Assembly: GCF_017877135.1 (NCBI RefSeq)
Contig: NZ_JAGIPH010000003.1
Coordinates: 124,001 to 188,000, forward strand
Length of the DNA stretch: 64,000 bases
Source of the DNA: Neorhizobium galegae
Lineage (GTDB): Bacteria > Pseudomonadota > Alphaproteobacteria > Rhizobiales > Rhizobiaceae
Reading direction: 5' to 3'
Of this stretch, positions 1 through 64,000 are shown one piece after another. A program made the translations under genes and the position numbers. A model generated the notes under the pieces. The model did not search any database, was not told the origin of the DNA, and was given only the letters and a program-made list of their open reading frames with translations. Within the stretch, counting starts at the first letter, position 1. Each line of letters begins with the position of its first letter.

Positions 1-3000
1 CCGACGGCATTGCCTCCAGCGGCACGGCAACCCTTTCCGGTTCTTCCAGTGAATGGAACAATACCGGCATTCTGAGCGTCGGCGGCGGCGGCATTGGCAG
101 CCTGACGATCGAGAACGGCGCAACGATGAACAATAACGGTGATTTCGCCATCGGCGGCCTGACCTCAAGCGCCGGTAGCAGCGTCTCCGTCACCGGGACG
201 GGGTCGACGCTGGACATCACCGGCGGCCTGATCGTCGGCAATGCCGGCAGCGCCACGCTAACCGTGGAGGATGAGGCGACGGTGACGAGTGCCAGCGCCC
301 TGATCGGTCGTCATTCCGCAAGTTCCGCCACCGTCACCGGTTCCGGCTCGTCCTGGTCCACCGGCGCACTGGTCATCGGCGGTGACAGCGGAGATGCCAG
401 CGGCACGCTGGGCGAGGGCACGCTGACGATCTCGGATGGGGGCGCGGTCAGCAGCACATCGGCACGGCTCGGCGATGTCTTCGGAGCTGAGGGCTCGCTG
501 ATTGTCGATGGCGCTCTCTCCGGCTGGACGATTACCGGCGGCAATCTCGAAATCGGAAGCTCCGGCACGGGCTCAGTCACGATCCGCAACGGCGCGACGC
601 TCAGCTCCGCCAATGCAATCCTTGGCCAGAATGCCAATGCCAGCGGCACGGCGACCATCACCGGCACCGGCAGTTCCTGGACTGCCAGCGGCAATATCTA
701 TGTCGGCAATGGCGGCGATGGTGACCTCTCGGTGCGTGCGGGCGCCACTGTCAGCAGCGACGCCGGCTATGTCGGCACGATGGCCGGCTCCAATTCGTCT
801 GTCACGATTGACGGATCGGGGTCCGAATGGACCATGACGTCCCCCTTCATCGCCGGTTACAATGGCAATGCGACGGTGACGCTCAGCAATGGTGGCCGCA
901 TCAGCGCGCTTCAGGGCACGCTCGGGGATCTCGCCGGATCGACCGGTACGATGACCGTGACCGGCACGGGTTCCCAATGGAACGCCTTCGTCGACAACAG
1001 CATCGCCTATTCCGGATATATGAATGTCGGCCGCTTCGGAGACGGGGCTCTGACTGTTTCCGATGGCGGCAGCGTGACCGGCTACCGGCTCTATATCGGC
1101 AACGAGGCCGGCTCCAGCGGCACCGTGCTGCTGACGGGTGCGGGCTCGAAGGTCGACATGACGAGCCGCCTCTATATCGGCGCCGACGGTGACGGCGCAC
1201 TGACGCTGACGGACGGGGCGACGCTGAAGGCCGGCGATATCCGCATCGCCTACGCGGCAGGCATTACGGGCACGCTCAACATCGGGGCGGCATCCGGGCA
1301 GGCGGCCGCAACAGCCGGCACGCTCGACACCAGCGCCATCGAATTCGGCGACGGCACCGGCACGCTGGTGCTCAACCATACGGGCAGCGCCTACGACCTC
1401 TCGGCCGATATCAGCGGCGGCGGTCAGCTTCTCGTCGAAAGCGGGACGACGACCCTGTCCGGCGCCAATAGCTACAGCGGCGGCACGACGATTTCGGGCG
1501 GCACACTGATCGGCACCTCGGGCAGCAGTTTCGGCACGGGTGCCATCGTCAACAATGGCGCACTGGTGGTGAACGGCAGCGGCGAGTTGTCCAACGACAT
1601 GTCCGGCTCCGGCTCCTTCGAAAAGGCCGGCAGCGGCACGCTCACCCTTTCGGGCACCAACACCTATACCGGTGGCACGACGATCTCCGGCGGCACGCTG
1701 GCGGTGACGACCACCAGCCTCTTTGGCAATGTCGCCAATTACGGCACGCTGCTCTTCGATCAGGCAACCGACGGCACCTTCGCCGGCGATATTTCCGGCA
1801 CCGGTAATCTCGTCAAGGACGGCACTGGCGTCGTGACCCTCACCGGCAACCTGACCTATAGCGGCACCACCACGGTCCTGGCCGGCAAGCTCATCGGCAA
1901 CACCTCGACGCTCGGCGGCTCGGTCATCAACGAAGGCCGCCTTGAATTCGATCAGGCCTTCGACGGCACCTATAGCAGCGTGATCTCGGGTTCCGGCAGC
2001 GTGCTGAAGACCGGAGCCGGTGATCTGACGCTGACGAGTGCCAACACCTATACCGGCGGCACGACGATTTCCGCAGGCGTTCTCACCGGCAATGCTGACA
2101 GTTTCGGCACCGGCGCCATCGTCGATGACGCAGCCCTTGTGGTCAACGGCGCCGGAACCTTCTCCAATGCCGTTTCAGGCACCGGCACCTTCGAAAAGGC
2201 GGGCTCCGGCAAGCTAATCGTCACCGGTGCAAACACCTATACGGGCTCGACGCTGGTGTCAGGCGGCACGCTCTCCATCAACGGCAGCCTGACCAGTGCG
2301 GTGACGGTGGGCAATGGCGCAACGCTTGGCGGCATTGGTTCGACGGGCGGGATTTCCCTGCTCTCCGGCGCGACGCTTGCGCCCGGCAACTCCATCGGAA
2401 CGCTGACGGTGAATGGCAATGCCAGCTTCGCCAACGGCTCGACCTATGCGGTGGAGGTCGACAGCCTCGGCGCATCCGATCGTCTCTCGGCAAGCGGAGC
2501 GGTCACGATCGGCAATGGCGTCACGCTTGCCGTGACGCCGGAGAACGGCACCGACACCGGCGCAACCTATGCCCTCAACACGCAATACACGATCATCACC
2601 GCGGCGGGCGGCGTCACCGGCCTGTTCGACAGCGTAACGGAAAATTTTGCCTTCCTGACGGCGGCAGTCGACAAGAGCGCGGACAATACGGCCGTTTACC
2701 TGACGCTCAATCGGACGACCGCCGATCCCGGTGCCTTTGCCGCAGCCACGTCGACGCCCAATGCCCGGGCGGCCGCCAATGCCGTCGAGGCGCTGGGGTC
2801 TGGGGCAACGCTTTACGACAAGGTGCTCTACCTGACGACCAATGAAACCCAGCAGGCCTTCTCGCAGTTGTCCGGCGAACTGCACCCGTCCGTCAGCGCC
2901 TCGCTCCTGGAGCGCAGCCGCCTCAGCCGCGATACCATCCTTAACCGCCTGCGGGATGCCTTTGCACCGCAGGATCCGTCGGAATCTGGCATCGCTGGCC

Positions 3001-3863
3001 AAAGCCAGGGGAACGGCGAGGCGATCCTGCCTCAGGCGCAAGGCGTGACGGTCTGGTCGAGCGGTCTCGGTTCCTGGAGCCGTTACGGGTCGGATGGCAA
3101 CGGTTCCACCATCGACGTCAATGGCGGCGGCGTCATGCTCGGCGCCGATACCGTCCTCGACAATCAGTGGCGCTTTGGTCTGGCGGGCGGCTACGGCCAG
3201 GACCGTGTGGCGGAAAACGCGCTCAACGCATCGGCGGATGTGGATAGCTACTACATCGCGGCCTATGGTGGAACGACCATCGGTCCAGCCTCCATCCGCT
3301 TCGGTGCGATCCATGCCTTCCAGGATGTCGACAGCCGTCGAAACATTTCCTTCTCCACCTTCAGCGACAGTCTGAAGGCCGATTACGACGCATCGACCAG
3401 CCAGATCTTTGCGGAAGGCGCCTGGCGCTTCGACCTCGACCAGGCGCATGTCGAGCCCTATGCGAACCTTGCTTACGTCAACACCAGGACGGACGGTTTT
3501 GCCGAGACCGGCGGCGCGGCCACCCTCTCGTCAGCCTCGCGCCATGACGAGCAGGTCTATTCCACGCTCGGCGTCCGGGTCGGCCGCGACATCGCCGTCG
3601 AGACCATGCGCGGCAATGTGACGGCGGGTGTCGGCTGGCGTCATGCCTTCAGCGATACGACGTCAGAAGCTGCGCTTGCCTATGCCGGCGCCGGCAGCTT
3701 TACCGTCGCAAGCACCGGGACTGCGCGCGATGCGCTGCTGCTCAATCTCTCGGTGGGTTTCAATCCGGCTGAAAACGTCAATGTGTCGCTCGGCTATGAC
3801 GCCCTCCTGGCAAATGGCGTCGACGAGCACTCGGCCATGGCCAAGGTGGGGGTCAAGTTCTGA
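1..3863 (+). CDS. Autotransporter (type Va secretion), 5'-truncated by the window edge
   Basis: The frame is open from base 3, upstream of the first ATG at 126, so the true start and signal peptide lie outside the window. The passenger is built of Gly/Ser/Thr-rich beta-strand repeats. The first third has repeats of the form G-T-G-S-x-W followed by I-V-G-N/D. Then come about five PATR-type repeats (autotransporter-associated beta strand, TYTGGTTISGGTL-like), and then the linker with LAPGNSIGTLTVNGN. The last roughly 270 residues form the outer-membrane beta-barrel, starting near VTVWSSGLGSW and ending in the terminal phenylalanine of VGVKF, as expected for BAM recognition. The passenger should be a long surface-exposed beta-helix; adhesion is likely but not shown. 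No catalytic domain is visible in the part present. A second autotransporter with a similar linker and barrel lies at 45.5-48.7 kb. Confidence 0.93.
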   Translation, partial: DGIASSGTATLSGSSSEWNNTGILSVGGGGIGSLTIENGATMNNNGDFAIGGLTSSAGSSVSVTGTGSTLDITGGLIVGNAGSATLTVEDEATVTSASALIGRHSASSATVTGSGSSWSTGALVIGGDSGDASGTLGEGTLTISDGGAVSSTSARLGDVFGAEGSLIVDGALSGWTITGGNLEIGSSGTGSVTIRNGATLSSANAILGQNANASGTATITGTGSSWTASGNIYVGNGGDGDLSVRAGATVSSDAGYVGTMAGSNSSVTIDGSGSEWTMTSPFIAGYNGNATVTLSNGGRISALQGTLGDLAGSTGTMTVTGTGSQWNAFVDNSIAYSGYMNVGRFGDGALTVSDGGSVTGYRLYIGNEAGSSGTVLLTGAGSKVDMTSRLYIGADGDGALTLTDGATLKAGDIRIAYAAGITGTLNIGAASGQAAATAGTLDTSAIEFGDGTGTLVLNHTGSAYDLSADISGGGQLLVESGTTTLSGANSYSGGTTISGGTLIGTSGSSFGTGAIVNNGALVVNGSGELSNDMSGSGSFEKAGSGTLTLSGTNTYTGGTTISGGTLAVTTTSLFGNVANYGTLLFDQATDGTFAGDISGTGNLVKDGTGVVTLTGNLTYSGTTTVLAGKLIGNTSTLGGSVINEGRLEFDQAFDGTYSSVISGSGSVLKTGAGDLTLTSANTYTGGTTISAGVLTGNADSFGTGAIVDDAALVVNGAGTFSNAVSGTGTFEKAGSGKLIVTGANTYTGSTLVSGGTLSINGSLTSAVTVGNGATLGGIGSTGGISLLSGATLAPGNSIGTLTVNGNASFANGSTYAVEVDSLGASDRLSASGAVTIGNGVTLAVTPENGTDTGATYALNTQYTIITAAGGVTGLFDSVTENFAFLTAAVDKSADNTAVYLTLNRTTADPGAFAAATSTPNARAAANAVEALGSGATLYDKVLYLTTNETQQAFSQLSGELHPSVSASLLERSRLSRDTILNRLRDAFAPQDPSESGIAGQSQGNGEAILPQAQGVTVWSSGLGSWSRYGSDGNGSTIDVNGGGVMLGADTVLDNQWRFGLAGGYGQDRVAENALNASADVDSYYIAAYGGTTIGPASIRFGAIHAFQDVDSRRNISFSTFSDSLKADYDASTSQIFAEGAWRFDLDQAHVEPYANLAYVNTRTDGFAETGGAATLSSASRHDEQVYSTLGVRVGRDIAVETMRGNVTAGVGWRHAFSDTTSEAALAYAGAGSFTVASTGTARDALLLNLSVGFNPAENVNVSLGYDALLANGVDEHSAMAKVGVKF

Positions 3864-4092
3864 AGCGGGCCATCGCGGCTGACGTCTGCCTGATACTATC
3901 CACCGCGCTGAGATGACCGTCCGGGTGCAGGCATCTCGCCACGCGCATGACTGCGGACGGTCGCTGACTCCAATTCATGAGCCCGTGCGCGATGGAGCGT
4001 CTGACGATGGCGTCTGCCCCGAAGGCCGCAGGTTAGGGCGCTCGCGGATGGTCCGGCCCAAGCACCGGTCCCTTCAAGAGGCCACGTGCTCG

Positions 4093-4929
4093 TCACGACA
4101 CTTGGAGGGTTCTCACATATTCTGCGGTTTGATGCGCATGGATGCGCGTAAACCTGATCAGCTGGTCGAAGTGACGCTGCATCTTTCGGATGGAGTCGGC
4201 ATTGTTAAGCACAAGATACATTCCGCCCACGAAGATCGCGGCGCGCTGAGAGCCGAAAATCGTGTAGGGAACGGAAAAACGCTCTTTTTCGTCGAACAGG
4301 AACAGGCGAAACGAGGGGTAGAGCTCGTTGATCAGGCTGGCCATGTATTGCAGCTGTTCGGCGCGGACATCACGTTTCAGGCCGCTCCACATGCCGCGCC
4401 CCTGCGCGAAGGCTTGCAGCGTCTCCTGCGGCATGCACACTTCCATATCCGTGCCGGGCTGACGATTATAATCGAGACGGAAGGCCGTTTCGCTTGTCTG
4501 CGCCTTCACGCTCTGATGGGCGGAATCGGCCTCGAAGGCGATGATTTCCGGCGTGCGAAGAAGATCCGGGATACGGGCAGGGACATAGCGGATCTTGGAG
4601 CCGGTCGCCTCGGCATGCCATTTCATGAGCAGCGTCTCGGTATAATCCTCGCCGCCCTCCTCGATCTCGAAGCTCGGCCGCAACTCTCCCGTCAGGCCCG
4701 GATCGTGCGAGATGCCGAGAAGCCAGTCCAGCGACACCGAATGGCGCTCCGCAATCTTGAGAAGGGTTTCCACCCGCGGCAGACGCGCCGAACTGCCGGA
4801 GAGGAGCTGTGACAGCGCGGACCGGTCGATGCCGATCCCGTCTGCGAAGGCGGAGTGGCTGGCGCCGGACCGGGTCACGAGCTCGATCAACCGGATGCGG
4901 AAAAGCTCCGAGAGCGCGCGCTTGTCCAT
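4093..4929 (-). CDS. XRE-family helix-turn-helix transcriptional regulator
   Basis: A 278-residue DNA-binding protein. The N-terminal 65 residues form a Cro/CI-type HTH (SHSAFADGIGIDRSALSQLLSG, LPRVETLLKIA). A longer C-terminal domain of about 200 residues follows; I do not recognise it, but it probably has a sensory or oligomerisation role. An in-frame ATG 12 bases upstream (4941) has no ribosome binding site and directly abuts the palindrome at 4943-4958. ATG 4929 is preceded by GGGG and is preferred. The gene is divergent from the desaturase operon. The perfect palindrome between them makes autoregulation and control of the desaturase likely (inference). Confidence 0.85.
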   Translation of the reverse strand: MDKRALSELFRIRLIELVTRSGASHSAFADGIGIDRSALSQLLSGSSARLPRVETLLKIAERHSVSLDWLLGISHDPGLTGELRPSFEIEEGGEDYTETLLMKWHAEATGSKIRYVPARIPDLLRTPEIIAFEADSAHQSVKAQTSETAFRLDYNRQPGTDMEVCMPQETLQAFAQGRGMWSGLKRDVRAEQLQYMASLINELYPSFRLFLFDEKERFSVPYTIFGSQRAAIFVGGMYLVLNNADSIRKMQRHFDQLIRFTRIHAHQTAEYVRTLQVS

Positions 4930-4942
4930 AAATAACCCCATT

Positions 4943-4958
4943 GTTTACTATAGTAAAC
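4943..4958. promoter_or_regulatory. Perfect 16-bp palindrome, candidate operator
   Basis: GTTTACTATAGTAAAC is a perfect inverted repeat in the 130-bp divergent interval between the XRE regulator and the desaturase. It lies 14 bases upstream of the regulator's preferred start. A second, weaker dyad (GTTG, 7-base spacer, CAAC) lies at 4973-4987. It is most simply the operator of the adjacent regulator. Confidence 0.65.
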
Positions 4959-5062
4959 ATATTGCGCTTTCTGTTGTCAAAATCAACAATTGGTCACCAT
5001 AGTCTCGTTGTCCGATTCACCGGTTGGTGAAACTCTGTTCCCATTGAAGAGCAGGGGACGTT

Positions 5063-6103
5063 ATGAGCGACATTTCCTTCCGGAGTTCGAAGCTTCTTTT
5101 CCATCGGGAGCGATCAAGCGCGTTGAAAATTGAGTGGCCAACGGTCGCGCTGCTTGTCGCCTGCTACGGCCTCTGGTGGGTGGCGGGATATGTCCTTTAT
5201 CCTGCCGCTCCCATCGTCGCACTGGTGCTGATCGGGATCACCATTGCCTTGCATTCGTCGCTGCAGCATGAGGTTCTGCATGGACATCCGACACGCAGCG
5301 TAGGGCTGAACGAGGCGCTGGTCTTTGCGCCTCTGGGCGTCTTCTATCCCTATCGCAGCTACAAGCGGACCCACATCCAGCACCATGAGGATGAGCGCCT
5401 GACCGACCCCTTCGACGATCCGGAAAGCTATTATCGCGCGCTGAAGGACTGGGAGGCGATGCCCGCCGTCCTGAAGCGTCTGCTGGTCTGGAACAACACA
5501 CTGATCGGGCGCATGCTGCTCGGACCGCCGTTGATGGTCGTCGGGTTTACCGCGTCGGAGTGGCTTAAGATCATGAAGGGCGATCGCCAGGTCATGGTCG
5601 CGTGGGTCCTCCATGTCTTGGGGCTCATCCCGACACTGCTGGTCGTGTCCCTTGTGTTCGGTATCCCGGTCTGGCTTTACATCGGCGTCTCCGCCTATCT
5701 CGGGCTCTCCATCATTGCGCTGCGGTCCTATTGCGAGCACCAATGGTCCGAGCGGCCGGATGGACGCACGATCATTGTCGAGACCTCGCTGCTTGCACCG
5801 CTCTTCCTCTACAACAACCTGCACTTCATCCATCACAAGCTGCCGTCCGCTGCCTGGTACAGGCTGCCTTCGCTCTACAGAGCCAGACGCGCCGAATGGC
5901 AGGCGATGAATGATGGCTATGTCTTTGCCAACTATTTCGAGGTTTTTCGCGCTTTCTCGTTCAAGGCAAAGGAGCCCGTTGTGCACCCTGTGTTGCGGCG
6001 GGACGAACACGCCGTCGCAGCTCATCCGGCCGCGAATGAACAGGTCGATGCCGCGGAGCATCGCATGGCCGGTCTTGCCCTCTTGCCGGATCTTTCGCTG
6101 TGA
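5063..6103 (+). CDS. Membrane fatty acid desaturase/hydroxylase family protein
   Basis: A 346-residue integral membrane di-iron enzyme of the fatty acid desaturase superfamily. All three histidine boxes are present: HEVLH at residues 69-73, HIQHH at 104-108 and HFIHH at 254-258. Hydrophobic segments lie around residues 28-64 and 178-222, consistent with four membrane passes. It would introduce a double bond or hydroxyl group into a lipid or other hydrophobic substrate using O2 and an electron donor; the substrate cannot be read from sequence. AGGGG sits just upstream of the ATG. The stop codon overlaps the GTG start of the next gene (GTGA), so the two are probably translationally coupled and act together. 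Confidence 0.88.
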   Translation: MSDISFRSSKLLFHRERSSALKIEWPTVALLVACYGLWWVAGYVLYPAAPIVALVLIGITIALHSSLQHEVLHGHPTRSVGLNEALVFAPLGVFYPYRSYKRTHIQHHEDERLTDPFDDPESYYRALKDWEAMPAVLKRLLVWNNTLIGRMLLGPPLMVVGFTASEWLKIMKGDRQVMVAWVLHVLGLIPTLLVVSLVFGIPVWLYIGVSAYLGLSIIALRSYCEHQWSERPDGRTIIVETSLLAPLFLYNNLHFIHHKLPSAAWYRLPSLYRARRAEWQAMNDGYVFANYFEVFRAFSFKAKEPVVHPVLRRDEHAVAAHPAANEQVDAAEHRMAGLALLPDLSL

Positions 6104-6867
6104 GGTGGATCGCAGCACTTCCCATGTATGACTGGCCCGAGGTGCGCGATGAAACCGATGCCGCCTGGGTCAGGATGCGGAGAGGATTCCTCAAAGAGGG
6201 CATCGATGCGCCTCGAGATCTCGTTCGCCGCAATGGCGACATGCCGGCAGTTCCCGGGGGCATTCTTGGCGACGATGGTTCGGTCATCGCGCCGGATCCC
6301 GCGACGCTTGATCCTGATGCCTTTGATCTCGATGTTCTCTGGCGCCATCCGGCGCTGCTCGTTTCCCAAACCTGCTGGGGGCCGATGGAGCTTGGCTTGC
6401 AGGAGCATGTTCAGGTCCTTGGGCAAGACCGTTATGATGGGATCGCCGGTGGCGCGGGGGCGCTCTATTCCAGCGCCATCGTCGCCCACAAGGGGGAGGG
6501 GGTAAGCGCCGTTGCACCGGAGACCGGCGAGGCGCTCTTGCCGATTGAACTGTTCTGCGACAGGAAACTGGCCTTCAACGAGCACCGGTCGATGTCAGGC
6601 TATCTCGCCCTGAAGCGCGATCTGGAAGCCGCCGGTGAAAACCTCGACCTGTTTGCGGATGTGGTCGCAACGGGGGCGCATCGCGCATCGGTCATTGCCG
6701 TGGCCGATGGCAAGGCGGACTTTGCGGCGATCGACTGCAAATCCTGGCTGCTGGCGGAGCGGCATGAGCCGGCCGCGAAAGAGCTCCACGTCGTCGGCTG
6801 GACGGCACGGCGAGCGGGGCTGCCCTTCATCCGTGCCAAGCGGATCGACCTCGATTTTCTGATATAG
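6100..6867 (+). CDS. PhnD-like (phosphate/phosphonate-type periplasmic-binding fold) protein without signal peptide
   Basis: A 255-residue protein starting at GTG 6100, overlapping the desaturase stop. The N-terminus RWIAALPMYDWPEV, the central LVSQTCWGPME, LAFNEHRSMSGY and VVATGAHRASV, and the late LHVVGWTARRAGLPFI fit the phosphate/phosphonate substrate-binding fold (PhnD family). There is no hydrophobic leader: the fold begins at residue 1, so the protein is probably cytoplasmic or exported some other way. No permease or ATPase is adjacent. A phosphonate transport role is therefore doubtful. A ligand sensor or lipid-precursor binding partner of the desaturase is possible. An ATG at 6124 is an alternative start but would remove a conserved strand. 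Confidence 0.75.
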   Translation: MRWIAALPMYDWPEVRDETDAAWVRMRRGFLKEGIDAPRDLVRRNGDMPAVPGGILGDDGSVIAPDPATLDPDAFDLDVLWRHPALLVSQTCWGPMELGLQEHVQVLGQDRYDGIAGGAGALYSSAIVAHKGEGVSAVAPETGEALLPIELFCDRKLAFNEHRSMSGYLALKRDLEAAGENLDLFADVVATGAHRASVIAVADGKADFAAIDCKSWLLAERHEPAAKELHVVGWTARRAGLPFIRAKRIDLDFLI

Positions 6868-6893
6868 ACGCCGCCGCGTCGCCCGCGATCAGA

Positions 6894-8381
6894 TCAGGGG
6901 GGCGGGGCACTCAGCGACAGAAGCAACCGGACCTTTTCCATGTCGGAGGAAATGGGCCGGTCGTCCGAATAATGGCGAACCTCAGCGCGAAGATGGCGGT
7001 AGAGCACATCCGTCCCCGGCGCACGTCGGGCCTGGGTTTCGAGGAAATCATGCGCCTGCGCGGCTGCCATCCATTCGATTGCCAGAATATATTCGGCATT
7101 GTCGAGGAGGGCGAGAAGCTTGTTGGCGGCAGCGGTCGGATGCGCGAGAAAATCCTCCTGCAGGCCGGAGGTCAGGCCGCCATCCGTCGAGGCGGGGGCG
7201 GCCAGCCGCCGGTTCTCGTTTGCAAGGGCCGCCGCCGTATATTGCGCAATCATGAAGCCGGAATGGCTGCCGGGATCGGAGGCGAGGAAGGGCGGCAACC
7301 CGCTCACCAAAGGATTGACGAGCCGGTCGATCCGCCGCTCGCTCATGGCGGCGATCTGCGTGATGGCAATCGCAAGCGCGTCGGCGGCTTGGGCCAGCGC
7401 CGGTGCCACCGCATGGGCTTCCGACCAGACAAGCGGCTCCTCCGGCGTGCCCGCAACCGCGGGGTTGTCGGTGACCGAGGCCAGTTCCCGGTCAACGATA
7501 GCCGCACAATTGTCAAAAAGATCGCGGGCAGCGCCATGGGCATGCGGGATGGAGCGCAGGCTGAGCGCATCCTGGGTACGCCTGCCCTGCGCCGCCTCGA
7601 TCAGCCCGCTGCCCTCAAGCCGCCCGCGCAAAGTCGCGCCAACGGCCGCGATCCCGTCGGACACGCGCAGCGACAGCACGGGTTCGCTGTAGGCCGGCAT
7701 CTGGCAGCCCGCCGCCTCAAGCGTCAGCGCGGCAATCGCATCGGCCCAATCCAGCAAACGGGCGGCGCGGTCGAGAGCCACGCTCGAAAGACCGGTGGCG
7801 CAGGCCGTTCCGTTGACGAGGCTCAGGCCCTCCTTGGCGCCCAGAACCAGCGGTTCAAGACCGATTTCGGCCAAGGCATCCCGCCCGCTCAAGGCGCGTC
7901 CGCCGATATGGGCAGAGCCTTCGCCGATCAGCACGAGGGCGGTGTGCGCATTGTGCGTCAGGTAGCCGGCCGATCCGCGGGAGGGCACATCCGGAATGCA
8001 GTCGCGCTCCAGAAAGGTCGCCAGATGGGCAACGACCTGCCTGCGAACTCCGGAATAGCCGTGGGCGAAATTGGCGATCTGCGACGCGATGATGGCGCGT
8101 ACCTCCCGGCGCGGCAGAAGCGTGCCCACGCCGCAGGCGTGGCTGAGAAGGATGCTGCGCGACATCTTGCTCTGCGCGCCGCGATCCACCACCGTGTCCG
8201 ACAGGGCGCCGACGCCGGTGTTGATGCCATAGGCGCGGATGCCGCGCTCGACGATACTTTCGACGATCCGGTGGGCGTTGTCGATGCGGTGCCAGGCGGC
8301 TTCTGAAAGCGCAAGTCCATCGCCTTTACTCACCCGCGCCACATCCTGCCAGGTCAGCGTGTCATTGAGCAGCACGGTCAT
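6894..8381 (-). CDS. Aromatic amino acid lyase (HutH/PAL) homologue lacking the MIO triad; candidate ergothionase-like lyase
   Basis: A 495-residue member of the histidine/phenylalanine ammonia-lyase superfamily. Conserved family features are YGINTGVG (Tyr51), KEGLSLVNGT, VTDNPAV, QYTAAALANEN and QEDFLAHPTAAANK. The segment that normally reads GSVG-ASG-DL reads GSAG-YLT-H here (residues 136-143). The Ala-Ser-Gly that cyclises to the MIO electrophile is therefore replaced by Tyr140-Leu141-Thr142; I confirmed this on the nucleotides. Ordinary deamination of histidine is unlikely. Ergothionase, which eliminates trimethylamine from ergothioneine, is a family relative reported to act without MIO, and the adjacent betaine-type importer fits that. 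The start ATG 8381 has AGGAAA upstream; an earlier ATG at 8429 lacks support. Last gene of the leftward cluster. Confidence 0.8.
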   Translation of the reverse strand: MTVLLNDTLTWQDVARVSKGDGLALSEAAWHRIDNAHRIVESIVERGIRAYGINTGVGALSDTVVDRGAQSKMSRSILLSHACGVGTLLPRREVRAIIASQIANFAHGYSGVRRQVVAHLATFLERDCIPDVPSRGSAGYLTHNAHTALVLIGEGSAHIGGRALSGRDALAEIGLEPLVLGAKEGLSLVNGTACATGLSSVALDRAARLLDWADAIAALTLEAAGCQMPAYSEPVLSLRVSDGIAAVGATLRGRLEGSGLIEAAQGRRTQDALSLRSIPHAHGAARDLFDNCAAIVDRELASVTDNPAVAGTPEEPLVWSEAHAVAPALAQAADALAIAITQIAAMSERRIDRLVNPLVSGLPPFLASDPGSHSGFMIAQYTAAALANENRRLAAPASTDGGLTSGLQEDFLAHPTAAANKLLALLDNAEYILAIEWMAAAQAHDFLETQARRAPGTDVLYRHLRAEVRHYSDDRPISSDMEKVRLLLSLSAPPP

Positions 8382-8465
8382 GGGATTTCCTGAATTCAAT
8401 TTAGGGAAGGGTAGTCGACTGTCGTTCACGGTCAGGCGATTGCCCTTCCTGAACCGACCGGAGGA

Positions 8466-9206
8466 TCAGGTGCTGTAGAGGCGATAGCGGCTGCCCGGAT
8501 AGAGCAGGCGAACCGAGGAAATGACGCCGCCTTGCGACCAGGTGCGGCGCCGAACCAGAAGGCAGGGTTCCGTCTTGGAGATTGCCAGCAGCTTGCATTC
8601 CCAGGGCTGCGCCGTCACCGCCTCGATATGTTGCTCGGCTCTTACGATCGGCGCCACGGCGGTCAGATATCCGTTGGGCGTCGTCCTTGCGAAATCCTGG
8701 TCGATATAGTGCGGCACGATCGCATGGTTGACGAACCGGTCCTCGATCTGCATTGGAAGGGAATCTTCCGCATGGACCATGATCGAATGGGACACCGGGC
8801 TGCCGATCTCGATGGCGAGCGCGTCCGCCAGTTGCGCATCGGCGGTTTCCATGCGCAGAGCGATCACGTTTGCCGTATGGACGCCACCATTACGGGTGAT
8901 CTCGTCGGCAATATTGGGAACGCTCTGGAACTGGGATGTTCGCTTCTTGCTGGCAACGAAGGACCCCTTGCCCTGCACGCGGACAAGAAACCCTTCATCC
9001 GCCAGTTCGCGCAAGGCACGATTGGCGGTCATGCGGCTGACGCCGAGCAGGTCGACCAGTTCGTTTTCCGAAGGCACTCTCTGCCCGATGGACCACTCGC
9101 CGGTCTCGACGCGGCTTCTAACATAATCCTTGAGCGTGACGTAAAGCGGCTTGTCGGATGCTTGCTCGTCCCGCGCCTTTTCGACCTGGTTCTCTACCGT
9201 TTGCAT
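8466..9206 (-). CDS. GntR-family regulator, HutC-like (UTRA domain)
   Basis: About 246 residues. The N-terminal winged helix carries the GntR signature (GQRVPSENELVDLLGVSRMTA, ANRALRELADEGFL) in residues 20-85. The remaining part is a UTRA ligand-binding domain with the HutC-like ending LLVRRRTWSQGGVISSVRL and GSRYRLYS. HutC proteins repress histidine utilisation genes and respond to urocanate. A family member beside a HutH-like lyase suggests that a urocanate-like product (for example thiourocanate) is the inducer; this is inference. ATG 9206 (QTVENQVEK) gives the usual family length; the frame runs open to 9326 but without a better start. Confidence 0.87.
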   Translation of the reverse strand: MQTVENQVEKARDEQASDKPLYVTLKDYVRSRVETGEWSIGQRVPSENELVDLLGVSRMTANRALRELADEGFLVRVQGKGSFVASKKRTSQFQSVPNIADEITRNGGVHTANVIALRMETADAQLADALAIEIGSPVSHSIMVHAEDSLPMQIEDRFVNHAIVPHYIDQDFARTTPNGYLTAVAPIVRAEQHIEAVTAQPWECKLLAISKTEPCLLVRRRTWSQGGVISSVRLLYPGSRYRLYST

Positions 9207-9262
9207 GAGGCTCCACAAAGCGAACGACAAGGGTTCGGCATCTGACACATCTTCAGCGCGTG

Positions 9263-9290
9263 CGCGGGTATGGTGAGTGCCATACCCGCG
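9263..9290. terminator. Strong hairpin between binding-protein gene and hutC-like gene
   Basis: An 11-bp perfect stem (CGCGGGTATGG / CCATACCCGCG) with a 6-base loop, starting 9 bases beyond the stop of the binding-protein gene. No T-run follows in either direction, so it may be an mRNA-stabilising or attenuating hairpin within the operon rather than a full terminator. Confidence 0.5.
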
Positions 9291-9298
9291 AAGCTCGG

Positions 9299-10213
9299 TC
9301 AGTTCAACTTGTGTTTCGCCAGCCACTCGCCGGCAACGACGTCGAAGCTGTCGTGATTGGCCAAACGACCGTTCATGACGATCAGGTCCTCGGTCGTCAA
9401 AGCGGCAGACACGGCATCGAGCGTCTTCGTCACGACGTCGCTGACCTTTGCCTTGGCAATGACCGGCACGATGTTCTGGGCCGGAAACAGGTTCTTGACG
9501 TCTTCGAGGATGACCAGTTTGTTGTCCGCAATCGCCGGGTCTGTCGAGAACAGGTTTGCCGCCTGGACCTGGTCATTCACCAGTGCCGAAAGCGTCAGCG
9601 GGCCGCCGACATCGAGCGACTTGAACGACTTGAACTCAAGGCCGTAAAGTTCCTTCAGGCCGATGATGCCTTCCTTGCGCGTCTTCCATTCCGGAGGACC
9701 GCCCAGCACCAGCTGGGACGCAACCGGTGCGAGATCGGCAATCGTCTTCAGCTTGTACTTCTCGGCAGTCGCGCGGGTGACGGCGACACCGTCGGAATCC
9801 TGCGCCTGCGACGGCGTCAGCATCGAAACGCCGGCCGGCAGAGCGGCTTTCAGAGCCTTGGCGACGTCTTCCGGCGAATGCGCCGTTGCGTTCTTGTCGA
9901 GATAGCTCAACGTCGCGCCGGCATATTCCGGCAGGAGGTCGATCGACCCGTCGAGAAGCGCCGGCATGTAAACCTCACGGCTGCCGATGTTCAGTTTGGT
10001 GTCGGTCTTGATGCCCTTTGCCGCAAGCGCCTTGGCATAGATGGTAGCCAGAAGCTGGCTCTCCGGGAAATCCGCCGAGCCGACGATGATGGTGGTCTTG
10101 TCGGTGCGCGCGGCCGGAGCAGCCCCGAGCGGATCGGTCTGGGCAAGCGTCGTGGTGGCGGAAAGCGCCATCAGCGCAAACGCGCCGGCGGCCTTTAAGA
10201 TACTGAATGCCAT
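9299..10213 (-). CDS. Osmoprotectant/betaine-type ABC transporter substrate-binding protein (OpuAC/ProX-like)
   Basis: A 304-residue periplasmic protein with an N-terminal Sec signal (about 25 residues, ending near TTTLAQ). A choline/glycine-betaine-type binding domain follows (IIVGSADFPESQLLATIYAKAL, LLPEYAGATLSYLD, VDVVTKTLDAVSAALTTEDL-like C-terminus). OpuC-type proteins bind quaternary ammonium compounds; the ergothioneine-binding EgtU belongs to the same fold. It is the fourth gene of a leftward unit (ATPase, permease, permease, binding protein) and is separated from the permease by 65 bases. The specificity proposed here rests on the adjacent lyase and HutC-like regulator, not on residues I can verify. 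Confidence 0.88.
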   Translation of the reverse strand: MAFSILKAAGAFALMALSATTTLAQTDPLGAAPAARTDKTTIIVGSADFPESQLLATIYAKALAAKGIKTDTKLNIGSREVYMPALLDGSIDLLPEYAGATLSYLDKNATAHSPEDVAKALKAALPAGVSMLTPSQAQDSDGVAVTRATAEKYKLKTIADLAPVASQLVLGGPPEWKTRKEGIIGLKELYGLEFKSFKSLDVGGPLTLSALVNDQVQAANLFSTDPAIADNKLVILEDVKNLFPAQNIVPVIAKAKVSDVVTKTLDAVSAALTTEDLIVMNGRLANHDSFDVVAGEWLAKHKLN

Positions 10214-10278
10214 GCTAGCTACTCCTTGAGGTTCAACGTCATGAGACTGAAAACGCGGTTGGGTGGATGGTCGCCCGC

Positions 10279-10950
10279 CTAGAGCCGGCGGGTGAGGCCC
10301 GGTGAGACTGTCAGCCTGGACAGGATGCCGATTGCCAGATCGACGAGGAGGGCCAGAGCGCCGACCAGGACGGCACCCGCCGCCATCTGGTAGTAATCGT
10401 TCTGGGCGCGGCCATCGATGATGAGGCGCCCGAGCCCGCCCAGCGAAACGTAAGCGGCAATGGTTGCCGTCGATATGATCTGCAGCGTCGCGCTGCGCAG
10501 CCCGGAGAAGATCAGCGGCAAGGCGCAGGGAAGTTCGACATCGAAGAGAATGTCGAGCGGGCGTTTGCCCATGCCGCGCGCCGCATCCACTGCGGCCGGG
10601 TCCACCGCCGCAACGCCGGCATAGGTTCCGCTCATGATCGGCGGCACGGCAAGCAGGACAAGCACGATGATGCTCGGCACGATGAAGGCCATGTCGGAGG
10701 TAAAGACAGGCCCGAACAGGATCACCAGAAGAACGATGAGGCCAAGGCTTGGCAGCGAGCGCAAGGCATTGGCAAGTCCGGCGATCAGGACGACGCCGCG
10801 GCCCGTATGCCCGACGTAGAGTCCGATCGGCAAGCCGATCAGGCAGGCGAAGAAAAGCGCGACCCCGCTATAGATCAGATGCTGGATGACAAGCGCGAAC
10901 ACCCCGTCGCTTCCCGTCCAATGGGTCGGGTCTGAAAACCATGCAATCAT
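10279..10950 (-). CDS. Betaine/osmoprotectant ABC transporter permease (OpuCB/OpuCD-like, second)
   Basis: A 223-residue inner-membrane permease with about five to six hydrophobic helices. It carries the BPD-transport EAA-like loop around GMGKRPLDILFDVELPCALPLI, and SLPSLGLIVLLV is typical of the family. ATG 10950 starts within ATGA, overlapping the stop of the preceding permease gene (10947-10950). Together with the partner permease it would form a heterodimeric channel for the compound bound by the adjacent periplasmic protein. Confidence 0.9.
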   Translation of the reverse strand: MIAWFSDPTHWTGSDGVFALVIQHLIYSGVALFFACLIGLPIGLYVGHTGRGVVLIAGLANALRSLPSLGLIVLLVILFGPVFTSDMAFIVPSIIVLVLLAVPPIMSGTYAGVAAVDPAAVDAARGMGKRPLDILFDVELPCALPLIFSGLRSATLQIISTATIAAYVSLGGLGRLIIDGRAQNDYYQMAAGAVLVGALALLVDLAIGILSRLTVSPGLTRRL

Positions 10951-11597
10951 CGCTCGGCACCTCCCGGCTGCCAGGGTGTCATGCGTTTGGCGGCAAAAAG
11001 GACAAGACCGTCCAGCAGTGCGGCAAGCAGCACGCAAAGCACGATCCCGGCAATGATGGGCGTGAGGAACCGCAGTTGAAGCCCCTGCGTGAACAGCAGC
11101 CCGAGCTGCGGCGTGCCGATCAGGGCGGCGACCGAGACGATGCTGACATTGGAGACAACAGCCACCCGCAGCCCCGCCGCAATCACCGGAACGGCAAGGG
11201 GAAGTTCGACGACGAAGAGGCGTGGCAGCCTGCGATAGCCCATGGCATTGGCCGCCTGGATGACATCCGGGGGGACAGACTCAAGGCCGTCGCTGACCGT
11301 GCGCACCAGAAGCGCGAGCGCGTAGACCGTGAGCGCCACGACCACATTCATGGGATCGAGAATACGCGTGCCGAGCACAAGCGGCAGGAGCACGAAGAGC
11401 GCCAGGGACGGAATTGTATAGAGCAAGCCTGCCGCACCCAGCAGGGTCGAGCGGAAGAACCCCGCCCGTTGCGCAAGCCATCCCAGCGGCAGAGCAAGCA
11501 GCAATCCGATCACCACGGGGATCACGGACAGCCCGAGGTGCCAGAGAAAGAGTTCGGCGATGCGGCCGGACTCGCGGTAGAGCCAGTCGAACCTCAT
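10947..11597 (-). CDS. Betaine/osmoprotectant ABC transporter permease (first)
   Basis: A 216-residue permease, paralogous in design to its downstream neighbour: hydrophobic helices, LLYTIPSLALFVLL, and the EAA-type loop AMGYRRLPRLFVVELPLAVPVI. It starts at ATG 11597, sharing ATGA with the stop of the ATPase gene, and ends in ATGA with the next permease. Reading frames open further upstream on this strand are only a shadow of the ATPase gene. It is a component of the candidate histidine-betaine importer. Confidence 0.9.
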   Translation of the reverse strand: MRFDWLYRESGRIAELFLWHLGLSVIPVVIGLLLALPLGWLAQRAGFFRSTLLGAAGLLYTIPSLALFVLLPLVLGTRILDPMNVVVALTVYALALLVRTVSDGLESVPPDVIQAANAMGYRRLPRLFVVELPLAVPVIAAGLRVAVVSNVSIVSVAALIGTPQLGLLFTQGLQLRFLTPIIAGIVLCVLLAALLDGLVLFAAKRMTPWQPGGAER

Positions 11598-12709
11598 GGC
11601 TGCGTCCCCATGCGACCGGTGCGCGCAGCTTCGATGGCTTCGGCAACATGCGACAGCGTCACGGTTCCCATCAACTCGCCGGACTGCCCGACGATGACAC
11701 CACGGCCGGACGGAGAACTGAGCGCCGCGTCGAGAACATGCCGCAGGCTGCTGCCTTCGACGGCCAGCGTGCCGCTGAGGTTGAGGTCGCCGTCCCGCAA
11801 GGGGCCTTTGACGCTGTCGACATCCGCCCAGCCCAGCGGCCGGTTCATGGAATCCGCAACGAGGACCCATCTGTCCGTGGCAATCTGGCGAAGGGTTTCG
11901 GGAGTGGCGCCAAGCGTTGCCGTCGGCTCGGCTCCGAGCGGCACGCCGCCCTTGGCGAATTCGGCAAAGCCAAGCACGCGATAACCGCGGTCACGCCCGA
12001 TGAAATCGGCGACGAAGTCGTCCGCCGGTCTTGCCAGCAGTTCCTGCGGGGTCGCAACCTGTGCCAGCGTGCCGCCGGTGCGCAGAACGACCACCTGGTC
12101 TCCCAGTTTCAGAGCCTCGTCGATGTCATGCGTGACCATGATGATGGTCTTGCCGATGTCCCGCTGCAGCCGGAGAAACTCGTCCTGCAATTGCCCGCGC
12201 ACGACCGGATCGACGGCGCTGAACGGTTCATCCATCAGCATGAATTTCGGATCGGACGCCAGGGCGCGGGCAACGCCCACGCGCTGCTGCTGGCCGCCGG
12301 AAAGCTGCCATGGATAGCGATTGGCGAAAGCGGAGGACAGCCCGACACGCTCCAGGAGCTCATGGGCGATGCGCAGTGCCTGATCCTTGGGGGTCCCGTT
12401 CAGCCGCGCGGTGGTTGCGATATTCTGCGCGACGGTGCGATGCGGAAAAAGACCCGCATTTTGAATGACGTATCCGATCTTTCGGCGCAGCACGGCGACA
12501 TCCATCGTGTCCGTCGGTTCGCCATCCAGAAGAATTCTGCCCGAAGAGGGCGCAATCAGGCGGTTCACCATCCGCAGCGAGGTGGTTTTGCCGCAACCGG
12601 ACGGGCCGACGAAAATCGTCAGCTTCCCGCTGGGCGCTGTCAGCGACAGCTTGTCGACAGCAACTGTCTGGCCCCGATAGTGCTTGCTGACGGCATCAAA
12701 TGTGATCAT
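11594..12709 (-). CDS. Betaine/osmoprotectant ABC transporter ATP-binding protein (ProV/OpuCA-like)
   Basis: A 371-residue cytoplasmic ATPase with Walker A GPSGCGKT (residues 35-42), Q-loop near YVIQNAGLFPH, signature LSGGQ (136-140) and Walker B FMLMDEP (156-162). About 130 residues follow after position 245 and match the paired CBS-domain tail of OpuCA/ProV proteins (ATDRWVLVADS..., GRGVIVGQSGELMGTVT). In those proteins the CBS tail senses ionic strength or nucleotides. It is the first gene of the leftward unit; ATG 12709 was chosen because the ATPase fold (ITFDAVSKHY) begins there. A HutC-like operator lies about 60 bases upstream. Confidence 0.92.
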   Translation of the reverse strand: MITFDAVSKHYRGQTVAVDKLSLTAPSGKLTIFVGPSGCGKTTSLRMVNRLIAPSSGRILLDGEPTDTMDVAVLRRKIGYVIQNAGLFPHRTVAQNIATTARLNGTPKDQALRIAHELLERVGLSSAFANRYPWQLSGGQQQRVGVARALASDPKFMLMDEPFSAVDPVVRGQLQDEFLRLQRDIGKTIIMVTHDIDEALKLGDQVVVLRTGGTLAQVATPQELLARPADDFVADFIGRDRGYRVLGFAEFAKGGVPLGAEPTATLGATPETLRQIATDRWVLVADSMNRPLGWADVDSVKGPLRDGDLNLSGTLAVEGSSLRHVLDAALSSPSGRGVIVGQSGELMGTVTLSHVAEAIEAARTGRMGTQP

Positions 12710-12766
12710 GGCGCAGTTCCCGTGTATCAGGCATCGGATCTGGCCCGTCCTCCGACGCTCTCTTGG

Positions 12767-12778
12767 TTGTCTATACAA
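12767..12778. promoter_or_regulatory. HutC/GntR-type operator upstream of the betaine importer
   Basis: TTGTCTATACAA is an inverted repeat (TTGT...ACAA) resembling the HutC operator core, which I recall as CTTGTATGTACAAG. It sits 58 bases upstream of the ATPase start, where a repressor site is expected, and the only GntR/HutC-type gene in the window is in the same unit. I saw no second copy upstream of the lyase or the regulator. Confidence 0.55.
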
Positions 12779-13270
12779 GCACGAAGACAGGGCCTGTGCA
12801 AGCGGGGTGCCCACGAAATCTACGCTTATCGATGATGCCTAAAATTCATGCTGTTTTGGTGGGCAAGGTGAGGGCTTTAGCCAGGCGATGACCCTTTCAG
12901 TCGGTGCCGCTGCGGATACCGGAGACGATTCTGCTGAGCACATACTGATCCTCACCTCGTGTAGGCTGTCAGACCTATCTGGTGCTCGTTCGTCAGAAGT
13001 AAATCATCCGTCGCGGCCTCTTTAATCGAACTGCGAACAACTCGATTGGGTAGCCACATCCTCTCGAGGGGCACAAATTTCTACCAGAATACTAGAAAAT
13101 TGGCACGGCGTTTCCGTCCGCTGCGCGATCGAACACGTACCGCCTTTGAACATCGCGCCATCTTGCCCGAGATTGAGGCGTATCGGCAGCGATCGCTGTC
13201 GCACGGACGAAAATGAAGATCGAAATGACTTGCCCACCGAGATTGGCTGGGCCTCATACTGGTGGAAGAC
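12779..13270. other. Intergenic interval with no supported gene
   Basis: This stretch separates the leftward importer unit from the rightward OsmC pair. Its base composition is lower in GC than its flanks and every frame is broken. No RNA gene, repeat or clear remnant could be recognised. Confidence 0.5.
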
Positions 13271-13498
13271 ATGCATATCGCCAAGATCAGCCTGAAGACC
13301 CTGGACAACGCGCCGCTGTGCCGCGTTAGCCGCGCCAGCATCATCCTTCTGGTTCTCGCGCTGGTGGCTTCCGTCTGTTCCATCGAGATTCCCCGGTGGC
13401 TGCAGGCCCTTCTTCTGACCGCCGGCTTCATCGGCGCGATCTTCGGATTGGGGCGCAGGCATCATGTTGTTGATCGTGACCATGGAGAGACCGCGTGA
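13271..13498 (+). CDS. Small membrane protein of unknown function, coupled to OsmC-like gene
   Basis: A 75-residue protein. One hydrophobic helix spans about residues 23-40 (SIILLVLALVASVCS) and a second about residues 45-61 (WLQALLLTAGFIGAIFG), with a short charged tail. ATG 13271 is preceded by GGTGGAAG. Its stop codon overlaps the GTG start of the OsmC-like gene (GTGA), which argues that it is translated. I do not recognise the family. Confidence 0.5.
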   Translation: MHIAKISLKTLDNAPLCRVSRASIILLVLALVASVCSIEIPRWLQALLLTAGFIGAIFGLGRRHHVVDRDHGETA

Positions 13499-14046
13499 CG
13501 ACACTGAATGATTATCTGAGCCAGAAGAGAGAGGCGGTGCTGGCGCGTCGCAGCCGCATCCGCAGCGGTGAAGCAGGTGCCATCACCCTGAAAGCGGGTG
13601 CGACCGCCGAAGGACGCAGCGGCGTGCGGCGGATTCGCATCCGCGATTTTCAAGTCATCACCGACAGCCCACCGGATTTTGCCGGATACAATCTCGGACC
13701 TTCCTCTCCCGAACTGCTGCTCGGGGCACTGTCGAGCTGCCTGACGCACACCTACCTTATTCACGCTGCCGATCAGGGCGTGCCGCTTGAAACGCTCGAA
13801 GCAGAGGTGTCCGCGGTTCTTGATCCCCGCGGAGGATCCGAGGGCCATGAAGCGATCCCCGTCTATCCGCATGACATCGTCTACACGGTGACGCTGGTGT
13901 CTCCGGCCAGCAGTGCGGAGATCGCCAGGGTGACGGCGGCGGTGGAGGCATTCTGTCCGATCCTCAACCTTTTGAAGCGTGGCACGAAGGTCGTCGGAAC
14001 CGTGAACCACCATCAGCCCGCCGCAGCGGCATCCGATGCAGCGTGA
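13495..14046 (+). CDS. OsmC/Ohr-family protein
   Basis: A 183-residue cytoplasmic protein with the OsmC fold. The two conserved reactive cysteines appear in GALSSCLTHTYL and VEAFCPILNLLKRG. Family members reduce organic hydroperoxides through a Cys pair, or act on related thiol chemistry. The GTG start overlaps the stop of the small membrane gene. Proximity to the sulfonate operon suggests it may serve sulfur metabolism or oxidative protection around flavin monooxygenases, but no operon link to ssuD is visible because about 280 bases intervene. Confidence 0.88.
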   Translation: MTTLNDYLSQKREAVLARRSRIRSGEAGAITLKAGATAEGRSGVRRIRIRDFQVITDSPPDFAGYNLGPSSPELLLGALSSCLTHTYLIHAADQGVPLETLEAEVSAVLDPRGGSEGHEAIPVYPHDIVYTVTLVSPASSAEIARVTAAVEAFCPILNLLKRGTKVVGTVNHHQPAAAASDAA

Positions 14047-14282
14047 TCCTGTCGCCTCGGATCTTTGGATGGTCGCCCGGTGTAAACAGAAGATGCGAAA
14101 GTTGGAATATTTCTGACGCCGCAACTCCAGACCGCGCCAAATACGCCCGAAATGCCTCGACGGCCCTGGGTCGCCTGCAATCCTCGACACCCACGCGTGG
14201 TTCAGGGCCACCCGCACTTCGACCTGATCGAAACGAATAACCCACCGCAGGCGGCGGATTGAGAATATCCTTCCTTTTCTAT

Positions 14283-14296
14283 AGACAGATCGGTCT
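14283..14296. promoter_or_regulatory. Imperfect palindrome in the ssuD promoter region
   Basis: AGACAGATCGGTCT (12 of 14 bases symmetric) lies 34 bases upstream of the ssuD start and overlaps a possible -10 (TATAGA). Its half-sites (AGAC/GTCT) resemble TetR-type operators. The regulator is unknown; the TetR gene at 24.6-25.2 kb is one candidate. Confidence 0.35.
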
Positions 14297-14329
14297 TTAG
14301 GCTTCCTCTCAACACGCAGAGAGAACGCC

Positions 14330-15499
14330 ATGCCGCCGATCCAGACAAGCGCCCTGAACTTCTTCTGGTTCATCCCGACCCACGGCGATGGATCCTATCT
14401 CGGAACGTCGCATCTCAGCCGGCCACCGGAATTCTCCTATTTCAAGCAGGTGGCGACGACGGTCGATGCGCTGGGATTTGAGGGCGTGCTTCTGCCGACC
14501 GGCCAGACCTGCGAGGATTCCTGGATCACCGCCAGCGGCCTTGCCGCCGTAACCGAGCGGCTGAAATATCTGGTGGCGCTGCGCCCGGGCGTTACCTCGC
14601 CGACCTTTGCCGCCCGGCAGACGGCAGCGCTTGATCGTCTGAGCCGCGGCCGGCTTCTGCTCAACGTCGTTGTCGGCGGCAATCCGAGCGAACTGGCCGG
14701 AGACGGCATCTTCCTCTCGCATGACGAGCGATACCAGCAGGCGGCCGAGTTTCTGGAGATCTGGAAACGGCTGCTGGCCGGAGAGGCGGTGGATTTCGAG
14801 GGTCGCCACTACAGCCTGAAGGGCGCCCGCTGCGATTTTCCGCCTGTTCATGCACCGCACCCGCCGCTCTATTTCGGCGGCTCGTCGGAGGCAGGCCAGG
14901 AGCTTGCCGTCAACGCCACCGATATGTACCTGACGTGGGGCGAGCCGCTCGAAGCGGTACGCGAAAAGATCGACTCCGTCCGCGCCAGGGCAAAGCGGGC
15001 CGGACGCAATGTCCGCTTCGGCATGCGCATCCATTTCATCGTGCGCGAGGACGAGGATGATGCCTGGCGGGCGGCCGATCGGCTGATCTCGCACATTTCC
15101 GACGAACAGATCGAACGCAGCTGGCAACGGTTCCAGGTAGAGATGGATTCGGTCGGGCAGAAGCGGCAGGCCGCTCTGCACGGCGGACGGCGCGACCGGT
15201 TGCGGATCGCCCCGAACCTGTGGGCAGGCGTCGGGCTCGTCAGAACAGGTGTGGGAACAGCCCTTGTCGGCACGCCGCGCCAGATCGCAGACCGGCTTGC
15301 GGAATACCAGGCGCTCGGCATCGATACGATCATCGGTTCCGGCTATCCGCATATCGAGGAAGCCTACCGCGTGGCGGAACTTCTGTTTCCGCTCCTCGGC
15401 ATCGATCCCCGCCGGACCACGACGCTCAGTGACGGGATCGTCAACGAATTTTCGGTCGGACGCGCCGCTGGCCCGGCACGGGCGGACGCTGTCGGCTGA
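14330..15499 (+). CDS. ssuD: FMNH2-dependent alkanesulfonate monooxygenase
   Basis: A 389-residue luciferase-like (LLM) enzyme very close to Escherichia coli SsuD over its full length. Shared features are [29 protein letters not shown] (with the conserved active-site-region Cys), [13 protein letters not shown]-like, [26 protein letters not shown] and [19 protein letters not shown]. It cleaves C1-C8 alkanesulfonates to aldehyde and sulfite using reduced FMN. It is the first gene of the rightward operon with an SBP, ATPase, permease and second LLM. No flavin reductase (ssuE) is seen in the window, so FMNH2 must be supplied by a reductase encoded elsewhere. Confidence 0.95.
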
Positions 15500-15537
15500 T
15501 CTGCCTTATCCCTTTTCTCTTGTCCAAGGATGCCTTG

Positions 15538-16542
15538 ATGACCCGATTGATGCGCCTGTTCGCTACTTCCGCCCTTGGGATCGCGGCTCTGTTTCCCGCC
15601 ATCACCGCTCAGGCCGAGGGCCTCATCCGTATCTCACAGCAGTTCGGAACGCTCTATCTGCCGCTGCATGTCATCCGCGACCAGAACCTCATCGAAAAAC
15701 ATGCCAAGGTGCTCGGCCTCAATGACGTGAAGGTGGAATGGGCGCAGCTGTCCGGCGGCGACGCAATCAATGCAGCGCTCCTGTCCGGCTCGATCGACAT
15801 CGCGGCGGCCGGCATCGGTCCGTTCCTCACGCTCTGGGACCGCACGCAGGGTTCGGTCAAGATCGTCGCGGGGCTGGCGAACCAGCCGAACTACCTCGTG
15901 ACCAACAACCCGAACATCAAGACGCTGAAGGACTTCAAACCAACCGACAAGATCGCCCTGCCGGCGGTCGGTGTCTCCGTTCAGGCGCGCATCCTGCAGA
16001 TGGCCGCCGAGAAGGAATTCGGCCCCGGCAACCAGAACAAGCTCGACAACAATACCGTGACGCTTGCCCATCCGGATGCCACGGCGGCACTGCTGTCGGG
16101 CTCCACGGAGATTACCGCGCACCTCTCCAACACGCCGTTCCAGGAACAGGCGCTGAAGGACCCCAAGATCCACAAGGTCTTTTCCTCCTACGATATTCTG
16201 GGCGGTGCGGTAACGCCGACCTATCTCTATGCCACCACCAAATGGCAGGCGGAAAACCCGAAGACATTCCAGGCCTTCTTCGATGCCGTGAAGGAAGCCA
16301 GCGCCTGGATCGAAGCCAACAAGAAGGCGGCGGCGGAAACCTATATCCGGGTGGAGAAATCCAAGCTGGAGCCGGCCTTCGTGCAGTCGCTGATCGAAAG
16401 CCCGGACAGCAAGTTCACCGTGGTTCCGGCCAAATCCTTCGCCTTTGCCGATTTCCTCTACAGGACCGGCGCCATCAAGCGGAAGGCGGAAAGCTGGAAG
16501 GATTACACCTTCGACACGCTGCACGCCGAGAGCGGTAGCTGA
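15538..16542 (+). CDS. Sulfonate/nitrate/taurine-type ABC transporter substrate-binding protein
   Basis: A 334-residue periplasmic protein. The Sec signal (about 25 residues, ending ITAQAEG) is followed by an NMT1/SsuA-like fold: ISQQFGTLYLPLHVI, SGSIDIAAAGIGPFLTLW, ITAHLSNTPF. The first in-frame codon (TTG 15520) is ignored; ATG 15538 directly starts the signal peptide. It lies 38 bases downstream of ssuD and 2 bases before the ATPase gene. It probably delivers an alkanesulfonate or related sulfur compound to the permease. Confidence 0.9.
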   Translation: MTRLMRLFATSALGIAALFPAITAQAEGLIRISQQFGTLYLPLHVIRDQNLIEKHAKVLGLNDVKVEWAQLSGGDAINAALLSGSIDIAAAGIGPFLTLWDRTQGSVKIVAGLANQPNYLVTNNPNIKTLKDFKPTDKIALPAVGVSVQARILQMAAEKEFGPGNQNKLDNNTVTLAHPDATAALLSGSTEITAHLSNTPFQEQALKDPKIHKVFSSYDILGGAVTPTYLYATTKWQAENPKTFQAFFDAVKEASAWIEANKKAAAETYIRVEKSKLEPAFVQSLIESPDSKFTVVPAKSFAFADFLYRTGAIKRKAESWKDYTFDTLHAESGS

Positions 16543-16544
16543 CC

Positions 16545-17351
16545 ATGCTGGCACGAGATCCCGTGGCTTCGACCGTTTTCGAAGTTGACCGTCTGACGCT
16601 GGATTATCCTTCGGCAAAAGGCCCGGTGCGTGCCGTCGAGGATGTGTCGTTTGAGGTGGCAGGCGGCGAACGTCTCGTGCTGCTCGGCCCGTCCGGCTGC
16701 GGCAAGTCATCCATCCTCAAGGCCGTTGCCGGCTTCCTGAAGCCGGCCTCCGGGGCGATCCGCATGCATGGTCAACCCGTCAGGGGGCCAGGGCCCGACC
16801 GGATCGTCGTGTTCCAGGAATTCGACCAGTTGCTGCCGTGGAAGACCGTGCGGCAGAATGTGGAGTTTCCGCTGCGTCTTGCCGGTCGCCTGTCCAGGGC
16901 CGAGGTGCGCGAGCGCGCCGATTCGGCCTTGAGAAAGGTGGGGCTGGCACGGGTTCTCGACAGTTTCCCGCATACGCTCTCCGGCGGCATGAAGCAGCGC
17001 GCGGCGATTGCCCGCGCGCTGGTGACCGACGCGGATGTTCTTCTGATGGACGAGCCCTTTGCCGCGCTGGACGCGATGACGCGCAGCCAGCTGCAGCGCG
17101 ATCTGCTCGAACTGGCCGAGGAGATCGGCTTCACCCTGCTGTTTGTAACCCATTCCATCGAGGAGGCCATCCTCATCGGCACGCGGCTGCATCTGTTGAG
17201 CCCGCATCCGGGCCGCACGATCACCAGCCTGTCGACGGCGGAGTTCGGCTATGCCGATCTCGGCAGCCGGCGCCTCGAGACCCTGAGCCGGGAGGTGCAT
17301 GACATCCTGTTTTCCCGCCAACCCGCACAGGAGGAAGCGCTGCATGGCTGA
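16545..17351 (+). CDS. ssuB: Sulfonate-type ABC transporter ATP-binding protein (SsuB-like)
   Basis: A 268-residue ATPase of the nitrate/sulfonate/taurine group: Walker A GPSGCGKSS, signature LSGGMKQRAAIARAL, Walker B VLLMDEPFAALDAMTR, H-loop TLLFVTHSIEEA. LSGGMKQR is characteristic of this subgroup. It starts 2 bases after the binding-protein gene and overlaps the permease start by 8 bases, so translation is coupled. Confidence 0.9.
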   Translation: MLARDPVASTVFEVDRLTLDYPSAKGPVRAVEDVSFEVAGGERLVLLGPSGCGKSSILKAVAGFLKPASGAIRMHGQPVRGPGPDRIVVFQEFDQLLPWKTVRQNVEFPLRLAGRLSRAEVRERADSALRKVGLARVLDSFPHTLSGGMKQRAAIARALVTDADVLLMDEPFAALDAMTRSQLQRDLLELAEEIGFTLLFVTHSIEEAILIGTRLHLLSPHPGRTITSLSTAEFGYADLGSRRLETLSREVHDILFSRQPAQEEALHG

Positions 17352-18180
17352 GGTGTCCGGCAGGATTTTGCAGGCAGCCGCGCCTGAGCGGTCCACCTGG
17401 ATCGACTGGCTGCGCGGTTCGGCGCTGGTGCGAAAGGTGCTGGTCCTTGTGCTTCTCGCGGCGGTCTGGGAGGCAGCGGCGCGCTTCAGCGCCCAGCCGA
17501 TCCTCTTTCCGAGCTTTCTGGAAACCGCCCGGGCCTTCATCGAGGCGCTGCTGAAGGAAAATCTCCTCTCGGCCTCCTGGACCTCGCTTTCGGTGCTGAT
17601 CAAGGGCTATGTGATTGCCATTGCCGGCGCCTTCGTCTTCGTGTCGCTCGCCATGGCCAGCCGGTTCGTGCGCGAACTGCTGCAGACGCTGATCTCCATG
17701 TTCAATCCGCTGCCGGCAATCGCGCTTCTGCCGGTCGCGATGCTGTGGTTCGGGCTCGGGGAAACCAGCCTGCTGGTTGTCCTCGTGCATGCCGTGCTCT
17801 GGCCCTTTGCGCTTGCGACGCTGAGCGGTTTTGACGGCGTGCCGGAAACGCAGCGGCTGGTCGGGCGCAATTATGGTCTGCGCGGTCCGGCTTATGTGGT
17901 GCGCATCCTCATTCCCGCGGCGCTGCCCTCCATTCTCTACGGCATGAAGATCGCCTGGGCCTTCGCCTGGCGCACCTTGATTGCCGCCGAACTCGTCTTC
18001 GGCGTCAGCTCCTCGAACGGCGGTCTTGGCTGGTTCATCTTCCGCAACCGAAACGAGCTGTTCACCGACAAGGTGTTTGCCGGGCTTGCCATGGTCATCA
18101 TCATCGGCCTCGTGGTCGAGGGCATCCTCTTCAGGATCGTCGAAACGGTGACGGTGCGTCGCTGGGGCATGCAGCGATAG
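17344..18180 (+). CDS. ssuC: Sulfonate-type ABC transporter permease (SsuC-like)
   Basis: A 278-residue inner-membrane protein with six hydrophobic helices and the EAA loop GRNYGLRGPAYVVRILIPAALP. The motif FNPLPAIALLPVAMLWFGLG is typical of SsuC/TauC. ATG 17344 is preceded by AGGAGG and overlaps the end of ssuB. It completes the importer encoded by this operon. Confidence 0.9.
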   Translation: MAEVSGRILQAAAPERSTWIDWLRGSALVRKVLVLVLLAAVWEAAARFSAQPILFPSFLETARAFIEALLKENLLSASWTSLSVLIKGYVIAIAGAFVFVSLAMASRFVRELLQTLISMFNPLPAIALLPVAMLWFGLGETSLLVVLVHAVLWPFALATLSGFDGVPETQRLVGRNYGLRGPAYVVRILIPAALPSILYGMKIAWAFAWRTLIAAELVFGVSSSNGGLGWFIFRNRNELFTDKVFAGLAMVIIIGLVVEGILFRIVETVTVRRWGMQR

Positions 18181-18212
18181 TTCGAACACATGACATTGCA
18201 GGACATTTTGGC

Positions 18213-19283
18213 ATGACGGCATCATCGACCTACCTCTGGTACATCCCGAACGTCGCCAAGGGAGGCCATCGTGGCGATACCACGACGACCGATCTCGGCG
18301 GCCTCGACACGCTGACGGCGCAGGCCGAGGCACTGGAGCAGAACGGCTGGCAGGGGGCGCTGATCGGAACCGGCTGGGGCCGGCCGGACACGTTCACCGT
18401 CGCCACCGCGCTTGCGGCACGCACGAAGTCGTTCGAGCCGCTGATCGCGATCCGCCCCGGTTACTGGCGCCCGGCGCATTTCGCATCGGCAGCCGCAAGC
18501 CTCGACCGGCTGAGCGGCGGCCGTGTGCGCGTCAATATCGTCTCCGGCCAGGATGATCTCGCAGCCTATGGCGATGTCGAGCAGGACCAAGCGCAGCGTT
18601 ACGCCCGCACCCGCGAATTCATGCGGCTGGTGCGGCGGCTCTGGACCGAGGAGGCGGTGACCTTCGAGGGCGAGCATTTCCAGGTGCGCAATTCCACGGT
18701 CGAGCCCCGTATTGAGGCACGCGACGGCCGCCCGCACCCCAAACTCTATTTCGGCGGTGCATCCGATGCGGCAGAACGGGTCGCCGCGTCAGAAGCCGAT
18801 GTGCAGCTCTTCTGGGGTGAACCTCTGGCAGGTGTGGCAGAACGCATCGACCGGCTGAAGATGCTAAGCAGGACGCTGGACCGCGACCTGCCACCGCTCG
18901 AATTCGGGCTGCGGATCACCACCGTGGTGCGCGAGACGCGGGAAGCCGCCTGGGCGGATGCCGAGGCGAAGGTGGAGCAGATGGCCAAGGGCGCCGGCGG
19001 CAACTGGCAGGATCATCGCGGCCCGGTTGCCGTCGGTCAGCAGCGGCTTCTCGATCTGGCCGCGCGCGGCGATGTCCTCGATGACAATCTTTATACCGCA
19101 CCCGGCCGGTTCGGCGGCGGCGGGGCCGGAACGACCTGGCTCGTCGGCTCGGCCGAGGACGTGGCCGCCTCGCTTAGAAAATACCGTGATCTCGGGATCA
19201 GCCATTTCGTTCTGTCGGACACGCCGTATCTCACGGAAATCGCCCGGCAGGGACAGACGCTTCTGCCGCTCCTGCGCGCCTGA
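18213..19283 (+). CDS. LLM-class flavin-dependent monooxygenase (SsuD/SfnG-type)
   Basis: A 356-residue luciferase-like enzyme related to but divergent from SsuD: WYIPNVAKGGHRGD, LIAIRPGYWRPAHFA, ASLDRLSGGRVRVNIVSG, PKLYFGGASDAAERVAASEADVQLFWGEP. It probably oxidises a different sulfonate, sulfone or sulfinate with FMNH2 and O2. Last gene of the ssuD operon, 32 bases after the permease. It converges on the bisC-like gene, with a hairpin between them. Confidence 0.87.
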   Translation: MTASSTYLWYIPNVAKGGHRGDTTTTDLGGLDTLTAQAEALEQNGWQGALIGTGWGRPDTFTVATALAARTKSFEPLIAIRPGYWRPAHFASAAASLDRLSGGRVRVNIVSGQDDLAAYGDVEQDQAQRYARTREFMRLVRRLWTEEAVTFEGEHFQVRNSTVEPRIEARDGRPHPKLYFGGASDAAERVAASEADVQLFWGEPLAGVAERIDRLKMLSRTLDRDLPPLEFGLRITTVVRETREAAWADAEAKVEQMAKGAGGNWQDHRGPVAVGQQRLLDLAARGDVLDDNLYTAPGRFGGGGAGTTWLVGSAEDVAASLRKYRDLGISHFVLSDTPYLTEIARQGQTLLPLLRA

Positions 19284-19314
19284 ACGCATTGCAATGTGCA
19301 GGATCCGTTCGTCT

Positions 19315-19336
19315 GCCAGCGGCTGAAACCGCTGGC
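19315..19336. terminator. Hairpin between convergent operons
   Basis: A perfect 8-bp stem (GCCAGCGG / CCGCTGGC) with a 6-base loop in the 79-base gap between convergent genes. It could serve as a bidirectional terminator, though no strong T-tract is present. Confidence 0.45.
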
Positions 19337-19362
19337 GACATCGATGTGGGGAAGGTGGCCTG

Positions 19363-21735
19363 TCACTCCGCGGCGACAGGAGAATCGAAGGCGCGGATCG
19401 GCGGCAGGTGTGCCGTGTAGCGTTCGACCCGGACGGTCGTCAGTTGGCCGGTGCAGCCCTGGGCGAGTGCCGATGTGCCGATATCGCGCGTCAGCACGTT
19501 GGGGTTCCCGTGGACGCAGAGCGGCTTGTCTTCTGCCGGATCGTCGGGATCGTACCAGGCACCAGTCGGGAGTTGGACAACACCGCGGCGAATGCCGTCC
19601 GATAACCGGACGGCGGCAAGGCATGCGCCTCGCTCATTCGACAGGCGCACGATATCGCCTCCCGCAACGCCTTCCGCCTCCGCATCGGCGGGATGCATCG
19701 TGAGCACTTCGCGCCCTTTGATCTTTGCTCCGGCGCTGTGGCCGCCGAAATCGAGCTGGCTGTGCAGGCGCGTGGCCGGCTGGTTGGAGATCAGCACGTA
19801 TGGCGTCTCCGGTTGCGGATCATAGGCCTGGCCGCGCCAGACAGGATGTCCGGGGCAATCCTCTTCGCCAAATCCCGCGACGGTCTCGGAGTAGATTTCC
19901 AGCCGCCCGCTTGGCGTCGCCAGCGGATGTGCCGAAGGGTTTTCGTGAAAAGCCCGCAGATAGCCGCCGTCGTCCGGCTTTTGCGGCAGGATCAAGCCTT
20001 CCCCCTGCCAGAACCCATCAAAATCCGGTGCGGCCAGCCCCTTTTGCTGCAGGCTTCGGCGGGTGGGTTCGTAGAGATGCGCCAGCCATTGGCGCACATC
20101 GCGCCCCTCGGTGAAAGCCTCGCGCATGTCCAGGCGCTCCGCCAGATCGGCAAAAATGGCATAATCGTCGCGGGCCAATGCGTAAGGCGCCGCAACTGCG
20201 TGCATCGGCACCAGAAGCGGGTCGTGGGAGCTTGCGCCGATATCCTCGCGCTCGAGGGTCAGCGTGCAGGGCAGCACGATATCGGCATGGCGTGCGGTGG
20301 CCGTCCAGGCACTTTCATGAACCACGATCGTTTCGGGACGGGCAAAGGCACGACGCAGACGATTGAGATCCTGATGGTGGTGAAAGGGATTGCCGCCCGC
20401 CCAATAGACCAGCTTGATCTCGGGATAGATGCGCGTCTGGCCATTGAACCGGTAGGAGGCGCCGGGCTGAAGCAGCATATCGGCGATGCGGGCAACCGGA
20501 ATGAAATCGCGCACGGCGTTGCGGCCCTGCAGCAATGTCGGGATCGGGACATCGTTGGCACGCCGCCCGTAATAGGCGATGGCGCCCAGCGCATAGGCAT
20601 AACCGCCGCCCGGCAGGCCGATCTGTCCAAGTGCTGCGGCCAGCACCATGCCCATCCAGACAGGCTGTTCGCCATGCTCAGCGCGCTGCAAAGCATGCGC
20701 CACCACGATCACGGAGCGCTTGGCCGAAAGCTGTCGCGCCAGGGCGATAATCTCCTCGGCAGAGACGCCGGTGATCGATGCGGCCCAGTCGGCACTCTTC
20801 GGCTGCCCGTCGACAAGGCCCAGCAGATAGCGCTCGAAGATCGGCCAGCCCGTTGTATAACGCTCGAGGAATGTCCGATCGTGCCGTCCTTCGATGACGA
20901 GCGTATGGACGATGGCCATCATCAGTGCGGTATCGCTGCCCGGCACGCAGGAAATCCAGCTCGCGGCTGCTTCGTCCGGCAGATCGGAACGCAAGGGGCT
21001 GACCAGCACGAATTTGCAGCCGCGGGCGGCCGCCCGCTGCATCGCGCCGCGCTCCACATGGCGGCTGACACTGCCACCGGCCACCATGGAGTTCTTGAGC
21101 GCCATCCCGCCGAAGGCAAGCACGATGTCGCTGTGATCGGCGATCTGATCCCAGGAGACGTTGTGCTTTGTCAGACCTTCATAGTCGCCCATGATATGCG
21201 GGACGATCACCTGCGCAGCCGCCGACGAATAGCTTGTGACGGAGCTGACATAGCCGCCGCAGACGGTGTTCAGAAAGCGGTGGATCTGGCTTTGGGCATG
21301 ATGGAAGCGCCCGGCGCTTGCCCAGCCATAGGAACCACCGAAGATTGCGCCGGGACCGCTTCCGTCACGCACGCGCGCCAGCTCCTGCGACAGGAGATCG
21401 AGGGCCTGCTCCCAGGCGACGGCCACGAATTCGTCGCGTCCGCGCCGCTCGTCAGCACCGGGACCGTTTTCCAGCCAGCCCCGCCGGACCATCGGCTGCG
21501 CAATCCGTGCGCGGTGGCTGAGGGCCGCGGGCAAGTTCTCGATGATGCGGTTGGGATCGGGATCGTCCGGATGCGGCCTCACATCCAGCTGCCCATCGCG
21601 CAGGCGGGCCGAAAACGCGCCCCAATGGGCGGTGTGGGGCAGGAACGGTGTCTCTTCCGTTCCGTCCGCCGCAATTTCTTTGTCGGACACGCCCTTGTCT
21701 CCTTCACACGTCTCGCCAAGCCGATGATTCTTCAC
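19363..21735 (-). CDS. Molybdopterin S/N-oxide reductase of the BisC/DMSO reductase family
   Basis: A 790-residue molybdenum bis-MGD oxidoreductase without the N-terminal Cys cluster for an Fe-S centre, as in BisC, TorA and DorA. FGGSYGWASAGRFHHAQ supplies the serine ligand to Mo. Other family segments are GGNPFHHHQDLNRL, ESAWTATARHADIVLPCT, ISNQPATRLHSQLDFG and RGACLAAV. No Tat leader is visible, so it is probably cytoplasmic like BisC. Likely substrates are biotin or methionine sulfoxide or another organic S-oxide. GTG 21735 overlaps the stop of the FAD oxidase gene (GTGA), indicating coupling. Confidence 0.87.
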   Translation of the reverse strand: MKNHRLGETCEGDKGVSDKEIAADGTEETPFLPHTAHWGAFSARLRDGQLDVRPHPDDPDPNRIIENLPAALSHRARIAQPMVRRGWLENGPGADERRGRDEFVAVAWEQALDLLSQELARVRDGSGPGAIFGGSYGWASAGRFHHAQSQIHRFLNTVCGGYVSSVTSYSSAAAQVIVPHIMGDYEGLTKHNVSWDQIADHSDIVLAFGGMALKNSMVAGGSVSRHVERGAMQRAAARGCKFVLVSPLRSDLPDEAAASWISCVPGSDTALMMAIVHTLVIEGRHDRTFLERYTTGWPIFERYLLGLVDGQPKSADWAASITGVSAEEIIALARQLSAKRSVIVVAHALQRAEHGEQPVWMGMVLAAALGQIGLPGGGYAYALGAIAYYGRRANDVPIPTLLQGRNAVRDFIPVARIADMLLQPGASYRFNGQTRIYPEIKLVYWAGGNPFHHHQDLNRLRRAFARPETIVVHESAWTATARHADIVLPCTLTLEREDIGASSHDPLLVPMHAVAAPYALARDDYAIFADLAERLDMREAFTEGRDVRQWLAHLYEPTRRSLQQKGLAAPDFDGFWQGEGLILPQKPDDGGYLRAFHENPSAHPLATPSGRLEIYSETVAGFGEEDCPGHPVWRGQAYDPQPETPYVLISNQPATRLHSQLDFGGHSAGAKIKGREVLTMHPADAEAEGVAGGDIVRLSNERGACLAAVRLSDGIRRGVVQLPTGAWYDPDDPAEDKPLCVHGNPNVLTRDIGTSALAQGCTGQLTTVRVERYTAHLPPIRAFDSPVAAE

Positions 21736-23108
21736 GCCGGCAGTATCTTGCCGGGGTTCATGATGTCGAGCGGATCAATCGCCTGTTTGATCACGCGCAT
21801 CAGGTCCACGGCCTCGCCATGCTCTGCACGCAGATAATCGATCTTGCCGGTGCCGATGCCATGTTCGCCCGTCGAGGTGCCGCCGAGCGACAGCGCCTTC
21901 AGCACCATCTTCTTGTTGATCGCCGCAACCGCTGCCAGTTCCTCGGTATTGTCGGGGTCGATGGCGAAGACGACATGATAGTTGCCGTCGCCGACATGGC
22001 CGAGGATCGCGGTGGGAACGGGGCAGGTGGCGAGAAGTTCGCGCGTGAAGCGGATGCATTCGGCGAGCGCCGACACCGGCACGCAGACATCCGAGGACCA
22101 GCCGCGGGCACCCGGCCGCTGCGAGACAACGGCATAGAAGGCATTGTGGCGCGCTTTCCAAAGGCGGTTGCGCTCCTCGGATGTCGTAGCCGAGGCAAAA
22201 GCCCGTCCGCCATTCTCGGCGGCAATCGCTGCCACCTGCTCGATCTGCTCCAGCGTCGAGGCCGGCGAGCCGTGGAACTCGAAGGCCAGCGTATCTTCGA
22301 CGGCAAGCAACAGGCCGGCATGGCGGTTGACGGCTTCGATCAGCCCGCGATCCATGAATTCCATGCGCGCGACGGGAATACCGAGCTGGATGACGGCAAC
22401 GGCCGTATCGATCGCCTGCGCGGTATCGGCAAACGAGCAGAGCGCGGCGGTCGTGCTTTCCGGAATGCCGTAGAGCCGCAATGTGACCTCGGTGATGATG
22501 CCGAGCGTCCCTTCGGATCCGACGAACAGCCGGGTGAGATCATAACCGGCCGACGATTTGCGCGCCCGCCCGCCGACCCGGATCACCTGGCCACTCGGCA
22601 GCACCACCGTGAGGGAGAGCACGTTTTCACGCATCGTACCGTAGCGGACGGCATTCGTACCGGATGCCCGCGTCGCGGCCATGCCGCCTAGGGTGGCGTT
22701 GGCGCCCGGATCGATGGGAAAGAACAGACCGCGGTCGCGAAGCCAACTGTTCAGGGCTTCGCGCGTGACGCCGGCCTCCACGGTGCAGTCCAGATCCTCG
22801 GGGCTTACCCTGAGGATGCGGTTCATGGCGGACAGATCGATCGATACTCCACCTTTTACTGCAGAGAGATGGCCCTCCAGCGAGGTGCCGGCGCCGAAGG
22901 CGATGACGGGGACCTGATGGGTGGCACACAGGCGCACGATGAAAGAGACATCGTCCGTGCTTTCGGCAAACACCACCGCATCCGGAGCGGCGGCCGCATG
23001 ATAGGATTCACCGCGACCATGCTGTTGGCGAAGGGCTTCGCCCTGGGAAAACCGGTCACCGAAGCGAGCCGTCAGGGCTGCGGCAAGATCCGGGGCAAGG
23101 CTGCTCAT
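21732..23108 (-). CDS. FAD-binding oxidase, GlcD/D-lactate dehydrogenase family
   Basis: A 458-residue flavoenzyme of the FAD_binding_4 / FAD-oxidase C type. The FAD site is VPVIAFGAGTSLEGH, DPGANATLGGMAATRASGTNAVRYG and GSEGTLGIITEVTLRL; the C-terminal HVGDGNYHVVF and GTSTGEHGIG-K match the GlcD/Dld cap. It oxidises a 2-hydroxy acid (D-lactate, glycolate or similar), passing electrons to a quinone or cytochrome. ATG 23108 overlaps the stop of the sulfurtransferase gene (ATGA). In this operon it could oxidise the hydroxy acid left from sulfur-compound cleavage, which is inference. Confidence 0.87.
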   Translation of the reverse strand: MSSLAPDLAAALTARFGDRFSQGEALRQQHGRGESYHAAAAPDAVVFAESTDDVSFIVRLCATHQVPVIAFGAGTSLEGHLSAVKGGVSIDLSAMNRILRVSPEDLDCTVEAGVTREALNSWLRDRGLFFPIDPGANATLGGMAATRASGTNAVRYGTMRENVLSLTVVLPSGQVIRVGGRARKSSAGYDLTRLFVGSEGTLGIITEVTLRLYGIPESTTAALCSFADTAQAIDTAVAVIQLGIPVARMEFMDRGLIEAVNRHAGLLLAVEDTLAFEFHGSPASTLEQIEQVAAIAAENGGRAFASATTSEERNRLWKARHNAFYAVVSQRPGARGWSSDVCVPVSALAECIRFTRELLATCPVPTAILGHVGDGNYHVVFAIDPDNTEELAAVAAINKKMVLKALSLGGTSTGEHGIGTGKIDYLRAEHGEAVDLMRVIKQAIDPLDIMNPGKILPA

Positions 23109-23977
23109 GCCGGATGTTCCGCGGGTCCCGTCGCGATGGGTGTGTCGCCCGGAATGCCCCATTCGGCCCATGAGCCGTCATAGAGCGCGGTATCCTCCTT
23201 GCCGATGAGGTGAAGGCCGAACAGCAGGACGCCTGCCGTGACCCCCGAACCGCAGGACGCGACGACCGGTTGGTCCAGATCGACACCGGCGCGAACAAAG
23301 GCCGCGCGGATGGCGTCCGGCGACAGCACCTCTCCCGTGGCCGGATTGCTGAGCGTCGTGAACGGCAGGTTGCGGCTGCCGGGAATGTGGCCGGCGCGAA
23401 GGCCGGGCCGGACTTCCGCCTCCGTCCCCTCGAAGCGTGGTGCGGAGCGCGCGTCGATCACCTGTTCCGCCTGCGTGGTGAGGTTTGTGAGGAGTGCTGT
23501 CTTGTCCCGCAGAAGGTCTGCGCGAAAGCGCGCCGTAAACGATGCGGGCCGGGGTGCCGGAACCTCTGTCGTCACGGCGCGTCCCTCTGCAAGCCAGCGC
23601 TTGAAGCCGCCATCCAGAATGGCGACCTTGTCATGACCGAAGACGCGCCATGTCCACCAGACCCGTGGCGCCGACATCAGCCCATGCGTGTCATAGATCA
23701 CCACCAGCGTGTCGTTTCCGACGCCGAGCTTGCCAGCGACCGCTTCGAATTCGGCGGCCTCCGGCAGCATGTGCGGGAGGGGCGTCCCGGATGCGGCGAT
23801 CCGGTCGATATCGAAGAACCGGGCGCCGGGAATATGCTGGCGCGCATAATCTTCCGTCGCGGTCGGCGTCACGCCGGGCAGCTTGTAGGAGCCGTCCAGG
23901 AGGACAAGGTTGTCGGAGCCAAGGTGATCGGCAAGCCACCGGGTGGAGACCAGCGGGCCGGGCAGGGAGATGGACAT
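23105..23977 (-). CDS. sseA: 3-mercaptopyruvate sulfurtransferase (rhodanese family)
   Basis: A 290-residue tandem-rhodanese protein. The N-terminal inactive domain (LVSTRWLADHL, VVIYDTHGLMSAPRVWWTWRVFGH) is followed by the catalytic domain with the loop CGSGVTA. That loop sequence is characteristic of mercaptopyruvate sulfurtransferase rather than thiosulfate sulfurtransferase (CRKGVT). It transfers sulfane sulfur from 3-mercaptopyruvate to a thiol acceptor or cyanide. ATG 23977 begins the conserved domain. It is followed by a 4-base overlap with the FAD oxidase gene. Confidence 0.9.
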   Translation of the reverse strand: MSISLPGPLVSTRWLADHLGSDNLVLLDGSYKLPGVTPTATEDYARQHIPGARFFDIDRIAASGTPLPHMLPEAAEFEAVAGKLGVGNDTLVVIYDTHGLMSAPRVWWTWRVFGHDKVAILDGGFKRWLAEGRAVTTEVPAPRPASFTARFRADLLRDKTALLTNLTTQAEQVIDARSAPRFEGTEAEVRPGLRAGHIPGSRNLPFTTLSNPATGEVLSPDAIRAAFVRAGVDLDQPVVASCGSGVTAGVLLFGLHLIGKEDTALYDGSWAEWGIPGDTPIATGPAEHPA

Positions 23978-24005
23978 GGTCTGTCTCGTCAAGCGGGAGG
24001 AAAAA

Positions 24006-24608
24006 TCAGGCGACCAGACGTTCGCCGGCGAGGTGGCGCTCGAGGAAGGGCAGGCTGTCCTGCCCCCAGTACAGTTCATCCTCATACCGGAAGGTCGGGA
24101 TTCCGAAGACACCGGCCTGCTTTGCGCGCAAAAAATTGGCATCCAGAACGGCTTGAATATCGGCGTCGCCGGCGCGGGCCTCCAGCCGCTGCGCGTCGAA
24201 CCCGGCCTTGGTTACGATGGCTGCGCGGACATCGGGCGCGCCGATATTGTCTGCCCGTCCCCAGAGCGCCGTTTGCAGGGCTTGGGTGAGGGCGATCCAG
24301 TCGAGGCCGTCGATCTGCGCGGCGACCACCAGCCGGCCGGCTGGCGTCGGATCCGAAAGACCGGCACGGTTGTCGAGGGCCAGCGGTTTGTTGCGAAGAG
24401 AGGCCCAGCGCCTGAGATCACGCAGCCAGTAGGCGCGCCGCGCCTCGGGCCGATTGCGGGAATAGATCGCGCCGTTTTCCTCGATCAGCGGGATGAGGTG
24501 AGGCTGCACCGTGGCCTTATGGCGGGCGGCGACCTCGAGAAAGGCGTCAAAGCCGATATAGGCCCAGGGCGAGCCGATGCCGAAGAAGTAGTCGATGACC
24601 TGTGTCAT
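24006..24608 (-). CDS. DsbA-fold / 2-hydroxychromene-2-carboxylate isomerase-like (GST kappa) protein
   Basis: A 200-residue thioredoxin-fold protein of the HCCA isomerase/GST-kappa group. The N-terminus FFGIGSPWAYIG carries the catalytic Ser in place of a CxxC motif, and the C-terminal AGVFGIPTF is the cis-Pro glutathione-binding segment. HCCA isomerases are glutathione-dependent, and relatives conjugate or rearrange glutathione adducts. The start overlaps the TetR stop (ATGA). The operon setting suggests handling of a reactive product from organosulfur oxidation; substrate unknown. Confidence 0.86.
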   Translation of the reverse strand: MTQVIDYFFGIGSPWAYIGFDAFLEVAARHKATVQPHLIPLIEENGAIYSRNRPEARRAYWLRDLRRWASLRNKPLALDNRAGLSDPTPAGRLVVAAQIDGLDWIALTQALQTALWGRADNIGAPDVRAAIVTKAGFDAQRLEARAGDADIQAVLDANFLRAKQAGVFGIPTFRYEDELYWGQDSLPFLERHLAGERLVA

Positions 24609-25186
24609 GTGCGTGCCGTTCCATAAAGACTGTCAAAGAGTGCAAGGGCGCAATCGCGGGCAACCAGTGCGGACTGCGGCTCCCGATTGACGGCGATGGT
24701 GGCCAGTGCGCCTTCGTAGAGAAGGGCGAGATGGCGGGATGCCAGGCTGAGGCCCGTCTCATCGGACGGAATGCCTGCGCTGGAGGTGATGCGACCAAAG
24801 ATGTCGAGGATCGTAGCTTTGTGCCGTCGCGCCACCGAGACGACCCGTTCGGAATCACCATGTTCGGCAACCGCAAGCGCGAAGGCGCAACCGCGAAAAT
24901 CCGGACTTTCCGCCTTTTCGAAGAGACGCTGGAAGATCGTATCCACCTGATCGCGCGGCCGTTCGACAGTGCGAAGAACATCCTCCAGAGACGCGACCAC
25001 CCGCTCATGTCGTTGCAAGAGGTAGGCGGCGACAAGATGATCCTTGGAGGGGAAGTGTCGATAAAGCGTCGCCTTGGCAACGCGGGCCTCCTCGATGATC
25101 CGGTCGATGCCGACTGCACGGATGCCGTCCCGGTAAAACAGGGCGCCTGCAGTGGAGAGGATCTGGTCCTGGATGGGAATGGTCAT
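24605..25186 (-). CDS. TetR/AcrR-family transcriptional regulator
   Basis: A 193-residue regulator. The N-terminal HTH spans about residues 8-55 (ILSTAGALFYRDGIRAVGIDRII, ARVAKATLYRHFPSKDHLV), with a ligand-binding C-terminal domain of the TetR type (RGCAFALAVAEHG). It is the first gene of the coupled leftward unit with the HCCA-isomerase-like gene, sseA, the FAD oxidase and the bisC-like gene, so it probably controls that unit and possibly other parts of the region. Confidence 0.9.
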   Translation of the reverse strand: MTIPIQDQILSTAGALFYRDGIRAVGIDRIIEEARVAKATLYRHFPSKDHLVAAYLLQRHERVVASLEDVLRTVERPRDQVDTIFQRLFEKAESPDFRGCAFALAVAEHGDSERVVSVARRHKATILDIFGRITSSAGIPSDETGLSLASRHLALLYEGALATIAVNREPQSALVARDCALALFDSLYGTART

Positions 25187-25260
25187 TGTGTCTGTCCTGG
25201 TGCTCCGCGCTCGGCGCTCTCAACGGAAGGGGGCCGCCCTTTCGCCTCGTGGTGACGATG

Positions 25261-26235
25261 TCAGAACGCGGCAACCGCGCGAATGTCACGGGTCCCCGGT
25301 TTGTGTCCGTCGCGCGCAAGTTCGGCGGCGGCCCGCTGGAAGGCCGCATTGAGGGGCGTCTCGACACCATGCAGCCGGCCCAGCCTGACGATCTCGCCGT
25401 TCAGATAATCGACCTCGCTCGAGGCACCCCGCGTAAAACTCTGCCAGGTGGATTGCTGGCCCCGCTCGATGCCGCTGCCTTCGGCGATGCGCCATCCGGA
25501 AATGTCGACGGTTCGTTCGGAGCGGGCGGCGGGGTCATGGCCGGCGGCCTGAAGAACGCGGCGCGCCTCCGCGACCAGCGCGTCCACAGCCGTCGTCCGC
25601 ACGTCCGCATCTCCAGCAAACAGCTCGACGACGTTGGTCACGTTATGCTCCAGCTTGGCGGCCTTCCAGCGCCGGATATCGGCCCGCGCCTCCACCAGAT
25701 AGTTTGCAGCCGTAAGATCCGCGGCAATGGTGCGGGCCGTGTCATCAAGGCCGTGCGGGTACCGCCCGACAGTCACCACGCCGAGCTGCGGTTCGCTGCC
25801 GACGACGACTTCGCCCGTGACCGTGAAGCGTGCCGGAATGAGAATGCTTGCGGCATAGACGTGCGAGAACCGGCGAAGGGCGATGTCTTCGGCGGCAAGG
25901 CCGTTCTGGAAGGTGACCAGCGGTAGGTCTGCCGCAAGGCCGCCGCCTTCGACAGGCTGCCAGGCCCAGAACTCCGTTGCCGCCTCCACGTCCTGCGACT
26001 TGACCGTCAGCAGCAGGATATCGCCCGGCGCGAGGCTTGGCGGGCTTGCCGTGTCGTGAATGTTCAGGCGCACCGTGCGGGTTTCCGCCGGCCGGCGATA
26101 GGTGAGCCCGTGCGTGGCGATATGGGCCGCCTGTTGTCCGCGACCGACAAGGGCATAGGCGATGCCTCTCTGTTCGAATTCCGCAGCAAGGCTCGCGCCG
26201 ACAGCGCCGGCTCCGATGATGATGTAGCGTGTCAT
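25261..26235 (-). CDS. Ketopantoate reductase (PanE/ApbA)-family NADPH oxidoreductase
   Basis: A 324-residue protein with the N-terminal Rossmann motif IIGAGAVGASLAAEFEQRG, and the ApbA segments LLLTVKSQDVEAA, TFQNGLAAED and WKAAKLEHNVTNVVE. The C-terminal half contains the family's helical domain (SEVDYLNGEIVRLGRLHGVETPLN). It may be a specialised ketoacid reductase rather than housekeeping panE because it lies inside the organosulfur series, 50 bases downstream of the SfnB-like gene. Confidence 0.85.
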   Translation of the reverse strand: MTRYIIIGAGAVGASLAAEFEQRGIAYALVGRGQQAAHIATHGLTYRRPAETRTVRLNIHDTASPPSLAPGDILLLTVKSQDVEAATEFWAWQPVEGGGLAADLPLVTFQNGLAAEDIALRRFSHVYAASILIPARFTVTGEVVVGSEPQLGVVTVGRYPHGLDDTARTIAADLTAANYLVEARADIRRWKAAKLEHNVTNVVELFAGDADVRTTAVDALVAEARRVLQAAGHDPAARSERTVDISGWRIAEGSGIERGQQSTWQSFTRGASSEVDYLNGEIVRLGRLHGVETPLNAAFQRAAAELARDGHKPGTRDIRAVAAF

Positions 26236-26285
26236 GGGATCATGTCTTGACGGGAGGAGGTGATGGCGGTGAAACGGAAAAGAGC

Positions 26286-27458
26286 TCAGGCGGTGCGAAG
26301 AACCGGCTGCTCCACAGAGGCATTTCGCTCGTCAAGCTGCCAGCGATCGAAGGCCGTACGCCCGAGCATGGAAATCGACGTATCCTCCTGCGGCGCATGC
26401 ACAAGCACGGCCTGGATATCGCGAAAATGCCGCTCAAGGCCCAGCTCGGCACCGAGCCCGGGATTGCCCAGACCGCGGACAGCCAGTTGTACGGCATCAC
26501 GCAACTGGCGCCCGGCCAGAAGGCGTGCACGGACCAGACGTTCCGCATCGGCCTGTCCTGTCGACAGGGCGTCGAAGATGAGCTGCCGCGCACCGCCGAT
26601 CAGGAGATCGATCTCGCCGGAGAACGTCACGAACCGCTCCGTGCGCGCGACGGGGTGCCCGAGATTGGTCGGAACGCGCTCATGGGCAAAACGGCTGAAC
26701 GCCGCCTGGGCCGCTTCGGCAACCCCGAGATAGAGCGAGGTCAGGGCCAATGTCATGGCCGCGTGGCCGCGATTGTCCTGCTGGGCAACCTCCGTTCCCG
26801 TCAGGTCCACCACATTCTGCAGGGGAATTTCCACGTCCTCATATTCCACGTCGTGAGAGCCGCTGGCCCGCATGCCGAGGCTGTCCCAGTTCTCGATGAT
26901 GCGGATGCCGGGTAGACCATTCGGGACCACGAAGGTGCCGACCCGTGTTGGCGCCTCGTCGGTATGGGCCCAGACGAGGAAATGCGTCAGCCCGTGCGCA
27001 CCCGTCACGAAGCGCTTGCGGCCGGAGATCGACCAGCCGCTTGCGGTCCGGCGGGCCCGGGTTGCGGGCAGTCCGCCACGGGCAGGCGAGCCAAGCTCCG
27101 GTTCGACGCGGGCTGCATTGAGGAGAAGCGGACGCTCTTTCGCCTCAGCCAGCAGGCTGAGATAAAGGTCTTCCGGCCAGTGGTTTCTGGAGGCCTGCGC
27201 CAGATGGTTGAAGAGCGTCATGGCGGTGATCAAGGCGACCGACGGGTCGCCACGGCCGAGCGCCGCAAGGATATGGGCGGTATCCAGAAGGGAAGCACCC
27301 CTGCCGCCATAGCGTTTCGCCACCGTGCTTTCCAAGAGGCCGCTTGCGTGAACGGCACGAATGCCTGCCCAGGGAAATGCACCACTGCGATCGACCTCGG
27401 GCGCTGCGTCTGCAACGGCGCGGACGATCTGGTCGAGCTGGCGGGGATCGAGAACCAT
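26286..27458 (-). CDS. Acyl-CoA dehydrogenase-fold monooxygenase/dehydrogenase (SfnB/DszC-like)
   Basis: A 390-residue flavoprotein with the acyl-CoA dehydrogenase fold: YGGRGASLLDTAHILAALG, ISGRKRFVTGAHG, DSLGMRASGSHDVEYEDVEIP, ALTSLYLGVAEAA. Such proteins in sulfur-scavenging clusters (SfnB, DszC group) use reduced flavin on S-compounds instead of acyl-CoA. The usual catalytic Glu segment is not evident. ATG 27458 is preferred (AAAGGG upstream) over TTG 27476. It is located between an LLM monooxygenase and the PanE-like gene. Confidence 0.82.
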   Translation of the reverse strand: MVLDPRQLDQIVRAVADAAPEVDRSGAFPWAGIRAVHASGLLESTVAKRYGGRGASLLDTAHILAALGRGDPSVALITAMTLFNHLAQASRNHWPEDLYLSLLAEAKERPLLLNAARVEPELGSPARGGLPATRARRTASGWSISGRKRFVTGAHGLTHFLVWAHTDEAPTRVGTFVVPNGLPGIRIIENWDSLGMRASGSHDVEYEDVEIPLQNVVDLTGTEVAQQDNRGHAAMTLALTSLYLGVAEAAQAAFSRFAHERVPTNLGHPVARTERFVTFSGEIDLLIGGARQLIFDALSTGQADAERLVRARLLAGRQLRDAVQLAVRGLGNPGLGAELGLERHFRDIQAVLVHAPQEDTSISMLGRTAFDRWQLDERNASVEQPVLRTA

Positions 27459-27566
27459 CGGCAGAGGCCCTTTCAAAATGACCTAAAATTGGCTGCCGCC
27501 CCTTGAGGAGAGGAGGCATCGAGAAAAAGGTTTCCGGCAGATATCCCTCCTGCCGGAAACAAAGGC

Positions 27567-28670
27567 TCAGGCCGCGGCCTTGTTCTTGGCGTTCTCACGC
27601 TCGCGTAGTCCCTCGCGGACCAGCGGCAGCACGTAGCGGCCATAATCGACGGCATCGTTGAAATTGTCGTAGCCGCGGATCGAGATCAGATCGGCGCCGA
27701 GATCGACATAATCGAGGATCGAGTCGGCAATGGTGCGAGGGGAACCGACAAGGGCGGTTGTCGCACCGCTGGCATTGGTCGCCGTGACCGTCGGATACCA
27801 GAGCGCCCGGTCATGCACGTCGCCGCGCTTGGCGATGTCGAGCAGGCGCTGCGAACCGACATTGGCGGGTGGAGCGGCCGAGAGAGGCGCGCGGCTCAGG
27901 CCCTTCTGGCGGTTTTCGTTCAGGCGGTCGAGCACACGGTGTGCCTTTGCCCAGGCGAGTTCATCCGTTTCCGCGATGATCGGGCGGAAGGTGACCCAGA
28001 TGCGCGGGCGATCCTTGCGCCCGGCCTTGGCCGCCTCGTCATAGATCCGGTCGATCTGCTGCTTGGTTTCCGCCAGCGGCTCGCCCCACAGGCCGAAGAT
28101 GTCGCAAAGCGAGCCGCCGATGCGATAGGCGGCGTCCGAGGAACCGCCGAGCGAGATCGGGATCAGGCCCTTCGTCGGGCGCACCGCGGCACGGAACTGC
28201 TTGAACTGGTAGTATTTCCCCTCGAAATCGAAGGGTTCGGTGGACGTCCAGGCGAGGCGCAGGATGCGGATATATTCTTCCTGGCGCTCATAGCGTTGTT
28301 CCTTGTTGAGGAAATCGCCTTCCCGCGCCTGTTCCTCGTCGCTGCCGCCAGCGATGAAGTGGACGACGACGCGCCCGCCGCTCAACTGGTCGAGCGTGGC
28401 CAGCGATTTCGCGGCCACTGTCGGATAGACCGTGTTGGGACGCAGCGCCACGATGATCTTGATCTGCTTCGTGTGTGCGAGGATCGTCGCGCCGAGCGTG
28501 AACGGATCGAAGGACGCCGAGGAGTAGGGGATGAGCGTGTAGTTGAAACCGTAATCGTCGAGCGCGCGGGCATATCTCTCCAGGAACAGCGGATCGACCG
28601 GCGCATCGGGAATGGGGGTTAGGTCATTGGAGGCGTTGGCGAAGCTTGCACTGATAAATTCTACGGGCAT
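27567..28670 (-). CDS. LLM-class flavin-dependent monooxygenase (SsuD-like)
   Basis: A 367-residue enzyme: FISASFANASNDLTPIPDAP at the start, then GFNYTLIPYSSASFDPF, IKIIVALRPNTVYPTVAAKSLATLDQLSGGRVVVHF, GGSDEEQAREGDFL, ISLGGSSDAAYRIGG and TALVGSPRTIADSILDYVDLG. The arrangement matches SsuD-type alkanesulfonate and methylsulfone monooxygenases. First gene of the LLM/SfnB-like/PanE-like series, with the AGAAAGAC inverted repeat about 65 bases upstream. Confidence 0.88.
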   Translation of the reverse strand: MPVEFISASFANASNDLTPIPDAPVDPLFLERYARALDDYGFNYTLIPYSSASFDPFTLGATILAHTKQIKIIVALRPNTVYPTVAAKSLATLDQLSGGRVVVHFIAGGSDEEQAREGDFLNKEQRYERQEEYIRILRLAWTSTEPFDFEGKYYQFKQFRAAVRPTKGLIPISLGGSSDAAYRIGGSLCDIFGLWGEPLAETKQQIDRIYDEAAKAGRKDRPRIWVTFRPIIAETDELAWAKAHRVLDRLNENRQKGLSRAPLSAAPPANVGSQRLLDIAKRGDVHDRALWYPTVTATNASGATTALVGSPRTIADSILDYVDLGADLISIRGYDNFNDAVDYGRYVLPLVREGLRERENAKNKAAA

Positions 28671-28733
28671 CTGACGAGGTCTCCATTCCGATTGCCGAGC
28701 GATAGGGTCAGGCTAAGGGGCTGAACATCTAGG

Positions 28734-28751
28734 AGAAAGACAGGTCTTTCT
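28734..28751. promoter_or_regulatory. Perfect 8-bp inverted repeat (AGAAAGAC-AG-GTCTTTCT), candidate operator
   Basis: It lies in the 155-base gap upstream of the LLM/SfnB-like series. A close variant with 15 of 18 identical bases (AGAAAGACTGGTTATTCT) lies at 35358-35375, upstream of the peptide-type importer. A shared regulator of the two transcription units is likely. Confidence 0.55.
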
Positions 28752-28825
28752 ATTCTATCGAATTAATGGAAAATATTGTTCCTGTCGGGTAGGCGCGGTC
28801 GATGGCCGCGCCTGTCCTGCTTTTG

Positions 28826-29917
28826 TCAGGTGGCTGGTGTCCAGCCGAGGTGCGGCGCCACCGTCTCGGCGAGATCGCGCAGCACGCGCAGGTTCTCCTC
28901 CAGGCCATGGGCGGGCGGAAGGAAGAGGACGAGTTCGTCGGCGGCCGCAAGACCAGGATCGGCGAGAACTGCTTCGGTAACCTCGTCGGGCGTCCCTTGA
29001 AACACCGGGGAAATCTGTCTGCCCGAAGGCAGCTGCCCCGGAGCCACCGGCGTAAGCGCGCCCTTTGGCCGCGAAGCGGCGATCCCGAGCGTGCGGCGCT
29101 CCAGATCATAGGCCGCATATTTTTCCCGCAGTTCGGCGGTCGTGCCGACAAGAATGGATGCAGCGACGGCGACCGCGGGCGGCTCGGTCTGCCAGATCCG
29201 CCGCCAGGCCGAGCGATAGGCCTCGATGATCCGGGCCTGGTAGGCACCGAAGCTTTCGCCCTCCGCATGGCCGTGCTGCACGGTTCCGGTGATCAGGCCA
29301 ATGCCGAGTTCGGCGGCCTGGATGGCGGACGACACACTTGCGACGCCCTGCCGGATACGGTTGCGAAGCGTCGGGCTGTGGGGCGTCACGCGCAGCTGCG
29401 TTCCTTCCGGAGCGCCCTGGCCGGGACCGTCCACCGTGTGGAGCACCTCGCCGGCGACGGCGGCCAGGAAGCGTGCCTGCCGACGTTTCGCCTCGGTTCT
29501 CGAGTCTGTGTCGACGGCGCCGAAGACGGCATCGAAGGCGGCGTTTTCTCCGGTCGAAATCGCAAGTTCCAGCCGGCCATCGACGAGAAGATCGGTCGTG
29601 CCGGCGGCTTCCGCCAGCAGGATCGGATCCTGGTAGCGCATCGGAATGACTGCGGAGCCCAGCGTGATGCGGCTGGTATGCTGACCGACGGCCGCGAAGA
29701 ATGGCAGCGGTGAGGAGAGATAGTTGTCGAAGTGCCGTTGATAGGACCAGCCGGACTGGTAACCGAAAGCTTCGGCGGCCTGATAAAGGGCAATGCCATC
29801 GCGCAGGCCCTTCGCCGGTCCGTCGATGTCGTTGAACGACACGCGCGTATTGAAGCCGAGCCGCGTCTTCGGGCGAAAGTGCGCAGCCGCGACGGTCTGT
29901 TGCAAAGCGAGGGTCAT
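28826..29917 (-). CDS. LLM-class luciferase-like flavin monooxygenase
   Basis: A 363-residue luciferase-like protein, more distant from SsuD than the other LLM genes here: LGFNTRVSFNDIDGPAKGLRDG, ITLGSAVIPMRYQDPILLAEAAGTTDLL, RLELAISTGENAAF, VFQGTPDEVTEAVLADPGLAAADELVLFLP. Substrate unknown. It shares ATGA with the end of the double ATPase gene, so it is the last gene of the leftward importer operon. It probably acts on the compound imported by that system. Confidence 0.86.
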   Translation of the reverse strand: MTLALQQTVAAAHFRPKTRLGFNTRVSFNDIDGPAKGLRDGIALYQAAEAFGYQSGWSYQRHFDNYLSSPLPFFAAVGQHTSRITLGSAVIPMRYQDPILLAEAAGTTDLLVDGRLELAISTGENAAFDAVFGAVDTDSRTEAKRRQARFLAAVAGEVLHTVDGPGQGAPEGTQLRVTPHSPTLRNRIRQGVASVSSAIQAAELGIGLITGTVQHGHAEGESFGAYQARIIEAYRSAWRRIWQTEPPAVAVAASILVGTTAELREKYAAYDLERRTLGIAASRPKGALTPVAPGQLPSGRQISPVFQGTPDEVTEAVLADPGLAAADELVLFLPPAHGLEENLRVLRDLAETVAPHLGWTPAT

Positions 29918-31623
29918 GCAAATATCTCCTGACGCAGGTTGGCTGCCTTGTGTGTCGCGGTCTGTGAGGCGTGAACCCCGGCCGGGATCGAATCCAGGAG
30001 GGCCCTGGTATAGGGTTGGCGGGGGGTATCGAAGATGTCCGTCACGGACCCGTGTTCGACGATGCGGCCCTTGCGCATGACCGAAACGGTGTGGGCGAGC
30101 TGTCGCACCAGAGCGAGGTCGTGAGAGACGAAGACATAGGTGAGGCCGAGGTTGGCCTGCAGCGACAGCAGGACCTCGACAATGTCGGCCTGCACGCTGA
30201 CATCGAGCGCAGAGGTCGGCTCATCGAGCACGATCACATCCGGCCGCAGGACGAGGGTGCGCGCGATGGCGACCCGCTGGCGCTGCCCGCCGGACAAGGC
30301 GCCCGGTTTGCGCTGCAGCAGGTGGTCGCCCAGTCCGACATTGGCGAGCGCCTCCCGCACCTGTGCGCGCCGTTCAGCGACCGTACCGATCCGGTAGCGA
30401 TCGAGCGGTTCGCGCACCAGCTGTTCGACCGACCAGGTCGGGTCAAGCGAGGTGAACGGGTTCTGGTAGACGAGCTGCAGATGGCGCCACACCGCGCGCT
30501 GCGAGCCCCGGTCGGAGCCGGATATTGTTTCACCCGACACGGTGATGCGGCCGGCATCGGGCTCGTCAAGGCCGAGAAGCAGCCGGATCGTCGTCGTCTT
30601 GCCGGAGCCGGATTCGCCGACCAGGGCGTGGGTGGTGCCTGCGGCAACCGAGAAGCTGATCCTGTCGACAGCCGTCAGCGACTTGCCATCGACGGAGAAG
30701 GTCTTGCTCACGCCCTCGACGGCAATCTTCGTGGCCGTGCCCTCCCGTCCGTCGAGGCGATGAAAACCGGGGTCCCTGAGCGCCGCATAGCGATCCGGAT
30801 TGAGCGCCGGGACATCTGCATGCAGCTTGCGGGCATAGGCGGAAGAGGGGGCGGAGAACACATCTTGCGTCCTGCCGGCCTCCTGCACCGTGCCGTCCTT
30901 CAGCACGACGAGCTTGTCCGCCCGTTCCGAGGCAATCGCCAGATCATGCGTGATCAGGAGAAGGCTGATGTCGAGATCGTGTTGCAGGCGCGACAGGAGG
31001 TCGAGGATGCGCTTCTGGATCGTGACGTCGAGAGCCGAGGTCGGCTCGTCCGCCACCAGAAGCGCCGGACGCGGCAGCACGGCAAGCCCGATCAGCACGC
31101 GCTGCAGCATGCCGCCCGAGAGCTGGTGCGGGTAGGAGTCGTAGACGCGGCCCGGATTGTCGAGGCCGACTTCGGCGAAGGTGTCGAGGATCAGCGCCTT
31201 GCGCAGTGCCTTGTTCGGCTCGTCGGTGAGGGCGGCGGCCTCCTGCGCCTGCGCGCCGATGGCGCGCACCGGATTGAGTGCATTGGCCGGATCCTGCGGG
31301 ACAAAGCCGATGGCGCGACCGCGCAGCGTCCGGAAATGCCGTTCGGATTGTTTGAGGATATCCTGCCCGTTGAAGGCGATGCGGCCATCGGCATGGGCAC
31401 CGTCCGGCAACAGCCGCAGGACGGCCTTGGCAATCGTCGATTTGCCGGAGCCGGATTCGCCGATCAGGGCCAGGCTCCTGCCACGCGCGAGATCGAAGCC
31501 CACATCATCGACGACGGTGCGTCGACCATAGGCAACCGACAAGCCATCCACCTTGAGCAGCGGCGGCGTCAGAAGAGCGGATAGGGTGTCCGGGCGTTGA
31601 GTCAGTTTGTCTTGCGAAGCCAT
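29914..31623 (-). CDS. Oligopeptide/nickel-type ABC transporter, fused double ATPase
   Basis: A 569-residue protein with two complete ABC domains (DppD+DppF type). The first has Walker A GESGSGKST, signature LSGGMLQRV and VADEPTSALDVTI. The second has GESGSGKTT, LSGGQRQRVAIARTL and VLDEPTSALDVSVQ. Each ends with the oligopeptide-transporter C-terminal segment (PSSAYARKLHADVPALN and PRQPYTRALLDSIP). The start ATG 31623 lies 22 bases inside the upstream permease gene. A further upstream frame is a shadow of that gene. Confidence 0.93.
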   Translation of the reverse strand: MASQDKLTQRPDTLSALLTPPLLKVDGLSVAYGRRTVVDDVGFDLARGRSLALIGESGSGKSTIAKAVLRLLPDGAHADGRIAFNGQDILKQSERHFRTLRGRAIGFVPQDPANALNPVRAIGAQAQEAAALTDEPNKALRKALILDTFAEVGLDNPGRVYDSYPHQLSGGMLQRVLIGLAVLPRPALLVADEPTSALDVTIQKRILDLLSRLQHDLDISLLLITHDLAIASERADKLVVLKDGTVQEAGRTQDVFSAPSSAYARKLHADVPALNPDRYAALRDPGFHRLDGREGTATKIAVEGVSKTFSVDGKSLTAVDRISFSVAAGTTHALVGESGSGKTTTIRLLLGLDEPDAGRITVSGETISGSDRGSQRAVWRHLQLVYQNPFTSLDPTWSVEQLVREPLDRYRIGTVAERRAQVREALANVGLGDHLLQRKPGALSGGQRQRVAIARTLVLRPDVIVLDEPTSALDVSVQADIVEVLLSLQANLGLTYVFVSHDLALVRQLAHTVSVMRKGRIVEHGSVTDIFDTPRQPYTRALLDSIPAGVHASQTATHKAANLRQEIFA

Positions 31624-32450
31624 CGGCTGATCCTGTTGACGGAGAGGACGGTCACGATCGTGACGAACGCAGGGGCGTAAACCAGCCAGGGCCATTTGAG
31701 ATAATCCTTGCCGATCGAGATCAGCAGGCCCCAGTCGGAAGCGGGCGGCGGGTCGCCGTAGCCCAGAAAGGCAAGTCCGGCGATGACGAGGATGGAGAGG
31801 CCAAACTGCAGCACGGCAAGCGGCAGAACCGAGCGCGAGGCATTTGGCAGGATGTGACGGATGAGGATGTACCAGCGCGATCCGCCGAGAATGAAGGAGG
31901 CTTCGATGAAGACGGCCTGCCGGGTCTTGATCACTTCCGACCGCATGACGCGGGCAAAGATCGCGACGGCGGAGATGCCGGTGGCAATGGCCGCATTGGT
32001 GGTGTTGAAGCCGAGCGCGGTGACGATGATGACCGCCAGCAGGAAGCTCGGAATGGCCAGCAGCATATCGACCAGCCGCGCCAGAACGATATCCGTCCAG
32101 CCCCCCAGGAAACCGGAGAGAAGGCCGATCAGGCCGCCGATGACGACGCCGATGACAACGGCGATCAGGGCGCTGGTGACCGATGACGACGTGCCATAGA
32201 CGATGCGTGCATAGACATCGCGTCCCAGATGGTCCGTCCCGAACCAGTGCGCAAAGCTCGGGCCAAGCAGCTTCTGTGCCGGCACGCCCACGACCGGGCT
32301 GTAGCTGGTAAACAGGCCGGGTGCCACGGACCAGGCAATCACGACGATGATGATGGCCAGGGAGAGCGCGACGCTGATCGGGATGCTGAGCCGCTTCCCG
32401 TTCCTGCGCTCCGTTTCCTCAACCGGGTGCGATGAAAGGACGACGCTCAT
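31602..32450 (-). CDS. Oligopeptide-type ABC transporter permease (DppC-like)
   Basis: A 282-residue permease. The N-terminal cytoplasmic stretch and first helix (SIPISVALSLAIIIVVIAW) are followed by the DppC signature FGTDHLGRDVYARIVYG, five further helices and the EAA loop ASFILGGSRWYILIRHILPNA. It overlaps the DppB-like gene by 4 bases (ATGA) and the double ATPase gene by 22 bases. Confidence 0.93.
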   Translation of the reverse strand: MSVVLSSHPVEETERRNGKRLSIPISVALSLAIIIVVIAWSVAPGLFTSYSPVVGVPAQKLLGPSFAHWFGTDHLGRDVYARIVYGTSSSVTSALIAVVIGVVIGGLIGLLSGFLGGWTDIVLARLVDMLLAIPSFLLAVIIVTALGFNTTNAAIATGISAVAIFARVMRSEVIKTRQAVFIEASFILGGSRWYILIRHILPNASRSVLPLAVLQFGLSILVIAGLAFLGYGDPPPASDWGLLISIGKDYLKWPWLVYAPAFVTIVTVLSVNRISRWLRKTN

Positions 32451-33457
32451 GAGGGGATTCCTTCAACACGGTCATCGAAGGCGTCATCGCCCGTTGCCGG
32501 ACGCGGTTTCACCGTTCCGATCAGCTTTACGCGCGGATCAAGCAGCGGATAGACGAGATCGGCAAGGAGGTTGACCACGACGAAGGCGACGGCTGCGAGC
32601 GACACCACGGCCTGGATCACCGGCAGGTCCTGCGTGGTGACCGACCGCTGCACGAGGCTGCCGATCCCGGTGCGTCCGTAGACCGTTTCTGTGATCAGCG
32701 ACCCGCCCAGAAGTTCGCCGACGGTGAGCGCGACAACCGTGACCACAGGCAGTGCGGAGGGTTTCAGGAGATGGCGGAAGAACAACCGGGACTGGGAGAT
32801 GCCCCGACCCCTGGCGACGGCTGCGTAATCCTGCCGGGCTTCGTGGTCGAGATTGGCGATCAGCACTTCGGCAATCTGGGCGGACACCGGGATGCCAAGC
32901 GCCACGGCGGCAAAGAAGGTCGCCCAGAAGCTGTCCGCATTGATGACCCTGAAGAGCCCCAGCTGAAACCCGAAGATATGGATCAGCACGAGACCGATGA
33001 CGAAATTCGGCACGGACAGGAACAGGGAGGGAAAGCCCCTCAGTAGACCCTGGCCATAGCGGCGAGGCAGGAACTGCGTTCCGTAGCCAATGACCAGTGC
33101 CAGGACGATGGCGACGGCAAGCCCGGAGGTCGCGAGAACCAGCGTCGACGGCAAGACCTCCGCGATGAGGGTCGATACCGGCCGGTTGGAGCGCATCGAC
33201 AGGCCGAGATCCCCGGACAGGAACTGGCTGAGCGAAGCCCACAGCTGCACGAGCACGGGCCGGTCAAGGCCCTGCGCCGCGATGATCTGCTGGATCTCCT
33301 GTTCGGAGAAGCCGTTCTGCGGATCCCGCAGAACGTTGGTGATCGGATCGCCGGGCAGGACGCTGACGACGATGAAGGTGAACACATAGGACAGCAGGAT
33401 CACGATGACCGCCTGGCCGATGCGCTTTGCCGCGTAGTCCAGATAGGAACGGTTCAT
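32447..33457 (-). CDS. Oligopeptide-type ABC transporter permease (DppB-like)
   Basis: A 336-residue permease with the N-terminal helix AVIVILLSYVFTFIVVSVLPGDP typical of DppB, DLGLSMRSNRPV, the EAA loop AVARGRGISQSRLFFRHLLKPSALP and ITETVYGRTGIGSLV. It starts 37 bases downstream of the binding-protein gene and shares ATGA with the DppC-like gene. Confidence 0.93.
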   Translation of the reverse strand: MNRSYLDYAAKRIGQAVIVILLSYVFTFIVVSVLPGDPITNVLRDPQNGFSEQEIQQIIAAQGLDRPVLVQLWASLSQFLSGDLGLSMRSNRPVSTLIAEVLPSTLVLATSGLAVAIVLALVIGYGTQFLPRRYGQGLLRGFPSLFLSVPNFVIGLVLIHIFGFQLGLFRVINADSFWATFFAAVALGIPVSAQIAEVLIANLDHEARQDYAAVARGRGISQSRLFFRHLLKPSALPVVTVVALTVGELLGGSLITETVYGRTGIGSLVQRSVTTQDLPVIQAVVSLAAVAFVVVNLLADLVYPLLDPRVKLIGTVKPRPATGDDAFDDRVEGIPS

Positions 33458-33494
33458 GCCGCTTCCTCCTCACGCTCTGTCGCAACAGCCGGCG

Positions 33495-35147
33495 TCATTC
33501 GCTCTTGTAGGCCGTGTAGTAGCTTGCATAGGCAACGCCGTTGTAGACTTCACCCTTCAGCGTCGGCGACTGCACATAGATGCGCTGGACGATCTGCGTG
33601 CGGGGAATGAAGTAGCCCTGTTCGAGCACATATTTCTGCAACTCGTTCAGCAGCGGATTGCGCACGTCGGTTGAGGCGGCGCCAGCGATCTTGTCGCGCA
33701 GCTCGTTCAGCGTCTTGTCGCTGTCGTCCAGATTGAACCAGTTTTCGCCATTGTTCGCATTGGTCAGGATGCTCGCGATGGTGCCGGCATCGATGAAGCT
33801 GCGCGTCACTTCATAGGCCGGCACGGTCGGCCCGCCATATTTGACGCGGTCCGTGAAGGTGACGACGTCAAAGGCGCGGATGTCCACCTTCCAGCCGATC
33901 TTGCCGAGCTGCTGGGCAATCAGTTCGTCAATGGCCTTTGCGGTGGCAAGATACGGATTGGAATGAAGGGTCAGTGTCAGCGGCTTGCCGTTCTTCGCCC
34001 TGACGCCATCCGCACCCTTCACCCAGCCCGCCTCGTCCAGAAGCTTTTCCGCCTTGGCCGGATCATAGGCCAGCAGAGCGGACTGGTCCGTGGCGCCGGG
34101 CACATTGCTCTGGATGAAGGACGTCGCCAGCTTCCAGTCGGGGGTATAGACCGTATCGATGATCTCCTGGCGGTTGATCGCGGCCTGCAGGGCCTGGCGC
34201 ACCTTCACGTCGTTGTAGGGCTCGAGCTTGGTATTGATCGCCCAGCCATTGACGAAGCCGAGATAGCGGGGCGTCGCAACGGTGAAACCCTCATCCTTCA
34301 GGGACTTCAGTTCCTGGGGCGAAGCATTGTAGGCGACATCGGCCTGAGAGGACTGGACGGCGGACACCCGCAGCGAAGGTTCGCTGACGATCTTGTAGGT
34401 GATTCTGTCGAGGTAGGCCGGCCCCGTATGGCCGACGGCGGGCGGCCCCCAGTTATAGTCCTTGCGCTTGACCAGCGTGACGTGATCGCCTTCCTTCCAG
34501 GATTCCACCACATAGGGACCACTGCCGGAGGTCTTCGCCAGATCGGCCTGTTGCGTTGCCGGCTGCGCCAGCGTCTTTGGTGAAATCAGGATCGAGCCAT
34601 GGTAGCCAAGCGTCGGGATGAAGCCGAGCGTCGGCTTCTTGAACGTCACCTTGACCGTCTGCGGGTCGATGACGTCGGCGCGATCATAGGTCTTCGGGAA
34701 AAGGGCGATCGGGTTGATGCCTTCGTTCTTGCGCCCGGCATACCAGATGTCGAGATTGGCGACGACCGCAGCGGCATCCAGCGGCGTCCCGTCGGAGAAG
34801 GTCACGCCCTTCTTGAGATGCAGCGTAAACTCGGTCGCCTCTGCGTTCTGCTCCCAGCGCTCCGCAAGCCACGGGCTCACCTTGCCATCCGCGTCAACGT
34901 AGACCAGCTTGTCCGTGACATGCCCCCAGACGTGACCCTGGAAGCTGGAGATCGCGCTGTTGTTGGGGATCCACGTCCCGCCGAGCGAGTCGATCAGGAA
35001 GACAATATCGCCGCCATTGCGCGGATCCTCCGCGCTCAGCGCCGGATTGACGCCGGTGAAGGTGACCGCTCCAGCGAGAAGGAACGCGGAGCCGGCGGTC
35101 AGCAGGCGGCGGCGGGTGATTGAAACGAACTGTGCAAGGTGTGACAT
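33495..35147 (-). CDS. Oligopeptide-type ABC transporter substrate-binding protein (SBP_bac_5)
   Basis: A 550-residue periplasmic protein. The N-terminus has a twin-arginine-like leader (TRRRLLTAGSAFLLAGAVTFTG), possibly Tat exported. The SBP_bac_5 domain follows: WLAERWEQNAEATEFTLHLKKGVTFSDGTPLDA, VNGWAINTKLEPYNDVKVRQALQAAINRQEI. The family imports peptides, nickel chelates, opines or other medium-sized solutes. Its partners (SfnB-like, LLMs) suggest an organosulfur ligand. First gene of the operon. Confidence 0.92.
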   Translation of the reverse strand: MSHLAQFVSITRRRLLTAGSAFLLAGAVTFTGVNPALSAEDPRNGGDIVFLIDSLGGTWIPNNSAISSFQGHVWGHVTDKLVYVDADGKVSPWLAERWEQNAEATEFTLHLKKGVTFSDGTPLDAAAVVANLDIWYAGRKNEGINPIALFPKTYDRADVIDPQTVKVTFKKPTLGFIPTLGYHGSILISPKTLAQPATQQADLAKTSGSGPYVVESWKEGDHVTLVKRKDYNWGPPAVGHTGPAYLDRITYKIVSEPSLRVSAVQSSQADVAYNASPQELKSLKDEGFTVATPRYLGFVNGWAINTKLEPYNDVKVRQALQAAINRQEIIDTVYTPDWKLATSFIQSNVPGATDQSALLAYDPAKAEKLLDEAGWVKGADGVRAKNGKPLTLTLHSNPYLATAKAIDELIAQQLGKIGWKVDIRAFDVVTFTDRVKYGGPTVPAYEVTRSFIDAGTIASILTNANNGENWFNLDDSDKTLNELRDKIAGAASTDVRNPLLNELQKYVLEQGYFIPRTQIVQRIYVQSPTLKGEVYNGVAYASYYTAYKSE

Positions 35148-35357
35148 TTGAAATCCTGGTCTTCGAGTGGCAGATCAAGGGAGGAATGCGCGATGCCCTT
35201 GCGGCCTCGGCGCTGCGTTCAATCGGTGCGTCAACCTGGGCAACAGCTACAGGATCGAGCGAGGTCGACGGTCGAGCGCGGCGCTTTCGGCATGTTTTCC
35301 TCCTGGCAAATCCGGGTTGAACCAATGCTATGAGCCTAGCGATGCCGTCGCCCGGAG

Positions 35358-35375
35358 AGAAAGACTGGTTATTCT
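35358..35375. promoter_or_regulatory. Variant of the AGAAAGAC inverted repeat, candidate operator
   Basis: AGAAAGACTGGTTATTCT matches the perfect repeat at 28734-28751 in 15 of 18 positions. It lies about 210 bases upstream of the binding-protein start, in the 356-base noncoding stretch 35148-35503. That stretch shows no gene or other structure. Confidence 0.45.
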
Positions 35376-35503
35376 TTTTCTATGGTTTCTGTAGAATATC
35401 TTGGCGCGTTGGGGCGGCGCATTGATTTGCCGTGCTAGCCCATGAAATCGGAATAGGGTGAGACTGCCGTGGCGGACGCGCAGCAAAGCCGGGACCCGCC
35501 CAT

Positions 35504-35704
35504 TCTCCCTTCGGCATTCAACGCATCCCAAAGTTTGCCATTGAGCCGTGAGCCCGGATTGGTGCGCGACCCCGTGCGTGTCTTCATCCACGCCATGGCT
35601 GCCGGACGTCTGTCAAAAGCCTCCGTCCCGTGATATGTGGCGCCGTCCTGGGTCAAGCGCAGCCACGCCCGATCGGTGACGCTGCCGTCCTTCCGCTTCC
35701 GCGC
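35504..35704 (-). pseudogene. Remnant of a tyrosine-recombinase (phage/island integrase) N-terminal domain
   Basis: In one minus-strand frame about 67 residues read ARKRKDGSVTDRAWLRL, then TQDGATYHGTEAFDRRPAAMAWMK. This spacing of R-K-R-x-D-G-S, D-G-x-x-x-H, F-D-R-R and A-x-A-W matches the arm-type DNA-binding domain of tyrosine integrases. No catalytic domain follows, and the frame extends backwards into dusA antisense without a start. dusA is a known integration target for islands and prophages, which makes a decayed integrase about 100 bases from its start credible. Confidence 0.5.
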
Positions 35705-35809
35705 ACCGAGAGCGCATAAGGCCACGGTCCGTTGCGACCGACGGAGATCACTTCGGGTTCGCTGGACCGGATCCGGTGCTGACATCGCCGAATTTGGTCC
35801 AGGACAAGC

Positions 35810-36895
35810 ATGAACAAGACGGAGAAAGACATGCAGCAAGAGCCTGGAAAACGTGCGGAAACCAAGCCTTCCAAGGCCCCCGTCTTCGCCGTTGCGCCGA
35901 TGATCGACTGGACTGACAGGCATTGCCGGTTCTTTCACCGGCAGCTGTCCGAACGGGCCGTGCTTTATACGGAAATGGTGGTGGCCGATGCGATTTTGTA
36001 TGGGCCGCGCGAGCGGCTTCTCGGGCATGATGCGGCCGAGCATCCGGTGGTGCTGCAGCTTGGCGGGTCGAACCCGCAGAAGCTCGCCGAGGCGGTGCGG
36101 ATCGCGGCCGATTTTGCCTATGACGAGATCAACCTCAATGTCGGCTGCCCGTCCGACCGGGTGCAGAGCGGGACGTTTGGTGCCTGCCTGATGAAGACGC
36201 CGGATCTGGTGGCCGACTGCGTTTCGGCGATGAAGGCTGCCGCCCGCGTGCCGGTGACGGTGAAATGCCGCATCGGCGTCGATGACCAGCAGCCGGAAAA
36301 GGTGTTGCCGGCGTTTGTTGCGCAGATGGCGGATGCCGGCGCCGATGCGGTGTGGATCCATGCGCGAAAAGCCTGGCTGCAGGGGCTTTCGCCGAAGGAA
36401 AACCGCGATATTCCGCCGCTCGATTACGATCTGGTGCATGCGGTCAAGCGGGATTTTCCTCATCTTTTCATCGGGATAAACGGTGGAATTGTGGATCTGA
36501 ATCAGGCGCTTCAGCATTTGAATCATGTCGATGGCGTGATGCTGGGGCGGGCGGCCTATCAGAATGCCGGACTGCTGACCGGCGTGGACCATGCGATCTA
36601 TGGCGCGCCGCATCGCGATTTTGACTGGCAGGCGCTGTGCGAAACGATGATGGCCTATGCCGAGCGCGTGATGGCCTCCGGCGGACGGCTGAACCATGTG
36701 ACGCGCCACATGGTTGGCCTGTTCCAGGGTTTTGCCGGGGCGCGGCGCTATCGCCAGATCCTCTCCTCGGAAGCGACAAAACCCGGCATCGATCCGGAGC
36801 TGATCGCGCGGGCCTTTGCCGCCGTGGATATTGCCGGCGGCCCGACGCGGGGGGCGGACAGTGCTGCGCGCGCCGACATGGCCGAGAGTGCCTGA
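35810..36895 (+). CDS. dusA: tRNA-dihydrouridine synthase A
   Basis: A 361-residue FMN enzyme that reduces uridines in the tRNA D-loop. DusA hallmarks are VAPMIDWTDRHCRFFHR, LYTEMVVADAILYG, NLNVGCPSDRVQSG with the catalytic Cys, KCRIGVDDQ, VWIHARKAWLQGLSPKENR, INGGIVD, GVMLGRAAYQNAGLL and HMVGLFQGFAGARRYRQIL. The first ~20 residues are a poorly conserved extension; a second in-frame ATG exists at 35831. The 5' end (35891-35929) is the segment used as attB by dusA-specific integrases, and here it is intact. Confidence 0.95.
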   Translation: MNKTEKDMQQEPGKRAETKPSKAPVFAVAPMIDWTDRHCRFFHRQLSERAVLYTEMVVADAILYGPRERLLGHDAAEHPVVLQLGGSNPQKLAEAVRIAADFAYDEINLNVGCPSDRVQSGTFGACLMKTPDLVADCVSAMKAAARVPVTVKCRIGVDDQQPEKVLPAFVAQMADAGADAVWIHARKAWLQGLSPKENRDIPPLDYDLVHAVKRDFPHLFIGINGGIVDLNQALQHLNHVDGVMLGRAAYQNAGLLTGVDHAIYGAPHRDFDWQALCETMMAYAERVMASGGRLNHVTRHMVGLFQGFAGARRYRQILSSEATKPGIDPELIARAFAAVDIAGGPTRGADSAARADMAESA

Positions 36896-37303
36896 TCAGG
36901 GCCGGGGGCTGACCTCTGCATCGGTTTGCGCGCCGGTCTCCGCTGTGATTTTTGTGAGATAGCGGTGAAGCCGGCGCCAGAAGCGGTTGGGCAGAAGCGA
37001 GCGCATGACGGCGGCGGCCGCCACCATCTGATCGGGATCGGCGTGCTTTGCCCAATCGGCGGGCAGCGTGGGCTGGGCGAAACCGGCGAACATGTTTGAG
37101 CACAGCCTGACGAATCCATCGGAATAGGTTTTGTTGCAGGTGAGGCTCCTGTCGACGCAGACGGGCAGCCCGTCATAGATCATGGCGCCGCAGCAGCGGC
37201 CCGCACGGCGGCAGGCCCGCAGCTTGCAACAGAACTGCGGGTGGCCAAGCCCCTCGGCCACCCGGCGCAGATAGGTCTCCTGGGTAAAAAGCTGTTCAGC
37301 CAT
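36896..37303 (-). CDS. Cys-rich conserved hypothetical protein
   Basis: A 135-residue protein of unknown function, convergent with dusA and abutting it directly. A dense set of cysteines near the N-terminus (FCCKLRACRRAGRCCG, then VCVDRSLTCN and LCSNMF) suggests metal binding, perhaps zinc or iron. The C-terminal half is alpha-helical and Arg-rich (FWRRLHRYLTKITAE). ATG 37303 is chosen because it starts the coherent sequence MAEQLFTQETYLRRVAEG; an upstream frame extends 16 codons. No signal peptide. Confidence 0.72.
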   Translation of the reverse strand: MAEQLFTQETYLRRVAEGLGHPQFCCKLRACRRAGRCCGAMIYDGLPVCVDRSLTCNKTYSDGFVRLCSNMFAGFAQPTLPADWAKHADPDQMVAAAAVMRSLLPNRFWRRLHRYLTKITAETGAQTDAEVSPRP

Positions 37304-37899
37304 GGTTCTTCCCCTGTTTTTCGCGCAGGCCAAAGACCCGCGCGGCCGCATCGGCCCGTGGTGAAATTTTTACGAAATCATCAAACCGGTCGGGCCGCTG
37401 AGAGCTGCCGCATAAGGTTTGGAGTAAATGACACCTCTCAGCGTCCCGTTCGGCGGTTTATGCTCGCGATTGGGGCCTCTCTGCCTGAACCGAAGGCCAG
37501 CACCTTTGCCGCCGCCCGCGCCGAAAACTCTCCCGGAGGGAAAAGATCCGGACGGATCACGGGCGGCCGATGCCCGCCTGCGGTTCCCCTGTGTGCCGCA
37601 CAGACACGCCCGGCGCGCTTGCTGGACTGGAAACGGCCAAAGACATCCGATGCCCCGCCATTTCCCCCGTGTCGCCGGAGGGAGACCAATTTCCGCGAAC
37701 CCTTTTCGGAAAGACCTGCGTCGTCTCTTCCCGCCAAGCGCCGGCCCCGCATCGCCGGCACGCCTGCCGGTGTATCCGCTGCGGGACGGAGGCATTATAG
37801 GGGCACGGGCAGGGGGTGGGGAAAATGTGAGGGCAGATTTTTTTTTAGGGTGGGGGCGCCTGGGGGGGCTTTGAAGGGGGTGTGCCGCCAACGGTCGTC

Positions 37900-37922
37900 A
37901 TCCTCGGGCTTGACCCGAGGAT
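37900..37922. repeat. Palindromic intergenic repeat, copy 1
   Basis: A 9-bp stem ATCCTCGGG/CCCGAGGAT around CTTGA. The flank CGTC on the left and CTGC on the right is shared with copy 3. This motif is widespread between rhizobial genes. Confidence 0.8.
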
Positions 37923-38010
37923 CTGCTGTCGGTGGATGTTCTTGTGGAACGTGAACAGGGCCGGGCATCAGGTGTCGCAGCTGAGTTACCCCCCCTCTGG
38001 CCTGCCTGCC

Positions 38011-38031
38011 TCTCCCCCACAGGTGGGGAGA
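38011..38031. repeat. Short hairpin repeat TCTCCCC...GGGGAGA
   Basis: A 7-bp stem with a 7-base loop. It resembles the right half of RIME-type elements (CTCCCC...GGGGAG) found near uvrB. Confidence 0.5.
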
Positions 38032-38170
38032 TCACTGTGGGGTCAGCGTGTTCGTTCTTCGTGAAGGGGAGGCGGCAGGCGACAATGAATGGTCGGTCAT
38101 GGGGTTCTCCTCGTGATTGGGGCATGAGGCGAACCGGGAGCGGGCCGAGATGTTCCGGATGCGGCGGTGG

Positions 38171-38193
38171 ATCCTCGGGTCAAGCCCGAGGAT
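38171..38193. repeat. Palindromic intergenic repeat, copy 2 (inverted)
   Basis: The same 9-bp stem with loop TCAAG, i.e. copy 1 in the opposite orientation, followed by GACGGCG. Confidence 0.8.
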
Positions 38194-38307
38194 GACGGCG
38201 TATGTGAGGGCGGTGGTGCCACAAGTGAGGGTAGCGGTGTGCACTCGTGGAGTTGGCAAAGTAGTGACTGCGGGGACAATGTTGGGGCAGGGCCGCCTAC
38301 GGTCGTC

Positions 38308-38330
38308 ATCCTCGGGCTTGACCCGAGGAT
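38308..38330. repeat. Palindromic intergenic repeat, copy 3
   Basis: Identical to copy 1 over 23 bp and beyond (ACGGTCGTC on the left, CTGCT/CTGCTT on the right). It lies 143 bases from the low-GC gene. Confidence 0.8.
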
Positions 38331-38473
38331 CTGCTTGCGGTGGAAGGGTGGATCGAAATTGGGCGGGTAAAGGCACAGTGACTGGATGGGAGGCTGCCGC
38401 CATCACCGCGTTCCTCGGGCAGCAAATGAGCAAAAGGAAGCTCAAAACGTGGGGGCACTTCCGATATATTATC

Positions 38474-39310
38474 TTATCGAGTTATCGCATCTAACTGTCG
38501 CTGAATCATAAGGGTTGCTTCGTGCATCCAATGCATTTCGCCGATTTTCACTACTACCGTTGATAACTGCGCTGCATTTGCAACGGTGAAACTCAAGATT
38601 GCAATTATTGTGGCCTTGGAGATTGCAGAGGAAGTGCCCTTCGATACGCTCTTAATAGTGTCATCAAGAAACTCTGCGCCATATTGGTAGACCTTTGCTA
38701 CCAAATTTTCGACCGTCCGCAGTAGGGCGAAAGCCGCACGTTTGGAAAAAATCTCAGGTGATTCAATCGCATGCCTGAGAAGTAGTATGGATTTTGGTAC
38801 ATTGTCGTCTACATGATCTTCTAATTGCGACAAGTTTTTAGCAAGTCCATCAGCGGCCGACAAAATTGTACCGACATCAGCGCGATCAAATTCAGTGTTA
38901 GCGGCGTTTTCCACAAACTGTTCCCAAGCCGGAAATTGGGATATGTAGAGATGGACGGATGCTGTGAACCCCTTGAGCATGCCGTTTATGGCCGATGGCA
39001 GTTCTTGCTCAAACTGGGACGAAATAGAGGAGCAGCTTATATTCATAAGCCCCGTTTTGACTATATTTGTATCCTCTTCGAGGTTTTTTCTGATGTTTGT
39101 AACGCTTTCTAGAAGCCTCTTATCGCAGTTCGAGTTTATTAGGCTTTCGATTAACGCGTTGCCTTGCTGAATTATTGCGTCAAGGGCCTGCCGAATATTC
39201 TCGGTGTCGCGAGAGTTTTTTATATTTACCTCGCTTAGGACTTTAAGTCTTCCATCATCAAAATAAAATTTTACAGGCGAAATTTTTTGTTCAGGAACAA
39301 TTTTTTTCAC
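38474..39310 (-). CDS. Low-GC hypothetical protein, C-terminal part of a split gene
   Basis: A 278-residue stretch, visibly AT-richer than all neighbours. It is mostly helical with a probable membrane helix near the C-terminus (ISKATIIAILSFTVANAAQL). The possible GTG start at 39310 has no ribosome binding site. The frame continues upstream without a stop for 32 codons, straight to the TGA that ends the 39407-39787 frame. It is most likely the continuation of that gene rather than an independent one. No family recognised. Confidence 0.55.
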   Translation of the reverse strand: MKKIVPEQKISPVKFYFDDGRLKVLSEVNIKNSRDTENIRQALDAIIQQGNALIESLINSNCDKRLLESVTNIRKNLEEDTNIVKTGLMNISCSSISSQFEQELPSAINGMLKGFTASVHLYISQFPAWEQFVENAANTEFDRADVGTILSAADGLAKNLSQLEDHVDDNVPKSILLLRHAIESPEIFSKRAAFALLRTVENLVAKVYQYGAEFLDDTIKSVSKGTSSAISKATIIAILSFTVANAAQLSTVVVKIGEMHWMHEATLMIQRQLDAITR

Positions 39311-39406
39311 CGCTTCGGAGCTGAAGTGTACGCCTCTTGTTTCGAAAAGATTTTGTTGATAGTCTTCTGTTCTAACTATCTCAAAAAGCTTGGATAGAAC
39401 TTTTAG

Positions 39407-39787
39407 TCAAGTTCGAATATTCTGGCCGGAAAGCTGGTAATTCTCTTCGAGTAAAAGCTTTCCCCTCCCTGCTTGAGTGCCATTCAATAGTTTGATTGGT
39501 GTTGCGCCTAGTGTATTTAGTTCTTCGCAATTTTCCAAAGAATTTAGTTCGCGGCGAATTTTTTCCTGAAGAAACTTGATATCTCTTCCCTGACCAAGGC
39601 GCCTATGACCCTCGTGAAGCGAATTTAACAGGAATCTTACGCCCTCGATACGCATTGAAAATCTTTGGGCATCTTCAAATTCTTCTGGACTTCTGCTTAC
39701 GAAGCGCACGCCTACAGTCTGCCTAAGACTGGCTAAAAGCCTGGATATTTCAGATCGAACGTCCAAATATTCAAATTTATCTTGCAC
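39407..39787 (-). CDS. Low-GC hypothetical protein, N-terminal part of a split gene
   Basis: A 126-residue helical, charged sequence starting at GTG 39787 (MQDKFEYLDVRSEISRLLASL) and ending in LSGQNIRT followed by TGA. There is no signal peptide and no recognised domain. The frame extends a little further upstream without a better start. See the combined entry for the relation to the downstream part. Confidence 0.55.
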   Translation of the reverse strand: MQDKFEYLDVRSEISRLLASLRQTVGVRFVSRSPEEFEDAQRFSMRIEGVRFLLNSLHEGHRRLGQGRDIKFLQEKIRRELNSLENCEELNTLGATPIKLLNGTQAGRGKLLLEENYQLSGQNIRT

Positions 39788-39870
39788 AATGAAACATCCG
39801 TTACTTTGAATTCCTAAGGTTACATTATAATAATTCGATGCTGAAGCCTAATAAATTAAGTCCTTGCCAG

Positions 39871-39920
39871 CCCCTCATCCGGCTGCCGCCACCTTCTCCC
39901 CGTCGGGACGGGGAGAAGGG
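39871..39920. repeat. RIME-type intergenic element
   Basis: CCCCTCATCCGG, then a short spacer, then a perfect 12-bp stem CCTTCTCCCCGT/ACGGGGAGAAGG with loop CGGG. This is the classic layout of the Rhizobium intergenic mosaic element. It ends 9 bases from the 3' end of uvrB and could act as its terminator. Confidence 0.8.
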
Positions 39921-39928
39921 CGATGGGG

Positions 39929-43072
<3,144 letters not shown>

Positions 43073-43238
43073 GGCCGGAATATGGAGGCGTTGGCGGCGA
43101 AAGGGAAGAGTGCAGCGAAACAAATTGGGAACGGAATGTCGCGCGCGAGGTCATCCTGGCGCAAGATGCGTGTGACCATATCCGCACATTCGAAAACAAC
43201 GGGCGCCGGGCCGGCGCCTCCGGGAAAGGGATGTCTTC

Positions 43239-43844
43239 ATGGATACGGTCGAGCAGCGCCAGCGCCTGAAGGAAAGCATGCCGCAGACCACGCTCGGTCT
43301 GCACCACACGGAAAACTGCCGCTTGCTGCCCAATCGCAGCGAATTGCTGCAGCGTCTGCCGCGCGGTGGCGTGGCGGCCGAGATCGGCGCCGCCTATGGC
43401 GATTTCACCGCCGAGATTTTGAGCCTCAACCATCCGGCCCAGCTGCATCTGATCGACGCCTGGGACACCGACCGTTACCGCATCGGGCTCGAGCAGATCC
43501 GCGAAAAATTCGAGGCGCGCATCGACAAGGGCCAGCTGCAGATCCATCAGGGCCTGTCGACGGTGAAGCTCAAGGAGTTTCCCGACCAGTTCTTCGACTG
43601 GGTCTATATCGACACCAACCACACCTTCCACACCACCTGGGAGGAACTGGTGCTCAGTCATCACAAGGTGAAGAAGGACGGGCGCATCTGCGGCCATGAT
43701 TTCTGCACGGGAAACATCATCACGCCGGTGGTCTATGGCGTCGTCGAGGCGGTGACGAAGTTCTGCCAGGATGCGGGCTGGCAGTTCGAATACCTGACGA
43801 TGGAATCGCACGGGCATTTTTCCTTCTGCCTGCGCCGTCTCTGA
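43239..43844 (+). CDS. Class I SAM-dependent methyltransferase family protein (copy 1)
   Basis: A 201-residue protein with a Rossmann-like core: GGVAAEIGAAYGDFTAEIL (motif I), LHLIDAWD (acidic motif II), WVYIDTNHTFHTTWEEL and GRICGHDFCTG. This matches the Methyltransf_24 type of small methyltransferases. The substrate is unknown. It is strongly similar to the next gene over the whole length. It is divergent from uvrB with a 166-base gap and may have its own promoter there. Confidence 0.8.
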   Translation: MDTVEQRQRLKESMPQTTLGLHHTENCRLLPNRSELLQRLPRGGVAAEIGAAYGDFTAEILSLNHPAQLHLIDAWDTDRYRIGLEQIREKFEARIDKGQLQIHQGLSTVKLKEFPDQFFDWVYIDTNHTFHTTWEELVLSHHKVKKDGRICGHDFCTGNIITPVVYGVVEAVTKFCQDAGWQFEYLTMESHGHFSFCLRRL

Positions 43845-43984
43845 GCGCCTGGCGCGTCATCAACACTTGGTGCGGCCACAAAGGCGTTGGCCTTCGGCGC
43901 CGCTTGCTCTACAGACGGCGGCAGGCGGTCCGCGTTCCAGCCCGGGCGACAGGACCCGTCCGCTGCTCTGGAGGCTGATCGCAC

Positions 43985-44590
43985 ATGTTGTCCCCCGAAA
44001 AACGGCTGGCCCTCAAGCAGAGCATGCCGCGCACCATGCTGTCGCTGCATCATACGGAAAACTGCCGGCTGCTGCCCAACCGCACCGAGCTTCTGAACCG
44101 CCTGCCGCATGGCGGCGTGGCGGCCGAGATCGGGGTTGCCTTCGGCGACTATACGCGCGAGATCATGGCGCTGAACAAGCCGCGCCAGCTGCATCTCATC
44201 GATGCCTGGGATCTCAGCCGCTACAACGAAGGCTATGAGACCGTGCGCTCCGCCTTTGCCGACGAGATCGCGGCAGAGCGCGTCAAACTGCATGTCGGCG
44301 GCTCGACGGACATGCTGCCCAGCTTTGCCGATGCGACCTTCGACTGGGTCTATATCGACACCGACCATTCCTACCAGAATACCTGGAACGAACTGGTGCT
44401 GTGCAATGCCAAGGTGAAGCCGGACGGGCGCATCTGCGGCCATGATTTCTGCACCGGCAATGTGCTGAAGCCGGTGGTCTATGGCGTCGTGCAGGCGGTC
44501 AACCGCTTCTGCGTCGAGTTCGACTGGCAGTTCGAATTCATGACCGTCGAGCCGGACGCGCATTTTTCCTATTGCTTGAAGCGTCTTTGA
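43985..44590 (+). CDS. Class I SAM-dependent methyltransferase family protein (copy 2)
   Basis: A 201-residue tandem paralogue of the preceding gene. It shares LHHTENCRLLPNR, RLPHGGVAAEIG, QLHLIDAWD, FDWVYIDTDHSYQNTWNELVL, DGRICGHDFCTGN and PVVYGVVQAV. Divergence is concentrated in residues 85-115, which could change substrate choice. It lies 140 bases downstream of copy 1 and converges on the DeoR gene with a 15-base gap. Confidence 0.8.
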   Translation: MLSPEKRLALKQSMPRTMLSLHHTENCRLLPNRTELLNRLPHGGVAAEIGVAFGDYTREIMALNKPRQLHLIDAWDLSRYNEGYETVRSAFADEIAAERVKLHVGGSTDMLPSFADATFDWVYIDTDHSYQNTWNELVLCNAKVKPDGRICGHDFCTGNVLKPVVYGVVQAVNRFCVEFDWQFEFMTVEPDAHFSYCLKRL

Positions 44591-44605
44591 CGGATCAAGG
44601 GCGGG

Positions 44606-45370
44606 TCAAGGCGCAACCGTGACCCGCACGCCGGCCTGGTCGAGCTGGGCGCGCAGCCCCTTGTCGGGTTCGCCATCACAGACCAGTTCGTGCACGTCGC
44701 CGACATGGGCAAGCTTGACCAGCGCCCGCCGGCCGAACTTGCTGTTATCCACCGCCAGCAGGATGCGCTCGGACTGGCGCATGGCGGCCTGCACGGCAGC
44801 GACTTCCGAATGGTCGTCATCGCCGATGTCGCCGGCCGAATCGATGCCGCTGACCGAGATGACGGCGAGGTCAAACTTGAAGCGACCGATGAATTCCGGC
44901 GTTTCGGCGCGAAAGACACCCGCATCGACGGGGCGTACGAAACCGCCCGGCACCGCCACGGTAAAGTTCGCGCCCTCGCTCAGCAGCGTTGCAACGCGCA
45001 GCGAATAGGTGACGACGCGCAGTCCCGTATGGCCGAGCAGCGCCTGGGCAATCGCCTCGCAGGTGGTGCCCGTGTCGATGAACACGGCCGAGCCGTTTGC
45101 GATGCGGCGCGCCACCGCAAGCCCGATCCGCTCCTTGGCATCGGCATTTTCAACGCGCCGGGCGCGCAGCACCACCGGATCGATGGGCTGGGCGAGCGTC
45201 ACCCCGCCATGCAGGCGGCGCACCTTGCCCAGCAACTCCAGCTCCTGGACGTCCCGGCGCGCCGTCTGGGTGGTGACGTTGAAATGCCGCCCGATGTCCT
45301 CCAGCGAAATATAGCGGACCTGCTCCAGCTGACGCAGGAGTTCCGACTGTCGCCGGGTCTTCTTATCCAT
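44606..45370 (-). CDS. DeoR/GlpR-family transcriptional regulator
   Basis: A 254-residue regulator. The N-terminal DeoR HTH (QLEQVRYISLEDIGRHFNVTTQTARRDVQELE) is followed by the sugar-phosphate-binding DeoRC domain (FIDTGTTCEAIAQAL, FDLAVISVSGID, LAVDNSKFGRRALVKLAHVGDV). Family members repress carbohydrate or glycerol-phosphate genes and are released by a phosphorylated sugar. No sugar operon is adjacent, so its target is unknown. Confidence 0.9.
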   Translation of the reverse strand: MDKKTRRQSELLRQLEQVRYISLEDIGRHFNVTTQTARRDVQELELLGKVRRLHGGVTLAQPIDPVVLRARRVENADAKERIGLAVARRIANGSAVFIDTGTTCEAIAQALLGHTGLRVVTYSLRVATLLSEGANFTVAVPGGFVRPVDAGVFRAETPEFIGRFKFDLAVISVSGIDSAGDIGDDDHSEVAAVQAAMRQSERILLAVDNSKFGRRALVKLAHVGDVHELVCDGEPDKGLRAQLDQAGVRVTVAP

Positions 45371-45479
45371 TCCTTGCCCCTTATGGGTATTGCCGCATCT
45401 GGGCGTGCAGCTTTTTCAAAAAAGTTAGCCCGTCGTCCACCGCCGGGCAATGGCAGGGACGGCGACATCACACAACAAA

Positions 45480-45501
45480 CAGGGCGGATTGCTCCGCCCT
45501 G
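45480..45501 (-). terminator. Intrinsic terminator of the EEP autotransporter gene
   Basis: An 8-bp stem CAGGGCGG/CCGCCCTG with a 6-base loop, followed on the minus strand by the T-rich TTTGTTGTGTG. It sits 27 bases beyond the stop codon at 45528. Confidence 0.75.
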
Positions 45502-45527
45502 CGCTGGTGACTGGCTGATAGGAGGGA

Positions 45528-48500
45528 TCAGAACTTGACCTTCAGGCCGGCATTCACGCCATGCGTGCCACCTTCGGAGGAGAAACCTCCGACATAATCG
45601 AGCGACAGCGAGGTGTTGTCCTGAAGGCTGACATCGATACCCGCCTTGACGAGGGCCCGGTCGCGATTGACGCCGGCGCCTTCGACGGAGAAGGCCGCGC
45701 CGCGGTTGAAGGCGAGCGTGGCATCCGGTGTATCGCCGAAGGCATGGCGCCAGCCGGCTTCCCCAGAGAGGCGGGCAGATTTCTCGCCGAGCTGGATCTC
45801 GGTGGAGGCGCGAAGGCCGAGGCTGACGAAGGTCGCATCATAATCCGATGCGCCGCCGGACACAGCTGCCGCGCCGCCGCTTTCGCTGAAGGAGCCGGTG
45901 CGGACACGCACATGGGCAAGGCCCGCAAAGGGCTCGATGGTGGCCTGCTCCAGCTTCATCGCATAGGCCGCTTCACCGAAGACCTGTGCCGTCGTCAGAT
46001 CGACGGAGGACCGCAGCGCGTTGGAGAAGCTGCCAAAGGCGACCGTGCGATCGACATCCGCCTGGCCGAAGGCGACCGACGAGCCGTAGGTGAGGCGCAG
46101 GCCCTGCAGCACGGTCGTGCCGTAGAGGCCGATGAGACCGCTGTCGGCGTCGGCGGTTGCGCTATAGCCCTTGCTCGACAGGTGCGAGTAACCGTAGCCG
46201 CCCATCACGCCGAGCCGGGTCGTCTCGTCCACGCCGGTATCGCTGCCGAAGAAGACGCCGCCGCTGTTGCGATTGAGGGCTGCGATGCCATCGCCATCGG
46301 TGCGGCCATGCGCACCATAGGCCTGCATCCAGGGTTGCCAGACGCCATCGGTAAAGCCCGGAGCGGTGGCGCGAAGGCGGGTCGATACCGCATCACGCCC
46401 GAACTGGCTTTCCTCGGCAAAGGCGCCGGCCATCGAGGCGTAGAATTCGCCCGAAAGCTGACGGAAGGCCTGATCCGCGGAAGAGGCTTGCAGCGGCAGG
46501 ATGGCATCGAACACCGGATCCGCCGAGCCGAGCGCATCGATGACGGCGGCGACGGCGCGACCATTGGCACTGGTGGCGACATCGGCGAAGTCCACGTCGT
46601 TGCGCACCAGCTTCATGCTGATGCTGCTCGCCGAATAGGTGAGATAGGGGTTGAGGAAGGCCGCACTGGAGCCAACGGAACCGAAGGTGCCGGTGATGCC
46701 GCCGGCCGCCGAGAAGATGGTGTAATCGGTCTGCGGCAGGTAGTTGGTATTGGTCGGGACGAAGAACAGCGCGCTGTTGTTCAGCGTGATCGCGCCGGTG
46801 GCGACCAGACGGTCGGTATTGCCGGCCTGATCCACTTCAACACGGTAGGTCGAGCCCTGGTCGAAGGTGACATTGCCGTTGACGGTCAGCGTGCCGATGG
46901 AATTGCCGGGCGCCAGCGTGCCTCCGCTGGCGATGCGCAGATTGCCGACCGTGCCGGTGCCGCCGAGCGTGCCGCCATCGAGAACCGTGGTGAGCGACGA
47001 GCTGGCAATCGAACCGTTGACCGACAGCGTGCCGCCGGCCACCCGCGTTTCGCCGGTATAGGTGTTGGTGCCCGTGAGGTTGAGGCGGCCGAGGCCTTCC
47101 TTGGTGAGTGCGCCGGTGCCGGAAATGGTGCGGGCCATGGTGACGGAATTGCCGGCGGACTGAATGTCGAGCGCGCCACCCGTGCCTTCCAGCACCACAT
47201 CGCGGTCAAGCGACGTCATGCCGGTGCCAGCGATGCGCAGGCGGCCATCGGCAAGGCGAACCTTCGCCTGGGACCCGCCAAGGGCTGCATCCTCATCGAC
47301 AATCACCGTGCCGCCATCCTTGATCAGCGTCTCGTCGATGAAGCTGTGATCGTCGATGCAGTATTCGGCAATCGCCTGCTGGAAGCGCGGATCCTTGCTG
47401 GCGCAGTCGAGCAGCGTCTTCTTTTCGTCGAGCGTTAGGTTGGTCAGGATCGGCATGCCGTTGTCATCGGCGATCTGGCCGAGATAGACATCGGTGCGCA
47501 TGTTGTTGCGCGTGAGATAGAAGACCTTGTCCTTCTCGTTGAAGACGGCGGCTTCCGAACCCCAGACGAGGCGGCTCTGATCGGCAGCGCCCTGGCCCAC
47601 TGCATATTTCTGGATGGCCGGGCCGACCCACTTGATGTCATGGGCGGACACCTCGTGGTCGGTAAGCGGCGTCGTGCCGTTATTGGCATAGCCGACCTGG
47701 TCGATCACGCCGAGATAGGGATTGTTCGGATCGTCGGCCAGCTGCCACCACTTGCCGAAGGGGCGCGAGACGAGGAAATGGTCGATCTTGCCGCGGTCCC
47801 AGCTGGCCCAGGTATTGGTCGCGTCCTCGCCGGCGCTCGGCCAGGTGGTGCTGCCGTCGAGCAGGTCGTGCGGGGCAAACTGCTCACGCTCGTCGGGATT
47901 CTGCAGCAGCATGAACTGCTTCTTCAGGATGTTCATCGTCTGCGGCGTGTTGCCGGCCACCGCATAGGTTTCCGGAACGAACATCGTATCCGGGATATCC
48001 GTATTGGACAGGTTCTTGCCGCTGTTGGCCGTGATGAAGGCATCGAGTTGCGTGCGGTCGACGGCATACTGCGTGAGAAGCTGATAGTAGAAGCTGTTTC
48101 CGGACTGCAGGTAATTGCGCAGCAGCAGCTTCTGCTGATCGACGTGGTTGAGGCCGCGTTCAGAGACGTCCGCCGCATTGAAATCGCCGGTGACGACCAG
48201 CGGGCCATCCACGGTCTTTGCCCAGTCGACGATCTTCTTGGCTTCCTGGATGCGGTTGGTCGCTTCGTCGGAATAATCGAGGTGGACGGAGGCGACCGTC
48301 GTCTGTGGCAGCATGTTCTGGGCATCGAGCGTGATGTAGCTGAAGCGGTTGCCCTGGCTGCCGCTGCCGTTGACGCCGCCGGCCGTGCCGGTGAGACGCG
48401 AGGTGAGGCCGGTATCGCCGGTCTGCGTGCTCGTATAGGTGCCGAGACCGGCATTCTGCAGCACCTGCGGTGCCTGCGCCGCATAGGGGCTGTTGGAGCG

Positions 48501-48731
48501 AAGTTCCTGCCAGGCGATGATGTCGTAGTTGCCGTTGGCGAGGAAGTTGGAGATCTGCGACAGATCGCTGCGAAACCGCTCGTTCCAGGTGTTGAAGGTC
48601 AGCAGGCGAAACGTGCCGTCCTCGGCCAGCGCCGGGCCGGCAAGACCGCAAACACTGGCGCAGCAGAGCGCAATGGCGAGACGCGAAACGCCGGCCCGCT
48701 GGTGTGAATTTAAATGTAATTTTTGTGACAC
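45528..48731 (-). CDS. Autotransporter with an endonuclease/exonuclease/phosphatase (EEP) passenger
   Basis: A 1067-residue secreted protein. The signal peptide (residues 1-36, ending GPALAED) is followed by an EEP domain (about 40-370) with FRLLTFNTWNE, IIAWQELRSN, VVTGDFNAAD and LTDHEVSAHDI, which supply the metal-binding Asn/Glu/Asp/His set. A beta-helical segment with one PATR repeat (LTGTNTYTGETRVAGGTLSV) and LAPGNSIGTLTVNGN leads to a barrel of about 280 residues ending in VKF. It should display a nuclease, sphingomyelinase-like or phosphodiesterase activity on the surface. The start is GTG 48731 with GGGGA upstream. A Pho-box-like promoter suggests induction by phosphate limitation. 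Confidence 0.92.
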   Translation of the reverse strand: MSQKLHLNSHQRAGVSRLAIALCCASVCGLAGPALAEDGTFRLLTFNTWNERFRSDLSQISNFLANGNYDIIAWQELRSNSPYAAQAPQVLQNAGLGTYTSTQTGDTGLTSRLTGTAGGVNGSGSQGNRFSYITLDAQNMLPQTTVASVHLDYSDEATNRIQEAKKIVDWAKTVDGPLVVTGDFNAADVSERGLNHVDQQKLLLRNYLQSGNSFYYQLLTQYAVDRTQLDAFITANSGKNLSNTDIPDTMFVPETYAVAGNTPQTMNILKKQFMLLQNPDEREQFAPHDLLDGSTTWPSAGEDATNTWASWDRGKIDHFLVSRPFGKWWQLADDPNNPYLGVIDQVGYANNGTTPLTDHEVSAHDIKWVGPAIQKYAVGQGAADQSRLVWGSEAAVFNEKDKVFYLTRNNMRTDVYLGQIADDNGMPILTNLTLDEKKTLLDCASKDPRFQQAIAEYCIDDHSFIDETLIKDGGTVIVDEDAALGGSQAKVRLADGRLRIAGTGMTSLDRDVVLEGTGGALDIQSAGNSVTMARTISGTGALTKEGLGRLNLTGTNTYTGETRVAGGTLSVNGSIASSSLTTVLDGGTLGGTGTVGNLRIASGGTLAPGNSIGTLTVNGNVTFDQGSTYRVEVDQAGNTDRLVATGAITLNNSALFFVPTNTNYLPQTDYTIFSAAGGITGTFGSVGSSAAFLNPYLTYSASSISMKLVRNDVDFADVATSANGRAVAAVIDALGSADPVFDAILPLQASSADQAFRQLSGEFYASMAGAFAEESQFGRDAVSTRLRATAPGFTDGVWQPWMQAYGAHGRTDGDGIAALNRNSGGVFFGSDTGVDETTRLGVMGGYGYSHLSSKGYSATADADSGLIGLYGTTVLQGLRLTYGSSVAFGQADVDRTVAFGSFSNALRSSVDLTTAQVFGEAAYAMKLEQATIEPFAGLAHVRVRTGSFSESGGAAAVSGGASDYDATFVSLGLRASTEIQLGEKSARLSGEAGWRHAFGDTPDATLAFNRGAAFSVEGAGVNRDRALVKAGIDVSLQDNTSLSLDYVGGFSSEGGTHGVNAGLKVKF

Positions 48732-48824
48732 TTGCTAGTCCCCAAACCGGCTATATCCAAATGAAATGAAAGACTTTTCGCTTTCCGAGAGGTTATTACA
48801 AAGTTAAATGTAACTTTGATGACA
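48710..48824. repeat. 21-bp direct repeat at the start codon and upstream of the EEP autotransporter
   Basis: TTAAATGTAATTTTTGTGACA (48710-48730) and the copy at 48804-48824 agree in 18 of 21 positions, 94 bases apart. The first covers the start codon, the second the Pho-box-like site. On the minus strand the upstream copy reads as an abortive start MSSKLHLTL followed by two stops, mirroring the real N-terminus MSQKLHL. Confidence 0.6.
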
Positions 48825-48825
48825 T
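48793..48825 (-). promoter_or_regulatory. Pho-box-like promoter of the EEP autotransporter
   Basis: On the minus strand ATGTCAT-CAAA-GTTACAT (48825-48808) has the 7-4-7 layout of a PhoB box (CTGTCAT units). A -10-like TAATAA (48798-48793) follows after 9 bases, the usual distance in PhoB promoters. The second unit matches the consensus weakly. Confidence 0.5.
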
Positions 48826-49156
48826 TTTGCGGCGGGCAAGTCGTGTTTCGGTCACTGCAGGCGCGCTGTCGTTGAGCCCGTACACATCTGTGTTAGCGCC
48901 GCGAAAACCACCCGGCGAGGGTTGAGCCGGATGGCGGTTTCCCTTATCCCTGATGCCGGCTGTGGGGAGGATGCGGTCCATGCCTCCGGTTGCGTTGCCC
49001 TTTTCGGCGGTATGGTTGCTTTCGGACGGCGGACGAAAGGACGGATCGGGAACCGGGTTGCGGCTATTGCGTTTCCCGTCCCGAAAAAGACCGCAATCTC
49101 AGACCGCTTCCGTCACATTCACGCGTCATGTTCCGTGGGTTACAGAGGATGATCGC
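48826..49156. other. Noncoding interval upstream of the DUF1800 gene
   Basis: The upstream regions of the EEP autotransporter and the DUF1800 gene, which are divergent. The frame of the DUF1800 gene is open back to 48953, but the ribosome binding site and homology-like sequence start at 49157. No RNA or repeat seen. Confidence 0.5.
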
Positions 49157-50635
49157 ATGGCTCCTGCCCAATCCGGCCCGGATAGACCGGACCTTTCCGC
49201 CGCGACGCTTGGCGCCCGCCGCTATGGCTATGGGCTGAAGCCAGGCGAAGCGCCGGCCGCCGACGTGGACGCGTTGATGCTGCAGCTGAAGCGCGGCAGC
49301 GCCGCCAAGCCGCGTTTTCCGCGCGACGGTATCACCGGGCGGCGCGAGACGATCGGACGGCTGCTCACCGTACGCGCCGTGGAGGCCAAGGCCGCCCTTG
49401 AGGGACGGCCCAATCCGAGCCTTCGCCGCGAGACGCAGCGCGAGGCCGAACGATTTTTCATCCGCGACGTGCTGGGGCGCATCGGGCAGGCCGTTGCCTC
49501 GGAAAACGGCTTCTTCGAACGGCTGGCGAGCTTCTGGATCGACCATTTTTCCGTCAGCGCCCGCAAGGCCTATGAGATGCGCATGATCGTGCCGCTGTTC
49601 GAGGCGGAAGCGATTCGGCCGAATCTGGCCGGCTCGTTCACGGAGCTTTTGCGCGCGGCCATGCTGCATCCGGCCATGCTGACCTATCTCGATCCCGAAC
49701 AGCCGGGCGGGCCGGTGGCGACTGCCCTGTTGCGCAGCGGCAAGGGGCTGAACGAGGCGCTGGCCCGCGAGCTTCTGGAACTCCACACGCTGGGCAGCGA
49801 TTCCGGTTACACGCCCGACGACGTGCGCGGCGCCGCCCTCATTCTGGCGGGTTTGTCGCTCGACACGCGTTCGCTGCAGGTGGCCTATCAGCCGCCGCCG
49901 GCGGAGCCTGGAACGCTTGCCCTTCTCGGCAAGACCTATGGCGCGGACGGGCGCAGCGGCAGCGATCATCTGGCCATGCTGGAGGATCTGGCAACCCGGC
50001 CGGAAACCGCGCGCAACATTTCCACGAAGCTGGTGCGCCATTTCATCGCCGACCAGCCGCCGCCGGAAATCGTCGACCAGATGGTGGCGGCCTGGGCGGA
50101 GAGCGGCGGCAATCTCTCCGCCGTCTATCGCGCCATGCTGGAGCATCCGCGCGCCTGGTCGGGCGAAACGGGCAAGGTCATTCCGCCCTTCGATTTCGTC
50201 GTATCGGGCCTGCGCGCCTTCGAGCAGAAAGGCGGCGAATTTTCAGCGCTTGCCAAGGCTGCCGAACTGGAGGCGGCAGAGGAAGCGCCGGTGGCACCCG
50301 CCAAGGGACCGGCCCTGCAGCAGCCGGCGGTGGCGCGCGCCCTGACGTTTCGTGCGCTAGCCCGGCTCGGACAGCCGGTGTGGCAGCCACCAAGCCCGGC
50401 GGGCTTTCCCGACGATGTCGAAGCCTGGCTATCGCCCCGCCAGCTCTCCGAGCGGCTGGCCTGGGCGCGGCTTGCCGCGCGCACGCTCGGCCGCGATCTC
50501 GACCCGTCCGCCTTCCTCTCGGCGACCCTTGCCGACGCCGCCCGCGCCGAAACGCGCGAGGTGGTGGCCGAGGCGCCGACCAAGGTGCATGGCGTGACGA
50601 TGGTGCTTGCCTCGCCCGAATTCAACAGGAGATGA
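49157..50635 (+). CDS. DUF1800 domain-containing protein
   Basis: A 492-residue protein of the DUF1800 family: RRYGYGLKPGEAP near the N-terminus, then RLASFWIDHFSVSARK, FTELLRAAMLHPAMLTYLD, LARELLELHTLGSDSGYTPDDV, ISTKLVRHFIADQPP and MVLASPEFNRR at the end. Function unknown. The family nearly always pairs with DUF1501, as here, where the next start lies inside the stop region. ATG 49157 has GAGGA upstream. No clear signal peptide. Confidence 0.9.
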   Translation: MAPAQSGPDRPDLSAATLGARRYGYGLKPGEAPAADVDALMLQLKRGSAAKPRFPRDGITGRRETIGRLLTVRAVEAKAALEGRPNPSLRRETQREAERFFIRDVLGRIGQAVASENGFFERLASFWIDHFSVSARKAYEMRMIVPLFEAEAIRPNLAGSFTELLRAAMLHPAMLTYLDPEQPGGPVATALLRSGKGLNEALARELLELHTLGSDSGYTPDDVRGAALILAGLSLDTRSLQVAYQPPPAEPGTLALLGKTYGADGRSGSDHLAMLEDLATRPETARNISTKLVRHFIADQPPPEIVDQMVAAWAESGGNLSAVYRAMLEHPRAWSGETGKVIPPFDFVVSGLRAFEQKGGEFSALAKAAELEAAEEAPVAPAKGPALQQPAVARALTFRALARLGQPVWQPPSPAGFPDDVEAWLSPRQLSERLAWARLAARTLGRDLDPSAFLSATLADAARAETREVVAEAPTKVHGVTMVLASPEFNRR

Positions 50636-50637
50636 GC

Positions 50638-51864
50638 ATGGCCGACACCGCATTTTCCAAGCTATCGCGCCGCGGCTTTCTTCTGTCGGCCGCAGGTGCC
50701 GCGACCCTGCCGCTGATGCCGCAGCTGTCGCTGGCGGCGACGGCCGGCGACAACCGGTTCGTGACCATCATCCTGCGCGGCGCCATGGATGGACTGGCGC
50801 TCGTGCAGCCGCAGAACGATCCGGCACTGAAATGCCTGAGGCCGGATCTCTGGCTTTCGGCCGAAGATGGCCTGCTTGATCTCGACGCGTCTTTCGGTCT
50901 GCATCCGGGAGCGGCCGAACTGATGCCGCTGTGGCAGGCGCGGGAGCTGTGCTTCGTGCATGCGGTGGCGACGCCCTATCGTGGCGGACGCAACCATTTC
51001 GAAGGCCAGGACGTGCTGGAGACCGGCAGCATCGAGGGCAGGGCGCTGCGCACCGGCTGGCTGAACCGGGCGCTGTCGCTGGTGCCGCGCTCGTCCTCGC
51101 GCAAGGCGCTCGATATCACCGCTGCTATGGAACTGGTGCTCACGGGGCCGAGTGATGCGGATGTCTTTGCCCCATCGTCGGATTTTGCCATGGCGCCGGA
51201 CGAGCTGCAGTTCCTGCAACGGCTCTATGGCGAGGATGCAGGCTTCGAGACGGCGCTTGCCGGTGCGGTAACGGATGGGGCCGCATCCGGCAGTCTTTAT
51301 GACGACGCCCAGCGCCGCAGCGGCATCGTGGAGACCGCGCGCCTTGCCGGCAGCATGCTGAAGGCCGACTACCGTGTTGCCAGTTTCTCGATCAACGGCT
51401 GGGATACCCATGCCGACCAGAAGACGCAGTTTCCGAAGGTCGCCGGGGATCTTGCCGCAGCACTGTCCTCTCTGAAGGAAAGCATGGGGGAAGCCTGGGC
51501 CAATACTGTGGTCCTGGCCGCCACCGAATTCGGCCGCAGCGTGCGCCAGAACGAGCAGGGCGGCACCGAACACGGCACGGCAAGCGTGGCTGTTCTTGCG
51601 GGCGGCGCCCTGTCGCGTCCGGCTGGCCCCGGCACGGGAACGGCGGCGGACGAGGACGCCGGCGGTCTCGGCGGGCGCGTGCTCGGCCGCTGGCCCGGCC
51701 TTGCCGATGCGGCGCTGGCGGATGGGCGCGACCTTGCCGCGACCGGTGACCTGCGCGACATCGCTGCCGCCCTGCTGCATCGGCAGTTCGACATCACGCC
51801 GGCAAACCTGACGACGAAGGTGTTTCCCGGCCTGTCGTTCGAGGGGGCCGCCGCCTATCTGTGA
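50638..51864 (+). CDS. DUF1501 domain-containing protein (Tat-exported, sulfatase/phosphatase-fold relative)
   Basis: A 408-residue protein. The N-terminus LSRRGFLLSAAGAATLPLMPQLSLAA is a twin-arginine signal. The mature part is DUF1501: FVTIILRGAMDGLALVQP, FLHAVATPYRGGRNHFEGQD-like, INGWDTHADQK, VVLAATEFGRSVRQNEQGGTEHG. The family resembles alkaline-phosphatase-superfamily enzymes and is presumably periplasmic. ATG 50638 is chosen because GGAG is 6 bases upstream; ATG 50632 overlaps the DUF1800 stop (ATGA) but sits too close to that site. It forms a two-gene operon with DUF1800. Confidence 0.9.
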   Translation: MADTAFSKLSRRGFLLSAAGAATLPLMPQLSLAATAGDNRFVTIILRGAMDGLALVQPQNDPALKCLRPDLWLSAEDGLLDLDASFGLHPGAAELMPLWQARELCFVHAVATPYRGGRNHFEGQDVLETGSIEGRALRTGWLNRALSLVPRSSSRKALDITAAMELVLTGPSDADVFAPSSDFAMAPDELQFLQRLYGEDAGFETALAGAVTDGAASGSLYDDAQRRSGIVETARLAGSMLKADYRVASFSINGWDTHADQKTQFPKVAGDLAAALSSLKESMGEAWANTVVLAATEFGRSVRQNEQGGTEHGTASVAVLAGGALSRPAGPGTGTAADEDAGGLGGRVLGRWPGLADAALADGRDLAATGDLRDIAAALLHRQFDITPANLTTKVFPGLSFEGAAAYL

Positions 51865-51937
51865 GGGATGGGGCGGCGTCACTCAGGCGGCAGACGACAG
51901 GCAGGTTCGTGCGCTAATGCTTCCGCACTGACCGCGA

Positions 51938-52324
51938 TCACGCCTGCGGTATAACGGTCGGCTGTCCGGCCGGATCAAGCGCCACCATGATGAACGTGCC
52001 TTCGGTCACCTTCTCCAGCCTGCCGATGCGCGCACGGTTGACCCAGGCTTCCACCTGCAGCGTGATCGAGGTGCGGCCGATGCGGGCGATATCGGTGTAG
52101 ATGGAGAGCGTGTCGCCGATCTTCACCGGCCGCTGAAACGCCATCTCCTTCACGGCAGCCGTGACCACGCGACAGCGCGAGCGTTCGGCGGCGCGGATGC
52201 CGGCCGCCAAGTCCATCTGGGCCATGACCCAGCCCCCGAAAATGTCGCCGGCCGGGTTGGCGTCTCCGGGCATAGCAAGCGTCCGAAGCGTCAGTTCTCC
52301 TTCGGGGGCGGCGTGGTCTGTCAT
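51938..52324 (-). CDS. Acyl-CoA thioesterase, YciA/ACOT hotdog family
   Basis: A 128-residue hotdog-fold protein. NPAGDIFGGWVMAQMDLAAGI carries the conserved catalytic Asp of the YciA/BFIT group; VTAAVKEMAFQRPVKIGDTLSIYTDIARIGRTS follows. It hydrolyses acyl-CoA thioesters in the cytoplasm. Single gene, convergent with the DUF1501 gene and divergent from the HAD gene. Confidence 0.92.
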   Translation of the reverse strand: MTDHAAPEGELTLRTLAMPGDANPAGDIFGGWVMAQMDLAAGIRAAERSRCRVVTAAVKEMAFQRPVKIGDTLSIYTDIARIGRTSITLQVEAWVNRARIGRLEKVTEGTFIMVALDPAGQPTVIPQA

Positions 52325-52586
52325 GCGGGCTCCTTGTCAATTGGGCTGGGTCAAACGGGCGAGATCAATCCGGCGAGCGGATATGCTGCGCTGCGAAATG
52401 CTGTAACTTTAGGGGCGGCCCGAACGGCTGGCAATGGGCTTTCGCCGGCTGTTCAAGCCGCGGCTTGATGCCTGCTGTGCGAGGGACAAGTCGTTCACGA
52501 AGGAGCCGCCCCCGGTCGATTTGCCCTTGTCGGGCCTTTGCGAAACGTCGATGAAGGACAACGATGATTTGACCCGGGATTTGCTG

Positions 52587-53267
52587 ATGACTGATCTGAC
52601 GACCGATGCCCATCACCTGCTCGCCCGCTCCCATGATGCCTTCCTGTTCGACATGGACGGAACGCTGATCAATTCGATTGCGGTGGTCGAGCGGGTCTGG
52701 CGCGAATGGGCCGTGGCCCATGGGCTGGATGTGGAGGAATTCATGCGCCGGCTGCATGGCGTGCGCGCCATCGACGTCATCCGCCGCGAGGAGATTGCCG
52801 GCATGGATGTGGAGGAAGAGGCGCAGATCATCCTCGACAAGGAACTGGACGATACGGACGGGATCGTTGAAATTGCCGGAGCCGTCGACTTCGTGAATGC
52901 CCTGCCGGCCGATCGCTGGGCGATCGTTACATCGGCGCCGCGGGAACTTGCGGTGAAGCGCATGGCTGCCGCCGGCATTCCGACGCCGGGCGTGATGATC
53001 TGCGGCGAGGACGTCGCAAACGGCAAGCCGGATCCGGAAGGCTACCGGGCGGCGGCCGAGCGCCTAGGCTTTGCGCCGGAACGATGCGTGGTGTTCGAGG
53101 ACGCGCCAGCCGGCATTCAGGCCGCCCAGACGCTTGGGGCAGGCGTCGTGGTGATCACCGCCACGCACGACATGCCGGTCGAGGGGAACGAGTTCGACAC
53201 GGTGGACTATCTGGGGCTTTCCGCTTCCGTCACGCCCTCCGGCGACCTTCGGCTGAACCGCCGCTGA
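52587..53267 (+). CDS. HAD-family phosphatase (phosphosugar type)
   Basis: A 226-residue HAD hydrolase with motif I FDMDGTLI (nucleophile Asp and acid/base Asp), a helical cap, motif II VTSAP, motif III Lys in GKPDPEGY and motif IV VFEDAPAGIQAA. The pattern is that of beta-phosphoglucomutase/glycerol-3-phosphatase/2-deoxyglucose-6-phosphatase relatives. ATG 52587 is chosen (GGGA upstream, coherent start TDLTTDAHHLLARS); ATG 52551 is an alternative. Confidence 0.88.
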   Translation: MTDLTTDAHHLLARSHDAFLFDMDGTLINSIAVVERVWREWAVAHGLDVEEFMRRLHGVRAIDVIRREEIAGMDVEEEAQIILDKELDDTDGIVEIAGAVDFVNALPADRWAIVTSAPRELAVKRMAAAGIPTPGVMICGEDVANGKPDPEGYRAAAERLGFAPERCVVFEDAPAGIQAAQTLGAGVVVITATHDMPVEGNEFDTVDYLGLSASVTPSGDLRLNRR

Positions 53268-53271
53268 GCCA

Positions 53272-54711
53272 TCATTCTCCAGCGGCGACCGGGGGCGTTT
53301 CGGCGACGGCCGGGCGCTTGCCGGCCCGGATGTGGCGGATCGACATGTCCGGCGCAAACGGAACGCCCGACGCACTTTTGGGCACCGCGATCCGCTGCGC
53401 CAGATAGATGCTGGAATGGCCGCTGCAGAGATAGGCGAGGAAACAGGCGATCGCGAGATAGACGGCGTGGGTGGCGCCGAACAGTTCGATGCCCATGATC
53501 AGGCAGGCGAGCGGCGTGTTGGTGGCGCCGGCAAAGACCGCGACGAAGCCGATCCCGGCAAACAGATCCACCGGCGCGCCGAAAAGCCCGGCAAGCGCGC
53601 TTCCAAGCCCGGCGCCGATGAAGAAAAGCGGCGTCACCTCGCCACCCTTGAAGCCGGAGCTCAAGGTGACGATGGTAAACAGCGCCTTCCAGGCCCAGCT
53701 GACAGAATCGATGTGATCGGGCCGGAAGAAGCCGAGGATCGTTGCGTCATCCGGATCAGGCGACCAGACGCCGAGGCCGAGATAGGCGCGGGTGCCTGCG
53801 AGATAGACAAGGCCGAGAAGGATGAGACTGGCGACCACGGGGCGCAGCGGCGGATAGGCGATCAGCGTCTTGAAGGCGCCGGACGCCCGGTGTGACAATT
53901 CGGCGAATGCATGGGCGGCAAGCCCGAAGACGACACCGGCTACGGCCACTTTCAGCATCAGCAGTGGTGCGAACGTCAAGCCCGAGGACGCATCTCCCGT
54001 CACGCCGGAAACCGCCGCAATGGCATAATGCGTATGGGTGATGCCGAGCGCCTGGCAGGTCCAGTCGGCGATAATGGCGGCGAGAAGGGCGGGCAGCAGC
54101 GCCTCGTATTGCATGCGCCCGATAGCCAGCACTTCCAGTGCAAAGACCGCACCGGCAATCGGCGTGCCGAAGACGGCGCCGAAACCGGCAGCGATCCCGG
54201 CCATCAGCAGAATGCGGATCTCCGGCGCCGACAGGCGAAACAGGCGGGCAAAGGTGCTCGCAAGACTGCCGCCGAGCTGCACCGCTGTTCCTTCGCGCCC
54301 AGCCGAGCCACCGACAAGATGCGTCAGCACGGTGGAGACGAGAATGAAGGGCGCCATGCGCAGTGGCACGCCGCCACCCGGCTGGTGGATCTCCTCGACG
54401 ATGAGATTGTTGCCTGCTTCGGCAGTGTGGCCGAAGCGCTGATAGCACCAGACCATCGCAAAACCGGCGAACGGCATGGCATAGATGAGCGAGGGATGGG
54501 CAAAGCGCAGCCGGGTTGCCGCATCAAGGCTTGTGAGAAACAGCGCGACCAGCGCCCCGACGGAGGCCGCCATCGGCACGACGATATAGACCCAGCGTCC
54601 AAGGCGGATGATCTGGCGCAGCCGAAGACCGAAAAGCTTCGGCAGGAGCGCCAGAGTGGCGCGCGGCAGGCGGGCGTTGAGATGGGCAGAGAAACGAAAA
54701 ATTCCAGACAC
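53272..54711 (-). CDS. CLC-family fluoride/proton antiporter (CLC-F / EriC-F type)
   Basis: A 479-residue membrane protein with about ten to twelve helices. The selectivity regions read [34 protein letters not shown] and [28 protein letters not shown] and GGEVTPLFF are the variants of the CLC-F (fluoride-exporting) clade, not the GSGIP/GREGP/GxFxP forms of chloride channels. It would expel F- in exchange for H+. A fluoride riboswitch sits directly upstream, which strongly supports this. The start is GTG 54711 with AGGAGTAGGA upstream. Confidence 0.9.
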
Positions 54712-54713
54712 AA

Positions 54714-54808
54714 TCCTACTCCTTGGCGCCGAAGCGCGTGTTGAGTAGGAGTCATCAGCTTCATCGGGGAAGCGGTTCGGCGTGATGCCCGGCAGAATCC
54801 ATTACCGT
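54714..54808 (-). promoter_or_regulatory. Fluoride riboswitch (crcB motif) with ribosome-binding-site sequestering platform
   Basis: On the minus strand CGGTAATGGATTCTGCCG (from 54805) matches the 5' half of the crcB aptamer (GG-x-R-AUGG-xx-UUC-x-CC). GCTGATGACTCCTACTC matches the conserved 3' half (GCUGAUG...CCUAC). The 3' strand TCCTACTC (plus coordinates 54743-54750) is exactly complementary to GAGTAGGA (54714-54721), which holds the Shine-Dalgarno. A GCGC-UUCG-GCGC hairpin lies between. Fluoride binding should free the site and turn translation on. Confidence 0.85.
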
Positions 54809-54870
54809 TGGAATTGCCATATCCGTTCGCTGCGGCGCATGTCAATCGCTGCACTGCAGCAGAGGATGGA

Positions 54871-55788
54871 TCATCCCAGCCGCGTCAGGCCGTTTTCGCT
54901 GCGGATGATGTTGACCAGGGTGCGCAGCGCCGGGTGGCCGTGGCGGCGGCTGTCGTAATAGATGTGGAACGCATCGCCGGGCGAGGCGTGATCGGGCAGC
55001 ACGATTTCAAGCTGGCCTGCGGCAAGCTCTTCGGCAATGCGCGCCTCCAGCAGGTAGGCAAGGCCGAGGCCGGCGCGGGCGGCGGCGATGGTGGTGGCCG
55101 TGTCGTTGATGGTGATGAGGCCCGGCACCCGCACTCGATCAGTGGCTTCGTTCTCTCCCAGTTCCCAGCGGTACAGGGAATTGTCGCCGAGCAGCAGCTG
55201 CAGGCCGGTATGGCGTGACAGATCGGCGGGCGAGGCGGGCCGTCCGTTGGCATCCAGATAGGCGGGAGCGGCGGCAATCACCCAGCGCTGCGGCCCGGTG
55301 AGCGCCACGGCCACCATGTCTTCCGGCACGTGATGGCCATAGCGGATGCCGGCATCATAGCCCTCGGCGGCAATCTCGATCGGGCGGTCGTCGACAACCA
55401 CGGTCAGGCGCACATCCGGGCACTGGCGGGCAAATTCCGGCAAGGCGGGCGCGATGAGCAGGTGCGCCGCATCGGCAAAGACATTGATGCGCAGTTCGCC
55501 AAAGCGGCCGGCGCCGGGCGCTTCCAGCGCCTCGAGCGCCGAGCCGATGGCATCGAAACCGTCGCCGATCTTGCGGGCAAGCTCCAGGCCGAGATCGGTC
55601 GGTGAAACGGCGCGGCTGGTGCGGTTGAGCAGCTTGGCGTCAAGCCGCGCCTCCAGCCGGCGCATGGCATGGCTTGCAGCCGACGCCGTGAGCCCCAGCT
55701 CGAAGGCCGCCATCTTGAAGCTGCGGCGCCGCACGATGGTGAGGAAAAGTCTGAGATCAGCGAAATCGACGCGGTCGACGGGATACAT
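54871..55788 (-). CDS. LysR-family transcriptional regulator
   Basis: A 305-residue regulator. The N-terminal LysR HTH (DLRLFLTIVRRRSFKMAAFELGLTASAASHAMRRLEARLDAKLLNRTSRAVSPTDLG, abbreviated here as seen) is followed by the effector domain with VVVDDRPIEIAAEGYDAGIRYG. It is divergent from the SDR/aldo-keto reductase pair with a 108-base gap, the usual place for LysR control of both. Confidence 0.92.
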   Translation of the reverse strand: MYPVDRVDFADLRLFLTIVRRRSFKMAAFELGLTASAASHAMRRLEARLDAKLLNRTSRAVSPTDLGLELARKIGDGFDAIGSALEALEAPGAGRFGELRINVFADAAHLLIAPALPEFARQCPDVRLTVVVDDRPIEIAAEGYDAGIRYGHHVPEDMVAVALTGPQRWVIAAAPAYLDANGRPASPADLSRHTGLQLLLGDNSLYRWELGENEATDRVRVPGLITINDTATTIAAARAGLGLAYLLEARIAEELAAGQLEIVLPDHASPGDAFHIYYDSRRHGHPALRTLVNIIRSENGLTRLG

Positions 55789-55896
55789 GAAACCGGTTCA
55801 TCGTTTGAATGAAAGAAGAGCAAGTTAAATCATGCCGCATCCGGGCCTGCAACCGCTATGATGACACGTGATCATCTGACCGCAGGAGGAGGAACC

Positions 55897-56673
55897 ATGC
55901 CGGCATTCGACCAGATCAGCCTGCCCGATTTGAAGGGCAAGCGTGTGCTCGTGACAGGTGGCTCGACGGGGATCGGAGCAGCCGTGGCGCTGGCCTTTGC
56001 CGCGCAAGGCGCCAAGGTGGCGCTGCATTACAATGAAAGCATCGCCGCCGCAGCCGCCGTCCAGGAACACTATCCGCAATACATCTTCCTCGTGAAGGGC
56101 GATATGAGTGCTGCCGGCGTTGCCGAACGCGTCGTGAAAGAGGCGGCGGCACTGCTTGGCGGGCTCGACGGGCTCATCAACAATGCCGGCGGCATGCTCG
56201 GCCGTATCCCGACGACGAAAATGAGCGCCGACCATTTCGACCGGGTAATGGACCTCAACGCCAAATCGGTCTGGGAGGCGACCGTTGCCGCCCATCCGCT
56301 GCTTTCGGCCGCCGGTGGTGGCTTCATCATCAACACATCCTCGATCGCCGCGCGAAACGGCGGCGGCGGTGGCGCGGTGATCTATGCGGCGGCGAAAGCC
56401 TTCGTCAGCAGTCTGACGCGCGGGCAGGCAAAGGAATTCGTGAAAGACCGCATCCGCGTCAACGCGGTTGCCCCGGGGCTGATCCAGACACCGTTCCACG
56501 ATCGCTACACCCCGCCGGATGTGATGGCCGCCCAGCGCGGCACCATACCGATGGGACGCGAGGGCACGCCGGAGGAATGCGTCGGCGCCTTCCTCTTCCT
56601 CGCCTCGGAAACTCTGTCCGGCTACATCACCGGGCAGGTGATCGAGGTGAATGGCGGACAATTGATGCCGTAA
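55897..56673 (+). CDS. Short-chain dehydrogenase/reductase (SDR)
   Basis: A 258-residue NAD(P)-dependent SDR. Key segments are the TGGSTGIG cofactor loop, NNAGG, the catalytic Ser in INTSSIAA, YAAAK with a Lys four residues after the Tyr (YxxxK), PGLIQTPF and the C-terminal GQVIEVNGGQ. GGAGGAGGAA precedes ATG 55897; the frame extends to 55858 without a comparable site. It probably forms an operon with the aldo/keto reductase 14 bases downstream. Confidence 0.92.
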   Translation: MPAFDQISLPDLKGKRVLVTGGSTGIGAAVALAFAAQGAKVALHYNESIAAAAAVQEHYPQYIFLVKGDMSAAGVAERVVKEAAALLGGLDGLINNAGGMLGRIPTTKMSADHFDRVMDLNAKSVWEATVAAHPLLSAAGGGFIINTSSIAARNGGGGGAVIYAAAKAFVSSLTRGQAKEFVKDRIRVNAVAPGLIQTPFHDRYTPPDVMAAQRGTIPMGREGTPEECVGAFLFLASETLSGYITGQVIEVNGGQLMP

Positions 56674-56687
56674 GGAGAATGACAGAC

Positions 56688-57674
56688 ATGCAATACAGGA
56701 CATTTGGGAAAACCGGCCGCACGGTTTCGGGTATCGGATTCGGCGCCTGGGCGATCGGCGGATCGTGGGGCGACGTCTCGGAAGAGGATGCGCGCGCGGC
56801 GCTGAACGCGGCCCTCGACGCCGGCACGACCTTCATCGACACGGCGGATGTCTATGGCGACGGACGCTCGGAAAAGATCATTGCCGGCGTGCTGAAGGCG
56901 CGCGGCGGCGAGCGGCCTTACGTTGCGACAAAGGCCGGGCGCCGGCTCTCTCCACATGTGGCGGAGGGCTATACGGCGGAAAACCTCACCGGCTTTGTCG
57001 AGCGCTCGCTGAAGAATCTCGAAACCGATTGCCTCGACCTCGTGCAACTGCACTGCCCGCCGACGGAGGTCTATTACCGGCCGGACGTGTTCGAGGCGAT
57101 GGAGAGAATGATCGAGGCCGGAAAAATCCGCCATTACGGCGTCTCGGTGGAAAAGGTCGAGGAGGGGTTGAAGGCAATCGCCTATCCGGGCGTTGCCTCG
57201 GTGCAGATCATCTACAACATTTTTCGCCAGCGCCCGGCGGAGCTATTCTTCCGCGAGGCAAAGACGAAGGATGTGGCGATCATCGTGCGCGTGCCGCTGG
57301 CCTCCGGTCTGCTGACCGGCAAGATGAGCACTGACACCGCTTTTGCCAAAGACGACCACCGCGCCTTCAACCGTCATGGCGAGGCTTTTGACAAGGGCGA
57401 GACCTTTGCCGGCGTGCCCTATGATGTCGCGCTGTCGGCCGTCGAGGAGATCCGTCCCCTGGTGCGGGAAAACGAGACCATGGCGCAGTTTGCGCTGCGC
57501 TATATCCTGATGAGCGATGCCGTCTCGACCGTCATTCCGGGCGCAAAGAACGCGGCGCAGGCCAGGGGCAATGCGCAGGCAAGCGATCTGCCCGCCCTGT
57601 CGGCCGAAACGATGGCGGCGCTTCGCGCGCTGTATGAAAGCCGCATTGCACCGCACGTCCACCACGCCTGGTAG
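56688..57674 (+). CDS. Aldo/keto reductase
   Basis: A 328-residue AKR with GFGAWAIGGSWG near the N-terminus. The tetrad is FIDTADVYGDGRSE (Asp, Tyr), VATKAG (Lys) and LVQLHCPP (His). The C-terminal NADPH-binding segment includes STVIPGAKNAAQARGNAQA. It reduces aldehydes or ketones; substrate unknown. ATG 56688 has AAGGAG upstream at a workable distance, whereas ATG 56679 is too close to it. Confidence 0.92.
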   Translation: MQYRTFGKTGRTVSGIGFGAWAIGGSWGDVSEEDARAALNAALDAGTTFIDTADVYGDGRSEKIIAGVLKARGGERPYVATKAGRRLSPHVAEGYTAENLTGFVERSLKNLETDCLDLVQLHCPPTEVYYRPDVFEAMERMIEAGKIRHYGVSVEKVEEGLKAIAYPGVASVQIIYNIFRQRPAELFFREAKTKDVAIIVRVPLASGLLTGKMSTDTAFAKDDHRAFNRHGEAFDKGETFAGVPYDVALSAVEEIRPLVRENETMAQFALRYILMSDAVSTVIPGAKNAAQARGNAQASDLPALSAETMAALRALYESRIAPHVHHAW

Positions 57675-57777
57675 GCGATGGAATCGGATCCGCCGGGCTC
57701 GTTCGGGCGCGGCGGATCGGTCTTTGCGTGCTCCCGGCCGGCGAGATCGCCGCACGCTTGGCGCACAGCTCCGGCCT

Positions 57778-58335
57778 TTAGCCGAGCGCCTTTTCGTAGT
57801 CGAAGGTGATGAACAGCCCCTGCGCCGAGGCATCATAGGCCCCTTCGATCTTGATCCCCTGCGTAAGCAGGTCGGCGACGCGGCTGCGGAATTCGTTCGA
57901 TTTCAACTGCTGGCCGGCCTGGAGAATGGCGCCGTCGAAGCGAATGTCCAGCCGTTCGCCGACGGTATGAGCTGCACCCACGCCACCGCTGCGAAACAGT
58001 TCGATGCCGTGCTTGGTGACCTTGAGGGTGCCGACATTCAGTTCACCGAGGCTTGCATGCTTGCCGATGACATTGATGAGCACATCATCGTTCAATAGCG
58101 ACAGGAGGGCGGCCTTGGCCTTGGCCTGCGCCTTGCGCAGTTCGGCGCTGACGCGATCGGCGGCACGTTGCCGTTCGAACTCCCGCTCGGACTGCGCGGC
58201 CGCAACCGTTGCGGCAATGCGTGCGCGAAGGTTTGACAGCTGGGCCTGGGCGGTTTCGATGAGCCGCGGTTTGCCGGACTGTTCCGGGGCATCGGGCATG
58301 GTCACTGCCGGTCCATCCGGGTGGCGCGGGTTCAT
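57778..58335 (-). CDS. Hypothetical protein with coiled coil
   Basis: A 185-residue protein with no family I recognise. Residues about 25-75 form a heptad-rich Ala/Arg/Glu coiled coil (LSNLRARIAATVAAAQSERE and on). The rest is a compact beta-rich domain (GELNVGTLKVTKHGIELFRSGG, IEGAYDASAQGLFITFDYEKAL). ATG 58335 starts the coherent sequence; an upstream open frame is Arg-rich and unlikely. Probably cytoplasmic. Confidence 0.7.
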   Translation of the reverse strand: MNPRHPDGPAVTMPDAPEQSGKPRLIETAQAQLSNLRARIAATVAAAQSEREFERQRAADRVSAELRKAQAKAKAALLSLLNDDVLINVIGKHASLGELNVGTLKVTKHGIELFRSGGVGAAHTVGERLDIRFDGAILQAGQQLKSNEFRSRVADLLTQGIKIEGAYDASAQGLFITFDYEKALG

Positions 58336-58465
58336 GGGCGTATTCCTGTCTGCAAGCTTTGTTCGATTTAGGGTTCGACGGCCTGGGTGGAGACGAGTCC
58401 TGCACCCTTGATTCGGACAGTCGCGGTGGCCGATGCAGGCAAAACGCGTTCGGCCTTGGCATGCA

Positions 58466-58651
58466 TCAGAGATCAAGCATGTCCGACGGCGGCGCCTTTG
58501 GATCTTTCGCCGGTCTTGCGGCCGGCGTGCTGCGCTTCCTCGCGCCGGAACCATCGACTTCAGCGGTGTCAGTGGCGAGTTTTTTCCCCAGCGCCGTCTT
58601 CTCCTCGAGGCTGGGCGACGTATCCGGCCGAGCGTTTTCAAACTTGATCAT
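58466..58651 (-). CDS. Small hypothetical protein
   Basis: About 61 residues, polar and Pro/Ala/Lys-rich towards the C-terminus (KFENARPDTSPSLEEKTALG at the start), probably disordered. ATG 58651 has GGAG 7 bases upstream; ATG 58666 is an alternative start adding five residues. The frame is in line with local codon use. Unknown function. Confidence 0.55.
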   Translation of the reverse strand: MIKFENARPDTSPSLEEKTALGKKLATDTAEVDGSGARKRSTPAARPAKDPKAPPSDMLDL

Positions 58652-58702
58652 GGTGTTCTCCGACATGCGCTAAGATTGGTGATAAGGGCGGGCGAGAGGG
58701 CT

Positions 58703-58969
58703 TTATTTCAGGTCCGTGGCCGTGAGCGTGTACATCGAACGCCGGTTGCGCTTGTAAAGCTTAAGCGCGGCATCCTGGATGGTGGTGCGCGCCGTATCGA
58801 AGGCATGCAGGCAGTCGGCTTCGACCACAGGGCGTCCTGCCGCACTTTTGAGGAGGGCAGCGGCTTCGACGAGAAAGCGCACCTCGAACATGCCGTCATA
58901 GCCCTGGAAGCGGACGGTCTGCCTGGCTTCATCAAAGCTGCGGCTACGGTTTGGAAACTCAAGGGGCAT
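58703..58969 (-). CDS. DUF1488 family protein
   Basis: An 88-residue protein. LEFPNRSRSFDEARQTVRFQGYDGMFEVRFLVEA is the characteristic start of DUF1488, and the C-terminal AFDTARTTIQDAALKLYKRNRRSMYTLTATDL completes the domain. Function of the family is unknown. Confidence 0.82.
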   Translation of the reverse strand: MPLEFPNRSRSFDEARQTVRFQGYDGMFEVRFLVEAAALLKSAAGRPVVEADCLHAFDTARTTIQDAALKLYKRNRRSMYTLTATDLK

Positions 58970-59375
58970 CGAAACTTCTTTCGGGAGGTCGCCTCACGAC
59001 ACGTGGGCATGACGGTCAGTAAATGGGCGCAATATCGGGACGGCGCCGGGTGGTTTTGCAACACGGAGACATCCATGACAGGCGGGCGTTCCGCGCGAAA
59101 AGGTCTGGGCCTTGAGCGGGCGCACATCACGCTGGCGGGACATCTGTTTGCGCCGCACGTCGGATTTTTCAACATGACGAAGGCTTCACCTGTTCGCGAC
59201 GCATGCCGCGATGAGCGTCTGGTTCGCGCGGAAAGGTGTGAAAGCAGCGGCGTTCCGGCCGACGGCAAAGGCAAAAGGCCTTTCTTCGCGATTAGCGCAC
59301 AGATGGGCCTGCAAGTCCATTGCCAAATGGCCGGTGAGGCGGAATGCGCCAATCAGGCGCCGCAATCTATCGTGA
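58970..59375. other. Interval without a supported gene
   Basis: A 406-base interval between the DUF1488 gene and the histidine kinase gene. A plus-strand frame with GGAG before ATG 59077 runs into the antisense of the kinase gene, and its product does not resemble any family. No RNA or repeat recognised. Confidence 0.5.
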
Positions 59376-60920
<1,545 letters not shown>

Positions 60921-61045
60921 GGGTACTCTTCCGGATCAGGCGAGCATAGGATCCAAATCTTAAGAAGTTCCTGACAATGTCGATCTGCCAGAAAGGATCT
61001 GTTTGCCATGCCTGCCAAGGATGCGTTTGCAATTGAGGCCGACCG

Positions 61046-61675
61046 GTGACGACAATCCGCCGCAAGGACCGCATTGTTTTGCGCAATGGGCGTACGGCCG
61101 GGGCGGTGCTGTGCCTGGTTCTGTTGCTGGGCACCTTGACGATGCTGCTGCGGCGCGAAGAGACTCGGCTCACCGGGCCGTTCCGGGTGGTGGATGGCGA
61201 CACGCTGGCGCTCGGCCAGCAGCGGCTGCGGCTTGCCGGCATCGATGCGCCGGAGCTGGCGCAGACCTGTGGTGTGGAAACCTTGGGCGCCAACGGCTGG
61301 CCGTGCGGCAGGCAGGCGCGCAAGGCGCTGGCGCAGCTGATGGCTGCCGGTGCGCCGGAATGTCGCGGCAGCTCGGTTGATCGCTATGGCCGTCTTCTCG
61401 TAAATTGTACAAGCGACCAGGGGAGCATCAATGCCGCCATGGTGCGTGCCGGCATGGCGGTGGCAAGCGGTGGTGGACCCTATGGCCACGAACAGGCGCT
61501 CGCGCAGAAGGATCACGCCGGCCTCTGGCAGGCACAGTTCGAGATGCCGCGCCTTTGGCGCGAAAGACAGGGAATGGCACAGGATGAGGACGAGGCGGGG
61601 CAGGTTTGGCAGTGGATAATGCGGTTTCTTCAGACGCTTTGGATAGCTCCAACAGCGCCGGCGAAGAGCGGCTGA
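61046..61675 (+). CDS. Staphylococcal nuclease-like (SNase) thermonuclease family protein
   Basis: A 209-residue protein with an N-terminal membrane anchor or signal (AGAVLCLVLLLGTLTMLL, residues 19-36) and an SNase fold: FRVVDGDTLALGQQRLRLAGIDAPE, CGRQARKAL, VDRYGRLLVNC, AGLWQAQFEMP. The Arg/Asp/Glu catalytic positions seem to be present in their usual places. Probably a periplasmic, membrane-tethered nuclease. GTG 61046 is the likely start. It overlaps the next gene by about 70 bases in another frame. Confidence 0.82.
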   Translation: MTTIRRKDRIVLRNGRTAGAVLCLVLLLGTLTMLLRREETRLTGPFRVVDGDTLALGQQRLRLAGIDAPELAQTCGVETLGANGWPCGRQARKALAQLMAAGAPECRGSSVDRYGRLLVNCTSDQGSINAAMVRAGMAVASGGGPYGHEQALAQKDHAGLWQAQFEMPRLWRERQGMAQDEDEAGQVWQWIMRFLQTLWIAPTAPAKSG

Positions 61676-62286
61676 GCCTGCTCCGGCACGCCATCACCGG
61701 CTGCCGCATCTGTCGCGATGTGCCGGTGCGCGGCATTGCGGATCGCCTTGCCCATGAGCCGCGTCCGGTTGTTGTTCTCTCGACGCGGGCAAAGGTGCTG
61801 ATTGCGGGGCAGGCGCCGGGACTTCGGGTGCATGAAAGCGGCCTGCCGTTCAACGATGCCTCCGGCGACCGCCTGCGCCAATGGCTGTCCGTGACGCGGG
61901 AGGAATTTTACGATGCGGACCGCTTTGCCATCGTGCCCATGGGCTTCTGCTTTCCGGGCTATGATGCGCGCGGCAGCGATCTGCCTCCACGCATCGAATG
62001 TGCGCCGATGTGGAGGAGGGCGGTGATCGATGCCATGCCGCAGATCGAACTGGTGCTCGCTGTCGGGGCCTATGCGCAGTCCTGGCATATGCCGGGGCGG
62101 GTGCAAAAGACGATGACGGCGACGGTTGCCAACTGGCGCGCCGGCTTCTTTGCCAATGACGGCCCGAAAGTGATGGCGCTGCCGCATCCGAGCTGGCGAA
62201 ACAGCGGGTGGCTGAAGAAGAATGCCTGGTTTGAGGCCGAGCTTCTGCCGGTGCTGCGCCAGCATGTGGACAGTCTGGTGCGTTGA
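61606..62286 (+). CDS. Uracil-DNA glycosylase family protein (Fe-S, family 4/5-like)
   Basis: A 226-residue UDG-superfamily protein. LIAGQAPGLRVHESGLPFND is the active-site motif A region and ALPHPSWRNSGW the motif B. Four cysteines (C33, C36, C115, C132 counted from TTG 61606) in the pattern CxxC...C...C suggest the 4Fe-4S cluster of family 4/5 glycosylases. It removes uracil or related damaged bases. The start is uncertain: TTG 61606 or GTG 61612, both inside the SNase gene. Confidence 0.82.
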   Translation: MAVDNAVSSDALDSSNSAGEERLSLLRHAITGCRICRDVPVRGIADRLAHEPRPVVVLSTRAKVLIAGQAPGLRVHESGLPFNDASGDRLRQWLSVTREEFYDADRFAIVPMGFCFPGYDARGSDLPPRIECAPMWRRAVIDAMPQIELVLAVGAYAQSWHMPGRVQKTMTATVANWRAGFFANDGPKVMALPHPSWRNSGWLKKNAWFEAELLPVLRQHVDSLVR

Positions 62287-62352
62287 AACGAATTTCGGTT
62301 ACATCCTCAATTTTTCGCGCTAAGAAGAAAAAGAATCCCCGAAGGAGTGAAT

Positions 62353-62841
62353 ATGGACCGTCTAGACCGCAAAATTCTGCGCATCCTGCAGGAGGATTCG
62401 ACGCTTGCCGTCGCCGATCTCGCCAAGAAGGTCGGCCTGTCCACGACGCCCTGCTGGCGCCGCATCCAGAAGATGGAGGAAGACGGCGTCATTCGTCGGC
62501 GCGTGGCGCTGCTCGATCCGGTCAAGGTCAACACCAAGGTCACGGTTTTCGTGTCGATCCGCACTGCCAGCCACTCCATCGAATGGCTGAAGCGGTTTTC
62601 GGAAGTGGTGGCTGATTTTCCCGAAGTGGTGGAATTCTACCGCATGAGCGGCGACGTCGACTATCTGCTGCGCGTCGTCGTGCCCGATATCGCCGCCTAT
62701 GACGCCTTCTACAAGCGGATGATCGCCCGCATTGAAATCCGCGACGTCTCCTCCGCCTTCGCCATGGAGCAGATCAAGTACACGACCGAGCTGCCGCTGG
62801 ATTACATGCTGTTGGACAACCAGAAGGCCGGGGAGGATTGA
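62353..62841 (+). CDS. Lrp/AsnC-family transcriptional regulator
   Basis: A 162-residue regulator. The N-terminal HTH (DRLDRKILRILQEDSTLAVADLAKKVGLSTTPCWRRIQKMEE, seen continuous) is followed by the RAM effector domain (VVEFYRMSGDVDYLLRVVVPD). It typically responds to an amino acid. AAGGAG precedes ATG 62353; the GTG at 62347 is closer to that site. Single gene; target not evident. Confidence 0.93.
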   Translation: MDRLDRKILRILQEDSTLAVADLAKKVGLSTTPCWRRIQKMEEDGVIRRRVALLDPVKVNTKVTVFVSIRTASHSIEWLKRFSEVVADFPEVVEFYRMSGDVDYLLRVVVPDIAAYDAFYKRMIARIEIRDVSSAFAMEQIKYTTELPLDYMLLDNQKAGED

Positions 62842-62899
62842 GTCTGCTGGCCTTTGGCCCCTGTCTGCGTTAGACTTTCGCTGAACGGAGATTTCGCCG

Positions 62900-63100
62900 A
62901 TGCGTATGCTTGACGTGCTGAAATCCGCCACGCAGGACGTGGGGCAGATTGGATCCGAGGAACGGTCGAAGGCGCGCGCCCTCGGCGTATCGTCTTTTTA
63001 TGCGGATCAACAGGGGCGCGTGATCGAAGAATTCCCCGACGGCCGCAAGGCGGTTGTCGCGGTTCCCATCGGCGAGACCGGCGCCGATGCCGCAGAGTGA
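62900..63100 (+). CDS. Small protein upstream of the zeta-like kinase, possible antitoxin
   Basis: A 66-residue protein (MRMLDVLKSATQDVGQIGSE; later DQQGRVIEEFPDGRKAVVAV). GGAG lies about 10 bases upstream of ATG 62900. Its 3' end overlaps the zeta-like gene by 14 bases, so the two are co-translated. It has no HTH and does not resemble the epsilon or PezA antitoxins; the antitoxin role is inferred from position only. Confidence 0.6.
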   Translation: MRMLDVLKSATQDVGQIGSEERSKARALGVSSFYADQQGRVIEEFPDGRKAVVAVPIGETGADAAE

Positions 63101-63716
63101 TCGGCCGGCGCCTGAATGCATGGTGCTCGGCGGACCAAACGGTGCCGGAAAAACATCCCTCTATCGAAGACTTCAACTGCCTGGCCAGTTCGTCAATGCC
63201 GACGAAGTAGCAAAGACGATTGATGCCCATCGTCCGGAATCGGCCTCGCTGGAAGCGGGCAGGCGGGTGCTCGATACGATCGATCGGCTATTGGCTGGTC
63301 GGGAGGATTTCGCCTACGAGACGACCTTGAGCAGCCGGCAGTCTGTCAACCTGTTGAGGCGCGCTCAAAAGATCGGATATCGGACGCTGCTGGTGTTCAT
63401 CGCCCTCGAATCCGCCGATCTGCATGTTCTGCGTGTGGCGCAACGCGTTCGCATGGGTGGACACGCCATTCCGGAAGAGGCTATCCGCCGGCGGTACGAG
63501 GCTACCTTTCGAAATCTTGGTGAAGTGGCCGGCGTCTGCGATGCCGTCTCGGTGTACGACAACAGCAGTGCAGAGGGCTATCGGCTGGTGCTGGAGCTTG
63601 CGGCGGGCACCATCGCCACCAACTCGCTCTCCCGCACGCGGCCCTTCGACAGCAGGATCGCGGCCTGTGTCGCCCCGGCGCTGTCGATGCGCGCCGAGGA
63701 CCTGTTGGTCGGGTAG
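63087..63716 (+). CDS. Zeta toxin-like P-loop kinase
   Basis: A 209-residue protein with Walker A GGPNGAGKTS near residue 17, FVNADEVAKTID, FAYETTLSSRQSVNLLRRAQKIGY (the second substrate-side motif of zeta/AAA kinases) and a C-terminal RMGGHAIPEEAIRRRYEATFRNL. Zeta toxins phosphorylate UDP-N-acetylglucosamine, blocking wall synthesis. Chromosomal relatives of this size are common and not all are toxic. ATG 63087 is chosen over 63054. Expressed with the small upstream gene. Confidence 0.82.
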   Translation: MPQSDRPAPECMVLGGPNGAGKTSLYRRLQLPGQFVNADEVAKTIDAHRPESASLEAGRRVLDTIDRLLAGREDFAYETTLSSRQSVNLLRRAQKIGYRTLLVFIALESADLHVLRVAQRVRMGGHAIPEEAIRRRYEATFRNLGEVAGVCDAVSVYDNSSAEGYRLVLELAAGTIATNSLSRTRPFDSRIAACVAPALSMRAEDLLVG

Positions 63717-63739
63717 AGCCGGTCGGTCCGGCTATTTTT
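63717..63739 (+). terminator. Intrinsic terminator after the zeta-like gene
   Basis: A 6-bp stem AGCCGG/CCGGCT with a 5-base loop followed by ATTTTT. It lies at the stop codon of the zeta gene and overlaps the 3' end of the convergent dehydrogenase gene. Confidence 0.7.
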
Positions 63740-64000
63740 CCAGCCGGGCGAGCAGCGAGGACGTATCCCAGCGATTGCCGCCAAGCTTCTGTACTTCGCC
63801 ATAGAACTGGTCGACAACGGCGGTGACGGGAAGCGTCGCACCGTTGCGCTTGGCTTCGGTCAGCACGATGTCGAGATCCTTGCGCATCCAGTCGACGGCA
63901 AAGCCGAACGTGTAGGTGCCAGCATTCATCGTCTTGTAGCGGTTTTCCATCTGCCAGGAGCCGGCAGCCCCCTTGGAGATGACTTCGATAACCTTTTCAA
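63732..64000 (-). CDS. NAD(P)-dependent beta-hydroxyacid dehydrogenase (HIBADH family), C-terminal part
   Basis: The gene runs off the right edge; about 89 residues are present. EVISKGAAGSWQMENRYKTM and FAVDWMRKDLDIVLTEAKR match the C-terminal helical domain of 3-hydroxyisobutyrate/tartronate-semialdehyde reductase-type enzymes. The conserved Lys-Asp (KDLDI) pair is typical. An internal ATG at 63950 is not the true start, because the family sequence continues upstream to the edge. Confidence 0.85.
   Translation of the reverse strand, partial: EKVIEVISKGAAGSWQMENRYKTMNAGTYTFGFAVDWMRKDLDIVLTEAKRNGATLPVTAVVDQFYGEVQKLGGNRWDTSSLLARLEK

Follow-up and report, generated by a model that had tools for sequence, protein, structure and literature searches.

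The window analysed here is a stretch of 64,000 nucleotides of the Neorhizobium galegae genome (contig NZ_JAGIPH010000003.1), and it carries a minus-strand operon that ends in a gene for a HutH paralogue without the MIO triad. The operon starts with an ABC ATPase of the ProV/OpuC type (11594-12709; PF00005), followed by two ABC permeases (10947-11600 and 10279-10950; both PF00528), a periplasmic binding protein of the OpuAC family (9299-10213; PF04069), a HutC-type repressor with GntR and UTRA domains (8466-9326) and, last, the lyase (6894-8429). The starts of the ATPase (MITFDAV) and of the permeases were chosen by hand, the longest reading frames extending to 12814 for the ATPase, to 11870 for the permease adjoining it and to 11037 for the other. 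The best NCBIfam match of the ATPase is TIGR01186 proV at 296 bits, below the cut-off of 326.6. The repressor matches TIGR02018 his_ut_repres at 281 bits (cut-off 220). Downstream, a PF12974-like protein is encoded convergently to the lyase (6100-6867, plus strand), next to an FA_desaturase-family protein (5063-6103, plus strand) and an HTH_3 (XRE-type) regulator (4093-4941, minus strand). These neighbours are conserved, with all three genes present in the same 8 of the 10 other loci that carry this transporter type.

The lyase has 511 residues from a GTG at 8429, or 495 from the ATG at 8381 (Met17). It belongs to the aromatic amino acid lyase superfamily by profile and by fold. The PF00221 match is full-length and scores 470 bits against a curated cut-off of 27.3. 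An AlphaFold2 model built on 24 alignment rows (mean pLDDT 86.8) has the overall HutH fold, with P. putida HutH as the best Foldseek match and TM-scores of 0.86-0.89 to HutH structures. The score to the HutH family model TIGR01225 (455 bits) falls below the equivalog cut-off of 539.15. Around 7956-7964 the lyase reads VPSRGSAGYLTHNAHTALVLIGEG, with the core GSAG-YLT-HNAH. The minus-strand codons of Tyr156-Leu157-Thr158 occupy exactly 7956-7964, the site of Ala-Ser-Gly-Asp-Leu-Ala in HutH. The initial annotation had put GSAGYLT at this place and had listed YGINTGVG, NGT and QEDF as retained landmarks, all of which are found in the lyase. Its numbering of the stretch as residues 136-142 is right for the Met17 start (MTVLLND...), and from the GTG start the same stretch is 152-158. 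Its description of Ala-Ser-Gly as replaced by Tyr-Leu-Thr has to be revised, as the alignment shows three residues fewer than in P. putida HutH at GSAGYLTHNAH, which is a deletion and not a substitution. The gap can be placed so that Tyr-Leu-Thr stand in the HutH Asp-Leu-Ala columns, or so that Tyr156 stands in the Ala column with Ser-Gly-Asp gapped. In the model, a helix starts at Tyr156. A triad shifted elsewhere had been named as what would overturn the missing motif, and a search over all 511 residues recovered no Ala-Ser-Gly. The class was sampled with 117 distinct sequence strings, a few of them partial copies of a single gene. An ASG occurs in 25 of these, at scattered positions away from the triad site. 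Since the lyase is without Ala-Ser-Gly, MIO should not form. An ordinary ASG-bearing HutH is encoded on another contig of the same genome.

The deletion is shared widely. In a scan of named GTDB genomes, GS[AV]GYL is found in all 80 loci kept out of 578 confirmed relatives, with members from Agrobacterium, Rhizobium, Mesorhizobium, Phyllobacterium and others. Among 60 related genomes (own included, 36 of them of the same genus), the lyase occurs in 11, all of the same genus; the relatives are 57-95% identical and all 11 same-genus copies show GS[AV]GYL. Copies with at least 44% identity are present in 23 of 398 evenly drawn Pseudomonadota genomes, 22 with GS[AV]GYL and one (L149) with GSVGYI. 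A plasmid of Burkholderia pyrrocinia carries a copy with 57% identity. Judged by this conservation, the deletion is a family trait, neither chance nor a sequencing error. Purifying selection is indicated by a dN/dS of about 0.1 (0.09-0.15) against five relatives, and together with the retained active-site positions it upholds the earlier statement that the gene is not decayed. Public plasmid records label members of the class as histidine ammonia-lyase. The label is probably wrong, since the MIO-making residues are absent.

The catalytic frame of HutH is largely kept around the gap. Active-site positions (P. putida HutH numbering) were compared between 58 thinned class rows (54 window-type, three Klebsiella-type and the outlier L241) and 17 HutH. 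The long proteins L245 and L246, with a GCAD motif, were left out of the table, and L126 and five PAL-like ASG rows were kept outside the HutH group. Tyr53, His83, Gln277, Arg283, Met382 and Glu414 are retained in all 58 class rows. Asn195 is retained in 54/54 window-type rows and is Gly or Ser in the three Klebsiella-type rows. The window lyase itself has Tyr53, His83, Asn195, Gln277, Arg283 and Glu414, whose catalytic roles we take to be those in HutH. What differs is the surroundings of MIO, at positions 280, 329 and 386. Tyr280, Phe329 and Asp145 neighbour MIO in HutH, and structure titles show that P. putida HutH mutants at all three have been solved. Tyr280 is Leu in 57 of the 58 class rows, and Phe329 is Ala or Pro in all 54 window-type rows. 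At position 386, all 58 class rows have Tyr, whereas all 17 HutH have Val and all eight rows of a class with a one-residue deletion, including ergothionase, have Lys. Both tyrosine motifs are found in 117/117 class strings. L241 has Tyr at 386, yet keeps Tyr280 and Phe329. Leu at 280 is also found in 8/8 one-deletion rows, so that a bulky residue next to MIO has changed in parallel in the two classes.

MIO-less chemistry within this fold is already known from ergothionase. Ergothionase, here represented by the Treponema denticola enzyme (6s7j, 6s7q), is reported to be MIO-free (PMC13405746), a trait that the window lyase would share given its missing triad. The two have a common fold (the lyase model matches 6s7j with a TM-score of 0.87) and Leu at position 280. 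Ergothionase, in contrast, has a one-residue deletion (SSIGEGDI), Lys386, a retained Phe329 and changes at 382 and 413, where the lyase keeps the HutH-like Met382 and Gln413. The identity between them is 28%, and the lyase scores 176 bits to 6s7j versus 226-310 to HutH chains. To P. putida HutH (1b8f), the lyase is similar in fold, length, hut context and the retained positions including Met382; it differs in the lost Ala-Ser-Gly, Tyr280 to Leu, Phe329 to Ala and Val386 to Tyr, at 37% identity. The one-deletion class comprises 6s7j, the only member of known activity, and seven related proteins with Lys at 386, and it is not uniform, as six of the seven have Arg at His83. Such HutH paralogues one triad residue short, with Lys386, occur in rhizobia and others (L232 at 3301-4950, L233-L238 and L240) and read GSIGAADL, GSIGAGDL or GSLGAADL; L245 and L246 read GSIGCADI. 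L240, which lies near a window-class gene in genome G364, has 6s7j as its best PDB match (268 bits versus 238 for the best HutH). Several MIO-less classes coexist within one genus.

In the tree, the ASG proteins, the window class with the Klebsiella-type and the one-deletion class each fall on one side of a branch (supports of 91, 87 and 100), the second tree having been thinned again and holding none of L241, L126, L245 and L246, after near-copies had already been thinned in the first. In the first tree, 6s7j joined L245 and L246 and not the other one-deletion rows, and L241 was placed beside an ASG protein via a long-branch join. A single loss of MIO is possible on this tree, with the long branches of 6s7j, L241 and L245/L246 making its deeper part unsafe. 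In view of L241, more than one origin of the deletion is possible.

Regulation ties the operon to histidine and urocanate utilisation. A putative HutC operator, TTGTATAGACAA, lies at 12767-12778 on the minus strand, 69 nt upstream of the ATPase start. Upstream of the first gene it is found unchanged in 11/11 loci of the Agrobacterium type, the window's own among them, at distances of 67-73 nt, and it occurs once in the 5.2-Mb genome. Among 40 relatives, the word is present in six genomes, and in the two whose site was inspected (own and G011) it lies at this operon; four of the 40 contain the reversed control word, which puts the chance expectation at roughly 0.1 per genome. Across 249 loci, some of them overlapping, TTGTATAGACAA is found in 26, versus a mean of 0.09 and a maximum of 3 matches in 300 letter shuffles. 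It precedes hutU, divergent hutH/hutC, hutH, and the lyase operons L124, L196 and L198 outside Rhizobiales. In 61/61 Rhizobiales loci with the amino-acid-type transporter (a few of them duplicates), the 300 nt preceding the binding-protein gene contain no TTGTNNNNACAA word, while 5/6 others have one. HutC is the repressor of histidine and urocanate utilisation genes (PMC12977541), and that of P. aeruginosa is treated there and in PMC12772324. With a HutC gene and a shared operator of predicted function, the window's operon would belong to the HutC/urocanate regulon. By comparison across loci, the lyase class appears tied to this regulon, although the operator was not found at Rhizobium-type loci.

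The gene content of the genomes points in the same direction. Urocanase is encoded in 23/23 lyase genomes versus 154/398 overall (hypergeometric 1e-10, kinship ignored), and by genus in 13/13 versus 94/212 (1.6e-5, kinship likewise ignored). Six of the 11 same-genus lyase genomes have a single urocanase, so that a dedicated urocanase paralogue is not needed. A urocanase linked specifically to the lyase was considered and rejected, as second urocanases occur both with and without the lyase. Canonical ASG HutH is present in 31/32 lyase genomes, which suggests that plain histidine is already served. The exception is G364, which has no canonical HutH and carries a PAL-like ASG protein, a one-deletion protein and a window-class gene in a hut operon. 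In this operon (L194), the window-class lyase lies near the one-deletion lyase and a binding protein with the aromatic cage discussed below. In five genomes of genus code g134, which appear to be Pseudomonas-like, the ASG-less gene adjoins canonical hutH within the hut operon (L186, L188, L189, L191, L192). The hut locus of P. fluorescens SBW25 reportedly has two hutH copies, one of them said to be non-functional, which would fit the ASG-less class. The second hutH of Pseudomonas hut loci forms the same tandem as the ASG-less copies here, a likeness of arrangement only. For Pseudomonas sp. J380, two hutH copies are reported, both up-regulated with hutU under iron limitation (PMC8069873).

A distant ASG-less group is found on Klebsiella plasmids, with 37% identity to the window lyase. 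The lyase of plasmid OW970024.1 (L125, 7001-8533) reads GSVGYLIATAH and lies in a hut-like island with an annotated urocanate hydratase, an imidazolonepropionase, genes matching parts of other hut operons and an OpuC-type transporter. The transporter had led to this island being considered as an ergothioneine system, an idea that was dropped, and the island is now taken for a hut-type operon that carries an ASG-less lyase. The L125 lyase occurs at no less than 90% identity in 164 plasmid records, and a search for the Klebsiella-type lyase in the 60 relatives at E 1e-110, run with no positive control, returned none. Members in Sodalis and Rhizobium are about 59-70% identical to the Klebsiella-type lyase. 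In both (L201, 6983-11383; L202, 8965-13427), the lyase is followed by genes for a CoA transferase, a 3-hydroxyacyl-CoA dehydrogenase and an enoyl-CoA hydratase, which suggests a CoA route for an unsaturated acid. Two of the three Klebsiella-type clusters carry CoA enzymes rather than urocanase.

The importers give a further view of the ligand, and they come in two types. The binding pocket of EgtUC is described in PMC9732360, with Glu375 and Arg379 holding imidazole and carboxylate, a cage of Asn339, Tyr341 and Tyr443, and Lys242/Gly244 as further determinants. Set against this account and EgtU structure 7txl, the OpuAC-family binding protein of the window keeps the equivalents of Glu375 and Arg379, but the cage positions Asn339, Tyr341 and Tyr443 are occupied by Asp, Asp and Gln, and Lys242/Gly244 are lost. 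The window protein hence lacks the cage, Lys242 and Gly244 of an EgtU-type ergothioneine importer. The cage loss (Asp, Asp, Gln) is common to all 10 aligned lyase-linked binding proteins of this type, the alignment taking in 6/10 other Agrobacterium-type loci. The cage residues are kept in Lmo1422 and in the L194 binding protein near the one-deletion lyase. No OpuAC-type binding protein was recovered from the Pseudomonas-like hut operons L182, L186, L188, L189, L191 and L197, which fall outside the pocket comparison. Most Rhizobium loci have the other, amino-acid-type transporter. Its binding proteins carry Arg77 and Asp161, a pair that we liken to that of HisJ, in 67/67 loci (a few of them from duplicate genomes), plus Asp160 and Asp69. 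The Arg/Asp pair would also suit unsubstituted histidine. Assuming that importer and lyase share their ligand, both types suggest an amine with a proton left on it, and their predicted pockets argue against ergothioneine and, less firmly, against hercynine.

Comparison of sequences establishes the conserved deletion, the retention of active-site positions and the regulon tie, and from these we infer that the lyase is most likely, at about an even chance, an MIO-independent branch of the HutH family that forms urocanate by eliminating a substituted amine from a histidine carrying an N-modification. After the precise in-frame loss of Ala-Ser-Gly, and with it MIO, the enzyme would perform a cofactor-free 1,2-elimination on a histidine with a substituted alpha-amine. 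MIO bonds a primary amine. A substituted amine would be unable to bond it and would leave as a bulkier amine, which would account for MIO being dispensable, for the enlarged space around it and for a gene that accompanies HutH rather than replacing it. Tyr67 (HutH Tyr53) might act as the base, Arg292 and Asn206 might bind the carboxylate, and the imidazole might be bound by His97, Met393 and Glu425, on the assumption that these roles carry over from HutH. The class-specific Tyr156 and Tyr397 could occupy the room left by MIO and assist the departing amine by stabilising or protonating it. The lyase may work by acid-base elimination similar to that of ergothionase. Urocanate, the expected product, would feed into the regular hut pathway and, through HutC, would be expected to induce the operon. 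The claim of the initial annotation that the enzyme must use a different chemistry stands as far as the missing triad goes. Non-classical chemistry would follow from it if the lyase catalyses anything, and "must" is too strong given a non-catalytic role, which is less likely. We know of no activity for any close relative.

The substrate may be any of several compounds. The candidates are histidines with one or more N-methyl groups, the betaine hercynine being the fully methylated case, and histidines with an opine-like or other N-alkyl group, with neither set firmly preferred. A bulky amine, trimethylamine among the options, would fit the active site; the importers look better suited to a secondary or tertiary amine in protonated form, or to histidine itself. 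Of the substrates suggested at the outset, ergothioneine is disfavoured by sequence class and binding protein, and hercynine and histidine are possible. Several observations run counter to the preferred reading, namely the cage-less importer with two Asp, the HisJ-like pair, G364, the Asn195 change and the CoA-enzyme clusters of the Klebsiella-type, L241 and the operator-less Rhizobiales loci.

A special case of the preferred reading, possible though clearly less probable, is a trimethylamine-lyase acting on hercynine (histidine betaine), with urocanate passed on to HutU. Quaternary ammonium groups leave readily and are unable to form a bond with MIO. Tyr280 is Leu as in ergothionase, whose leaving group is trimethylamine, the two extra tyrosines could provide cation-pi contacts, and both the hut wiring and the betaine-family (OpuC/ProV) transporter of Agrobacterium-type loci would suit such a substrate. 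The binding proteins weigh against it, as the cage is lost in all aligned rows of this type and kept near the one-deletion lyase of L194, and most Rhizobium loci use an amino-acid-type importer.

The main rivals of an N-modified histidine lyase are a non-catalytic partner of HutH and a backup histidase. As a pseudoenzyme, which seems unlikely, the protein would be a subunit, or a sensor of urocanate or histidine, that modulates canonical HutH. HutH active sites are shared between subunits, and the tandem with canonical hutH in some hut operons as well as the near-universal co-occurrence would be explained. The window lyase, however, is encoded on a different contig from hutH, in an operon that supplies it with a separate importer and regulator, and the invariant catalytic-type residues, joined by two new invariant tyrosines, also speak against a non-catalytic protein. 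Similarly improbable is an MIO-independent L-histidine ammonia-lyase, a second histidase. Retained imidazole and carboxylate positions, importers that look suited to a free amine and the absence of canonical HutH from G364 are consistent with it. It is opposed by the canonical HutH of nearly all lyase genomes and by the SBW25 copy reported as non-functional, and ammonia is a poor leaving group without MIO. An ergothionase or ergothioneine-sulfonate lyase, although compatible with the common fold and the MIO loss, is very doubtful given the other deletion type, Tyr instead of Lys at 386, HutH-like Met382 and Gln413, lower score to 6s7j, separate side of the tree, missing EgtU determinants and a urocanase paralogue that is not required, and on deletion type, position 386 and transporter pocket we reject it as the predicted identity of the lyase.

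The broader proposal is a second, MIO-free entrance to the hut pathway, to which we give slightly less than an even chance. A sister enzyme of HutH, widespread and in many cases equipped with a dedicated importer, would convert N-modified histidine to urocanate for HutU, with a Tyr-Tyr pair replacing MIO. The departing amine could be a methylated amine, an opine-type amino acid or similar. If true, MIO enzymes and ergothionase would be joined by a third kind of catalysis within the fold, and a textbook fold would have a cofactor-free mechanism. Rhizobia, agrobacteria, Burkholderia-like and other proteobacteria would then be users of a histidine derivative that has escaped recognition, and the presence of two hutH copies in some hut loci would be simply explained. 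Among the papers listed by a literature search, with subscription papers largely outside its scope, there was none on ASG-less HutH paralogues or on a hercynine-to-urocanate lyase. The fold and MIO-less chemistry are known, and a hut-wired class with the full ASG deletion and two new invariant tyrosines did not appear among these papers. NCBIfam, searched with the window, Burkholderia and Klebsiella-type proteins, returned only models whose cut-offs all three miss.

Elsewhere in the window, two large autotransporters with PATR repeats are encoded at 126-3863 and 45528-48731, the second with a passenger of the endonuclease/exonuclease/phosphatase family. The region 18213-35147 holds three luciferase-like monooxygenases, an acyl-CoA dehydrogenase-like protein, a molybdopterin oxidoreductase and a peptide-type ABC transporter, and at a guess might be a cluster for the scavenging of sulfonates or similar compounds.
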